From Chamaelirium japonicum (lineage: Eukaryota > Streptophyta > Magnoliopsida > Liliales > Melanthiaceae), in contig CANTAL010000023.1 of the NCBI GenBank assembly GCA_947650365.1, positions 689,501-753,500 on the forward strand: DNA of 64,000 nt, written 5' to 3'. The notes below the pieces were generated by a model. The model had not been told where the DNA came from. It saw only the letters and a program-made list of their open reading frames with translations, and ran no database searches. This document shows, piece after piece, positions 1 through 64,000 of the stretch (positions within the stretch are counted from its first letter, which is position 1; each line of letters begins with the position of its first letter). Made by a program: the position numbers and the translations under genes.

Positions 1-622
1 GCCCCACCCTAAAGGGGTCGTATATTCTTTAAAGAAGAGAGAAGAGAACGGAGAGATAAACAAAGAGAGAAGAAAGAAGAACTCTTGCTCCAATCCATTA
101 GCCACGGGTATATGTATGAAGTAAGAAGAAAGCTAAATTCTAAAACTCCACTTCTCAATATTTATACGACCCATCGGATCTCTACCATCTCTTTATTTAT
201 TATACTTATTTAATCTAATAATATGTTATTAGCACGAATATATTGAGCCCAGCCGACCAGTCATAAGAAAATAGAGAGAGAAACAAAAACAAAAGAAAGA
301 AGATAACGAAGAGATAAATGAATAGAAAAGAGAGAAGAAGTTATGCTCTAGTCTATTGGTCACGGGTATAGGTGTGAAGTAAGAAAGAATATAAATTCCA
401 AAACTCTACTTCTGTCTTTGTTTCTCTTTCCATTTTCTTATGGCTGGTCGGCTCGGCTTGACATGTTCGTGCCGATAACGTGTTGTGAGATGGGAAAAAG
501 AGAGAGCTGTCAAACATACCCCACCCTAAATGGGTCGTATATTCATGGGAGAAAAGAAAAGAAGTCCTGCTCCAGTCAATTGGTAAACCCTAATCCATGG
601 GAGAAAAGAGAGAGAAAAGAAT
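1..622. repeat. LTR-like repeat mosaic, left flank of CACTA element A
   Basis: This stretch holds pieces of the background repeat family: the CCCCACCCTAAAGGGGTC block, GA-rich tracts, the TAGGTGTGAAGTAAGAAG block and primer-site-like motifs. No gene is visible; the 418-768 open frame is chance coding across the repeat and the CACTA end. Nearly the whole segment has a partner in reverse orientation at about 42872-43507, with shared private variants such as CTCGGCT in place of CTGGGCT. That partner lacks the CACTA element and so shows the uninterrupted target site. Confidence 0.7.
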
Positions 623-1370
623 CACTACAAGAAAGAGGGTCTTTACCGACGGACATTTTTATCACCGTCGGTAATAATACACTTTTTACTGACGGTGACT
701 ATAATATCCGTCGGTATTATAACTTCAATTTTTTAAATATTTTTTGCACATTTATTACCGACGGTTAAATATATTTCGTCGGTAAAACGATTTATACCGA
801 CGGTATAAATATGTCCCGTCGGTAATATACTTTATACCGACGGCTACATAAATACCGTCGGTAAAATGTCACAACGAAACACAGGGTAAAAACTGAGCCT
901 CTGGAAAAAAATGTGATCCTGAGTTTCGTCGGCGAGTTTTACCGACGGACTTTATATGTCCGTCGGTATAACTAATTATACCGATGGAAATTTTATGGCC
1001 GTCGGCACGATACCGACGGTAATTAAATATCCGTCGGTAAAATTGTCCCGATGAAACTCAGGGTAAAAACCGAGCCTCTGGAAAAAATGGAACCCTGAGT
1101 TTCGTCGGTGATTTTTATCGATGGACGTTATATTTCTGTCGGTATAACTAATTATACCGACGGAAATTATATGTTCGTCGGTATGATACCGACGGTAAAT
1201 AAATATCCGTCGGTAAAATTGTCCCGACGAAACTCAGGGTGAAACCCGAGCCTCTGGAAAAAAATTGGAACCCTGAGTTTCGTTGCTGATTTGTCCCGAC
1301 GGAAATTAGACTACCGTCGGTATAAAGTAATTATACCGACGGAACTTATAAGTTCCGTCGGTAAAAACCC
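623..1370 (+). repeat. 5' terminal inverted repeat and subterminal repeats of element A
   Basis: The end starts CACTACAAGAAA and is packed with the motif TACCGACGG or its complement CCGTCGGTA, mostly as facing pairs. In En/Spm-type elements such motifs bind the second element protein (TNPA) and regulate the promoter; that role here is inferred from the family. Three copies of a cassette at about 874-932, 1050-1108 and 1226-1284 carry a stem (CGAAACTCAGGGT facing ACCCTGAGTTTCG) around a loop of about 30 nt. The same design recurs at 33110-33853. Confidence 0.88.
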
Positions 1371-2840
1371 GTCTAATAAACATAACAGCACGCCACCCCG
1401 TTTCTTTTTCTGTTTCGACCGAATCCGGCGCCCCTCCCCTTTTTCTGTTTTGACTGAATCTCTCTCTCTCCGGCCACCCATCCCCCTCCCCGGCCTCTCT
1501 CTCTCCTCCGACGCGAGCTGCCTCTCTCTCTATCTCTCTCTCTCTCTCTCTCCTCCGACGCGAGCAGCCGATCGAAGCCCTACTCTCCCCCGGCATCCCT
1601 CTACCCTAATCGAAGCAGCTACCTCTCTCTCCTCCGCGACGGCCGATTGGAGCCCTACTCTACCCCGGCATCCCTCTACCCTAATCAGAGCAGCTACAGA
1701 TCAGAGACGGTTGGGACGAAACCCGACCAGAGAGGAAGAAAACCCAGTGCAGGTAGGTCCCCTCCCCTGTCTTTTCTACCCCCAAACCTCCTCCTTCCTT
1801 TGGTTTCATGAATTGATTGGATCTACCAAGCAGGAACCTCCATCCACGATGGGGGCTCCCTCTTCATATCCGATTCAGGTCGTGGTTCAATGTCGGATAC
1901 TTCTATTAGGGCTTGTACCACGAGGAGTCTCCAATTAACCCTGAGGAGCTCCGATTAACTAACATTGTCACTGCTGAGATTAAGGCTCGATCGGCATTCC
2001 CGCCAGGATTTGGCTCCGATTAACTAACATTGTCACTGCTGAGAGTAATGGTACTTCCCCCGAGTTTCTCCACGAATATCTTGGTAATTTTTACACTGTT
2101 TTAAAACTCGCCGAGTCGACTCGAAACTCGGCCGAGTCGACTCGACTCGGCTGAGTTTCGATCTGACTTGGTCCAAAACTCGAGTTTCGATCCGACTCGG
2201 CTGAGTTTTGATCCGACTCGAGTTTTATTGGGTTTTAGCCGAGTTGTCGTGTCTACTCGACTCATTAAGGTTTCGAGTCGAGTCGAGTTTTCGTGTTTTA
2301 AAACATTGATTTTTATCCTATCAAAAATGAATTGAATAGGGGAATGGGGGGCAAAATATAGTTTTTAAACTAGGGTGAGCGTCGGTTTTGTCGGTCAGTT
2401 TCGGTGTGGGTTTTGTCGGTTATATTTTTTTCGGTTTATGAAAAATCGAAACCGAAATCGAAACCGAAATGGTCGGTTTTTGTCGGTTCGGTGTGATATG
2501 AGGTATGCTAAAGCCATAATTCTACTCGAGCGACAGAGAGAACCGTCAGACTCCAAGTGTTTACTTGATGAGGCTCCCTGACTTGTTGACTTACTGTCGC
2601 ATAACTTTGGTGCTATGCCTAGCATTCGAACTATCAGCAGTTCAAATGCTGGCCAGCAACCCTAGGTTTACTATGTGACTAGTCTACTCATCATAATACA
2701 CTCATCCATTAGGGATGTGGATGGCCTGTAGAAGTTTTGGTTCGGTGTTCCATACCCGGGAACCGAAACCGAAATTGTGCGGAGTCTTATAACATTGTTT
2801 GAAATTATATGTCAGGTGTTGTATAGCCAGATAGACGAAG
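1371..2840 (+). other. 5' leader and promoter region of element A, with simple repeats
   Basis: No convincing gene here. About 1380-1700 is pyrimidine-rich, with a CT microsatellite near 1526-1553. A 31-bp segment is repeated at 1949 and 2014. About 2105-2300 is built from GACTCG/CGAGTC words that form many overlapping palindromes, and 2440-2475 has GAAACC/GAAATC hexamers. The 215-residue open frame at 1291-1938 is Ser/Pro/Leu-rich low-complexity sequence and I do not call it. This region presumably holds the transposase promoter and leader, but I cannot place a start site. Confidence 0.5.
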
Positions 2841-5800
2841 ATGTCTTCGATCGATAAGAGTTGGATGCGTAATTCGAATCGCATGAGCCAAGAGTACAGA
2901 GAAGGAGTCAGGAAATTTCTGGATTTTGCATTTGAGCGTCTTGCACCGCTTGATGGAAAAATTATGTGTCCCTGTATAGACTGCGGAAGGGTGACTAGGA
3001 AGGTTCGAGAGGAATGTGAGGTTGATCTGGTAATGCATGGCATTGACATTAGCTATACCCGTTGGTTCTCGCACGGTGAGGAGCTAGATGCAGTCCCCAT
3101 GGCAGCTCACGGTGAAACTTCAAACACAGTGATCGCTGATGATAATATTAATACAGACGATGACGATGACATGCAGGGTATGATACATGATTTGCAAGGT
3201 AGAATAGGCACGGAAACACCGTCAGGTGATCAGCCCAATATCGAAGCGGACAAGTTCTACAGATTGCTTAAAGATGCCGAACAACCTCTATACCCGGGAT
3301 GTGAGAAGTTTTCAAAACTCTCTTTCACTGTAAAGCTTCTTCATTTGAAGTGCCTCAATGGTTGGAGTAATAAGTCATTTAATATATTGGTAGAGTTGCT
3401 GAAAGAGGCTTTTCCTATGGGTGAGACAGTACCAAAATCATTCTACGAGGCGAAGAAGACAATTAAAGATCTCGGTATGGGTTATGAGAAAATTGATGCA
3501 TGCGTGAACGATTGTCTGTTGTACCGGAAAGAATACGAACATGCGCGGTCATGCCACATATGCGGAGCAACGAGATATAAAGAGACGGATGCCGAGTCTA
3601 GTACCAGTCGAAGGAAGAAAAATATATCTGCAAAGATTCTCCTATACTTCCCACTCAGGGATAGGCTTCAGAGGTTGTTTATGTCATCGAATACTGCTGA
3701 GCACATGAGGTGGCATGCACGAAAACGTACAGATAACGGGATTATGAGACATCCGGCTGACTCTCTGACATGGAAAGATTTTGATCATACCTATCCTGAA
3801 TTCGCATGTGAAGTTCGCAACGTTAGGTTAGGGCTTGCTAGCGATGGCTTCAATCCCTTTGGGAATATGAGTGTGTCGTACAGCATTTGGCCAGTTGTCC
3901 TAGTTCCATACAATTTGCCTCCCTAGATGTGCTTAAAAAAGCCATACACAATGCTCTCCTTGCTCATTCCCGGACCCAGGTCGCCTGGTAATGATATTGA
4001 CGTTTACTTGCAACCGTTGATTGAGGAGTTGAACGAGTTATGGGAAGTTGGGGCCGATACGTATGATGCCTCATTGCGCCAAAATTTTCGGATGCATGCG
4101 GCACTTCTATAGACCATCAATGATTTTCCTGCATATGCCAACTTATCCGGGTGGAGTACTGAAGGAAAATTGGCGTGCCCTACATGCAATAAAGAGACAG
4201 ATTCATTACGGTTGAAGAACGGAGGCAAGTTCTGTTATATGGGCCATCGAAGATTCCTTGTTGATGGCCATAAGTGGAGGCAGAACAAAAGAGCTTTCAA
4301 CGGCAAGAAGGAACTTGCAAAGGCCCCGGAGCAGCTTTCGAGGGTAGAAGTCTTGTGCGAATTGGATCAACTTGATGCCGTGGCACTTGGAAAAGGTAAA
4401 AAGAAGAGAACGCATGAAGATTCTACGCGTGAGCATAACTGGAAGAAGAAGAGTATTTTCTTTAAACTACCGTACTGGAGCAGCCTTCTCTTGCGGCATA
4501 ACTTGGATGTCATGCATATCGAAAAAAATGTGTGTGACAACATTATAGGAACACTGCTGAATCTCGACGGTAAGACGAAGGATAATCTTAAATCTCGTCT
4601 CGATCTTAAGGAGTTGGGCATCCAAAAATCACTTCATCCCCAAGAGATTGGGGATAAGTATGTGTTGCCAGTTGTATGCTACACCATGCGCTCACAGTAA
4701 AAGGTAACCTTATGTGCATTCCTACGGTCTGTGAAAATGCCAGACGGTTATTCTTCGAATATCGCACGATGCGTGCAAGAGAACGGCCGGAAGTTGTCTG
4801 GATTAAAGAGCCACGATTGTCATGTTCTTATGCAGCGACTGTTACCTCTTGCTATACATGGGAATTTAACCGAACAGGTGTCCGGTCCGTTAATTGAGCT
4901 CAGCACTTTTTTCAGACAGTTGTGCTCGAAGGTACTTAGAGTGGACCAACTTGAACAGATGGAGAGGGATATTGCGCTCACATTGTGCAAGTTAGAGATG
5001 ATATTTCCACCTTCCTTCTTTGATGTCATGGTGTATTTGACCATTCACTTGGCAAATGAGGCCAAACTCGGCGGCCCAGTTCATTACCGGTGGATGTATT
5101 TTATCGAGAGGTAATCATCTTGTCTCATTCGCACAATGTATTTGATCGTTCTTGATATATTCATCCAAATTATTTTTTCTCAAATTAGGTACTTGCGAAC
5201 ATTGAAATCATATGTTCGTAATAAAAGTCGTCCGGAGGGATCAATTGCTGAAGGATACCTAGCAGAAGAATGTCTAACATTCTGCTCAAGATACCTACAT
5301 GGTATAGACACGCGATTCAATCAACTTTAGAGGAACTATGACGGTGGTTCAATAGACTTCGATGGGGGTCTGTCTATATTTACCGAAATGGGTAGACCTG
5401 TAGGAGGAGGCAAAACGGTCGATTGTCTGTAGATGAGATTCAACAGGCACATATGTATGTGTTGCGCCAATGTGATGAAGTGTGGCCATTCATTGAGTAA
5501 GCATTTTACGATCATTTACTCATTCTTTCAGTCCATTCATTAAGTATATGTGCTAATTATAATCTAATTCATAACCGGTAAAACAGGAAGCATAAAGCCA
5601 TCATTAATAATCGGGGTACTCGAAATGCTCCCCAAATTCATGATCGTGAATTCCCATCATGGTTCGAGAAACACGTAAGTATTCACATCAATACTGAATT
5701 TCATTGACATCCATTACCGAACAATAATTATGTGTTCATATCATGAATGTCATGTGGTTATTATAGGCACAGGAGCTGCACGATAACCACGATCCGCTGA

Positions 5801-6441
5801 TGAATGAGGATCTCTGGCGCTTATCTTGTAGTCCTTTGCAAGACGCAATATCGTACGATGGTTATATCGTGAACGGTTATAGATTTCGGACGAAAGATAG
5901 TAAAAAATCACGAAGAACCCAAAATAGTGGGGTTGTCGTCAACGGTGAGCAAGAAGAATTAGAAAATATCGACTTCTACGGCGTCCTTAATGAGATTCTC
6001 GAGATTAAATTCCTTGGCCAAAATCGGATCGTATTATTCAAATGCGATTGGTATGATGTTAATAATCGCGGGACTGGTTATAATGTCGATAAATATGGTT
6101 TTATCAGCATCAACACTGGCAAAAGATTGAATACCCAATATCAAGATCCATTCATTCTTGCCTCTCAAGCGCAACAGATATTTTATGCACCGGATAATAC
6201 CTCTCTAGGTTGGCAAATTGTAGTCAGGTCACCACCCAGAGATTTTTATGACATAGGAGACAGGGATGCGGGGGTTGTCGATGATGATTTGGATGCATAC
6301 CAGAATGATGAGATAATCATTGTCGACGCAGTGCACGACGAAAATGAAGATGTCGACAATATAAACTGGACAGCGAATGCAGATCAAATAATAGAAGAGG
6401 GAAGCGATGAGAGTGACAGAGATGAGACAGAAAATGACTAG
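2841..6441 (+). pseudogene. TNP2-like CACTA transposase, element A copy, inactivated
   Basis: Four exons with GT-AG introns (5111-5188, 5497-5586, 5675-5766) encode a plant CACTA transposase. The order is a Transposase-associated region with CPCIDCG near residue 44, a Transposase_21 region (NPFGNMS, IWPVVLVPYNLPP), a DUF4218 region (RPEGSIAEGYLAEECL) and a DUF4216 region (TQNSGV, FKCDWYDV) with an acidic tail. The protein would bind element ends and catalyse cut-and-paste. Exon 1 has three in-frame stops: codon 362 (3924, Trp to TAG), codon 424 (4110, Trp to TAG) and codon 620 (4698, Gln to TAA). Exon 2 has a TAG at 5328 and a 1-bp deletion near 5416. The element B copy has sense codons at these sites, so they are lesions of this copy; most are C-to-T or G-to-A changes. 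The start follows the ATG shared by both copies. Confidence 0.9.
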
Positions 6442-6589
6442 ACCGTATGTAAATCAAATTGTTTCATATTTAAATCAAATTGTTTTATATGTATATCATA
6501 TTGTTTCATATGTAAATCATACCGTTTCACCAATTCATATATAAATCATACCGTTTCATATGTAAATCATACCGTTTCACCGATTTACG
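6442..6589 (+). repeat. Short minisatellite ATATGTAAATCATACCGTTTC
   Basis: A run of about 20-27-bp words (CATATGTAAATCA plus TACCGTTTCA or ATTGTTTCA) follows the transposase stop. Related runs occur at 7860-8060, and in element B at 25400-25600 and 27790-27950, always at the edges of the 181-bp arrays. No coding sense. Confidence 0.75.
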
Positions 6590-7859
6590 ATCCGATCGAT
6601 TCACCGATTTAGAGTCTAAGTGTTGGAAAATCATAAGTTAGCGTGTTTCGGATATGAAATAGGTTTGGATTCGATCCGATCGTCATCGGATCGGCATCCG
6701 ATAATTCGAACTTGGAATTATTCCGTATTTCGGACTTACGAGCGGGTTCTAATTGGATATTTGACCAATTTACGCTCCGATTCACCGATTTAGAGTCTAA
6801 GTGTTGGAAAATAATAAGTTAGCGTGTTTCGGATATGAAATAGGTTTGGATTCGATCCGATCGTCATCGGATCGGCATCCGATAATTCAAACTTGGAATT
6901 ATTCCGTATTTCGGACTTGCGAGCGGGTTCTAATTGGATATTTCACCAATTTACGATCCGATTCACCGATTTAGAGTCTAAGTGTTGGAAAATCATAACT
7001 TAGCGTGTTTCGGATATGAAATAGGTTTGGATTCGATCGGATCGTCATTGGATCGGCATCCGATAATTCGAACTTGGAATTATTCTGTATTTCGGACTTG
7101 CGAGTGAGTTCTAATTGGATATTTGACCAATTTACGCTCCGATTCACCGATTTAGAGTCTAAGTGTTGGAAAATCATAAGTTAGCATGTTTCTGATATAA
7201 AATAGGTTTGGATTCGATCGGATCGTCATCGGATCGGCATCCGATAATTCGAAGTTAGAATTATTCCGTATTTCGGAGTTGCAAGCGGGTTCTAATTGGA
7301 TATTTGACCAATTTACGATCCGATTCACCGATTTAGAGTCTAAGTGTTGGAAAATCATAACTTAGCGTGTTTCGGATATGAAATAGGTTTGGATTTGATC
7401 GGATCGTCATCGGATCGGCATCCGATAATTCGAACTTGGAATTATTTCGTATTTCGGACTTGCGAGCGAGTTCTAATTGGATATTTGACCAATTTACGCT
7501 CCGATTCACCGATTTAGAGTCTAAGTGTTAGAAAATCATAAGTTAGCGTGTTTCGGATATGAAATAGGTTTGGATTCGATCCGATCGTCATCGGATCGGC
7601 ATCCGATAATTCGAACTTGGAATTATATTCCGTATTTCGGACTTGCGAGCGGGTTCTAATTGGATATTTGACTAATTTACGATCCGATTAACCGATTTAG
7701 AGTCTAACTGTTGGAAAATCATAAGTTAGCGTGTTTCGAATATGAAATAGGTTTGGATTCGATCCGATCGTCATCGGATCGGCATCCGATAATTCGAACT
7801 TGGAATTATATTCCGTATTTCGGACTTGCGAGCGAGTTATAATTGGATATTTGACCAAT
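6590..7859 (+). repeat. 181-bp satellite array in element A, about 7 units
   Basis: Units begin near TTCACCGATTTAGAGTCTAA at about 6600, 6781, 6962, 7143, 7324, 7505 and 7688. The period is 181 bp, with 183-bp variants that carry ATTATATTCCG. The same repeat makes up both arrays in element B. It sits between the transposase gene and the second gene, as in B (25602-27790), and in the same orientation relative to the genes. Each unit happens to be open on one or both strands; these frames are not genes. Confidence 0.93.
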
Positions 7860-8067
7860 TATAACTGTTTTATTTGTAAATCATACCGTTTCATATGTAA
7901 ATCAAACTGTTTCATATTGTTACATAAATCATACTATTTCATATGTAAATCAAACTATTTCATATTGTTTCATATGTAAATCATACTGTTTCATATGTAA
8001 ATCAAACTATTTCATATTGTTTCATATGTAAATCTTACTATTTCATATGTAAATTAAATTGTTTCAG
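7860..8067 (+). repeat. ATATGTAAATC minisatellite upstream of the TNPA-like gene
   Basis: Near-repeats of CATATGTAAATCA(T/A)ACTRTTTCA lead directly into TTTCAG|ATG at 8067. They could belong to a leader or leader intron of the second gene: the polypyrimidine-CAG just before the ATG resembles a splice acceptor. Confidence 0.6.
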
Positions 8068-8590
8068 ATGGCATCACGGTCATATATTCGTAGAGGCAGA
8101 GGCAGGGGTGGGGTAGCTCGGAGCGCTCCGGCTGCCACCCCAGGGTTCGAGGCTGAGCCGTCCGGATCTGGTAGTGCTGTTCCTCTCTCCACACCAGCTC
8201 CTGATGTGGTCGCAGCCTCCGGAGCTTCGAGCAGTGCTCAGCACTCGGCTACAGCGTCTACGCCCACAGATAATGTTTAGATCTAAAGTTTTATACATAT
8301 TGTAAATACTTCTTCAGTACTGATGTATATTTTATTTGCAGGGTCGAGGATCACCAGGCATGTAGGCGACCGGGGCGTGACGACGGCCCGGCGCTTGTCG
8401 GCCTTACGCGAGCCGCTTTCCCTACAGTGGAGCGGTATGACCTTTGTGGGCGAGCACACTTCTGACGCCGCCACGTGGGTCGGCATTATAGTACGGGAGG
8501 AGAGGAATGCCCCGATTGTGGGGTTAAGGGGGTGGAAGAACATTGATGCATCCTATAAGGAGAGGATGTATCAGCAGTTTTTGGTACTGT
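8068..8590 (+). pseudogene. TNPA-like second CACTA gene, 5' part only (element A)
   Basis: Exon 1 starts at the ATG at 8068 (MASRSYIRRGRGRGG...) and is rich in Arg/Gly, then Ala/Ser/Pro. An intron probably ends with TTTGCAG at 8341. Exon 2 (from 8342) reads on into a Transposase_24-like segment ending ASYKERMYQQF. The gene is then cut off at the element's broken end near 8590. In the family this second protein binds the subterminal motifs and assists excision. The element B copy has lost this exon 2 but keeps the later exons, so the two copies hold complementary parts. The exon 1 donor position is uncertain. Confidence 0.75.
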
Positions 8591-9068
8591 GTTGTGTTAT
8601 AGAAGAAAAAGAGAGCCGTCAAACATGCCCTAAAACTCCACTTCTTAATAGTATCATCTCAATATTATTATGATTATCAAAATAGTATTACTATAATTTT
8701 TTTAATTAAATTAATTATTTATTTAATTATTAAATTATTTAAATAATTAAATAATTAATTTTTTAGTAAAATAATTAATTAATTAAATTATTTAATTATC
8801 TATTTATTTAATTAAATTTATTATTTTATTTATTTACTATTATTAATATATTTAATAATTAAATTTGATAACTATTTAATTATTTAAATTATTAAATAAA
8901 GAAATAATGATTTAAAATATTTAAATAATTTAAAAAAATATTTAATTAATATTTAAAAAATACTTAATTATAAAACATTATAAATGTTAGGAGATCATTC
9001 GATCGGATAGCTGTCCACCATCGGATCACTCCCTTGGATTAGTATTTCCCTTAGTTTGCTTAGGCACT

Positions 9069-9186
9069 AAGTAAGCTTACCCTATAAATAATATACGACT
9101 CCTTTAGGGTTGGGCACGTTTGACAGCTTCCTCTTTCTCCTATTTCACAACACGTTATCAGCACGAACATATCGAGCCCAGCCGAC
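9069..9186 (+). promoter_or_regulatory. LTR-like promoter and putative half-tRNA primer site
   Basis: A representative unit: AAGCTTACCCTATAAATAAT gives a TATA box. About 30 bp later comes a CCTTTAGGG block and a CT-rich stretch, then CACAACACGTTATCAGCACGA. The layout (TATA, short transcribed part ending ACA, primer-like site) is that of an LTR with adjacent primer-binding site. The complement TCGTGCTGATAACG resembles the anticodon arm of plant tRNA-Ile as I recall it. Similar units start near 9423, 13807, 35827, 44452, 62205, 63052 and 63791. Confidence 0.5.
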
Positions 9187-11720
9187 CAGTCAGAAGAAAA
9201 CAAAGAAAGAAACGAAGGCAAAAGAGAGAGAATAAGAGAGAAGAGAATGGAGAGATAAACGAAGAGAGAAGAAGTCCTGCTCTAGTCCATTGGCTATGGG
9301 TATAGGTGTGAATTAAAAAAACTAATTAATTATTTAATAACTAATTAGGGCTGATCAGTCGTTCGATCGAATGGTTGTCTACTGTCGGATCTCTCCCATA
9401 GATTAGGATTTCCAATAGATTGCTTAGACCCTAAGTAAGCTTTCCCTATAAATAATATATGACCCTTTTAGGGTAGGGTACGTTTGACGGCTCTCTCTTT
9501 CTCCCATCTCACAACACGTTATCAGCACGAACATATCGAGCCCAACTGATCATTCACAAGAAAACAGAAAGAGAAACGAAGATAGAAAATAAAGAAGAAG
9601 AAAGAAAAGAACGAAGAGATAAACGAAGAGAGAAGAAGTCCTGCTCTAGTCTATTGGCAATGGGTATAGGTGTGAAATAAAAAGGAATCTAAATTCCAAA
9701 ACTCTACTTCTCAATATTAATAGTACCCCTTTAGGGTGGGGCACGTTTGATGGCTCTTTATTTCTCCCATCTCACAACACGTTATCTTCATGAACATGTC
9801 GAGCCCAGCCGAATAGTCAAAAGAAAACGGAGAGAGAAACGAAGACAAAAGAGAAAAAAGAAGAGAAAAGAGAACGGAGAGATAAAAAAAGTGAGAAGAG
9901 GAAAGAAGTCCTATTCCAGTCCATTGGCCATGGGTTTAGGTGTGAAGTAAGAAGGAATCTAAATTCCAAAACTCCACTGCTTAATATTTATACGATCCCT
10001 TTAGGGCGGGGCATATTTGATGGCTCTCTCTTTCTCTCATCTTACAATAAATTATCAGCATGAACATGTCAAGCCTAGCCAATCAGTCACAAAAAAATAG
10101 AAAGAGAAACGAAGACAGATAAGAGAGAAGAAGAGAGAAGAGAACGGAAAGATAAACGAAGAGATATAAGAGAAGAAGTCCTGCTCTAGTCTATTGGCCA
10201 CGGGTATATGTATGAAGTAAGAAAGAATCTAAATTCCAAAACTCTACAGAAGAGAGAGAAGAAGAGAGAAAAGAACGGAGAGATAAATAAAGAGAAAAGA
10301 GAGAAAAAGTCATGCTTTAGTCGATTGGCCACGGGTATAGGTGTGAAGTAAGACAGAATCTAAATTCCAAAACTCCACTTCTGTCTTCGTTTCTCTCTCT
10401 ATTTTCTTACTACTGGTTGGCTGGGCTTGACATGTTCGTACTGATAATATATTATGAGATGGAAGAAAAAGAGAGCCGTCAAACGAGCCCTACCGTAAAG
10501 GGGTCATATATTATTTATAGGATAAATTGTAAGTTAGAAGAAAAAGAGAGGCATGAAATATGCCCCAACCTAAAGGGGTTGTATATTTTTTATAGGGTAA
10601 GCTTACTTAGGACCTAAGCAATCTATAGGAAACCCTAATATATGAGAGAAGAGAGAAGAGAACGAAGAGATTTAATTATAATATTAAGAAGTAGAGTTTT
10701 GGAATTTAGATTCTTTTTTACTTCACACCAATACCCATGGCCAATGGACTGGAGTAAGACTTCTTCTCTCTTCTTTCTTTGTTTACCTCTCTATTCTCTT
10801 CTCTCTTCTTCTCTCTCTTCTGTCTTTGTTTCTCTCTCTATTTTCTTAAGACTGGTTGGCTGGGCTCGATATGTTCGTGCTGATAACGTATTATGAGATA
10901 AGAGAAAGAAAGAGTCGTCAAACTTTCCCCACCCTAAAGGGGTCATTTATTATTTATAGGGTAAACTTACTTAAGGGCCTAAGCAATCTATGGGAAACCC
11001 TAATCCACGGAAGAAGAGAGAAGAGAACGGAGACAGAAGAGAACGAAAAGATTAAATTATATTATTAAGAAGTGGAGTTTTAGAATTTAGATTTCTTCTT
11101 ACTTTGCATATATACCCGTGGCCAATGGACTGGAGCAGGACTTCTTCTCTCTTCTATGTTTATTTATCTTTCCGTTATCTTCTCTCTTCTTCTGTAGAGT
11201 TTTGGAATTTAGATTCCCTCTTACTTCACACCTATACCCATGGCCAATGGACTGGAGCAGAACTTCTTCTCTCTTCGTTTATCTCTCCATTCTCTTCTTT
11301 CTTCTTCTATTTCTTCTGTCTTCGTTTCTCTATCAGTTTTCTCATGACTGGTCGACTGGGCTCGATATGTTCGTGCTGATAACATTTTATAAGATAGGAG
11401 ATTGCTTATCTTTTTTATTTATTTCAATTAATATTTCTTTAAATATTATAAAGTATATAATATCTTTAAATATTTAAATAGTATCATCTCAAATGTTATT
11501 ATTTAAATATTTAATTATAAAACATTACAACTGATATAAGATCATTCGATCGGATGGCTATCCATCGTCTGATCTCTCCTATGGATTAGGGTTTCCCATA
11601 GATTGCTTATGCTCTAAGTAAGCTTACCCTATAAATATTTAACTATATTTAATTAATTATCACCACGGGTATAGTTGTGAAGTAAGAAGGAATCTAAATT
11701 TCAAAACTCTACTTCTCAAC

Positions 11721-12014
11721 AGTATCATCTCAACGTTATTATGATTATCATAGTAATGTTACTATAATTTTTTTAATTCAATTAATCATTTAAAATGAAG
11801 AGAGTTTTGGAATTTACTATGATAATCATAATAACATTAAGATGATCACTACACCAAAATCAGGATTTAGTAACACAGCCAATTGTTATAAATATGTTTA
11901 GTAACACAAAAAAACCATTAGGAATATGACGTTACAGATATTTGTAACACTTTTTGTAACAACCGTTACTAATTGACCGTGACAAATTGTCTGTTTTGGT
12001 GTAGTGGATACTAT
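11721..12014. repeat. Foldback (MITE-like) repeat, interrupted by a CACTA MITE
   Basis: The left arm AGTATCATCTCAACGTTATT plus ATGATTATCATAGTAA is mirrored by TTACTATGATAATCATAATAA...GATACT at the right. The right arm is split by the 160-bp MITE. Uninterrupted relatives occur at 59744-59879, and partial ones near 8650, 38880-38975, 40383 and 44050. No coding capacity. Confidence 0.65.
11847..12006. mobile_element. 160-bp CACTA-type MITE
   Basis: The ends are CACTACACCAAAATCAGG and, on the other strand, CACTACACCAAAACAGAC. The element is flanked by a perfect 3-bp duplication, GAT (11844-11846 and 12007-12009), as expected for CACTA insertion. It has no coding capacity. Its interior (AGTAACAC, TTGTAACA words) is unrelated to the TACCGACGG family of elements A and B, so a different autonomous partner is needed. 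The empty site is seen in related repeats, for example near 38967 (GAGATGATACTATTGAG). Confidence 0.88.
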
Positions 12015-14188
12015 TAAGAAGTGGAGGTTTGGAATTTAGATTCCTTCTTACTTCACACCTATACTCTTGACAATGGACTAGAGCATGACTTCTTCTCTTT
12101 TATCTTTTCGTTTATCTCTCTGTTCTCTTCTCTCTTCCTCTCTTTCTTCTATCTTCATTTCTCTCTCCGTTTTCTTGTGACTGGTCAGGTGGGCTTGACA
12201 TGTTTCGTACTAATAACGTGTTGTGAGATGGGAGAAAGAGAGCTGTCAAACGTGCCCCAGCATAAAGGGGTCGTATAAATATTAAGAAGTAAAATTTTGG
12301 AATTTAGATTCCTTCTTACTTCACACTTATACCCGTGTCCAATGGACTGGAGCATGACTTCTTCTCCCTTCTCTTTTTGTTTATCTCTCATTCTCTTCTC
12401 TCTTCTTCTCTCTCTTCTATCTTCATTTCTCTCTCTGCTTTCTTGTAACTGGTTGGCTAGGATAGACATATTCGTGTTGATAACGTATTATGAGATGGGA
12501 TAAATAAAGAGATATCAAATATGCCCCTCACTAAAGGGGTCATATAAATATTGAGAAGTAGAGTTTTATAATTTAGATTCCTTCTTACTTCATGTCTATA
12601 CTCGTGGCCAATGGACGAGAGCAGGATTTTTTCTCTCTTCTCTCTTTATTTATTTCTCCGTTCTCTTCTCTCTTCTCATTTTTCTTCTGTTTTCGTTTCC
12701 CTTTCCATTTTCTTGTGACTGGTCGGCTGAGCTCGACATGTTCGTGCAGATAACGTGTTGTGAGATAGGACAAAGAGATGGGAGAGATCCGACGGGTCGT
12801 ATAAATAATATATAAATATGGAAGAGATTCAATGGGTCGTATAAATATTAAAAGTAGAGATAAGATAAGAAGTCCTGCTCTAGTCCATTGGCCATGGGTA
12901 TAGGTGTGAAGTAAGAAGGAATTTAAATTCCCAAACTCCATAGAAGAGAGTAAAAAACAGATAAGAGAATGGAGAGATAAATGAATACAGAAAAGAAAGA
13001 AGAAGAGAGAAAAGAATGGAGAGATAAACAAAGATAGAAGAGAGAAGAAGTCCTACTTCAATCCATTGGCAACGGGTATAGGTGTAAAGTAAGAAGAAAT
13101 CTAAATTTTAAAACTCCACAAAAGAGAGAGAAGTAGAGAGAAGAGAACAGAGAGGTAAATAAAGAGAGAATAAAGAAGTCCTGCTCCAATCAATTGGCTA
13201 CAGGTATAGATATGAAGTATGAAGGAATCTAAATTCTAAAACTCCACTTCCGTCTTTATTTCTCTCTCCGTTTTCTTATGACTGGTCGGTTGGGCTCGAT
13301 ATTGTCGTACTGATAATCTGTTATGTGATGGAATAAAGAGAGCGCCGTCAAATGTGTCCTACCCTAATAGGGTCGTACAAATATTGAGAAGTGGAGTTTT
13401 AGAATTTAGATTCGTTCTTACTTCACATCTCTACCCGTGGCTAATGGACTGGAGTAGGACTTCTTATCTCTTCTCTCTTCATTTATCTTTTCGTTCTCTC
13501 CTTTTTTCTTCTCTCTCTTCATTCTTTGTTTCTTTCTCTATTTTTTTGTGACTGGTCGGTTAGGCTCGACATGTTCATGCTTATAACATGTTGTGAGAAG
13601 TGAAAAGAAGAGAGAAGAGAATCGAGAGATAAATGAAGAGAGAAAAGAGAAGAAGTCCTGCTCCAGTCCACTCACCACGGGTATTAGTGTGAAATAAAAA
13701 GGAATCTAAATTCCAAAACTCCACTACTTAATAATATAATTAAATCTCTCAGTTCTCTTCTCTCTTCTCCTATGGATTAGGGTTTCCTATATATTTCTTA
13801 GGCCCTAAGTAAGTTTACCCTATAAATAATATATAACCCTTTAGGGTGGGGTACGTTTGACGGCTCTCTCTTTCTCACATCTCATAACACGTTATCAGCA
13901 CGACCATGTCGAGCCCAGCCGACTAGTTACAAGAAAATGGACAGAAAAATAAAGACAGAAGTGGAGTTTTGGAATTTAGATTCCTTCTTACTTCACACCT
14001 ATATCCGTGGCCAATAGACTGGATCAGGACTTCTTCTTACTTCTCTCTTCATTTATCTCTTTGTTCTCTTCTCTCTTATTCTCTCTTCTCTGTCTTCATT
14101 TCTCTCTCCGTTTTTTTGCGACTAGTCGGTTGGGCTTGACATGTTTGTGCTGATAACTTGTTAAAAGATGGGAGAAAGAGAGATCCAT

Positions 14189-14650
14189 CACTACAAAAAA
14201 AACAGTTATTACCGACGGAAAATATCCGTCGGTAATATTAACATTCCGTCGGTAATAGTTTATAGCGACGGAAGATATTTCCGTTGCCGGCTGTCGGGAA
14301 AAAAGGTGTCGGGGAAAACAATACGACGGACCAAATATTACCGTCGGTAATAATAATTAATACCGATAATAATATTAAAGCCGTCGGTCATATTTAATCA
14401 ATTAAAAATTAATATAATATATTATTGCCGACGAATCTTAATAATTCATCGGTAATATATAAGCATTTTACCTACGGTTATGGTATATACTGTCGGTAAT
14501 AATATATATATTACCGATGCATATATATGTCCCGTCGGTAATAATATATATATTACCGACGGATATTATATGCCGTCGGCAAATTATTTATAATTTAAAA
14601 AAAATGAAAATATTATTACCGACGGAATAATTAATGTCCGTCGTTAATAA
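14189..14650 (-). repeat. 3' terminal inverted repeat and subterminal repeats of element B
   Basis: From CACTACAAAAAAAACAG inward there are many ACCGACGG/CCGTCGGT motifs, spaced by AT-rich DNA. The terminal match to the 5' end is short and imperfect (CACTACAAaAAA against CACTACAAgAAA), and the motif arrangement is different. The hairpin cassettes of the 5' end are absent. Confidence 0.88.
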
Positions 14651-15079
14651 GTATGTTTTTTTTTTTATAAATTTACCTAAATAATGTTATTTAATTCCTG
14701 TGATTTACAACAATACCACAATATATTACCATAATTTATAAAATATTACCGCAAATTTTAAAATATTACCTAAATTGATAAAAAATTATAGCAAATTATC
14801 AAATATTACCACAGTACCCGACAATTATAGACAAGAACAAAAAATAACCACATATTACAAAATAATATTTATACAATCCAAAACTGAGAGATGATACATG
14901 CCCTATCTCAACCATCCCCGCCCGCCACCAACGCTGGTGCTCTCATCGATCCCCTGACGCCGCCCTATCTCAACCACCCCCACCCGCCACCAACGCTGGT
15001 GCTCTCATCGATCCCCTGACGCCGCCCTGCTCCTGCAACTAACATGTATTTGTTAAAAAAATGGTTTATATCTATAACT
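14651..15079 (-). other. 3' region of element B with a 62-bp tandem duplication
   Basis: 14651-14880 is AT-rich with repeated AAATATTACC words and no gene. A GC-rich 62-bp unit is then present twice (14901-14962 and 14963-15024). On the - strand it is preceded by TTGCAG, so it could be a last exon of the second element gene, but no reading frame is secure. From about 15053 the sequence passes into the satellite. Confidence 0.5.
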
Positions 15080-18000
15080 GAGTCTAAGCATTAAAAAATG
15101 ATAAGTTAGCGTGTTTCGGTTTTGAAATAGGTTTGGATTCGATCGGTTCGGCATCGGATCGACATCTGATAATTCGAACTTGGAATTATTCCGTATTTCG
15201 GACTTGCGAGCGGGTTCTAATTGGATATTTGACCAATTTACGCTCCGATTCACCGATTTAGAGTCTAAGTGTTGGAAAATCATAAGTTAGCGTGTTTCGG
15301 ATATGAAATAGGTTTGGATTCGATCGGATCGTCAACGGATCGGCATCCGATAATTCGAACTTGGAATTATTCCGTGTTTCGGACTTGCGAGCGGGTTCTA
15401 ATTGGATATTTGACCAATTTACGATCCGATTCACCAATTTAGAGTCTAAGTGTTGGAAAATCATAAGTTAGCGTGTTTCGGATATGAAATATGTTTGAAT
15501 TCGATCGGATCGTCATCGGATCGGCATCCGATAATCCGAACTTGGAATTATTCCGTATTTCGGACTTGCGAGCGGGTTCTAATTGGATATTTGACCAATT
15601 TACGATCCGATCGATTCACCGATTTAGAGTCAAAGTGTTAGAAAATCATAAGTTAGCGTGTTTCGGATATGAAATTGGTTTGGATTCGATCGGATCATCA
15701 ACGGATCGGCATCCGATAATTCGAACTTGGAATTATTCTGTATTTCGGACTTGCGAGCGGGTTCTAATTGGATATTTGACCAATTTACGATCCGATTCAC
15801 CGATTTAGAGTCTACATGTTGGAAAATCATAAGTTAGCGTGTTTCGGATATGAAATATGTTTGGATTCGATCGGATCGTCATCGGATCGGCATCCGATAA
15901 TTTATACTTGGAATTATTCCGTATTTCGGACTTGCGAGCGGGTTCTAATTGGATATTTGACCAATTTACGCTCTGATTCACCGATTTAGAGTCTAAGTGT
16001 TGGAAAATCATAAGTTAGCGTGTTTCAGATATGAAATAGGTTTGGATTCGATCCGATCGTCATTGGATCGGCATCCGATAATTCGAACTTGGAATTATTC
16101 CGTATTTCGGACATACGAGTGGGTTCTAATTGGATATTTGGCCAATTTACGCTCCGATTCACCGATTTAGAGTCTAAGTGTTGGAAAATCATAAGTTAGC
16201 GTGTTTCGGATATGAAATTTGTTTGGATTCGATCGGATCGTCAACGGATCGACATCCGATAATTCAAACTTGGAATTATTCCGTATTTCGGACTTGCGAG
16301 CGGGTTCTAATTGGATATTTGACCAATTTACGATCCGATCGATTCACCGATTTAGAGTCTAAGTGTTGGAAAATCATAAGTTAGCGTGTTTCGGATATGA
16401 ATTAGGTTTGGATTCGATCGGATCGTCAACGGATTGGCATCCGATAATTCGAACTTGGAATTATTCCGTATTTCGGACTTGCGAGCGGGTTCTAATTGGA
16501 TATTTGATAAATTTACGATCCGATTCACCGATTTATAGTCTAAGTGTTGGAAAATCATAAGTTAGCGTGTTTCGGATATGAAATATGTTTGGATTCGATC
16601 GGATCGTCATCGGATCGACATCCGATAATTCAAACTTGGAATTATTCCATATTTCGGACTTGCGAGCGGGTTCTAATTGGATATTTGACCAATTTACGAT
16701 CCGATTGATTCACCGATTTAGAGTCTAAGTGTTGGAAAATCATAAGTTAGCGTGTTTCGGATATGAAATAGGTTTGGATTCGATCGGATCATCAACGGAT
16801 CGGCATCCGATAATTCTAACTTGGAATTATTCTGTATTTCGAACTTGCGAGCGGGTTCTAATTCGATATTTGACCAATTTACGATCCGATTCACTGATTT
16901 AGAGTCTAAGTGTTGGAAAATCATAAGTTAGCGTGTTTCGGATATAAAATATGTTTGGATTCGATCGGATCGTCATCGGATCAGCATCCGATAATTCAAA
17001 CTTGGAATTATTTCATATTTCAGACTTGCGAGCGGGTTCTAATTGGATATTTGACCAATTTACGATCCGATCGATTCACCGATTTAGAGTCTAAGTGTTG
17101 GAAAATCATAAGTTAGCGTGTTTCGGATATGAAATAGGTTTGGATTTGATCGGATCGTCAACGGATCGGCATCCGATAGTTCGAACTTCGAATTATTCTG
17201 TATTTCGGACTTGCGAGCGGGTTCTAATTAGATATTTGACCAATTTACGATCCGATTCACCGATTTAGAGTCTAAGTGTTGGAAAATCATAAGTTAGCGT
17301 GTTTCGGATATGAAATATGTTTGGATTCGATCGGATCGTCATCGGATCGGCATCCGATAATTCGAACTTGGAATTATTCCGTATTTCGAACTTGCGAGCG
17401 GGTTCTAATTGGATATTTGACCAATTTACGATCCGATCGATTCACCGATTTAGAGTCTAAGTGTTGGAAAATCATAAGTTAGCGTGTTTCGGATATGAAA
17501 TAGGTTTGGATTCGATCGGATCGTCAACGGATCGGCATCCGATAATTCGAACTTGGAATTATTCCATATTTCGGACTTGCGAGCGGGTTCTAATTGGATA
17601 TTTGACCAATTTACGCTCCGATTCACCGATTTAGAGTCTAAGTGTTGGAAAAACATAAGTTAGCGTGTTTCGGATATGAAATAGGTTTGGATTCGATCGG
17701 ATCGTCATCTGATCGGCATCCGATAATTTGAAGTTGGAATTATTCCGTATTTCGGACTTGCGAGCGGGTTCTAATTGGATATTTGACCAATTTACGATCC
17801 GATTCACCGATTTAGAGTCTAAGTGTTGGAAAATCATAAGTTAGCGTGTTTCGGATATGAAATAGGTTTGGATTCAATCCGATCGTCATCGGATCGGTAT
17901 CCGATAATTCGAACTTGGAATTATATTCTATATTTCGGACTTGCGAGCGAGTTATAATTGGATATTTGACCAATTTACGCTCCGATTCAGCGATTTAGAG

Positions 18001-21000
18001 TCTAAGTGTTGGAAAATCATAAGTTAGCGTGTTTCGGATATGAAATAGGTTTGGATTCGATCCGATCGTCATCGGATCGGCATCAGATAATTCGAACTTG
18101 GAATTATTTCGTATTTCGGACTTGCGAGCGGGTTCTAATTGGATATTTGACCAATTTACGCTCCGATTCACCGATTTAGAGTCTAAGTGTTGGAAAATCA
18201 TAAGTTAGCGTGTTTCGGATATGAAATAGGTTTGGATTCGACCGGATCGTCATCGGATCGGCATCCGATAATTCGAAGTTGGAATTATTCCGTATTTCGG
18301 ACTGGCGAGCGGGTTCTAATTGGATATTTGACCAATTTACGATCCGATTCACCGATTTAGAGTCTAAGTGTTGGAAAATCATAAGTTAGGGTGTTTCAGA
18401 TATGAAATAGGTTTGGATTCGATCCGATCGTCATCGGATCGGCATCCGATAATTCGAACTTGGAATTATATTCCGTATTTCGTTCTTGCGAGCGAGTTAT
18501 AATTGGATATTTGACCAATTTACGCTCCGATTCACCGATTTAGAGTCTAAGTGTTGGAAAATCATAAGTTAGCGTGTTTCGGATATGAAATAGGTTTGGA
18601 TTCGTTTCGATCATCATCGGATCGGCATCCGATAATTCGAACTTGGAATTATTTTGTATTTCGGACTTGCGAGCGGGTTCTAATTGGATATTTGACCAAT
18701 TTACGCTCCGATTCACCGATTTAGAGTCTAAGTGTTGGAAAATCATAAGTTAGCGTGTTTCGGATATGAAATAGGTTTGGATTCGATCGGATCGTCATCG
18801 GATCGGCATCCGATAATTCGAAGTTGGAATTATTCCGTATTTCGGACTTGCGAGCGGGTTCTAATTAGATATTTGACCAATTTACGATCCGATTCACCGA
18901 TTTAGAGTCTAAGTGTTGGAAAATCATAAGTTAGCGTGTTTCGGATATGAAATAGGTTTGGATTCGATCCGATCATCATTGGATCGGCATCCGATAGTTC
19001 GAACTTGGAATTATATTCCGTATTTCGGACTTGCGAGCAGAGTTATAATTGGATATTTGACCAATTTACGCTCTGATTCACCGATTTAGAGTCTAAGTGT
19101 TGGAAAATCATAAGTTAGCATGTTTCGGATATGAAATAGGTTTGGATTCGATCGGATCGTCAACGGATCGGCATCAGATAATTCGAACTTGGAATTATTC
19201 CGTATTTCGAACTTGCGAGCGGGTTCTAATTGGATATTTGACCAATTTACGCTCCGATTCACCGATTTAGAGTCTAAGTGTTGGAAAATGATAAGTTAGC
19301 GTGTTTCGGATATGAAAGAGGTTTGGATTCGATCGGATCGTCAACGGATCGACATTCGATAATTCGAACTTGGAATTATTCCGTATTTCGGACTTGCGAG
19401 TGGGTTCTAATTGGATATTTGACCAATTTACGATCCGATCGATTCACCGATTTAGAGCCTAAGTGTTGGAAAATCATAAGTTAGCGTGTTTCAGATATGA
19501 ATTAGGTTTGGATTCAATCGGATCGTCAACGGATTGGCATCCGATAATTCGAACTTGGAATTATTCCGTATTTCGGACTTGTGAGCGGGTTCTAATTGGA
19601 TATTTGATAAATTTACGATCCGATTCACCGATTTATAGTCTAAGTGTTGGAAAATCATAAGTTAGCGTGTTTCGGATATGAAATATGTTTGGATTCGATC
19701 GGATCGTCATCGGATTGGCATCCGATAATTCGAACATGGAATTATTCCGTATTTCGGACTTGCGAGCGGGTTCTAATTGGATATTTGACCAATTTACGAT
19801 CCGATTGATTCACCGATTTAGAGTCTAAGTGTTGGAAAATCATAAGTTAGCGTGTTTCGGATATGAAATAGGTTTGGATTCGATCGGATCATCAACGGAT
19901 CGGCATTCGATAATTCTAACTTGGAATTATTCTGTATTTCGAACTTGCGAGCGGGTTCTAATTGGATATTTGACCAATTTACGATCTGATTCACTGATTT
20001 AGAGTCCAAGTGTTGGAAAATCATAAGTTAGTGTGTTTCGGATATGAAATATGTTTGGATTCGATCGGATCGTCATCGGATCGACATCCGATAATTCGAA
20101 CTTGGAATTATTTCATATTTCGGACTTGCGAGCGGGTTCTAATTGGATATTTGACCAATTTACGATCCGATCGATTCACCGGTTTAGAGTCTAAGTGTTG
20201 GAAAATCATAAGTTAGCGTGTTTCAGATATGAAATAGGTTTGGATTCGATCGGATCGTCAACGGATCGGCATCCGATAATTCGAACTTGAAATTATTCTG
20301 TATTTCGGACTTGCGAGCGGGTTCTAATTGGATATTTGACCAATTTACGATCCGATTCACCGATTTAGAGTCTAAGTGTTGGAAAATCATAAGTTAGCGT
20401 GTTTCGGATATATAATATGTTTGGATTCGATCGGATCGTCATCGGATCGGCATCCGATAATTCGAACTTGGAATTATTCCGTATTTCGGACTTGCGAGTG
20501 GGTTCTAATTGGATATTTGACCAATTTACGATCCGATCGATTCACCGATTTAGAGTCTAAGTGTTGGAAAATCATAAGTTAGCGTGTTTCACATATGAAA
20601 TAGGTTTGGATTCGATCGGATCGTCAACGGATCGGCATCCGATAATTCGAACTGGGAATTATTCCATATTTCGGACTTGCGAGCGGGTTCTAATTGGATA
20701 TTTGACCAATTTACGCTCCGATTCACCGATTTAGAGTCTAAGTGTTGGAAAAACATAAGTTAGCGTGTTTCGGATATGAAATAGGTTTGGATTCGATCGG
20801 ATCGTCATCTGATCGGCATCCGATAATTCGAAGTTGGAATTATTCCGTATTTCGGACTTGCGAGCGGGTTCTAATTGGATATTTGACCAATTTACGATCC
20901 GATTCACCGATTTAGAGTCTAAGTGTTGGAAAATCATAAGTTAGCGTGTTTCGGATATGAAATAGGTTTGGATTCAATCCGATCGTCATCGGATCGGCAT

Positions 21001-23656
21001 TCGATAATTCGAACTTGGAATTATATTCCATATTTCGGACTTGCGAGCGAGTTATAATTGGATATTTGACCAATTTACGCTCCGATTCATCGATTTAGAG
21101 TCTAAGTGTTGGAAAATCATAAGTTAGCGTGTTTCGGATATAAAATAGGTTTGGATTCGATCCGATCGTCATCGGATCGGCATCCGATAATTCGAACTTG
21201 GAATTATTTCGTATTTCGGACTTGCGAGCGGGTTCTAATTGGATATTTGATCAATTTACGCTCCGATTCACCGATTTAGAGTCTAAGTGTTGGAAAATCA
21301 TAAGTTAGCGTGTTTCGGATATGAAATAGGTTTGGATTCGATCGGATCGTCATCGGATCGGCATCCGATAATTCGAAGTTGGAATTATTCTGTATTTCGG
21401 ACTGGCGAGCGGGTTCTAATTGGATATTTGACCAATTTACGATCCGATTCACCGATTTAGAGTCTAAGTGTTGGAAAATCATAAGTTAGCGTGTTTCGGA
21501 TATGAAATAGGTTTGGATTCGATCCGATCGTCATTGGATCGGCATCCGATAATTCGAACTTGGAATTATATTCCGTATTTCGTTCTTGCGAGCGAGTTAT
21601 AATTGGATATTTGACCAATTTACGCTCCGATTCACCGATTTAGAGTCTAAGTGTTGGAAAATCATAAGTTAGCGTGTTTCGGATATGAAATAGGTTTGGA
21701 TTCGATTCGATCGTCATCGGATCGGCATCCGATAATTCGAACTTGGAATTATTTTTTATTTCGGACTTGCAAGCGGGTTCTAATTGGATATTTGACCAAT
21801 TTACGCTCCGATTCACCGATTTAGAGTCTAAGTGTTGGAAAATCATAAGTTAGCGTGTTTCGGATATGAAATAGGTTTGGATTCGATCGGATCGTTATCG
21901 GATCGGTATCCGATAATTCGAAGTTGGAATTATTCCGTATTTCGGACTTGCGAGCGGGTTCTAATTGGATATTTGACCAATTTACGATCCGATTCACCGA
22001 TTTAGAGTCTAAGTTTTGGAAAATCATAAGTTAGCGTGTTTCGGATATGAAATAGGTTTGGATTCGATCCGATCATCTTCGGATCGGCATCCGATAGTTC
22101 GAACTTGGAATTATATTCTGTATTTTGAACTTGCGAGCGAGTTATAATTGGATATTTGACCAATTTACGCTCCGATTCACCGATTTAGAGTCTAAGTGTT
22201 GGAAAATCATAAGTTAGCATGTTTCGGATATGAAATAGGTTTGGATTCGATCGGATCGTCAACGGATCGACATCAGATAATTCGAACTTGGAATTATTCC
22301 GTATTTCGGACTTGCGAGCGGGTTCTAATTGGATATTTGACCAATTTACGCTCCGATTCACCGATTTAGAGTCTAAGTGCTGGAAAATCATAAGTTAGTG
22401 TGTTTCGGATATGAAATAGGTTTGGATTCGATCGGATCATCATCGAATCGGCATCCGATAATTCGAAGTTGGAATTATTCCGTATTTCGGACTTGCGAGC
22501 GGGTTCTAATTGGATATTTGACCAATTTACGATCCGATTCACCGATTTAGAGTCTAAGTGTTGGAAAATCATAAGTTAGCGTGTTTCGGATATGAAATAG
22601 GTTTGGATTCGATTCGATCGTCATCGGATCGGCATCCGATAATTTGAACTTGGAATTATATTCCGTATTTCGGACTTGCGAGCGAGTTATAATTGGATAT
22701 TTGTCCAATTTACGCTCCGATTCATCGATTTAGAGTCTAAGTGTTGGAAAATCATAAGTTAGCGTGTTTCGGATATGAAATAGGTTTGGTTTCGATCCGA
22801 TCATCATCGGATCGGCATCCGATAATTCGAACTTGGAATTATTCCATATTTCGGATTTGCGAGCGGGTTCTAATTGGATATTTGACCAATTTACGCTCCG
22901 ATTCACCGATTTAGAGTCTAAGTGTTGGAAAATTATAAGTTAGCGTGTTTCGAATATGAAATAGGTTTGGATTCGATCCGATCGTTATCGGATCGGCATC
23001 CGATAATTCAAACTTGGAATTATTCCGTATTTCGGACATGCGAGCGGGTTCTAATTGGATATTTGACCAATTTACGCTCCGATTCACCGATTTAGAGTCT
23101 AAGTGTTGGAAAATCATAAGTGAGCGTGTTTCAGATATGAAATAGGTTTGGATTCGATCCGATCGTCATCGGATCGGCATCCGATAATTCAAACTTGGAA
23201 TTATTCCGTATTTCGGACTTGTGAGCGGGTTCTAATTGGATATTTGACCAATTTACGATCCGATTCACCGATTTAGAGTCTAAGTGTTGGAAAATCATAA
23301 GTTAGCGTGTTTCGGATATGAAATAGGTTTGAATTCGATCCGATCATCATCGGATCGGCATCCGATAATTCGAACTTGGAATTATATTTCGTATTTCAGA
23401 CTTGTGAGCGAGTTATAATTGGATATTTGACCAATTTACGCTTCGATTCACCGATTTAGAGTCTAAGTGTTGGAAAATCATAAGTTAGCTTGTTTCGGAT
23501 ATGAAATAGGTTTGGATTTGATCCGATCGTCATCGAATCGGCATCCGATAATTCGAACTTGGAATTATATTCCGTATTTCAGACTTGCGAGCGGGTTCTA
23601 ATTGGATATTTAACCAATTTACGATCTGATTCACCGATTTAGAGTCTAAGTGTTGG
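15080..23656 (+). repeat. 181-bp satellite array, about 47 units, inside element B
   Basis: Head-to-tail units of about 181 bp (GATTTAGAGTCTAAGTGTTG ... TTGACCAATTTACG). Variants of 183 bp (ATTATATTCCG) and 185 bp (extra GATC, giving GATCCGATCGATTCACC) recur in order. This yields higher-order periods of about 366 bp (15.4-17.4 kb and again 19.3-20.6 kb) and about 545 bp (17.6-19.1 kb, 20.7-23.6 kb). The orientation is opposite to the array at 25602-27790. Overlapping 68-codon open frames occur in most units on either strand, but a 181-bp period shifts frame each unit, so these are not genes. Confidence 0.93.
16170..22370 (+). repeat. 3,100-bp tandem segmental duplication within the satellite array
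   Basis: Unit variants in 16.17-19.27 kb recur in the same order 3,100 bp later (19.27-22.37 kb). Landmark starts such as 16178/19278, 16363/19463, 16910/20010, 17276/20376, 17631/20731, 18176/21276 and 18540/21640 all differ by exactly 3,100. Private variants such as TTAGCATG with CATCAGATAATT (about 19120 and 22220) are shared. Units outside these limits do not match at this offset. Confidence 0.85.
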
Positions 23657-23761
23657 CATTACATCTTTCTACTATATTCTCTTTGTATAATCGTAAAAAG
23701 TAACAATTGCATGAGTGAATTTAAAATAATTTGCACTTACAAAGCTTCAGTCAAAGTTTAC

Positions 23762-23875
23762 CTGTATGCCAGCATAACTGCAGAGATAGAAATCGAACTC
23801 CGTTGGGTGGCATATTGTTGTGTCCACTACAAATGTCACATGAGGGAGATATCCCTCTTCCAACGAGGCACACAC
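23762..23875 (-). pseudogene. Captured Argonaute (PIWI domain) exon fragment
   Basis: On the - strand one 38-codon exon reads [17 protein letters not shown] then [16 protein letters not shown] and YAGIQ. It is bounded by an acceptor-like TGCTAG and a donor CAG|GTAAAC. Both halves are signature segments of the plant AGO1/AGO5/AGO10-type PIWI domain. In the family they are separated by a few dozen residues (the QKRHHTRLF segment and a variable loop). Here they are fused at the shared Val-Val, so the fragment has an internal deletion. It lies downstream of, and in the same sense as, the element's second gene, between the large satellite array and a satellite scrap. It cannot make a working Argonaute: the MID and most of the PIWI domain, including the catalytic residues, are absent. 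The surrounding 23657-23950 looks like intron remnants. Confidence 0.88.
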
Positions 23876-23950
23876 CTAGCATGATTAAAAAATAAAATTC
23901 TATAATTTTAAAGAAAAACAGAGGCTACATCATTACCATGAGAGAGAGAG

Positions 23951-24008
23951 AGACCATTTACGATCCGATTTACCGATTTAGAGTCTAAGTGTTGGAAAAT
24001 CATAAGTG
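23951..24008 (+). repeat. Partial 181-bp satellite unit beyond the Argonaute fragment
   Basis: ATTTACGATCC...GTTGGAAAATCATAAGT is a piece of one satellite unit, preceded by a short GA run. It shows that the Argonaute fragment is flanked by satellite on both sides, so it was either inserted into the array or was present before the array grew. Confidence 0.8.
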
Positions 24009-24083
24009 TGATAATATGATCTAAACTCAAATTAGTAAGATTCATATTTTTTGCTAATATTATAAAGATTAGTAAGTACCTGA

Positions 24084-25399
24084 TCATGAGGATGAGCCAC
24101 TGCTAGACCGGCTTATGAATTCATAAAATTTACGCTCCAGTTCCCTGCGAGCTTCTCTTTCCTCATCGAGGGCCTTCTTCTCCGCCTCAACCCTCTGCAC
24201 GAGGGCCTGCCTCTGCTCTCGCTCCGCCTAAATCCTCTGCTCGAGGGCCTTCCTCTGCTCTCGCTCCGCGTCTAGCGTAGACTGCAGCTGAGTGATAGCA
24301 CCGGTCTGGGTGTCCCGTGCTCTCGAGCGCATACCCTCTCGTCCAAAGTAGGAGGAGGGTGTGACTCCAAGGCCCGTACAGAGGACACGGTCGTGCGTGG
24401 CAGGTCTCAGCACAGTATCCATCGCTGAGTCGACAGATACTGAGCTGGAGGAGGAGCCGGCCTCGCCCGATGGGGTCACCAGAAGTCGCATCCTCTCCTA
24501 TATAAAAACAACCAATGATATTCAATGATATTTTATGGCATATGTATAAGAATATATTAACAGTAATTTAATTACTTACCACTTGCGAGGCAACCCTGTC
24601 GTCCAGAAATGCCCCATCGATACGCCGCCTCCTAGAGGCCTCCAAAAGGTCAATCCTATTAGGCTCGTGGCCCAAGGACTGTGTCTGTTGGACATATAAA
24701 ATAAATAAATGAGTTAATATAACATGTATAGAGCTTTAAATAATAACAATGTTTGTATCATTTACCAGCTGCTGGGCAAGCTGGGGCATGGAGGTCCTCT
24801 CCTTCACTGGAGCAGGTGTCGTCGAGGCACTTCTATTCTGCTTGCCTATAGCAGATTTCCTCTGTGTTAATCGATTAAATTTTGAAACATCAATACAAAT
24901 TTTTAGTATAACATTAAAATAAGTACGAATCAACAAAATTATAATTATACCTGAAAGCTAGGGGTGGCCCAGTGAACGACCAAAAACTGTAGAACGTGTA
25001 GCGGTGGCGTGTCTCTCGTCCCGACCGCAGCCTGTACCTCCTCAGCCGGCTGGCCGACCAAGTAACCGTAGAGCTGGTAGAGCTCGTGACAGTAATCCCT
25101 GTACCGCTCACCCATCATCTTCCACAAGTCCTCCCGATGGGTGTCGATTTCCATGTTCTCCCATATAAATTTCTCCTCTAAAATCAATTTAGAAACAAGT
25201 CATTTTATCAAATCAAATTATAAAGAAGTACGATATTATTTTAAAATGCTTTAGAGGCTGCGACCACATCAGGAGCTGGTGTGGAGAGAGGAGCAGCACT
25301 ACCAGATCCGGACGGCTCAGCCTCGGACCCTGGGGTGGTAGCCGGAGCGCTCCAAGCTGCCCCACCCCTGCCTCTACGAACATATGACCGTGATGCCAT
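24084..25399 (-). pseudogene. TNPA-like second CACTA gene, element B copy, inactivated
   Basis: Exons on the - strand, by GT-AG borders: 25399 to about 25253 (MASRSYVRRGRGG...), 25177-24951 (FIWENMEIDTHREDLWKMMG, Transposase_24-like), 24861-24766, 24678-24580 (HEPNRIDLLEASRRRRIDG) and 24497-24084 (Ser-rich, then an Arg/Glu/Gln coiled coil, ending SRSSSGSSS). Exon 1 runs into unrelated sequence: the rest of exon 1, the first intron and the exon 2 preserved at 8342-8590 are missing. A TAG at 24228-24230 interrupts the coiled coil. The family role is binding of subterminal motifs and regulation of the element promoter. The satellite array and Argonaute fragment lie just downstream, possibly within a former last intron or 3' region. 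Confidence 0.82.
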
Positions 25400-25601
25400 C
25401 TAAAATAGTTTAATTTACATATGAAACAGTAAGATTTACATATGAAACAATATGAAACAGTTTAATTTACATATGAAACAGTATGATTTACATATGAAAC
25501 AATATGAATCAGTTTGATTTACATATGAAACAGTATGATTTATGAAACAATATGAAATAGTTTGATTTATATATGAAACGGTATGATTTACATATGAAAC
25601 A
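25400..25601 (-). repeat. ATATGAAACAGTATGATTTAC minisatellite
   Basis: Complement of the short repeat flanking the array in element A. It lies between the second gene's ATG and the smaller satellite array. Confidence 0.75.
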
Positions 25602-27790
25602 GTTATAATTGGTCAAATATCCAATTATAACTCGCTCGTAAGTCCGAAATACGGAATATAATTCCACGTTCGAATTATCGGATGCCGATCCGATGACGAT
25701 CGGATCGAATCCAAACCTATTTCATATCCGAAACACGCTAACTTATGATATTCCAATACTTAGACTCTAAATCGGTGAATCGGATCGTAAATTGGTCAAA
25801 TATCCAATTAGAACCCGCTCGCAAGTTCGAAATACGAAATAATTCCAAGTTCGAATTATCGGATGCCGATCCGATGACGATCGAATCGAATCCAAACCTA
25901 TTTCATATCCGAAACACGCTAACTTATGATTTTCCAACACTTAGACTCTAAATCGGTGAATCGGATCGTAAATTGGTCAAATATCCAATTAGAACCCGCT
26001 CGCAAGTCCGAAATACGGAATAATTCCAAGTTCGAATTATCGGATGCCGATCCGATGACGATCGGATCGAATCCAAACCTATTTCTTATCCGAAACACGC
26101 TAACTTATGATTTTCCAACACTTAGACTCTAAATCGGTGAATCGGAGTGTAAATTGGTCAAATATCCAATTATAACTCACTTGCAAGTCCGAAATACGGA
26201 ATATAATTCCAAGTTCGAATTATCGGATGCCGATCCGATGACGATCGGATCGAATCCAAACCTATTTCATATCCGAAACACGCTAACTATTGATTTTCCA
26301 ACACTTAGACTCTAAATCAGTGAATCGAATCGTAAATTGGTCAAATATCCAATTAGAACCCGCTCGCAAGTCCAAAATACGGAATAATTCAAAGTTTGAA
26401 TTATCGGATGCCGATCCGATGACGATCCGATCGAATCCAAACATATTTCATATCCGAAACACGCTAACTTATGATTTTCCAACACTTAGACTCTAAATCG
26501 GTGAATCGGATCGTAAATTGGTCAAATATCCAATTAGAACCCGCTCGCAAGTCTAAAATACGGAATAATTCCAAGTTCGAATTATCGGATGCCGATCCGA
26601 TGACGATCGGATCGAATCCAAACCTATTTCATATCCGAAACACGCTAACTTATGATTTTCCAACACTTAGACTCTAAATCGGTGAATCGGATTGTAAATT
26701 GGTCAAATATCCAATTAGAACCCTCTTGCAAGTCCGAAATACGGAATAATTCCAAGTTAGAATTATCGGATGCCGATCCGATGACGATCGGATCGAATCC
26801 AAACCTATTTCATATCCGAAACACGCTAACTTATGATTTTCCAACACTTACACTCTAAATCGGTGAATCGGAGCGTAAATTGGTCAAATATCCAATTATA
26901 ACTCGCTCGCAAGTCCGAAATACGAAATATAATTCCAAGTTCGAATTATCGGATGCCGATAAGATGACGATCAGATCGAATCCAAACCTATTTCATATCC
27001 GAAACACGCTAACTTATGATTTTCCAACACTTAGACTCTAAATCGGTGAATCAGATCGTAAATTGGTCAAATATCCAATTAGAACCCGCTCGCAAGTCCG
27101 AAATACGGAATAATTCCAAGTTCGAATTATCGGATACCGATCCGATGACGATCCGATCGAATCCAAACATATTTAATATCCGAAACACGTTAACTTATGA
27201 TTTTCCAACACTTAGACTCTAAATCGGTGAATCGGATCGTAAATTGGTCAAATATCCAATTAGAACCCGCTCGCAAGTCCGAAATACGGAATAATTCCAA
27301 CTTCGAATTATCGGATGCCGATCTGATGACGATCGGATCAAATCCAAACCTATTTCATATCCGAAACACGCTAACTTATGATTTTCCAACACTTAGACTC
27401 TAAATCGGTGAATCGGAGCGTAAATTGGTCAAATATCCAATTAGAACCCGCTCGCAAGTCCGAAATACGGAATAATTCCAAGTTCAAATTATCGGATGCC
27501 GATCCGTTGACGATCTGATCGAATCCAAACCTATTTCATATCCGAAACACGCTAACTTATGATTTTCCAACACTTAGACTCTAAATCGGTGAATCGGATC
27601 GTAAATTGGTCAAATATCCAATTAGAACCCGCTCGCAAGTCCGAAATACGGAATAATTCCAAGTTTGAATTATCGGATGCCGATCCGTTGACGATCCGAT
27701 CGAATCCAAACCTATTTCATACCCGAAACACGCTAACTTATGATTTTCCAACACTTAGACTCTAAATCGGTGAATCGATCGGATCGTAAA
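25602..27790 (-). repeat. 181-bp satellite array, about 12 units, between the two genes of element B
   Basis: The same satellite as 15080-23656 in reverse orientation. It starts at TTATAATTGGTCAAATATCC and ends near CGGTGAATCGATCGGATCG. It matches the position and relative orientation of the seven-unit array in element A, so this array is probably ancestral to the family. The large array is a B-specific expansion. Confidence 0.93.
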
Positions 27791-27953
27791 TCGGTGAAAC
27801 GGTATGATTGACATATGAAACGGTATGATTTACATATAAATCAGTAAAACGGTATGATTTACATATGAAACAATATGATATACATATGAAACAATATGAT
27901 TTATATATGAAACAATTTGATTTAAATATGAAACAATTTGATTTACATACGGT
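27791..27953 (-). repeat. ATATGAAACAATATGATTTAC minisatellite downstream of the transposase
   Basis: Short repeats of 20-27 bp, the counterpart of 6442-6589 in element A. No gene. Confidence 0.7.
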
Positions 27954-30900
27954 CTAGTCATTTTCTGTCTTATCTCTGTCACTCTAATCGCTTCCCTCTT
28001 CTATTATTTGATCTGCATTCACTGTCCAGTTTATATTGTCGACATCTTCATTTTTGTCGTGCACTGCCTCGACAATGATTATCTCATCATTTTGGTATGC
28101 ATCCAAATCATCATCGACGACCCCCGCATCCTTATCTCCCATGTCATAAAAATCTCTGGGTGGTGACCTGACTACAATTTGCCAACCTGGAGAGGTACTA
28201 TCCGGTGCATAAAATATCTGTTGCGCTTGAAAGGCAAGAATGAATGGATCTTCATATTGGGTATTCAATCTCTTGCCAGTGTTGATGCTGATAAAACCGT
28301 ATTTGTCGACATTATAACCAGTCCCGCGATTATTAACATCATACCAATCACATTTGAATAATATGATCCGATTTTGGCCAAGGAATTTAATCTCGAGAAT
28401 CTCGTTGAGGACGTCGTAAAAGTCGATATTTTCTAATTCTTCTTGCTCACCGTTGACGACAACCCCACTATTTTGGGTTCTTCGTGATTTTTTACTATCT
28501 TTCGTCCGAAATCTATAACCGTTCACGATATAACCATCGTACGATATTGCGTCTTGCAAAGGACTACAAGATAAGCTCCAGAGATCCTCATTCATCAGCG
28601 GATCGTGGTTGTCGTGCAGCTCTTGTGCCTATAATAACCACATGACATTCATGATATGAACACATAATTATTGTTCGGTAATAGATGTCAATGAAATTCA
28701 GTAATGATGTGAATACTTACGTGTTTCTCGAACCATGATGGGAATTCACGATCATGAATTTGGGGAGCATTTCGAGTACCCCGATTATTAATGATGGCTT
28801 TATGCTTCCTGTTTTACCAGTTATGAATTAGATTATAATTAGCATATATACTTAATGAATGGACTGAAAGAATGAGTAAATGATCGTAAAATGCTTACTC
28901 AATGAATGGCCACACTTCATCACATTGGCGCAACACATACATATGTGCCTGTTGAATCTCATCTACAGACAATCGACGGGTTTTGCCTCCTCCTACAGGT
29001 CTACCCATTTCGGCAAATATAGACAGACCCCCATCGAAGTCTATTGGACCACCGTCATAGTTCCGCTCAAGTTGATTGAATCACGTGTCTATACCATGTA
29101 GGTATCTTGAGCAGAATGTTAGACATTCTTCTGCTAGGTATCCATCAGTAATTGATCCCTCCGGACGACTTTTATTACGATCATATGATTTCAATGTTCG
29201 CAAGTACCTAATTTGAGAAAAAAATATTTGGATGAATATATCAAGAACGATCAAATACATTGTACGAATGAGACGAGACGATTACCTCTCGATAAAATAC
29301 ATCCAGCGGTAATGAACTGGGCCGCCGAGTTTGGCCTCATTTGCCAAGTGAACGGTCAAATGCACCATGACATCAAAGAAGGAAGGTGGAAATATCATCT
29401 CTAACTTGCACAATGTGAGCGCAATATCCCTCTCCATCTGTTCAAGTTGGTCTAGTCTAAGTACCTTCGAGCACAACTGTCTGAAAAAGTGCTGAGCTCA
29501 ATTAACGGACCGGACACCTGTTCGGTTAAATTCCCTCGTATAGCAAGAGATAACAATCGCTGCATAAGAACATGACAATCGTGGCTCTTTAATCCAGACA
29601 ACTTCCGGCCGTTTTCTTGCACGCATCGTGCGATATTCGAAGAATAACCGTCTGGCGTTTTCACAGACCGTAGGAATGCACATAAGGCTGCCTTTTGCTG
29701 TGAGCTTATGGTGTAGCATGCAACTGGCAACACATACTTATCCCCAATATCTTGGGGATGAAGTGATTTTCGGATGCCCAACTCCTTAAGATCGAGACGA
29801 GATTTAAGATTATCCTTCGTCTTACCGTCGAGATTCAACAGTGTTCCTATAATGTTGTCACATACATTTTTCTCGATATGCATGACATCCAAGTTATGCC
29901 GCAAGAGTAGGCTGCTCCAATACGGTAGTTTAAAGAAAATACTCTTCTTCTTCCAGTTATGCTCACGCGTAGAATCTTCATGCGTTCTCTTCTTTTTACC
30001 TTTTCCAAGTGCCACGGCATCAAGCTGATCCAATTCGCACAAGACTTCTACCCCCGAAAGCTGCTCCAGGGCCTTTGCAAGTTCCTTCTTACCGTTGAAA
30101 GCTCTTTTGTTCTGCCTCCACTTATGGCCGTCAACAAGGTATCTTCGATGGCCCATATAACAGAACTTGCCTCCGTTCTTCAACCGTAATGAATCTGTCT
30201 CCTTATTGCATGTAGTGCACGCCAATTTTCCTTTAGTACTCCACTCGGATAAGTTGGCATATGCAGGAAAATCGTTGATGGTCCATAGAAGTGCCGCATG
30301 CATCCGAAAATTCTAGCGCAACGAGGCATCATACGTATCGGCCCCAACATCCCATAACTCGTTCAACTCCTCAATCAACGGCTGCAAGTAAACGTCAATA
30401 TGATTACCAGGCGACCTGGGTCCGGGAATGAGCAAGGAGAGCATTGTGTATGGCTTTTTTAAGCACATCCAGGGAGGCAAATTGTATGGAACTAGGACAA
30501 CTGGCCAAATGCTGTACGACACACTCATATTCCCAAAGGGATTGAAGCCATCGCTAGCAAGCCCTAACCTGACGTTGCGAACTTCACATGCGAATTCAGG
30601 ATAGGTATGATCAAAATCTTTCTACGTCAGAGAGTCGGCCGGATGTCTCATAATCCCATCATCTGTACGTTCTCGTGCATGCCACCTCATGTGCTCAGCA
30701 GTCTTCGATGACATAAACAACCTCTGAAGCCTGTCCCTGAGTGGGAAGTATAGGAGAACCTTTGCAGATACATTTTTCTTCCTTCGACTGGTACTAGACT
30801 CGGCATCCGTCTCTTTATATCTCGTTGCTCTGCATATATGGCATGACCGCGCATGTTCATACTCTTTCCGATACAATATACAACGTTCACGCATGCATTA

Positions 30901-31553
30901 ATTTTCTCATAACCCAGACCGAGATCTTTAATTGTCTTCTTCGCCTCGTAGAATGATTTCGGTACTGTCTCACCCATAGGAAAAGCCTCTTTCAGCAACT
31001 CTACCAACATATTAAACGACTTATTACTCCAACCATTGAGGCACTTCAAATGAAGAAGATTTACAGTGAAAGAGAGTTTTGAAAACTTCTCACACCCCGG
31101 GTATAGAGGTTGTTCGGCATCTTTAAGCAATCTGTAGAACTTGTCCGCTTCGATATTGGGCTGATCACCTGACGGTGTTTCCGTGCCTATTCCACCTTGC
31201 AAATCATGTATCATACCCTGCATGTCATCGTCATCGTCTGTATTAATATTATCATCAGCAATCACTGTGTTTGAAGTTTCACCGTGAGCTGCCATGGGGA
31301 CTGCATCTAGCTCCTCACCGTGCGAGAACCAACGGGTATAGCTAATGTCAATGCCACGCATTACCAGATCAACCTCATATTCCTCTCGAACCTTCCTAAT
31401 CAACCTTCCGCAGTCTATACAGGGACACACAATTTTTCCATCAAGCGGTGCAAGACGCTCAAATGCAAAATCCAGAAATTTCCTGACTCCTTCTCTGTAC
31501 TCTTGGCTCATGCGATTTGAATTACGCATCCAACTCTTATCGATCGAAGACAT
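27954..31553 (-). pseudogene. TNP2-like CACTA transposase, element B copy, inactivated
   Basis: Same gene structure and product as the element A copy (ATG at 31553; first intron 29208-29285, also 78 bp; last exon DUF4216-like). Its lesions differ: a 1-bp deletion near 30885 after NACVN; TAG at 30622 (Trp); TAG at 30313 just before NFRMHAAL; a 1-bp loss in a T run near 29484; TGA at 29081 (Arg, CGA to TGA); and TAG at 27984, which would remove the last 10 residues. Element A is intact at all of these places. Neither copy can make the full transposase, although exon borders and most domains are well kept, so decay is recent. Confidence 0.9.
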
Positions 31554-32800
31554 CTTCGTCTATCTGGCTATACAACACCTGACATATAATTTCAAACAAT
31601 GTTATAAGACTCCGCACAATTTCGGTTTCGATTCCCAGGTATGGAACACCGAACCAAAACTTCTACAGGCCATCCACATCCCTAATAGATGAGTGTATTA
31701 TGATGAGTAGACTAGTCACATAGTAAACCTAGGGTTGCTGGCCAGCATTTGAACTGCTGATAGTTCGAATGCTAGGCATAGCACCAAAGTTATGCGATAG
31801 TAAGTCAACAAGTCAGGGAGCCTCATCAAGTAAACACTTGGGGTCTGACGGTTCTCTCTATCGCTCGAGTAGATTTATGGCTTTAGCATACCTCATATCA
31901 CACCAAACCGACAAAAATCGACCATTTCGGTTTCGGTTTCGATTTCGATTTCGGTTTCGGTTTTGATTTTTCGTAAACCGAAAAAAATATAATCGACAAA
32001 ACCCACACCGAAACCGACCGACAAAACCGACGCTCACCCTAGTCTAAAAACTACATTTTGCCCCCCATTCCCCTATTCAATTCAGTTTTGATAGGATAAA
32101 AATCTATGTTTTAAAACACGAAAACTCGACTCGACTCGAAACCTTAATGAGTCGAGTAGACACGACAACTCGGCTAAAACCCGACAAAACTCGAGTCGGA
32201 TCGAAACTCAGCCGAGTCGGATCGAAACTCGAGTTTTGGACCGAGTCGGATCGAAACTCAGCCGAGTCGAGTCGACTCGGCTGAGTTTCGAGTCGACTCG
32301 GCGAGTTTTAAAACAGTGTAAAAATTACCAAATGAGGGAATTAACCAGTTTTGATAAGATAAAAATTACTCATATGAATGAATTGGAATAACTCATATGA
32401 ATCGTATGATAATAACTCATATGAATGAATCGTATGAATGGATACATTCCCATTCGATTCCCCCCATTCAATTCAGTTTTGATAAGATAAAAATTATCAA
32501 ATAAGTATGCAATTTTCATAAGGGAATTCAGTACGTAGATGACAAAATTTGTATGCAATTTTGATAAGATAACATTTCAAACTTTAGTATACAATTTGGA
32601 ACAAATTAACCTAAGGGGGAAAGGGAGGAGGAGGAGGAGCTCACCAGCGATGGTCGGCAGGCCTCGAGAAGGAGGAGGAGCACTGGTGTCGCAGTCGGTG
32701 GAGCGAGAAAGGGGAGGGGTGGCCGGAGGTGCAAGGGAGGGGATGGGTGGCCGGCCGGAGGGGGGGTTTAGATCGAGAGAGAGAGAGAGGTGAGGGGAGG

Positions 32801-32847
<47 letters not shown>

Positions 32848-33110
32848 AGGCTAGGGAGGCCGGGGAGGGGGGGAGGAGGTCGGGGAGAGAGAGAGAGAGG
32901 GCCGGGAGGCCGGAGAGGGGCGGAGGTCAGGAGGGGGATGGGTGGCCGGGAGGGGGATGGGTGGCCGGAGGGGATCGCGCGGCTGCCGGAGGGGGACGGG
33001 GTCGCCGGACAGGTCGGGTCGGTGAGAGAGAGAGAGAGATTCAGAGAGGGGCGTCGGATTCGGTCGAAATAGAAAAAGAAATGGGGTGGCTGCAAGGTAT
33101 ATTGGATGGG
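31554..33110 (-). other. 5' leader and promoter region of element B, with simple repeats
   Basis: It matches element A upstream of the ATG through the GAAACC hexamers (about 31930-31975) and the GACTCG palindrome block (about 32115-32315). It then diverges: 32320-32600 has ATGAATGAATCGTATGAATG words and AT-rich DNA not found in A. 32640-33060 is a GC/GA-rich tract with a long GA microsatellite (about 32803-32844). The 125- and 172-residue open frames here are translations of that tract. Confidence 0.55.
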
Positions 33111-33853
33111 TTTTTACCGACGGAACTTATAAGTTCCGTCGATATAATTACTTTATACCGACGGTAGTATAATTTCCATCGGTAAAAATCAGCTACGAAA
33201 CTCAGGGTTCCATTTTTTTTCCAGAGGCTCGGGTTTCACCCTGAGTTTCGTCGGGATAATTTTACCGACGGATATTTATTTACCGTCGGTATCGTACCGA
33301 CGGACATATAATTTCCGTCGGTATAATTAGTTATACCGGACATATAACGTCCGTCGGTAAAAACCGCCGACGAAACTCAGGGTTCCATTTTTTTCCAGAG
33401 GCTCGGTTTTTACCCTGAGTTTCGTCGGGACAATTTTACCGACAGATATTTAATTATCGTCGGTATCGTGCCGACGGCCATAAAATGTCCGTCGGCATAA
33501 TTAGTTATACCGACGGACATATAAAGTCCGTCGGTAAAAATCTCCGACGAAACTCAGGGTTCCATTTTTTTCCAGAGGCTCGGTTTTTACCCTGAGTTTC
33601 GTCGTGACATTTTACCGACGGTCTTTATGTAGCCGTCGGTATAAAGTATATTACCGACGGTACATATATGTACCGTCGGTATAAATCATTTTACCGACGA
33701 ATACTATTTGACCGTCGGTAATAAATGTGCAAAAAAATTTTAAAAAATTGAAGTTAAAATATCGACGGATATTATAGTCACCGTCGGTAAAAAGTATATT
33801 ATTACCGACGGTGATAATAATGTCCGTCGGTAAAGACCCTATTTCTTGTAGTG
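33111..33853 (-). repeat. 5' terminal inverted repeat and subterminal repeats of element B
   Basis: Counterpart of 623-1370. Dense TACCGACGG/CCGTCGGTA pairs and three hairpin cassettes (about 33195-33253, 33369-33428, 33545-33604), ending ...CTATTTCTTGTAGTG. The terminal sequence differs from element A by one base in the first 17. Confidence 0.9.
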
Positions 33854-36800
33854 CGTCAGACGTGCCCCACCCTAAAGGAGTCATATACTATTTATAGGAT
33901 AAGCTTACTTAGGGCCTAAACAATCTATTGGAAACCTAAAACAATTTAAGAATAGTATCATCTCAATGTCTAAATATATTAAATAGTTATTTAAATTAAT
34001 AAATCTGGATAGGAGCAGGACTTAAATAATTTAAAAACCAAATTAAATATCTCAATGTATATTAACTAATTATTTATGATATTTAAATAATTAAATAGAA
34101 CAGACTTATATTTAATATTATAAATGAAGACAGAATTGAGAGGAGAACGAAGAGATAAACAAAGATAGAAGAGAGAAGAAGTCCTGCTCTAGTCTATTGG
34201 CCACGGGTATAGGTGTGAAGTAAGAAGGAATCTAAATTCCAAAACTCCAAAGAAAAGAGAAAAGAAAAGAGAAGAGAATGGAGAGATAAATAAAGACAGA
34301 AGATAGAAGAAGTCCTACTTCAGTCCATTGGCCACGGGTATAGGTGTGAAGTAAGAAGGAATCTAAATTCTAAAACTCCACTTATGTCATTGTTTCTCTT
34401 TTCGTTTTCTTACGACTGGTCGGTTGGGCTCAACATGTTTGTACTGATAACGTGTTGTAAGATGGGAGAAAGAAAGAGGCATCGAATGTTTCCCACCCTA
34501 ACGGGGTCGTATAAATATTGAGAAGTTGAGTTTTAGAATTTAGATTCCTTCTTACTTCACATCTATACCCATGGCCAATGGACTGGAGCAGAACTCTTCT
34601 CTCTCTTCTCTCTCAGTTCTCTTCCCTCTTCTCCTATGGATTTGGGTTTCCCATAGATTGCTTAGGCCCTAGGTAAGCTTACTCTATAAATAATATAAGA
34701 CCCCTTTAGGGTAGGGCATATTTGACGATACTCGCTTTCTCCCATCTTACAATACATTATCAGCACGAACATATCGAGCCCAGTCAACCAGTGATAAGAA
34801 AACGGAGAGAGAAACAAAGACAGAAGAGAGAGAAGAAAAGAGAAGAGAATGGAGAGATAAACAAAAAGAGAAGAGAGAATAAGTCCTGCTCCAGTCCATT
34901 CGTCATGGGTATAGGTGTGAAGTAAGAAGGAATCTAAATTCTAAAACTCTACTACTTAATAGTATCATCTCAATGTTAATATGATTATCATAGTAAATTC
35001 CAAAACTCTCTTTGTTTTAATTAAATGATTAATTTAATTTAAAAAATTATAGTAACATTATCAGCACGAAAAGAGAAAAAGTCCTGCTCAAGTCCATTAG
35101 CCACGGGTATAGATATAAAGTAAGAAGGAATCTAAATTCCAAAAATGAACTTCTCAATATTTATACGACCACTTTAGGGTAGGGCACGTCTAACGGCTCT
35201 CTCTTTCTTCCATCTCACAACACATTATCAGTGCAAACATGTCGAGCCCAACCTACTAGTCACAAGAAAATGCAAAGAGAAACGAAGACAGAAAAAAGAG
35301 AAGAAGAGAGAAAATAAAATGAAGAGAGAAACAAAGATAAAAGAGAGAGAAGAAGAGAGAAGAGAACAAAGAGATAAATAAGGAGAGAAGAGAGAAGAAG
35401 TCCTATTCCAGTCCTTTGCTCACGAGTATAGGAGTGAAGTAAGAAGGAATCTAAATTCCAAAACTCAAGTTCTCAATATTTATACGACCCCTTCAGGGTG
35501 GGGCATATTTGACGACTCTTTTATTCTCCTATCTCACAACACGTTATCAGTACGAACATGTCAAGCCCAGCCGACCAGTTATAAGAAAACGAAGAGAGAA
35601 ACGAAGATAGAAGAGAGAGAAAAAAAGAAAAGATAACAGATAGATAAATGAAAGCAGAAGAGAGAAGAAGTCTTGCTCTAGTCTATTGGCCACAGGTATA
35701 GGTGTGAAGTATGAAGGAATCTAAATTCCCAAACTCTACTTCTCAATAATATAATTAATTCTCTCCATTCTCTTCTCTCTTCTCTTATGGATTAGGGTTT
35801 CCTATTGATTGCTTAGGCCCTAAGTATGCTTACCCTATAAATAATAAATAATATATGATCCCTTTAGGGTGGGGTACGTTTGACGGCTCTTCCTTTCTCC
35901 CATCTCACAACACGTTATCAGCACAAACATGTCGAGCGCAGCCGACCAGTCGTAAGAAAATGAAAAGAGAAACGAAGATAGAAGTAAAGTTTTGGAATTT
36001 AGATTCCTTCTTACTTCACACCTAAACCCGTGGCCAATGGACTGGAGTATGACTACTTCTCTCTTTTCTCTTCATTTATCTTTCTGTTTTCTTCTCTCTT
36101 CTTCTTTCTCTTCTATCTGTGTTTCTCTCTCTATTTTCTTGTAACTGGTTGATTGGGCTCGACATGTTCGTGCTTATAACGTGTTGTGAGATGGGAGAAA
36201 GAGAGAGCCGTTACACGTACCCTCCCTAAAGGCCTCGTATAAATATTAAGAAGTAGAGTTTTGGAATTTAGATTCCTTCTTACTTCACACCTATACCTGT
36301 GGCCAATGAACTGGAGCAGGACTTCTTCTCTTTCCTCTCTACATTTATCTTTCCGTTCTCTTCTCTCTTTTTCCCTCTCTTCTGTCTTTGTTACTTTCTT
36401 CATTTTCTTGTGACTGGTCGGTTAGGCTCGATATATTCATGCTGATAACATATTATGAGAAGGGAGAAGAGAACCTAAATAAAATATTTAAATCTCTCTA
36501 GTTTTAATAATTAAATAGAAGTCTGTCCTTATCTTCTCTCTCTTCTGTGGAGTTTTGGAATTTAGATTTCTTATTACATCATACCTAAACCTGTGGCCAA
36601 TGGACTGGAGCAGGACTTTTTCTCTCTTCCCTCTTCATTTATCTTTTAGTTCTCTTCTCTCTTTTTCTCCTTTCTCTTCTCTCTCTTTTTTGGAGTTTTG
36701 GAATTTAGATTCCTTCTTACTTCATACCTATACCCGTGGCCAATGGACTAGAGCAGGACTTCTTATCCCCTTCTCTCTTCGTTTATCTCTCCATTCTCTT

Positions 36801-39800
36801 CTCTCTTCTACCTAAATAATTTAATTAAATAATATAATTATTTAATTGAGAGAGAAACAAACACAGAAGAGAGAGAAGAAGAGAGAAAAGAAAGAAGAGA
36901 TAAATAGCAGGACTTCTTCTCTCTTCTTTTTTCGTTTATCTCTACATTCTCTTCTCTTTTCTTCTCTTTCTTCTCTCTTCTCTTCTCTCTTCTTCTCTCT
37001 CGTCTATGAAGTTTTGGAATTTAGATTCCTTCTTACTTCACACCTATACCTATGGCCAATTGACTGGAGCAGGACTTCTTCTCCCTTTCTCTCTTTGTTT
37101 ATCTCTCCGTTCTCTTCTCTCTTCTACCTGAATAATTTAATTAAATAATATAATTATTTAATTAAGAGAGAAACAAAGACAGAAGAGAGAGAAGAAGAGA
37201 GATGAGAACAGTCCATTGGCCATGGGTATAAGTGTGAAGTAATAAGGAATCTAAATTTCAAAACTCCATAAAAGAGAGAGAAGATAAGGATAGACTTCTA
37301 TTTAATTATTAAAACTATAGAGATTTATATTATTTTATTTAGGTTCTCTTCTCTCTTCTTACAACACGTTATCAACACGAACATGTCGAGCCCAACCGAC
37401 TAGTCAGAAGAAAATAGAGAGAGAAATAAAGACATAAGAGAGAGAAAAAGAGAGAAAAGAACAGAGAGTTAAACGAAGATAGAAGATATAAGATATCCTT
37501 CTCCAGTCCATTCGCCACGGGTATAGGTGTGAAGTAAAAAGGACTATAAATTCCAAAACACCACTTCTCAATATTTATACGACCCCTTTAGGGTATGGCA
37601 CGTATGATGGCTCTCTCTTTCTCCCATCTCATAACACGTTATCAACACGAACAAATCATGCCCAGTCGACCAATCAGAAGAAAATGGAGAGAAAAACAAA
37701 GTTATAAGAGAGAGAAGAGAGAAAAGGACAGAAAGATAAAAGAAAAGAGAAGAAAGAAGAAGTCATGTTCAAGTCCATTGGCCACGGGTATTGGTGTGAA
37801 ATAAGAAGAAATCTAATTTCAAAAACTCCATAGAAGAAAGAGAAGAAGAGAGAAGAGAACGGAGAGATAAATAAAGAGAGAAGAGAGAAGAAGTCCTACT
37901 CCAATCCATTGGTTATGGGTATAGGTGTGAAGTAAGAAGGAATCTAAATTCCAAAACTTTACTTCTGGCTTTATTTCTCTCTTCATTTTTTATGACTGGT
38001 TAGCTGGGCTCGAAATATTTGTGCTGATAACGTATTGTGAGATAAGAGAAAGAGAGAGTCGTCAAACATTCCCTATCCTAAAGGGGTCATAAATTATTTA
38101 TTATTTATAGGGTAAGCATACTTAGGGCCTAAAAAATCTATGGGAATCCCTAATCCATGGAAAAAAAGAGAAGGAAATAGCGAGTGTAAATTATATTATT
38201 GAGAAGTAGAGTTTTGAAATTTAAATTACTTCTTACTTCACACCTAGACCCGTAGTTAATGAACTGGAGCAAGACTTCTTCTCTCTTCTGTCTTCTTTTA
38301 TCTCTTCATTCTCTTATTTCTTGTTCTCTCTCTTCTGTCTTCGTTTCTCTCTCTGTTTTCTTGTGATTAGTCGGCTGGGCTATATATGTTCATGCTAATA
38401 ACGTATTATGATATAGAAGAAAAAAGGAGCCGTCAAATGTGTCCCACCCTAAATGGGTCATATAAATATTGAGAAGTTAAGTTTTGGAATTTATATTCCT
38501 TCTTACTTCACACCTATACCCATGGCCAATGGCCATGAGCAGGACTTCTTCCTTCTTCGCTTATCTTTTCGTTCTCTTCTCTATTTTTCTCTCTCTTTTC
38601 TATCTTCGTTTCTCCCTCTGTTTTCTCTTTTCTCTTTTTCTCTCTTCTGTCTTTGCTTCTCTCTCCATTTTCTTGTGACTGGTAGGCTGGGCTCGATATG
38701 TTCGTGCTGATAACATATTATGAGGTAGAAGAAAGGGAGATCTATCAAATATGCCCCACCCTAAAGGTGTCATATAATTATTGAGAAGTGGAGTTTTATA
38801 ATTTTGATTCCTTCTTACTTCATACCTACACCCGTGGCTAATGGACTGGAGCAGGACTTCTTCTCTTTTCATACTGATAATATTACTATAATTTTTTTAA
38901 TTAAATTAATCATTTAATTAAAATAAAGAGAGTTTTGGAATTTACTATGATAATTATAGTAACATTGAGATGATACTATTGAGAAATGGAGTTTTAGAAT
39001 TTAGATTCCTTCTTTTCTTTTCTCTCTCTATTTTCTTACGACTGGTTGGCTGGGCTCGACATGTTCATGCTGATAACGTATTATGAGATAGGAGAAAAAA
39101 AGAGCCGTCAAACATGCCCCACCCTAAAGGGGTTGTATATTATTTATAGGGTATGATTACTTAGGGCCTAAGTAATCTATGGGAAACCCTAATCCATAGG
39201 AAAAGGGAGAAGAGATCGGAGAGATTTAATTAAATTATTGAGAAGTGGAGTTTTGGATTTTAGATTCCTTCTTACTTCACACCTATACCCTTGGTGAATG
39301 GACTAGAGTAAGACTTCTCTTTTCTCTCTTCATTTATCTCTTCGTTCTCTTCTCTCTTCTCATAACACGTTATCAGCACGAACATATCGAGCCCAGCCGA
39401 CCATTCATCAAAAAATGGTGCGAGAAACGAAGACAGAAGAGAGGAAAGAAGAGAGAAGAGAATGGAGAGATAAATGAAGAGAGAAGAAGAGAAATAAAAT
39501 ATTTTTTTTGCTCATAAATTTATATAAATTATTTAATAATTGTGTAATATTTTATAATTAAATATTTAAATAATAACATTGAGATGATACTATTTGAATA
39601 TTTAAAGAAATAATATAATTTATAATATTTAAAGAAATATTAAATAAAATAAATAAAATAAATAAGTAATCTTCTATCTCACAACACATTATCAGCACGA
39701 ACATGTCAAGCCCAGTAGACCAGTCATAAAAAAACAAAAAGAGAAACGAAGACAGAAGTGAGAGAAGGAGAGAGAAGAGAACGGAGAGATAAACGAAGAG

Positions 39801-42800
39801 AGATGAGAGAAGAAGTCATGCCCCAGTCCATTCGACACGAGTATAGGTGTAAAGTAAGAAGGAATCTAAATTCCAAAACTTCACTTCTCATTAATATAAT
39901 TAAATCTCTCCATTCTCTTCTCTCTTCTCCCATGGATTCGGGTTTCCTATAGATTGCTTAGGCTTTAAGTAAACTTACCCTATAAATAATAAACAACCCC
40001 TTTAGGGTGCGGCACCTATGACGGCTCTCTCTTTCTCCCATCACACAATATATTATCAGTACGAACATATCGAGCCAAGCCGACCAGTTACAAGAAAAAA
40101 GAGAGAAAAACGAAGACAAAAGAGAGAGAAGAAAAGAGAAGAGAACAAAGAGATAAATAAAGAGAGAAAAAATAAGAAGTCCTGCTCCAGTCTATTTGCC
40201 ATGGGTATATGTGTGAAGTAAGAAGGAATCTAAATTCCAAAACTCCACAGAAGAGAGAAAATAAAAGAGAAGAGAATTGAGCGAAAAATAAAAAGAGAAG
40301 AGAGAAGTAGTCCTGCTCAAGCCCATTGGCCACGGGTATAGGTGTGAAGTAAGAAGAATTTAAATTCTAAAACTCCACTTCTCAATAGTATCATCTCAAC
40401 GTTATTATGATTATCATAGTAATATTACTATAAATTTTTTAATTAAATTAATCATTTATTTAATTATTAAATAATTTAAATAATTTAATAATTAAGTTTT
40501 TAGTAAAATAATTACTTTTTTAAGTTATTTTATTATTTTATTTATTTATTATTATTATATTATTAAATTATCAAATTATATATTGATTTAATTATTTAAA
40601 TTATTAAATAAAGAAATATTAATTTAATTATATTATTTATTTATTTATTTATTTTATTAGTTATTTCTTAAATTATTATTTTATTTTGAATTAATTAAAT
40701 AATTAGTCACTTATTGAAATATTTAAAAACTTAATTAGTAAAGAAATATATTAAATATATTATTTACTCAAATAAATAAATAATTTAATTATTAAATAAT
40801 TTTATAGTTAAATAAATAATAATAAAATAAATTATTATATAATTTAATAATTATTTAATTAAATTATAAAATATTAAATGAAATTAATAAAAAATTAATT
40901 ATATAATTAAGTAATAAAATTAAAAAATAATTCTATAACTATTTAATTATTATTTAAATAATTAGTTAATTATTTAAATAATAGGAAGTAAAGAAGGAAT
41001 ATGAGGTAATCAAAATTTTTTATTTTAAAAATAATTTATATTTTTCCTCAAAAAAATTTAAAACATTACAACTGTTATGAGATCGTTCGATAGGATGGCT
41101 ATCCACTGTCTGATCTCTCCCATGGATTATGATTTTTTATATATTGCTTAGGCCCTAAGTAAGCTTACCCTATAAATAATATACTACCACTTTTCCATAG
41201 ATTGTTTAGGCCTTAAGTAAGCTTACTCTATAAAGAATATACGACCCTTTTAGGGTGGGGCACGTTTGACGGCTCTCTTTTTTTCCCATCTCATAATACG
41301 TTATTAGCTCGAACATATCGAGCCCAGCCGACCAGTCATAAGAAAACGGAGAGAGAAATGAAGACAAAAGAGAGAGAAGAAGAAAGAAGAGAACTAAGAG
41401 ATAAACGAAGAGAGAAAAGAGAAGAAGTCCTGCTCTAGTCCATTGGCCACTGGTATAGGTCTGAAGTAAGAAGGAATCTAAATTCCAAAACTCCACTTCT
41501 CAATAGTATTATCTCAATATTATTTTAATTATCATAGTAATATTACTATAATTTTTTTTAATTAAATTATTTATTTATTTAATTATTAAATAGGTGTGAA
41601 GTAAGAAGGAATCTAAATTCCAAAACTTCTTTTCTTAATATTTATACGACCCCTTTAGGGTGGGGTATGTTTGATGGCTCTCTCTTTCTCCCATCTCATA
41701 ATACGTTATCAGCACGAACATGTCAAGCCCAGCCAACCAGTCACAAGAAATCAGAGAGAGAAATGAAGACATAAAATAGAGAAGAAGAGAGAAGAGAACG
41801 AAGATATAAAAAAAGATAGAAGAGAGAAAAAGTTCTGCTCTAGTCCATTGGCCACGGGTATAGGTGTTAAGTAAGAAGGATTCTAAATTCCAAGACTCCA
41901 CAAAAGAGAGAGAAGAAGAGGGAAGAGAACAAAGAGATAAATAAAGAAAGAAGAGAGAAGAAGTCCTCCAATCTATTGGCCACAGGTATTGGTGTAAAGT
42001 AAGAAGGAATCTAAATTCCAAAACTCCACTTTTGTCTTCGTTTATCTCTCTGTTCTCTTCTCTCTTCTTTTCTCTTTTCTTTTCTATTTTCTGTGTAGTT
42101 TTTGAATTTAGATTCCTTCTTGATTCATATATATACCCATGGTGAATGGACTGGAGCAGTACTTCTTCTCTCTTTATTTATCTATGCATTCTCTTCTATC
42201 TTCTTCTCTCTTTTTTATCTTCGTTTCTTTCTTAATTAAATAATTATATTTTTTAATTAAATTATTTAGGTAGAAGAGAAAAAAGAACGGAAAGATAAAT
42301 GAAGAGAGAAGGGGAGAAGAGGTCCTACTCCAGTCCATTCGCCATGGGTATAGGTGTAAATTAAAAAGGAATCTAAATTCCAAAACTCCACAGAAGAGAG
42401 AGAAGAAGGGAGAAGATAATGGAGATGAGAGAGAAGAATAGAGAAGAGTGCATAGAGATAAACAAAGAGAGAGAATAGAAGAAGTCCAGCTCTATTTCAT
42501 TAGTCATGGGTATAGGTGTGAAGTAATAAGGAATCTAAATTCCAAAACTCCACAGAAGAGAGAGAAGACAAGGATAGACTTTATTTTAATTATTAAAACT
42601 AGAGAGATTTATATTATTTTATTTAGATTCTCTTTTATCTTCTTATAGCATGTTATCAGCACGAATATGTCAAGCCCAACCGTCTAGTCACAAATAAACG
42701 GAGGGTAAAACAAAGATAGAAGAGAGAGAAAAAGAGAAGAGAACGGAGAGATAAACAAAGAGAGAAGAGAGAAGAAGTCATACTCCAGTCTATTGGCTAT

Positions 42801-45800
42801 GGGTATACGTGTGAAGTAAGAAGAAATCTAAATTTCAAAACTCTATACCTATACCCTTGGCTAATTGACTGGAGCAGGACTTCTTCTTTTCTCTCTCTTT
42901 TCTCCCATGGATTAGGGTTTCCCAATTGACTGGAGCAGGACTTCTGCTCTTTTCTCCCATGAATATACGACCCTTTTAGGGCGGGGCATGTTTGACAGCT
43001 CTTTCTTTCTCCCATCTCATAACACGTTATCGGTACGAATATGTCGAGCCGAGCCGACCAGCCATAAGAAAACGGAGAGAGAAACGAAGATAGAAGTAGA
43101 GTTTTGGAATTTATATTTTTTCTTACTTCACACCTATACATGTGACCAATAGACTGGAGCACGACTTCTTCTCTCTTTTCTATTCGTTTATCTCTCTCTT
43201 ATCTTCTCTCTTCTGTCTTTGTTTCTCTCTCCGTTTTCTTGTGACTGGTCGACTGGGCTTAACATGTTCATGCTGATAACGTATTATGAGATTAAATAAG
43301 TATAATAAATAAAGAGATGGTAAAGATCCAATGGGTCGTATAAATATTGAGAAGTGGAGTTTTAAAATTTAGCTTTCTTCTTACTTCATACATTTACCCA
43401 TGGCCAATGGATTGGAGCAAGAGTTCTATTTTCTTCTCTCTTTGTTTATCTCTCTGTTCTCTTCTCTCTTCTTGAAAGAATATACGACCCCTTTAGGGTG
43501 GGGCACGTTCGACGGCTCTCTCTTTCTCCCATCTCACAATATGTTATCAGTACGAACATATCGAAGAGAAAAAAGAGAAGAAGTTTTGTAATCAATTAAT
43601 TATTTATTTAATTAGATTCCAAGGAGCTCGATATATTAGTACTAATAATATATTTTGAGATAGGAGAAATAAAGCCGTCAAACTTGCCCCACCATAAAGG
43701 GGTCGTATATTATTCATAGGGTAAGCTTACTTAGGGCCTAAGCAATATATAGGAAACCCTAATCCATGGGAGAGATCCGACGGTGGGTAGTCATCCGATC
43801 AAACGATCTCATAACAGTTGTAATGTTTTAAATTTTTGTAAAAAAATATTAATTATTTTTAAAGCAAAAAATTTATTTATTTAAATTAATTATTTTACTA
43901 AAAACTTAATTTATAAATTTTTTAAATTATCAAATAATTTAAATAACGACAAATAAGAGAGAAGAGAGAAGAAATCCTGCTCCAGTCCATTCAACACGAG
44001 TATAGGTGTGAATTAAAAAGGAATCTAAATTCTAAAACTCCACTTCTCAATAGTATCATCTCAACGTTATTATGATTATCATAGTAAATTCTCTTCTCTT
44101 TTCATTTTAATATAACGATTAATTTAAATAAAAAAATTATAGCAACAATACTCCACTTAATTATCATAGTAATAAAATAATATAAGAAGATAGAAGATAA
44201 TTAAATATTTATTTAATTATTTAATTATTTAACTATTTAATTTATTAAATAATTAAATTAATTAAATAATAGGAAGTAAAAAAAGAAGATGAGGCACACT
44301 CGAATTTTTTGCTTTAAAAATATTTTTTATTTTTCCTTAAAAAAATATAAAATATTACAACTATTTTGAGATCGTTCGATCGGATGGCTGTCCACCGTCG
44401 AATCTCTCCCATGGACGTACTACGGTTTCTCGTAGATTGCTTAGGCCCTAAGTAAGCTTACCCTATAAATAATATACGATACCTTTAGGGTGGGGCATGC
44501 TTGACGACCCTCTTTTTCTCCCATTTTACAACACATTATCAGTACAAATATGTCGAGCCCAGCCGACCAGTCGCAAAAAAAGGAGAGAGAAACAATGACA
44601 GAAGAGAGTGAAGAGAACAGAGAGATAAACGAAGATAGAAGAGAGAAGAAGTCCCGCTCCAGTCCATTGGCCATGGGTATAGGTGTGAAGTAAGGAATCT
44701 AAATTCGAAAAGTCTACTTTTGTCTCTGTTTCTCTCTCCGTTTTCTTTTGACTGGTCGGCTAGGCTAAGAAAATAGTAAGAGAAACAAAGACAAAAGTAG
44801 AGTTTTGGTATTTAAATTCCTTCTTACTTCACACTTATACCCTTGGCCAATGGACTGGAGCAGGATATCTTCTCTCTTCATTTATCTCTTTGTTCTCTTC
44901 TCGCTTCTTATATCTCTTCTGTCTTTGTTAAACTCCACTTCTTCTCTATATAAACGGATAGAATACCGAAGACCGAAGAGAAAGAAAAAGAGAGTAGAAA
45001 ACGGAGAGATAAACGAAGAGAGAAGAGAGAAGAAGTTCTGCTCCAGTCCATTGGCCACAGGTATAGGTATGAAGTTCTCTCTTTTCTCTTTATTTATCTC
45101 TCTGTTCTCTTCTCGCTTCTTATCTCTCTTTTGTCTTCGTTAAACTCTTCTTCTCTCAATAAACGGATAAAGAAACGTAGACAAAAGTATGGGAAGAAGA
45201 GAAAAGAGAACGGAGAGATAAACGAAGAGAAGAGTGTAGAAGTCCTGCTCTAGGCTATTGGCCACGGGTATAGGTGTGAAATAAGAAGAAATTTAAATTC
45301 AAAAACTCCACTTCTTTCTTCGTTTCTCTTTCTCTTTTCTTGCGACTGGTTAGCTGGGCACGACATGTTCGTGCTGATAACATGTTATGAGATAGAAGAA
45401 AGGAAGAGCCATTAAATATGCCCCACCCTAAAGGGGTCGTATATTATTTATAGTGTAAGCTTACTTAGGTCCTAAGCATTTAAAAGGAAACCTTAATCCA
45501 TGGGAGAAGAGAGAAGAGAACGAAGAGATTTAATTATATTATTTAAAAGTAGAGTTTTGGAATTTAGATTCCTTCTTACTTCACACCTATACCCGTGGTG
45601 AATGGACTGGAGCAGTACTTCTTCTCTCTTCTTTCTTTGTTTATCTTTCCCTTCTCTTCTCTTTTCTTATTTTTTCTCACAACTTGTTATCAGCACGAAC
45701 ATATCGAGCCCAGCCGACCAGTCACCAGAAATCGAAGAGAGAAATAAAGACAAAAAAAAGAGAAGAAGAGATAAGAGAATAGAGAGATAAATAATTTAAA

Positions 45801-45888
45801 TAATATATTTAAATAATTTAGTTAAATTCTATATGGTGGTCTGCTGGGCTCGACATGTTCATGCTGATAATGTGTTGTGAGTAAAGAG
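33854..45888. repeat. LTR-like repeat mosaic right of element B
   Basis: It starts with CGTCAGACGTGCCCCACCCT, the continuation of the repeat broken by element B. It then alternates units of the background family in both orientations. AT-rich stretches (40430-41070, 43800-43960, 44160-44340) show no genes. Longer duplicated blocks exist, for example 37000-37345 with 42230-42660 reversed. Foldback copies occur near 38880, 40383 and 44050. The many 60-130-residue open frames are Ser/Phe/Leu- or Lys/Arg/Glu-rich translations of CT/GA tracts with no domain. It ends at the AAGAG target site of the retrotransposon. Confidence 0.75.
42872..43507 (-). repeat. Reverse-oriented partner of 1-622, with empty target site of element A
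   Basis: Read on the - strand this block follows 1-622 closely. It shares CTTTATTTATTATACTTATT, GAAGAAAGCTAAAT, AATATAAATTCC and GGTCGGCTCGGCT, variants rare elsewhere in the family. Where element A begins after GAGAGAAAAGAAT, this copy continues GAGAGAAAAGAAGAAGTCC (about 42884), giving the unoccupied site. Confidence 0.75.
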
Positions 45889-46624
45889 TGTGGGGGAAAA
45901 TCTTCGTGCCGACCCGAAGACTCTCGCAGCACTAGTCAATTGGAGTCGAAGTTGATGTCGAAGATCGTTGATCGATCTGTTGATTGAAGTCGAAGCCTTT
46001 TGATATGCAAACAGAGGAATGTAATCAGAGAAATTGTGACACGAGATGTGATCTCGGAGTTCAGCCGAAGCCTACGTCTCCGTGCTATAGGGAGCAACCC
46101 GAATTCACTAACACTTCAGTTGAAGTGACCTCGACAGGCCGAGTGTCACTGGAGACCTTCTGATCCCTTCGAAAGAGAAAAGAAGATCAAAGAGAGATGG
46201 TAGATCGGAAGTTAGAAAATCCCAGAGCTCTGGTTCTGAAAGTCAGATCTCAGAGTGGGAATCAGAATTCCGGATCTTAGATTTCGATCCTTTTACATTC
46301 GAAGGCTCTGCTATTTATAGGCATTCCGGGTGGCGAAGGGCGGTTTTTGCTATCGTATCTGGGGATCCTTCAGGTGAAGTTGCGTCCTCGTGGGCCCACC
46401 AGGCAGGGCCGGTGGGTCCCATGGTAGTCCTCGTGGGCCCACCAGGCTGGGCCGGTGGGTCCTGCTGTAATCCTCGTGGGCCCACCAGGCTGGGCCGGTG
46501 GGTCCCGCTGTAGTCCTCGTGGGCCCACCAGGCAGGGCCGGTGGGTCCCGCTGTAGTCCTCGTGGGCCCACCAGGCAGGGCCGGTGGGTCCCGCGGTGGA
46601 TTTATGCCAAAATTTGCACCCACA
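45889..46624 (-). repeat. 3' LTR of the retrotransposon
   Basis: Reads TGTGGGTGCAAATTTTG... on the - strand and ends ...TTTTCCCCCACA. U3 contains five 43-bp direct repeats (46385-46599), then a TATA box CTATAAATAG (46311-46320, - strand). The + strand frames at 46315-46713 are translations of the 43-bp repeats. Confidence 0.95.
46385..46599 (-). repeat. Five 43-bp direct repeats in U3 (3' LTR)
   Basis: Units start at 46385, 46428, 46471, 46514 and 46557 (TCCTCGTGGGCCCACCAGGC...). They lie upstream of the TATA box in transcription sense, where enhancer-like repeats are common. The other LTR has the same five at about 58560-58774. Confidence 0.9.
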
Positions 46625-46640
46625 GTTACCCCCTCCAAGT
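46625..46640 (-). other. Polypurine tract
   Basis: On the - strand TTGGAGGGGGTAAC lies immediately before the 3' LTR start TGTGGGTG. This is the expected position for priming plus-strand DNA synthesis. Confidence 0.85.
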
Positions 46641-46756
46641 TAGCTAGAGTGCATTCTGGCTGTCTTGGACTTGGTGCAAAAAATAGCAACTTCCTGTTTT
46701 GAAAAACGGACACGAAGAAACTTGTCGCATGTTAGAGAAAAAAGGGACTGATCGGT

Positions 46757-46990
46757 CAATTTGGACCGATCGGTCAAATTTGACCGATCGGTCAAATTTT
46801 GACCGATCGGTCAAATTTTGACCGATCGGTCAAATTTTGACCGATCGGTCAAAATTCAACCGGTCAAGAATCGGGTGATCGGTCAAAAAACAGGGTTTTT
46901 TGACCGATCCAGTAGTAATTTTGACCGATCAGCTGAAATTTGACCGATCGGTTAAATTTTGACCGATCGGTCATTTTTGACCGATCGGTC
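46757..46990. promoter_or_regulatory. Array of palindromic W-box-like sites
   Basis: The 12-bp palindrome GACCGATCGGTC occurs perfectly seven times (46764, 46782, 46801, 46820, 46839, 46961, 46979), mostly at 18-20-bp spacing. Most copies are extended to TTGACCGATCGGTCAA, so TTGACC, the WRKY-factor W-box core, stands on both strands. The array lies in the 3' part of the retrotransposon, upstream of the opposite-strand gene. A promoter role is inferred. Confidence 0.55.
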
Positions 46991-48150
46991 AAATTTTGAC
47001 CGATCGGGCAAAATTCAACCGGTCAAGAATCGGGTGATCGGTCAAAAAACATGGTTTTTTGACCGATCCAGTAGTAAATTTGACCGATCAAATAACTTTC
47101 GCCGATCGGACATGTTTGTCCGATCGGTGAAAAAATATCCGGTCAAGGTTCGAGTGATCGGCAAAAAACCTTGGTTTTTTGCCAGATCCAGTAGAAATTT
47201 GACCGATCAGATAACTTTCGCCGATCGGACATGTTTGTTCGATCGGTGAAAAATATCCGGTCAAGGTTCGAGTGATCGGCAAAAAACCCTGGTTTTTTGC
47301 CAGATCCAGTAGAAATTTGACCGATCAGATAACTTTCGCCGATTGGACATGTTTGTCCGATCGGTGAAAAATATCCGGTCAAGGTTCGAGTGATCGGCAA
47401 AAAACCTTGGTTTTTTGCCAGATCCAGTAGAAATTTGACCGATCAGATAACTTTCGCCGATCGGACATGTTTGTCCGATCGGTGAAAAATATCCGATCAA
47501 GGTTCGAGTGATCGGCAAAAAACCTTGGTTTTTTGCCAGATCCAGTAGAAATTTGACCGATCAGATAACTTTCGCCGATCGGACATGTTTGTCCGATCGG
47601 TGAAAAATATCCGGTCAAGGTTCGAGTGATCGGGAAAAAACCTTGGTTTTTTGCCAGATCCAGTAGAAATTTGACCGATCAGATAACTTTCGCCGATCGG
47701 ACATGTTTGTCCGATCGGTGAAAAATATCCGGTCAAGGTTCGAGTGATCGGCAAGAAACCTTGGTTTTTTGCCAGATCCAGTAGAAATTTGACCGATCAA
47801 ATATCTTTCGCCGATCGGACATGTTTGTCCGATCGGTGAAGAAATATCCGGTCAAGGTTCGAGTGATCGGCAAAAAACCTTGGTTTTTTGCCAGATCCAG
47901 TAGAAATTTGACCGATCAGATAACTTTCGCCGATCGGACATGTTTGTCCGATCGGTGAAAAATATCCGGTCAAGGTTCGAGTGATTGGCAAAAAAACCTT
48001 GGTTTTTTGCCAGATCCAGTAGAAATTTGACCGATCAAATAACTTTCGCCGATCGGACATGTTTGTCCGATCGGTGAAAAAATATCCGATCAAGGTTCGA
48101 GTGATCGGCAAAAAACCTTGGTTTTTTGCCAAAATCAGTAGAAATTGGAC
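46860..48150. repeat. 118-bp tandem repeats, nine clear and two diverged units
   Basis: The landmark GGACATGTTTGTCCGATCGG recurs near 47107, 47226, 47346, 47463, 47580, 47697, 47816, 47935 and 48054. Each unit has two near-perfect palindromes: GGCAAAAAACC facing GGTTTTTTGCC with a 2-nt loop, and CCGATCGGACA facing TGTCCGATCGG with a 4-nt loop. The - strand open frames across units are not genes. Such tandem repeats are typical of the 3' non-coding part of Tat elements. Confidence 0.92.
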
Positions 48151-48607
48151 TGATCGAAGTAAAGTTTTGAACCTGCCCTTCAGAGAAGGTTTACTGCTTT
48201 GCTCTTCGATATTTTGGCAGAGTTTTGAATATTGATGGAGCTTGATTCTTCTTGTTTCGAATCATTGGTTGGCTTGATGGTTGCTTTGAACCGGCGGTCC
48301 GGTTTACCCAGACCGGTGGCTTGCTTGGACCGTTGGTTCATGTGGACCGGTAGGTCCGACGTTTCGCCTGGTCGCGACTGTTCACCTGGTTTTGCGCTTG
48401 CTACGGATGGATACCACGTGTACCTACAAAAACACGCGATTTGATATGGTGAAGACACGTGTCTTCTCGATTTGTGCACCTGTTTTACCCTGGGTACAAA
48501 AGTTTTCACTGGCTGTCATTTCGCCTCACGCTTCCAAAATTTTTCGAAGTCCAGACCCTTGTTCTCCTGATTTCTGCTCTTGTTCTTGTTCTCGTTCGAT
48601 CGGTCCA
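48151..48607 (+). other. Region upstream of the opposite-strand gene
   Basis: Unique-looking sequence between the 118-bp repeats and the ATG at 48608. The reading frame is open back to 48392, but the residues upstream of 48608 look non-conserved. It probably holds the leader and core promoter of the following gene; no clear TATA box could be assigned. Confidence 0.45.
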
Positions 48608-51354
48608 ATGGCTTCATCTGGCAGTTCGAAGAAGTCCGGTACAGCTCCCTCGAAGAGAAAGGGGAAGGAGATTGTCGAGGTTCAATCTCCTCCGAGGGGC
48701 CGTGGCAAAGGCAAGGCTGCTCTCGCTGAACTTGGCCAACTGGGCAAGAGGCACCAAGGGGTAGGTTTTGCTTCGGCGCCATCAAGGCCAGAATTCATCC
48801 CCAAAGCGAAGTTTGTCCTGGGTCCGCTCATGCCACTGACAGAGGAGACAGAATATATGTACAATACGGGTGGTGAGTTCACATATACTAAGAGGAAGAA
48901 ATGGCAGACATTGCTCTCGTTCTTCACAGAAGGGAAAGGGGCGCAGCCTTCACTCCCTAGCATACAGACGGCTTTCGGCATCGACAAGAAGACCGTCTTC
49001 ACCAGCTATGCCAGCAACGAGAAGGTCATGGGAACCATCGTGACCATCGGCCAAATGAACTGCGGTCTACGTCTACCTCTGCCCCCCTTCGCTGCAAGAC
49101 TGCTGAATACTTCTGGCCTCTGCCCAGGGCAAGTCACTGGGAACGCCTGGCGGATCATCTACGCGTTCTGCCGGGTGGAGTCAGATTTCCAAGAAGACTT
49201 GAGGGCATGCTACTCCAGTATCCCGGAAGGAGAAGTTGCCAGGATCGAACTTGGATACTTCTTCTTCCACTACAGATGGGCTTACAGAAGGGACAGCCCG
49301 TTCTACAATCTGACTGGCGTATCGCCACTGCGCCCACTCACCGACACAGTCCCTTCGGACAAGTTGTATACGGATTGGCCACTTTCTGTTTCTGGTGCCT
49401 GGACGTCTATGTCAGTGCCCGACACTCCCCGAGACAGTGTACACGAGGCCGTGAAGATATACAGTGAGGGAGGCATCTACGCCTGGAATTCTGAGAGGGC
49501 TGGAGCAATAGACAACTTGTTCCTCGAGCTGACTTGTGGAACCAGGTCGTGGAAACGGTTTTCTAACTGTCCTGTGAGATATGGCAAGGCCAATCTCCTC
49601 CACAGATCAAAGGACAGGTATGAGGACAACGAAGTCCTATACTCTGATTACAAAGAGGATCCCCACTCGGGCAAGATCATCCGGAAGATTAGGGCCGAGA
49701 AGAAAATCTACACCGCGAGGCGCCGATTGCCCACTTTTGACGAGAAGCTGGTGATCCAAAGAGGCCCAGTGAAGAAGAAGCGAAAAACTCTCGTCAAGCC
49801 TAAGGAAGGTGAAGATGAAGGGAAGAAGAACGAAGAGGAAGAAGAAAAGAAGAAGAATGAAGAAGGAGAGACAGAGAATGTCAGCCACGACATCAGTGGC
49901 AATGATGAAGACGAGGACGGGGACGGCGAGGACGATCCGTCTTCTACCCCCTCCAGTTGGGATGGTAAGAATGGGGGTGGTGCGGAAGAAATTCCTCCCA
50001 CCCCCACTGGTGGTGCAACGGGGGAAGACTCGATCCCTATTCCCATTGACGAGGTTAAAGCCCGTCAGATGGAGGAAATTCTCGACACAGAAGGCGACGG
50101 CAAGAAGGTGGTTCCCACCTACAAATTTAACGAATTGAAGAGGCCGATGCGCTTCAAAATTAAACTATCGAAGAGTGCTGGGGTTGGGAGCAACCCCACG
50201 CCTCTTGATCAAATCCCCCCCGACGCTCTTCGCATTGAAGGAGCAACAATGAGTGGGGGTGTAGAGGTTGAGCAACCCCCACCCCCCTCTCTCTCTCTGC
50301 TCAATGAGGTGGAAGCCATGGTGGCGGGACTCATCCAGCCTGGAGGGTCGCAAGAAGAGAGAGTCTCACCTCCCAGGAACGCTTCTCCCCCTACTCATTT
50401 GGAGAGGGGAAGTCGAGTGGGTGATGGGGCTCCTCAACCTCAACTAGCGCCAACCTCGATCCAGGAGAAATCGACTCCTCAGAGTGGCTCTGATCGTCGG
50501 AAGGGCAAAGAGCCGAGAGTCGAAACCTCAGGTAATTTGAACTTAACTTGCTTTGAATGTCTTGTCTCTGAAGTTCGAAAATAATCTAACACTTTGATTC
50601 CCTTTGATTGCAGGTGCGCCTGCTGGATTGACTCCAACAATAAAAAACTTGGGTGACGTTGATATCAACCGCCCCACTGCTGCGATCAGAAAACTCATCA
50701 ACCTTCCGGGTGCCACTTTGGATGAAGCTTTCGATAGAATTAACCTGTTGGTAGGTGCATCTGCTTGATCGATCATTTGAATCGTATCTTTCTTCAGAAT
50801 AATTCAGCTCTTTTGTTCTTTTGCAGAACTCAGCACTTATGAATGTTGCAACCAAACTCTCCATGAGGGCGGGAGCAAAAGAAGCTGTATCTGAAATAAA
50901 TCAGTTGACCGCGGAGAGAGATGAGCTGAGAGAGCTCCTGACTTCGAAGAAAGCCTCTCTCAAAACCAAGATTGAGGAACTTCGCAAGGGAAAGCTGGAG
51001 ATCAAGGGGCTGAAGGATCGATGTGAGGCACAGAGTCACGAGCTCGAATCTTTGAAGACTCGACTCTCCAAGGTTGAGGATGTGTCCTGTGGCCGCACCA
51101 TCGAGATCCAAGAGCTGAAGCAACAACTTGCTACCCAGCACGCTGCCTTCGCTGCCAGAGAAGAGACTTCGAAGAAGGCACTGGAGCACGCGTTGTCTGA
51201 GTGCAAGGTTTACAAGGAAACAGCAGAGAAGGCAGCAGAAGCGCTCAGGACTCATGTAGCTAGCGTCCGATCCTCCAAGGCATCAGTGGCGAGTAAAGCT
51301 CGTCCTGGATCTGAAGGGGAGAAGTCGCATGCGAAGAGTGTGGCCAAGCCCTGA
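48608..51354 (+). CDS. Opposite-strand gene of the Tat element: putative gypsy-type transposon (Transposase_28-like) protein
   Basis: Three exons (48608-50531, 50614-50750, 50827-51354) with GT-AG introns of 82 and 76 bp join in frame to 862 residues. The start MASSGSSKKSG was chosen because it opens a basic Ser/Lys-rich head; the frame extends upstream to 48392. Residues of about 150-190 (LPLPPFAARLLNTSGLCPGQ) fit the plant 'putative gypsy type transposon' family (PF04195). Then come an acidic Glu/Lys/Asp run (about 400-450), a Pro/Ser-rich part and a long coiled coil (about 690-820). It is convergent with gag-pol. Tat-lineage elements carry such an antisense ORF, whose function is not established. 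It has no stop or frameshift, unlike gag-pol. Confidence 0.8.
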
Positions 51355-51976
51355 GACTTTTCTTCTTCTTCGTTGTTGTACTTGTAAATTTTTGAAATGT
51401 AACAGCTCCTTGTATCTGACATATTTTGATGATAATAGAAGACATCTTTTTGGTATTTGAAACTTGCACTTCTTTTGAGTTGAATGTCTTTGAATGTTGA
51501 GTTCTGGAATGCTATTTGACATGATTGAACGTAAGTTGAATACGCATATACTTGAATGTAAGGTGTTGAGTCGCTACTCAATCACCCAAACTTGTAACTT
51601 TGAAAATTGAATTTGAATTCGAATAACATTTGAATGTAAGGGGTCGAGTCGCAACTCAAACTCCCAAACCTGTTAGACGATATCGAATTGATTGAAATTG
51701 GATATTGAATTTCGAAGGTCAGTTTAACATTCGCTAGTAAGGGGTCGAGTCGCAACTCTAACACCCAAACATGTTAAGACCTGGTAACTTGAAAATGGTC
51801 AGTTATTAACATTTGCTAGTAAGGGGTTGGGTCGCAACCCTAACACCCAAACTTGTTAAAAGACCTGGTATTTTGAATATGGATAACTTGAAACTGCTTC
51901 AGAACTTAGATTGAAAATTAGAACACTTGTACACTTGAACATTTGAAAGAGAGCTTTATTCATCACAGAATTTACA
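51355..51976. other. Convergent intergenic region with four spaced 40-bp motifs
   Basis: Between the stops of the + strand gene and of integrase. A motif GTAAGGGGTCGAGTCGCAAC...CCCAAAC(T)TGTTA is present at about 51558, 51636, 51737 and 51819. T-rich stretches after 51355 may hold the polyadenylation signal of the + strand gene. No gene. Confidence 0.6.
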
Positions 51977-54900
51977 TTATGGATAAAACAACTTGAGGTG
52001 TCTAGAATTCCAAGCTCGAGGCAATCTATCTCCTTCTGGTGTGATCAGTCTGTAAGAACCTTTGCCTCCAACTGACTCAATGATATATGGACCTTCCCAG
52101 TTGGGAGCAAGCTTTCCACTGCTGTGCTCTTTGGTATTGTAGAAAACTGCTCTGAGAACTAAACTACCCACTGGGAACTGTCTCTTGTGGACTTTCTTGT
52201 CATAGGCTCTTTTGATCTTCTGTTGATATTTGGCCACACGAAGTGATGCTAGATCTCGTAGTTCTTCAGAGAAGTCTAGATCATTGATCCGAAGTTCTTC
52301 ATTGACTCCTTCTTCAACAGCTTTGGTCTTCAAAGTACTAGATATATTTTCTGTTGGGAGTATTGCTTCTGATCCATATGTTAGACGGAAGGGTGAGAAC
52401 CCTGTTGATCTTCTCGGAGTTGTGCGATACCCCCAAAGAACTTCAGGTAGGACTTGCTCCCACAATCCTTTCTTGTCGTTGAGTTTCTTCTTGAGTATAT
52501 CAAGTATAGATCTGTTTGAGGCTTCAGCTTGACCATTGCATTGAGGATATCTTGGAGTTGAATAGAATAACTTGATACCGTTGTTCAGACAGAACTCTCG
52601 GAATTTGTCTGAGTCAAATTGAGCTCCATTGTCAGCAACAAGAACTTGAGGTGTGCCAAATCTTGAGAAGATGTTGTGCCGAATGAATTTGATCACTTCG
52701 TCGTCAGTCTCTCGAAAGAGGGGCACAGCTTCAACCCATTTGGTGAAGTAATCAGTAGCCAGCAGTAGATATTTCTTCTTGCTTGGAGTTGGAGGGAAAG
52801 GACCCAAGAAATCTAACCCCCATTGATGGAAAGGCCAAGGACTTGATAATTGATGAAGTTCATCTGCAGGGAGATGGATTGGAGGGAAAGGACCCAAGAA
52901 ATCTAACCCCCATTGATGGAAAGGCCAAGGACTTGATAATTGATGAAGTTCATCTGCAGGGAGATGGATAGCTCGAGCGTGTCGTTGACAAGGCTCGCAT
53001 CTTTGAACGACTTGTTGAGCATCCTTTGCCATTGTTGGCCAGTAGTACCCTTGTAGCTTCGTCTTGGCTTCAAGAGATCTTCCTCCTGAATGATTTCCAC
53101 AAGCTCCAGAGTGGATATCAATCAGGATTGATTGTGCTTGCTCAGGACCAAGGCACTTGAGCAACATCCCGTTGTGAGATTTGAAGTATAGATCTTCTCC
53201 TTGTAAAATGTAGCACGGGAGTTTCCTCTGAAGTCTTCAGGCTTGATTTGGATCTTTCGGCATTTTGCCATGCTTGAAGAAGTCGAAAATTGGTCTTCTC
53301 CAGTCTTCAAGCTGATCTCCACCCCCAGATCCTTTTGTAGTAGTAAGAATCTGTTGATCGGGGATGGTCTTGGGCACTTCTTGATAATCGATCTGTATTT
53401 GCCTTCTCCCGAGTGAGTCTCCAAGAACTGAGGCAGCATTAGCTAAGGCATCTGCTTCTCGGTTCTCTGCTCTGGGGATTTGAATGAATTCAGCGCTAGT
53501 AAAATGTTGTTGAAGACGTCGTACTAAGGCCAAGTAGAGTTGCATTCTTTCTTCTCGAGCTGTGTACTCTCCATTGATTTGCCTTATGATCAATTGGGAG
53601 TCGCTGTATATGATGATTCGATCTACCCCCAGAGATTCTGCCATTTCGAGTCCGGAAATGAGTGCTTCATATTCAGCTTCGTTGTTGGTGGCATTAAACC
53701 CAAGGAGAGTGGCCTTCTGGAGATGATCGAGTTCGGGGGATATTAAGACTATCCCAGTTCCCGAACCGATCGAACTTGATGCTCCATCAGTATAAAGCTT
53801 CCATGGAGGAGTTGCAGAAATAACTTCAAGACTTGGATCAATTTTTGTTGCAGGATTGATCGGAGGAGTATCCTCATCTTCCAAGCGCATGTCGACATCC
53901 TCTTCCCAAGTGATGGGGTCTTCAACTGGAAAGTCAGCTAGAAAATCAGCAATTGCTTGACCTTTGATAGAAGTGCGAGATTCGAATTGAATCCCCAGAG
54001 CACTCATTTCGATCACCCATTTGGTCATTCGACCAGCTCGACCAGCTTTGTCAATGATATCTTTGAGTGAGTGTTCTGAAATGACAGTAATCTGGTGGGA
54101 GACGAAGTACGGTTGAAGACGACGCGAAGCAGTGAGCAAGGCCAAGATGACCTTCTCAGTTTTTGAGTAGCGAGTCTCAGCCGGAAGAAGAGTGTGGCTG
54201 ATGTAGTAGACTGGATGTTCGATGCCTTCTCTTCTACTGACTAAGACCGCGCTGATTGCTTGATCGGTCACAGCAAGGTAGAGCCACAAGTCTTCTTTTG
54301 GAAGTGGAGCAGTCAGGATAGGAGCTTGCACCAGATATTTCTTGATGCTTTGAAATGCTTCTTCACAGGTTGGACTCCAGCCGGAGGTATCCGCCTTTCG
54401 TAGTTTGTCGAAGAGTGGCTTGCACTTGTCTGAGGACTTTGAGATGAATTGATTAAGTGCTGCTAACCTTCCAGTGAGACGTTGAACTTCTTTTCGATTT
54501 GTAGGTGAAGGCATATCGATGATGGCTCGAATTTGATCAGGATTGGCTTCAATACCTCTCCTGGTCACAAGATGACCCAGGAATTTGCCAGATTGAACTC
54601 CGAAGGCGCACTTGGCTGGATTGAGCTTCATTCGATACTTTCGAAGGACTTGGAAGGTTTCAGCCAGATCAGATAGATGATTCCCTCTAGTGAAGCTCTT
54701 GGTGAGGAGATCATCTACATAGACTTCGACATTGCGACCGATCTGATCTTCGAACATTTTCGTGACTAACCTTTGATAGGTGGAACCAGCATTTTTGAGG
54801 CCGAACGGCATAACATTGTAGCAATAGAGGCCTCGGCTAGTCACAAAACATGTCTTCTCTTGATCGTCTGGATGAAGTGGAATTTGATTGTACCCAGAGT

Positions 54901-57900
54901 ATCCATCCATGAAAGATAATAGCTCGTGGCCAGCAGTGGCATCGACGAGTCTATCAATCCTTGGCATTGGGAATGGGTCTTTGGGACAAGCCTTGTTGAG
55001 ATTGGTGAAGTCGATGCAGACTCGGACTTTCCCATTCTTCTTCGGAACAGCCACTATGTTAGAGATCCATGTTGGATACTCTATTTCTCGGATGAAGCCG
55101 GCTGCGAGTAGCTTGGCGATTTCTTCTTGAACAGCAACTTGCAGCTCTGGGCGGATGGTGCGTGGCTTTTGCTTGACAGGCTTCACTTCTTCTTTGATCG
55201 CAAGTCGATGACAAGCGTCCTCTGGATTGATCCCAGGCATGTCTTCGAAGCACCACGCGAAGATGTCGATATTGGACTTGAGGAAGGATACCATGTCTTG
55301 CGCTTCTGCATCGCTAAGACCGATACCAATAAAAGTTTGTCGAGGGAGATCTCCGCTGCCTATGTTGATAGGGATGATTTCTTCTATTGAAGGTGATGTT
55401 TCCCATTCGATTGGTGGAGGTTTGGTCAGCGGAATCTCCTTTGATTGCTATTTAGAAGAGGGACCAGCTTTGTCTCGTGGCCGCTTTGGAGGAGCAATGT
55501 TGATCTTTCGATCTGTCTTTGCTGCAGCAGCTTCACAAGACCTTCCAGCTTGCTGATCGCCTCGAATGCAGACGATGCCTTCTCCAGTTGCAAACTTGAG
55601 TAGTTGATGGTAAGAGGAGGAGATGGCATTGATCTGGTGGAGGAATGGTCACCCAAGGATGGCGTTGTAGCTGGAGACTCCTTCGACGATTGCAAACCTC
55701 ACCGAGACTCGAGTCTCTCGGCTAAGGTCTAGAGTGAATCTTGATTCGCCCACTGTGATGCTTTGTTCGCCGTTGAAGCCAGTAATCACAGTCGGGACGA
55801 CATCAAGGCTTTGATACTTATGTCCCAAACGTTTGAAACAATCTGAGAACATAATGTCGATAGAGCTCCCGGTGTCGATGAGGATTCGATTGACGGTGCT
55901 TCCATCGATGATGAGTTTCAAGACCAGGGGGTCTCGATGTGGAGTATGAACTCCTTGAAGATCGGTGTCGTTGAAGACTATGGATGGCCAAGCCAGACCT
56001 TCGATGGGCTTCTCGATCCAGGTATCTTCTTTGTTTGCAGTAGATCGAACATGGAAGATGCGTCGAACCTGCCGATCGACTTCCTTCCCGGTCAAAGCTT
56101 GATTGTGCAAGGTTCCATGAATGCCAAAGACATTGGCATTCACAGAAATTGGTTGCCGGTTGGAAGAGATTTGATGTATCCAACACACTTCTTTCCCCTT
56201 GGCAGAGGTTCGACGTTGATCGTGCCCATTGTTGACGAATTCTTGAAGGTGGCCTTCTCGTAGTAAGTCTTCAAGATGGAATTTCAGCCGAAAACACCGA
56301 TCGGTGGAATGGCCGTGACTTCGATGGAATTCACAGTAGACTGTTTTGTCTGCTGTGAATTTGGAATTTGGTTGAAGAGGATTGGGCCTCCGAAGATACT
56401 CGTCGTGTTGAATACGGTCGAGTATCTGCTCGACTGGCATGTTCCACTCGGTGAAAGTGGTCTTCGTTGGAGATCGACGCCCATCATTCTTTGATCTTTT
56501 GTTGGCCGGAGGGGCTGCTGCTTCAGTGTTGTGAGCCTTTGCAGCATATTTAGGTGCTTCTCTTTCAGCAGGCCTTCTCTTAGTTTCTCGCCCTTTTCGA
56601 GCGCCTTGATCGTCTTCCACCTCAATCTCCCTCTGAATTCGATCGAACATAGCTCCCAGAGAAGAAGGGGGATTGCGGATGAAGTCGTTGTAGATGTGTA
56701 GATCGAAGCGGAGAGCGTTCTGGAAAGCCAACATGATTGCTTCATCATCCAGATGTCTTCCAGAGAGAGCAGCATGCTCGTTGCGAAACCTCCTCGTGAA
56801 GCTGCGGAGAGTCTCGTCTGCACCCATCCTCAATCGGTAGAGAGAGTCGAGCTTCTTCTCTGGCTTTAGATTGAGTTGATAGTGCTGCACAAAGAGGTTA
56901 GCCAAAACACCGAACTGGGTGATGGACCCAGCTCGGAGATTGTGATACCAGTCGAGTGAGGGCTCATCAAGACTTCCTGCGAAGGTGCGGCAGAGCACGT
57001 TGTTTTCTTCTTCGTTTGGCGTTAGAGCTTGTTTGAAGGCGAGTATGTGGAGGCTTGGATCTCCTCTGATGCAGTTGAATTTTGGGAGGATAGGAGTTCT
57101 CCATCCTCTTGGAAATGCTGATTCGAAGAGGCTTCGATGTAGAGGCCCGGCAGAAGAATAGCCATTCCTACGACTATGTCCTCAACCTTGAGGTGGGTCA
57201 AGAGGCAAGATCGCAAGGTCTTGCTCTGGTATTGGAGTATTTGCCGGTTGGAGTCGATGTCGAAGGTCCGATCCAAGTCCACGTTGAAGTGGAATGGAAG
57301 GAGAGACTCTACTCTTCGAAGGAGCGCCTTTCACTTGGTGCTTCCTTGGCATATTGATCTTCGAAGGTGCCCTCTTGTCGCAGTTGCGACCAGAGGATGA
57401 TTGGGAAGACTCGTCGTCGAGGCGATCCCAAACACTCTGCTTCCAAGGGGCAGCAGAGGGAGTTGGGTCACGGCGAATCCTCTCGGGGGCAGTAGTACCC
57501 ATTGATCTCCGTTGCTCGGAGTGGATTGAACGTTGTGGAAGATTGATCCTCTCACTTGCAGAGGGGATAGGCAAAACAATCCCAGCTTCGGAAGCTGCTT
57601 TCTTAAGAGCATCCCTCTCAGCCGTGAGGGTGGCGTTCTGTTTCGCCAGTTGGAGTAATTGGAAATCGATTGCAGAGACTTGATATGTCGATGGAGGGTC
57701 TTCAGCAGGAGCAGGGACAGTCTGCCCAATTGATTGATGAGGATGAGGGGCGATCGGTCGATCGACTGATCTTCCGCTTCCTGAGTGAACCCCCATCTCG
57801 GGGACAGCAAGAGGCTGCCCGAAGTTGAGCCTTTGACTCATTGAACGAGTCTCAGGACGAGGTTGATGTTGAGTGTTACTTCCTTCTGGTTGACCCTGAT

Positions 57901-57916
57901 GTTTGGTTCTCGCCAT
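51977..57916 (-). pseudogene. gag-pol polyprotein of the Tat-type Ty3/gypsy element, four in-frame stops
   Basis: One frame of 1,979 codons from the ATG at 57916. Order: Gag (about 310-400), a CCHC-like FHRSHGHSTDRC segment, aspartic protease (DTGSS about 681), reverse transcriptase (YVDD about 1066), RNase H (LYTDGASS, about 1380), integrase (zinc-binding H/C cluster from about 1600, GLDFLGPFP and LVADNGAQFDS catalytic parts). Stops: TGA codon 245 (57182-57184), TGA codon 756 (55649-55651, after NAILG), TAG codon 823 (55448-55450), TGA codon 1560 (53237-53239, between RNase H and integrase). No frameshift was seen. Three stops fit CGA-to-TGA transitions. The integrase also carries a 90-bp in-frame duplication. 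It encodes the machinery for reverse transcription and integration but cannot produce it here without readthrough. Confidence 0.92.
52790..52969 (-). repeat. Perfect 90-bp tandem duplication in the integrase core
   Basis: 52790-52879 and 52880-52969 look identical base for base. The protein thus has the 30-residue segment containing IHLPADELHQ...GLDFLGPFP twice, duplicating the first catalytic aspartate region. The frame is kept. Related integrases have the segment once, by family knowledge. Confidence 0.92.
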
Positions 57917-58063
57917 TCAGAGTGCGAAGGGTGCAACGAGATTGCCGACGTCCGATCAGTTGTCTGATTAACCGAGGGGACGAGGAAGTTTGACTATATT
58001 GATATGGTAGTCGAAGTAGAGAGAACACAGCTTCTAGCTCTAATCCCACAGACGGCGCCAAAC
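57917..58063 (-). other. Leader with primer-binding site TGGCGCCGTC
   Basis: On the - strand the 5' LTR is followed by GTT and TGGCGCCGTCTGTGGGATTA (58060 leftward). The first nine bases match the CCA-end complement of plant tRNA-Asp, the usual form in Tat and related gypsy elements. About 125 nt then lead to the gag ATG at 57916. Confidence 0.85.
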
Positions 58064-58799
58064 TGTGGGGGAAAATCTTCGTGCCGACCCGAAGACTCTC
58101 GCAGCACCAGTCAATTGGAGTCGAAGTTGATGTCGAAGATCGTTGATCGATCTGTTGATTGAAGTCGAAGCCTTTTGATATGCAAACAGAGGAATGTAAT
58201 CAGAGAAATTGTGACACGAGATGTGATCTCGGAGTTCAGCCGAAGCCTACGTCTCCGTGCTATAGGGAGCAACCCGAATTCACTAACACTTCAGTTGAAG
58301 TGACCTCGACAGGCCGAGTGTCACTGGAGACCTTCTGATCCCTTCGAAAGAGAAAAGAAGATCAAAGAGAGATGGTAGATCGGAAGTTAGAAAATCCCAG
58401 AGCTCTGGTTCTGAAAGTCAGATCTCAGAGTGGGAATCAGAATTCCGGATCTTAGATTTCGATCCTTTTACATTCGAAGGCTCTGCTATTTATAGGCATT
58501 CCGGGTGGCGAAGGGCGGTTTTTGCTATCGTATCTGGGGATCCTTCAGGTGAAGTTGCGTCCTCGTGGGCCCACCAGGCAGGGCCGGTGGGTCCCATGGT
58601 AGTCCTCGTGGGCCCACCAGGCTGGGCCGGTGGGTCCTGCTGTAATCCTCGTGGGCCCACCAGGCTGGGCCGGTGGGTCCCGCTGTAGTCCTCGTGGGCC
58701 CACCAGGCAGGGCCGGTGGGTCCCGCTGTAGTCCTCGTGGGCCCACCAGGCAGGGCCGGTGGGTCCCGCGATGGATTTATGCCAAAATTTGCACCCACA
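58064..58799 (-). repeat. 5' LTR of the retrotransposon
   Basis: Same length and features as the 3' LTR: five 43-bp U3 repeats (about 58560-58774), and TATA box CTATAAATAG at 58486-58495 driving - strand transcription. It differs from the other LTR near its two ends: CACCAGTC against CACTAGTC, and GCGATGG against GCGGTGG. Confidence 0.95.
58486..58495 (-). promoter_or_regulatory. TATA box of the retrotransposon 5' LTR
   Basis: CTATAAATAG on the - strand, about 300 bp into the LTR and after the 43-bp repeats. Transcription of gag-pol should begin some 30 bp further left, near 58455. Confidence 0.7.
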
Positions 58800-61700
58800 A
58801 AGAGAAGAAGAGAGAAGATAATGGAGAGATAAATGAAGAAAGTAGAGAGAAGAAGTCCTCCTCCAGTCCATTATCCATAGGTATAGGTGTTATGTAAAAA
58901 GGAATCTAAATTTTAAAACTCTACTTCTCAATAATATAATTAAATCTCTCCATTCTCTTCTCTCTTCTCCTATGGATTAGGGTTTCTCGTAGATTACTAA
59001 GGCCCTAAGTAAGTTTACCCTATAAATAATATACGACCCCTTTAGGGTAGGGCACATTTGACGGCTCTCATTTTCTCCCATCTCATAATACGTTATCAGC
59101 ACAAACATGTCGAGCCCAGTCGACTAGTAATAAGAAAAATAGAGATCGAGACAAACAAAGACAAAAGAAGAGAGAAGAGAACGGAGAGATAAACGAAGAT
59201 AGAAGAGATAACTTCACTCCTATACCAATGGCCAATGGACTCGAGCAGGACTTCTTCTCTTTTCTTTTCGTTTATCTCTCCATTCTTTTCTCTCTTCTTC
59301 TCTCTCTTCTGTCTTCGTTTCTCTCTTCGTTTATTGAGAAAAGAAGTGGAGTTTAACGAATACAAAAGAGAAAAGAAGAGAAAAGAGAATGAAGAGATAA
59401 ATTAAGAGAAAAGAGAGAAGAAGTCCTGCTCTAGTCAATTAGCCATGGGTATAGGAGTGAAGTAAGAAGGAATCTAAATTTCAAAACTCCACTTTTGTCT
59501 TTGTTTTTCTATCTATTTTCTTGTGATGGGTCGGCTGGGCTCGACATGTTCGTGCTGATAACGTATTATGAGATGGGAGAGAAAGAGAGCCATCAAACGT
59601 GCCCCACCCTAAAGGGATAGTATATTATTTATAAGGTAAGCTTACTTAGGGCCTAAGCAATACATGGGAAAACCTAATCCATAGGAGAAGATAGAAGGGA
59701 ACAGAGAGATTTGATTATATTACTGAGAATTGGAGTTTTCTCGATAGTATTATCTTAACGTTATTACGATTATCATAGTAAATTCCCTTCTCTCTTTGTT
59801 TTAATCAAACAATTAATTTAATTAAAAAAATTATAGTAATATTACTATGATAATCATAATAACGTTGAGAAGATACTATTGAGAAGTGATGTTTTAAATT
59901 TTAGATTCCTTCTTACTTCATATCTATACCCATAGTGAATGGACTGGAGCATGACTTCTTCTCTCTTCTCTTTTCGTTTATCTCTCCGTTCTTATCTTTT
60001 ATCTTATCTCTCTTCTAACTTCATTTCTCTCTCCGTTTTCTTATGACTAGTCAGCTGGGCTCGATATGTTCGTGCTGATAATGTATTATGACATGGGAGA
60101 AAGGGAGAGCCATAAAATATATCCCACCCTAAAGGGGTCGTATATTATTTATAGGGTACGCTTACTTAGTGCCTAAGCAATCTATGGGAAACCCTAATCC
60201 ATGGGAAAAGAGAGAAGAGAATGGAGAGATTTAATTATATTATTGAGAAGTTAAATTTTGGAATTTAGATTTCTTCTTACTTCACAACTATACCCATGGC
60301 CAATGGACTAGAGCAGGACTTCTTCTCTCTTCTATCTTCGTTTATCTCTCTATTTTGTTTTCTCTTCTTCTATCTTTTATATCTTTGTTTCTTTCTCTGT
60401 TTTCTTGCAACTTGTCGCTGGGCTCGATATGTTCGTGCTGATAACGTATTGTGAGATGGAAGAAAGAGAGAGCCGTTAAACAAGCCCCACCCATAAGGGG
60501 TCGTATATTATATATAGTATAAGCTTACTTAGGGCCTAAGTAATCTATGGGAAACCCTAATCTATGGGAGAGATTCGATGGTGTATCTTTTAATATTTGA
60601 ACTTAGGGCCTAAGCAATTTGATCGGGTGTGCCACTTCTTACTATCGAGTCCAGCCGACCACTCGTATCTCTCTCTTCTGTCTTTATTTATATCTTCGTT
60701 CTCTTCTCTCTTCTTTTCTCTCTTCTGTAGAGAAGAAGTCCTGCTCCAGTCCATTGACCACGGGTATAGGTGTGAAGTAAGAAGGAATCTAAATTCCAAA
60801 ACTCCTCTTCTGTCTTTGTTTCTCCTTCCATTTTCTTGTGACTGGTCGGCTGGGCTCGATATATTCGTGCTGATAATGTGTTATGAGATGGGAGAAAGAG
60901 AGAGTCGTCAAACGTGCCCCACCCTAAAGGGGTTATATATTATTTATAGGGTAAGTGTTATGAGATAAGAAAAAGAGAGAGCCGTAAATGTGCCCCACCC
61001 TAAAGGGGTCGTATATTATTTATAGGGTAAGCTTACTTAGGGCCTAAGCAATCTATGAGAAATCCTAATCCATGGGAGAAGAGAAAAGTTTGACGGCTCT
61101 CTCTTTCTCCCATCTCACAACACGTTAATTAGTAAACTTAATTATTAAATTATTTAATAATTAAAGAATTAATTAATTTAATTAAAAAAATTATAGTAAC
61201 ATTACAATGATAATCATAATAATGAGATGATACTATTAAGAAGTGGAGTTTTGGAATTTAGATTCCTTCTTACTTCACACCTATACCCATGGCGATAATC
61301 AATTATATATAATTAAATATTTATAAGGTAAGTTTACTAATTAAGAGAATTGATTTAATAATTATTTAAATAATTAATTAATATGACCCCTTTAAGGTAG
61401 GGCATGGTCGATCAGATGGCTGTCCACCGTCGGATCTCTCCAATGGATTAGGGTTTTCCATAGATTGCTTAGGCATTAAGTAAGCTTACGCTATAAATAA
61501 TATACGACCCTTTTAGGGTGGGGCACGTTTGACAGCTCTCACTTTCTTCCATCTCATAACGCATTATCAGCGCGAACATGTCAAGCCTAACCGACCAGTC
61601 AAAAGAAAACGGAGAGAGAAACGAAGATAAAAGAGAGAGAAGAAGATATAGTTAAAAAAATAATAATTTTAATAAATTTGTTATGTAATTAAATAATTAA

Positions 61701-64000
61701 TTTTTTTTATTAAATTATGAAAAATTAATTGAAATAAATAAAAATATTATTTATTTAATTAAGTAATAAAATAAAATAATAATTCAATAATTGTTTACTT
61801 CTTATTTAAATAATAAATTAATTTTTTGAATATATAAATAATAAAATATTTTTTTAAATAACTTAATTTTTTTAAATAATCAAATTAATATTTATTTATT
61901 TTAAAATTTTAATAATAAATAAATTATTTAAATAATTTAAATATTTAGTTATATAGATAATTAAATATTTAATTAATTATTTAACTATTTAATTTATTAA
62001 ACTAATTAAATTTATTAAATAATAGGAAGTAAAAAAGAAAGATGAGGCACACCCGAATTTTTTGCTTTAAAAATGATTTATATTTTTCTCTAAAAATTTA
62101 AAATATTACAACTGTTATAAGATCGTTCGATCGGATGGTTGTCCACCGTCGGATCTCTCCCATGGATTAGGGTGTCTTTTAGATTGCTTAGGCCCGAAGT
62201 AAGCTTATCCTATAAATAATATACAACTCCTTTAGGGTGGAGCACATTTGATAGCTCTCTCTTTCTCCCATCTCAACACACGTTATCAGTATGAAAATAT
62301 CGAGCCCAGTCGACCAGTCACAAGAAAACGGAGAGACAAACGAAGACAGAAAAGAGAGAAGAAAAAAGAAGAAAACGGGGAGATAAATAAAGAGAGAAGT
62401 AGTCCTGCTCCAGTCCATTCACCACGGGTATAAGTATAAAGTAAGAAAGAATCTAAATTTCAAAACTCTACTTCTCAATATTTATATAACCCTTTTAGGG
62501 TGGGGCATATTTGACGGCTCTCTTTTTCTCTATCACATAATACGTTATCAACACAAACATGTCGATCCTAGCTGACCAATCATAAGAAAACAGATAGAGA
62601 AAGAAAGACAGAAGAGAGAAAAGAAGAGAGAAGAGAACGGGGAGATAAACAAAGAGAAAAGATAGAAGAAGTCCTACTCCAACCTATTGGCCACGGGTAT
62701 AGGTGTGAAGTAAGAAGAAATCTAATTAGGATGGGGCATTTTTGATGGCTCTCTCTTTCTCCCATCTCACAACACATTATCAGCACGAATATGTCAAGCC
62801 CAACCGACTAGTCATACAAAAACAGAGAGAGAAACGAAGACAGAAGAGAGAGAAGAAGACAGAAAAAAATAGAGAGATAAACGAATAGAGAAGAGAGAAG
62901 AAGTCCTGCTTCAGTCTATTCGCCATGGGTATAGGTGTGTAGTAAGAAGAAATCTAAATTCCAAAACTCTACTTCTTAATAAAATCATTAAAGCTCTCCG
63001 TTCTCTTCTCTTTTCTGCTATGGATTAGGGTTTACCATAGATTGCTTAGGCCCTAAGTAAGCTTACCCTATAAATAAAATACGACCCCTTTAGGGTAGGG
63101 TATGTTTGGCGGCTCTCTCTTTCTCCCATCTCACAAAATATTATCAGCACGAACATGTATAGCCCTACCAACCAGTTATAATAAAACAGAGAGAGAAACA
63201 AAGACAGAAGAGAGAGAAGAGAACTAAGAATTAATTATCTAAATAGTATCTTCTTACACGGGTATAGGTGTGAAGTAAGAAGGAATCTAAATTCTAAAAC
63301 TCCACAAAAGAGAGAGAAGAAAAGAGAAGAGAATGGAGAGATAAATAAAGAGAGAAGAGAGAAGAAGTCCTGCTCCGGTTCATTGGCCACGGGTATAGGT
63401 ACGAAGTAAGAAAGAATCTAAATTTTAAAATTCCACTTTTTAATATTTATACGACCCATTTAGGGTGGGGCATATTTGACGGCTCTCTCTTTCTCCCATC
63501 TCATAATACTTTATCAGTACGAACATGTCGAGCCCAGCCGACTAGTCATAAGAAAATAGAAAGAGAAACGAAGACAAAAGAGAGAGAAGAAGAGAGAAGA
63601 GAACAGAAAGATAAACAATGAGAGAAGAGAGAAGAAGTCTTGCTCTAGTCTAATAGCTACGGGTATAGTTGTGAAGTAAGAAGGAATCTAAATTCCAAAA
63701 CTCCACTTCTCAATAATATAATTAAATCTCTTCATTCTTTTCTTTCTTCTCCCATAGATTAGGGTTTCCCATAGATTGCTTAGGCCCTAAGTAAGCTTAC
63801 CCTATAAATAATATATGACCCCTTTAGATGGGGCACGTTTGACGACTCTCTCTTTCTCCCATCTTACAATACATTATCAGCACGAATATGTCAAACCCAG
63901 TCGACCAATCACAAGAAAATAGAGAGAGAAATGCAGACAGAAAAGAGAAGAGAACAGAGATATAAACGAAGATAGAAGATAGAAGAAGTCCTGCTCCAGT
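58800..64000. repeat. LTR-like repeat mosaic, right end of window
   Basis: Resumes after the AAGAG duplication with GA-rich sequence and alternates units of the background family in both orientations. Clear promoter/primer-site units lie near 62205-62320, 63052-63165 and 63791-63900. 61630-62110 is strongly AT-rich with no visible gene. No retroelement protein domain was found. The window ends inside a unit. Confidence 0.75.
59744..59879. repeat. 136-bp foldback, MITE-like
   Basis: Arms of about 38 bp: ATAGTATTATCTTAACGTTA... on the left, and the complement ATAGTATCTTCTCAACGTTA... on the right, with a few mismatches. The middle is AT-rich. It is the clearest uninterrupted copy of the foldback family also seen at 11721-12014. 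No target duplication could be assigned. Confidence 0.65.

Follow-up and report, generated by a model that had tools for sequence, protein, structure and literature searches.

The window, a 64,000-nucleotide stretch of a Chamaelirium japonicum contig (CANTAL010000023.1, positions 689,501–753,500), holds two CACTA transposons that face each other head-on (Table 1). Element 2 ends in inverted CACTACAA termini, on the plus strand at 14189 and on the minus strand at 33853, and the triplets flanking it, CAT and CGT, agree at two of three bases as an imperfect 3-bp duplication. Its tnpD-like gene matches Transposase_21 (PF02992; E values 1.4e-50 and 7.2e-33) and also contains PF13963 and PF13952; together, the inverted termini and the transposase match bear out the CACTA carrier proposed in the original prediction. 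The tnpD-like gene is read in several frames and is thus either damaged in this copy or interrupted by introns. The tnpA-like gene, whose family assignment we presume, has one in-frame TAG in its last exon and lacks sequence present in element 1 at 8398–8583. Four of its pieces were compared with Pfam; three gave no model and one gave weak models below the cut-offs. Along the minus strand, the order in element 2 is tnpD, array A, tnpA-like gene, Argonaute piece and array B, and the Argonaute exon lies, as had been proposed, in sense with the tnpD and tnpA-like genes.

Table 1. Positions of the features discussed, in coordinates of the 64,000-nucleotide window
Feature	Position	Strand	Basis
CACTA element 1, facing element 2	623..8219	+	
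CACTA element 2, 19,665 bp, bounded by CACTACAA termini	14189..33853	-	terminal motif scan, terminus comparison
Satellite array B, 47 copies of 181 bp, orientation opposite to array A	15080..23656	+	TRF
Captured Argonaute DNA (295 bp), fused exon between two partial introns	23657..23951	-	aligned to gene locus L061
Fused exon	23762..23875	-	phmmer match, splice borders
Satellite remnant between tnpA and captured piece, direction opposite to array A	23952..24008	-	
tnpA-like gene, 5 putative exons	24084..25399	-	
181-bp satellite array A, 12 copies, same direction as genes	25607..27781	-	TRF, key-word positions
tnpD-like transposase gene: Transpos_assoc, Transposase_21/tnp2, DUF4216	27984..31559	-	Pfam, ORF list

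The two satellite arrays are approximately 95% identical as reverse complements, and satellite DNA bounds the captured piece on both sides, with array B ending at 23656 and the remnant beginning at 23952. The piece had been placed next to the satellite; the contact is real, and the position is inside the satellite rather than beside it. Similarly, the interval first assigned to the Argonaute piece, 23657–24008, comprises the insert proper and 57 bases that are satellite, with the right junction of the insert ambiguous across a GACC common to both sides. Array B shows a higher-order pattern, spacings of 181 alternating with 183–185 bases, and within it an ACGATC variant often returns every ~545 bases.

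Elements 1 and 2 are ~92–96% identical across their aligned parts outside the satellites, and as this homology stops at ~8219, element 1 cannot show the captured piece. Dense 130- to 270-bp repeats in both orientations, rich in purines or pyrimidines, surround both CACTA elements (8990–14180 and 33860–45700). Further along, an LTR retrotransposon at 45889–58799 carries a gypsy-type reverse transcriptase, RNase H and gag on the minus strand; a 736-bp stretch is 99.7% identical at its two ends and indicates a recent insertion. Inside it, antisense to gag-pol, a 764-amino acid open frame (48290–50584, plus strand) gave a weak Transposase_28 match only (E 2.5e-4, below the cut-off).

Argonaute Exon and Apparent Donor Gene

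The fused exon is 114 bp or 38 codons long, begins and ends in phase 0 and is bordered by CATGCTAG on its 5′ side and GTAAAC on its 3′ side (acceptor CTAG, donor CAG/GTAAAC). The minus-strand open frame 23747–23875 encodes two Argonaute PIWI strings, and both the frame and the splice borders are thus present as originally described. A phmmer search of the PDB sequences matched the exon to plant AGO10 (7sva) with an E value of 3.7e-12, agreeing with the proposed Argonaute origin; AGO10 was the only plant Argonaute among the PDB matches listed, and animal Argonautes matched more weakly. The Pfam Piwi model hit the frame with an E value of 2.1e-4, under its curated cut-off. The AGO10 match falls in two separate stretches, residues 817–835 and 862–885, and, counted at the common Val–Val, 32 residues of AGO10 are absent from the exon, a number equal to the loss relative to the donor gene described below.

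We searched the host genome (1.52 Gb, 3,253 contigs) for the source of the piece. A locus at 90.73 Mb of contig C2 (L061) contains PAZ, PIWI exons and an Argonaute-like C-terminus, indicating that the apparent donor still exists. PAZ (PF02170) occurs at nine places genome-wide, and among the loci more than 90% like the fragment, this is the only one with PAZ nearby. The donor sequence used is the 8-kb stretch at this locus. Judged by an EEGYLP motif and an EGDSEGG C-terminus, we take the gene to belong to the AGO1/5/10 group and to be most like AGO5/MEL1; it is probably AGO5-like.

Two donor exons, 4314–4449 and 4531–4604, together make 210 bp or 70 codons in frame, and the fused exon corresponds to donor 4314–4365 joined to 4543–4604. 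The fusion thus removed 177 bp: 84 bp of exon, 81 bp of intron and 12 bp of exon. GTGG stands at both ends of the deletion (TGTAGTGG compared with TGTCGTGG), one donor exon being cut off after TTTGTAGTGG and fused to the DNA that follows GTCGTGG in the next. The internal loss at a Val–Val microhomology, which had been read from the protein strings, is therefore seen in the DNA itself. The window exon differs from the donor exons at 3 of 114 positions and both flanks of the insert align to donor introns, as expected if genomic DNA was captured together with adjoining intron sequence, as had been proposed.

Copies in the Host Genome

With a 32-bp query and at most two mismatches, the fusion junction was found at 202 places in the host genome and its control at none; the unfused junction was found at 14 places, the gene included. 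The tnpA 3′ tail is present at 951 places (control 0). For the analyses of copies, 150 of 279 candidate places were scored with the protein query, and the best 40 of 705 candidates, with identities of 98–100%, with the DNA query. Copies of the fused exon are spread over contigs C1 to C12 and many small contigs. Among the 30 loci best by protein score, 28 show the arrangement of the window, in the order tnpA, satellite and Argonaute piece. On contig C1, at least 16 of 70 listed tnpA tails (at most one mismatch) have a listed Argonaute piece within 1.5 kb, a lower bound as both lists are incomplete.

The DNA 3′ of the Argonaute piece varies, passing directly into satellite as in the window in 4 of 30 loci. 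In eight of the 30 fetched copies (L011, L017–L019, L021, L027, L029 and L030), the Argonaute intron passes into a different piece, in which TTATCAG resembles a splice acceptor and an open stretch (KKAVATSHCSQPNTIEYEMAM...) occurs. The open stretch of L017 had no match in Pfam and is perhaps from a second captured gene.

Probable History of Capture and Spread

The fetched loci that are not the gene and are ~90% identical to it mostly cover gene positions 3887–4913 or part of these, flanked by a tnpD piece at one end and mostly by satellite at the opposite end; at the tnpD border, the tnpD piece reaches position 1637 of the tnpD segment used as query. Of the 16 fetched loci with neither gene status nor the fusion, eight have in common a tnpD–gene border at 3887–3889, seven begin at gene position 4256, and one (L048) begins at 3904 with no tnpD match. 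The group of seven (L053 and L055–L060) represents another derivative of this capture that was amplified, and it has its own deletion, joining gene 4331 to 4406, which is also found in L050, a locus with the tnpD border. TTTAGG words are plentiful in all seven copies (18–69 each), and L056 is 98–99.5% identical to L059 and L060. One locus, L064, extends to sequence resembling the 3′ end of the element. Two copies, L004 and L024, combine the fused exon with the 3887 border and a longer gene context. In a tree of the 295 common columns, 12 of whose 16 inner branches are left open, all 10 fused copies used form one clade (100/100).

We hand-picked eight further tnpA copies. One (L109) has uninterrupted satellite and represents the empty site, two (L105 and L108) have the full insert at 96% identity, and five (L106, L107, L110, L111 and L112) retain only the first 47 bp of the insert, with an identical end point. 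The 47-bp remnants apparently go back to one common deletion, and the remnant subfamily has multiplied too. With this mixture, the idea that copies chosen for lacking the Argonaute piece would serve as a clean control turned out to be only partly true. Stretches L095–L104, of which L101 alone was inspected, are outside every count.

The sequence comparisons make a particular order of events likely, leading from the gene through the capture of 1 kb, the exon fusion and a transfer beside tnpA to a burst and a loss. They support that 1,027 bp of the gene, comprising PIWI exons and introns, was joined, probably once, to a CACTA derivative between its tnpD and its satellite. Within that lineage, the 177-bp microhomology deletion fused two exons in frame, and 295 bp of the fused version is present in the satellite beside tnpA in another CACTA subfamily. 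It would have moved there from the older element, by repair or template switching across the satellite DNA common to both. A burst would have brought the fusion to the ~200 places where it is now found, and a later loss would have occurred in one derivative that itself spread. We infer the direction of the transfer to the tnpA element from the longer gene context kept in L004 and L024. Capture by a CACTA element, as originally predicted, agrees with this order; the window element itself was probably not the capturer, as ~1 kb of the gene is found in derivatives of other CACTA elements, with the exon already fused in two of them, and only the 295-bp part is present here.

Probable Passenger Status and Possible Effects at the RNA Level

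The reading that we favor, and hold with reasonable confidence, is that the piece arose by transduplication from a host Argonaute gene of the AGO1/5/10 group and is carried as a passenger in a CACTA family. We infer that it has no function of its own, though chance splicing may add it as an exon after tnpA and it may, as a side effect, contribute siRNAs that match the donor gene.

The latter possibility leads to the main competing reading, which we consider unlikely: an anti-silencing or conflict element, whose ~200 copies would give siRNAs that lower the donor Argonaute, or which would be shielded as silencing it would harm the gene. A 51-nt run is identical between the donor exons and 24 of the 31 copies best by protein score (the window included), making siRNA action on the donor gene possible on the grounds of sequence, and in 23 of the 31, the donor exons contain exact matches to 43 of the 94 exon 21-mers. 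Precedents are described for miR820 and DRM2 in rice (PMC3459959), for TART-A and nxf2 in Drosophila (PMC7785250) and for epigenetic conflict in maize (PMC13317346), where work summarized in a 2026 review views captured pieces as reservoirs of siRNAs and a source of conflict. Likewise, Arabidopsis AGO5 is reported to bind transposon small RNAs, and ago5 plants to have less CHG and CHH methylation at transposons, above all at long ones in sperm (PMC10980394). In its most specific form, slightly more doubtful still, the family would have taken a germline AGO5/MEL1-like gene hostage: ~200 exon copies would feed siRNAs that damp the gene, or would make silencing costly, and so aid the burst.

Against the conflict reading stands the foldback of the insert, which is no better than that of controls. 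The best 21-nt stretch of the insert has 17 of 21 bases paired, or 18 with flanks included, and 43 of 48 control strands reach at least 17. In the window, the insert has no exact inverted stretch of more than 12 bases and no second exact stretch of more than 13 bases, direct or inverted. The subfamily with only 47 bp of intron (five of the eight copies read) has spread too, and the 951 tnpA tails outnumber the 202 fusion junctions. The whole insert folds no better than shuffles on the sense strand and mildly better on the antisense strand (5/200 and 22/500); the exon by itself adopts a branched fold that few shuffles match (2/500 on the plus strand and 8/500 on the minus strand). A microRNA precursor is not favored, as the duplex is no better than that of control segments, and a scan of the window with Rfam at gathering scores gave no match. 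The original prediction had further suggested that the bordering repeats could yield double-stranded RNA. The inverted satellite arrays could indeed form a hairpin; tnpA and the exon would then sit in the loop and not in the stem, and neither the suggested double-stranded RNA nor the suggested small RNAs to a host Argonaute are so far supported.

Coding Evidence

Another reading gives the piece a role as protein: the fused exon would be spliced into tnpA transcripts and a TnpA–PIWI fusion peptide would be under selection. We regard this as improbable, distinctly more so than the conflict reading. The exon is symmetric in phase 0 and its splice signals are intact; the fourth putative tnpA exon, judged by eye, ends in the matching phase, and captured fragments in a soybean CACTA element are reported to be spliced as exons (PMC1947982). 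The regular last tnpA exon, however, has a stop ahead of the fragment. We also presume that the PIWI portion in the exon is without the catalytic residues.

The variation among copies speaks in the same sense. In the 40 copies chosen by DNA match, differences from the majority per site and copy are 0.0055 in the exon, 0.0086 upstream and 0.0060 downstream, and the 25 exon changes consist of 9 synonymous, 15 replacement and 1 stop. With the expected synonymous share at 22–30%, depending on the C-to-T bias, the chance of at least 9 of 25 is 0.08–0.31. When distinct exon variants are counted once each, 8 of 18 are synonymous (chance 0.03–0.13), a weak hint of constraint that would favor the fusion peptide. 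The 40 copies are the best DNA matches of the 705 candidates, and older copies are therefore undersampled. A first set of 31 copies, picked by protein score, had suggested selection on the exon through its very low diversity, 0.006 compared with 0.021 and 0.052 in the flanks, the downstream figure including copies with broken-off homology; this effect was mostly gone in the 40 copies chosen by DNA, and we rejected the idea. Neutrality in the coding sense would still leave room for a function at the RNA level.

That a real Argonaute gene was merely joined to satellite DNA in the assembly, a test posed by the original prediction and conceivable where junctions sit in satellite DNA, in which assemblies can fail, is refuted by the repeated independent loci: with the fusion junction at 202 places, the fused exon on many contigs, the arrangement repeated at 28 of 30 loci and an apparent donor assembled at a separate locus, the piece is neither chance nor an assembly join.

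Discussion

Gene capture by CACTA elements is already known; this Argonaute member, with its donor, its steps and its ~200 copies, appears to be new. Among the titles and opening lines of abstracts listed in our literature searches, we found no Argonaute fragment captured by a CACTA element, and the peptide strings of the exon gave no match in the literature.

Among the closest known systems are CACTA elements with pre-miR820 in rice, which similarly carry a piece resembling a silencing gene, exon and intron included, that has multiplied with the element (PMC3459959). There, the piece forms the stem-loop of a proven microRNA with OsDRM2 as its target, whereas the piece in the window derives from an Argonaute and folds no better than controls; the rice element is reported to have 5 copies in Nipponbare, and a BB genome to have at least 18, in contrast to the ~200 places of the Argonaute piece. 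Tgm-Express1 of soybean is likewise a CACTA element that holds intron-bearing fragments with usable splice sites (PMC1947982), but it is an insertion in F3H with five fragments, and here one fragment belongs to a large dispersed family. CACTA elements of Chenopodium contain both a short captured piece, 80 bp of AP2, and satellite arrays (PMC8978399), the gene pieces being on the 5′ side and the satellites on the 3′ side; in the window, the gene piece is within the satellite.

Pack-CACTA or Pack-TYPE elements have CACTA termini and shuffled gene pieces (PMC8903248). They are nonautonomous and contain no transposase sequence, unlike the window element, which keeps both tnpD and tnpA-like sequence; the old copies of the L064 type, read without their 5′ end, may be of the Pack-CACTA sort. 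Outside plants, TART-A likewise carries a piece of a silencing-pathway gene, nxf2, but it is a telomeric element of an animal with documented antisense piRNAs (PMC7785250), and the window element is a plant CACTA.

Models of epigenetic conflict propose that transposons gain by carrying pieces of genes that the host cannot afford to silence. To test such models, one needs a known donor, a capture, a later loss and copy numbers, and the family described here has an apparent Argonaute donor and readable steps. Sister copies that retain the whole insert, others reduced to 47 bp and one whose site is empty coexist in this genome, and small-RNA and methylation data would thus allow them to be compared directly.
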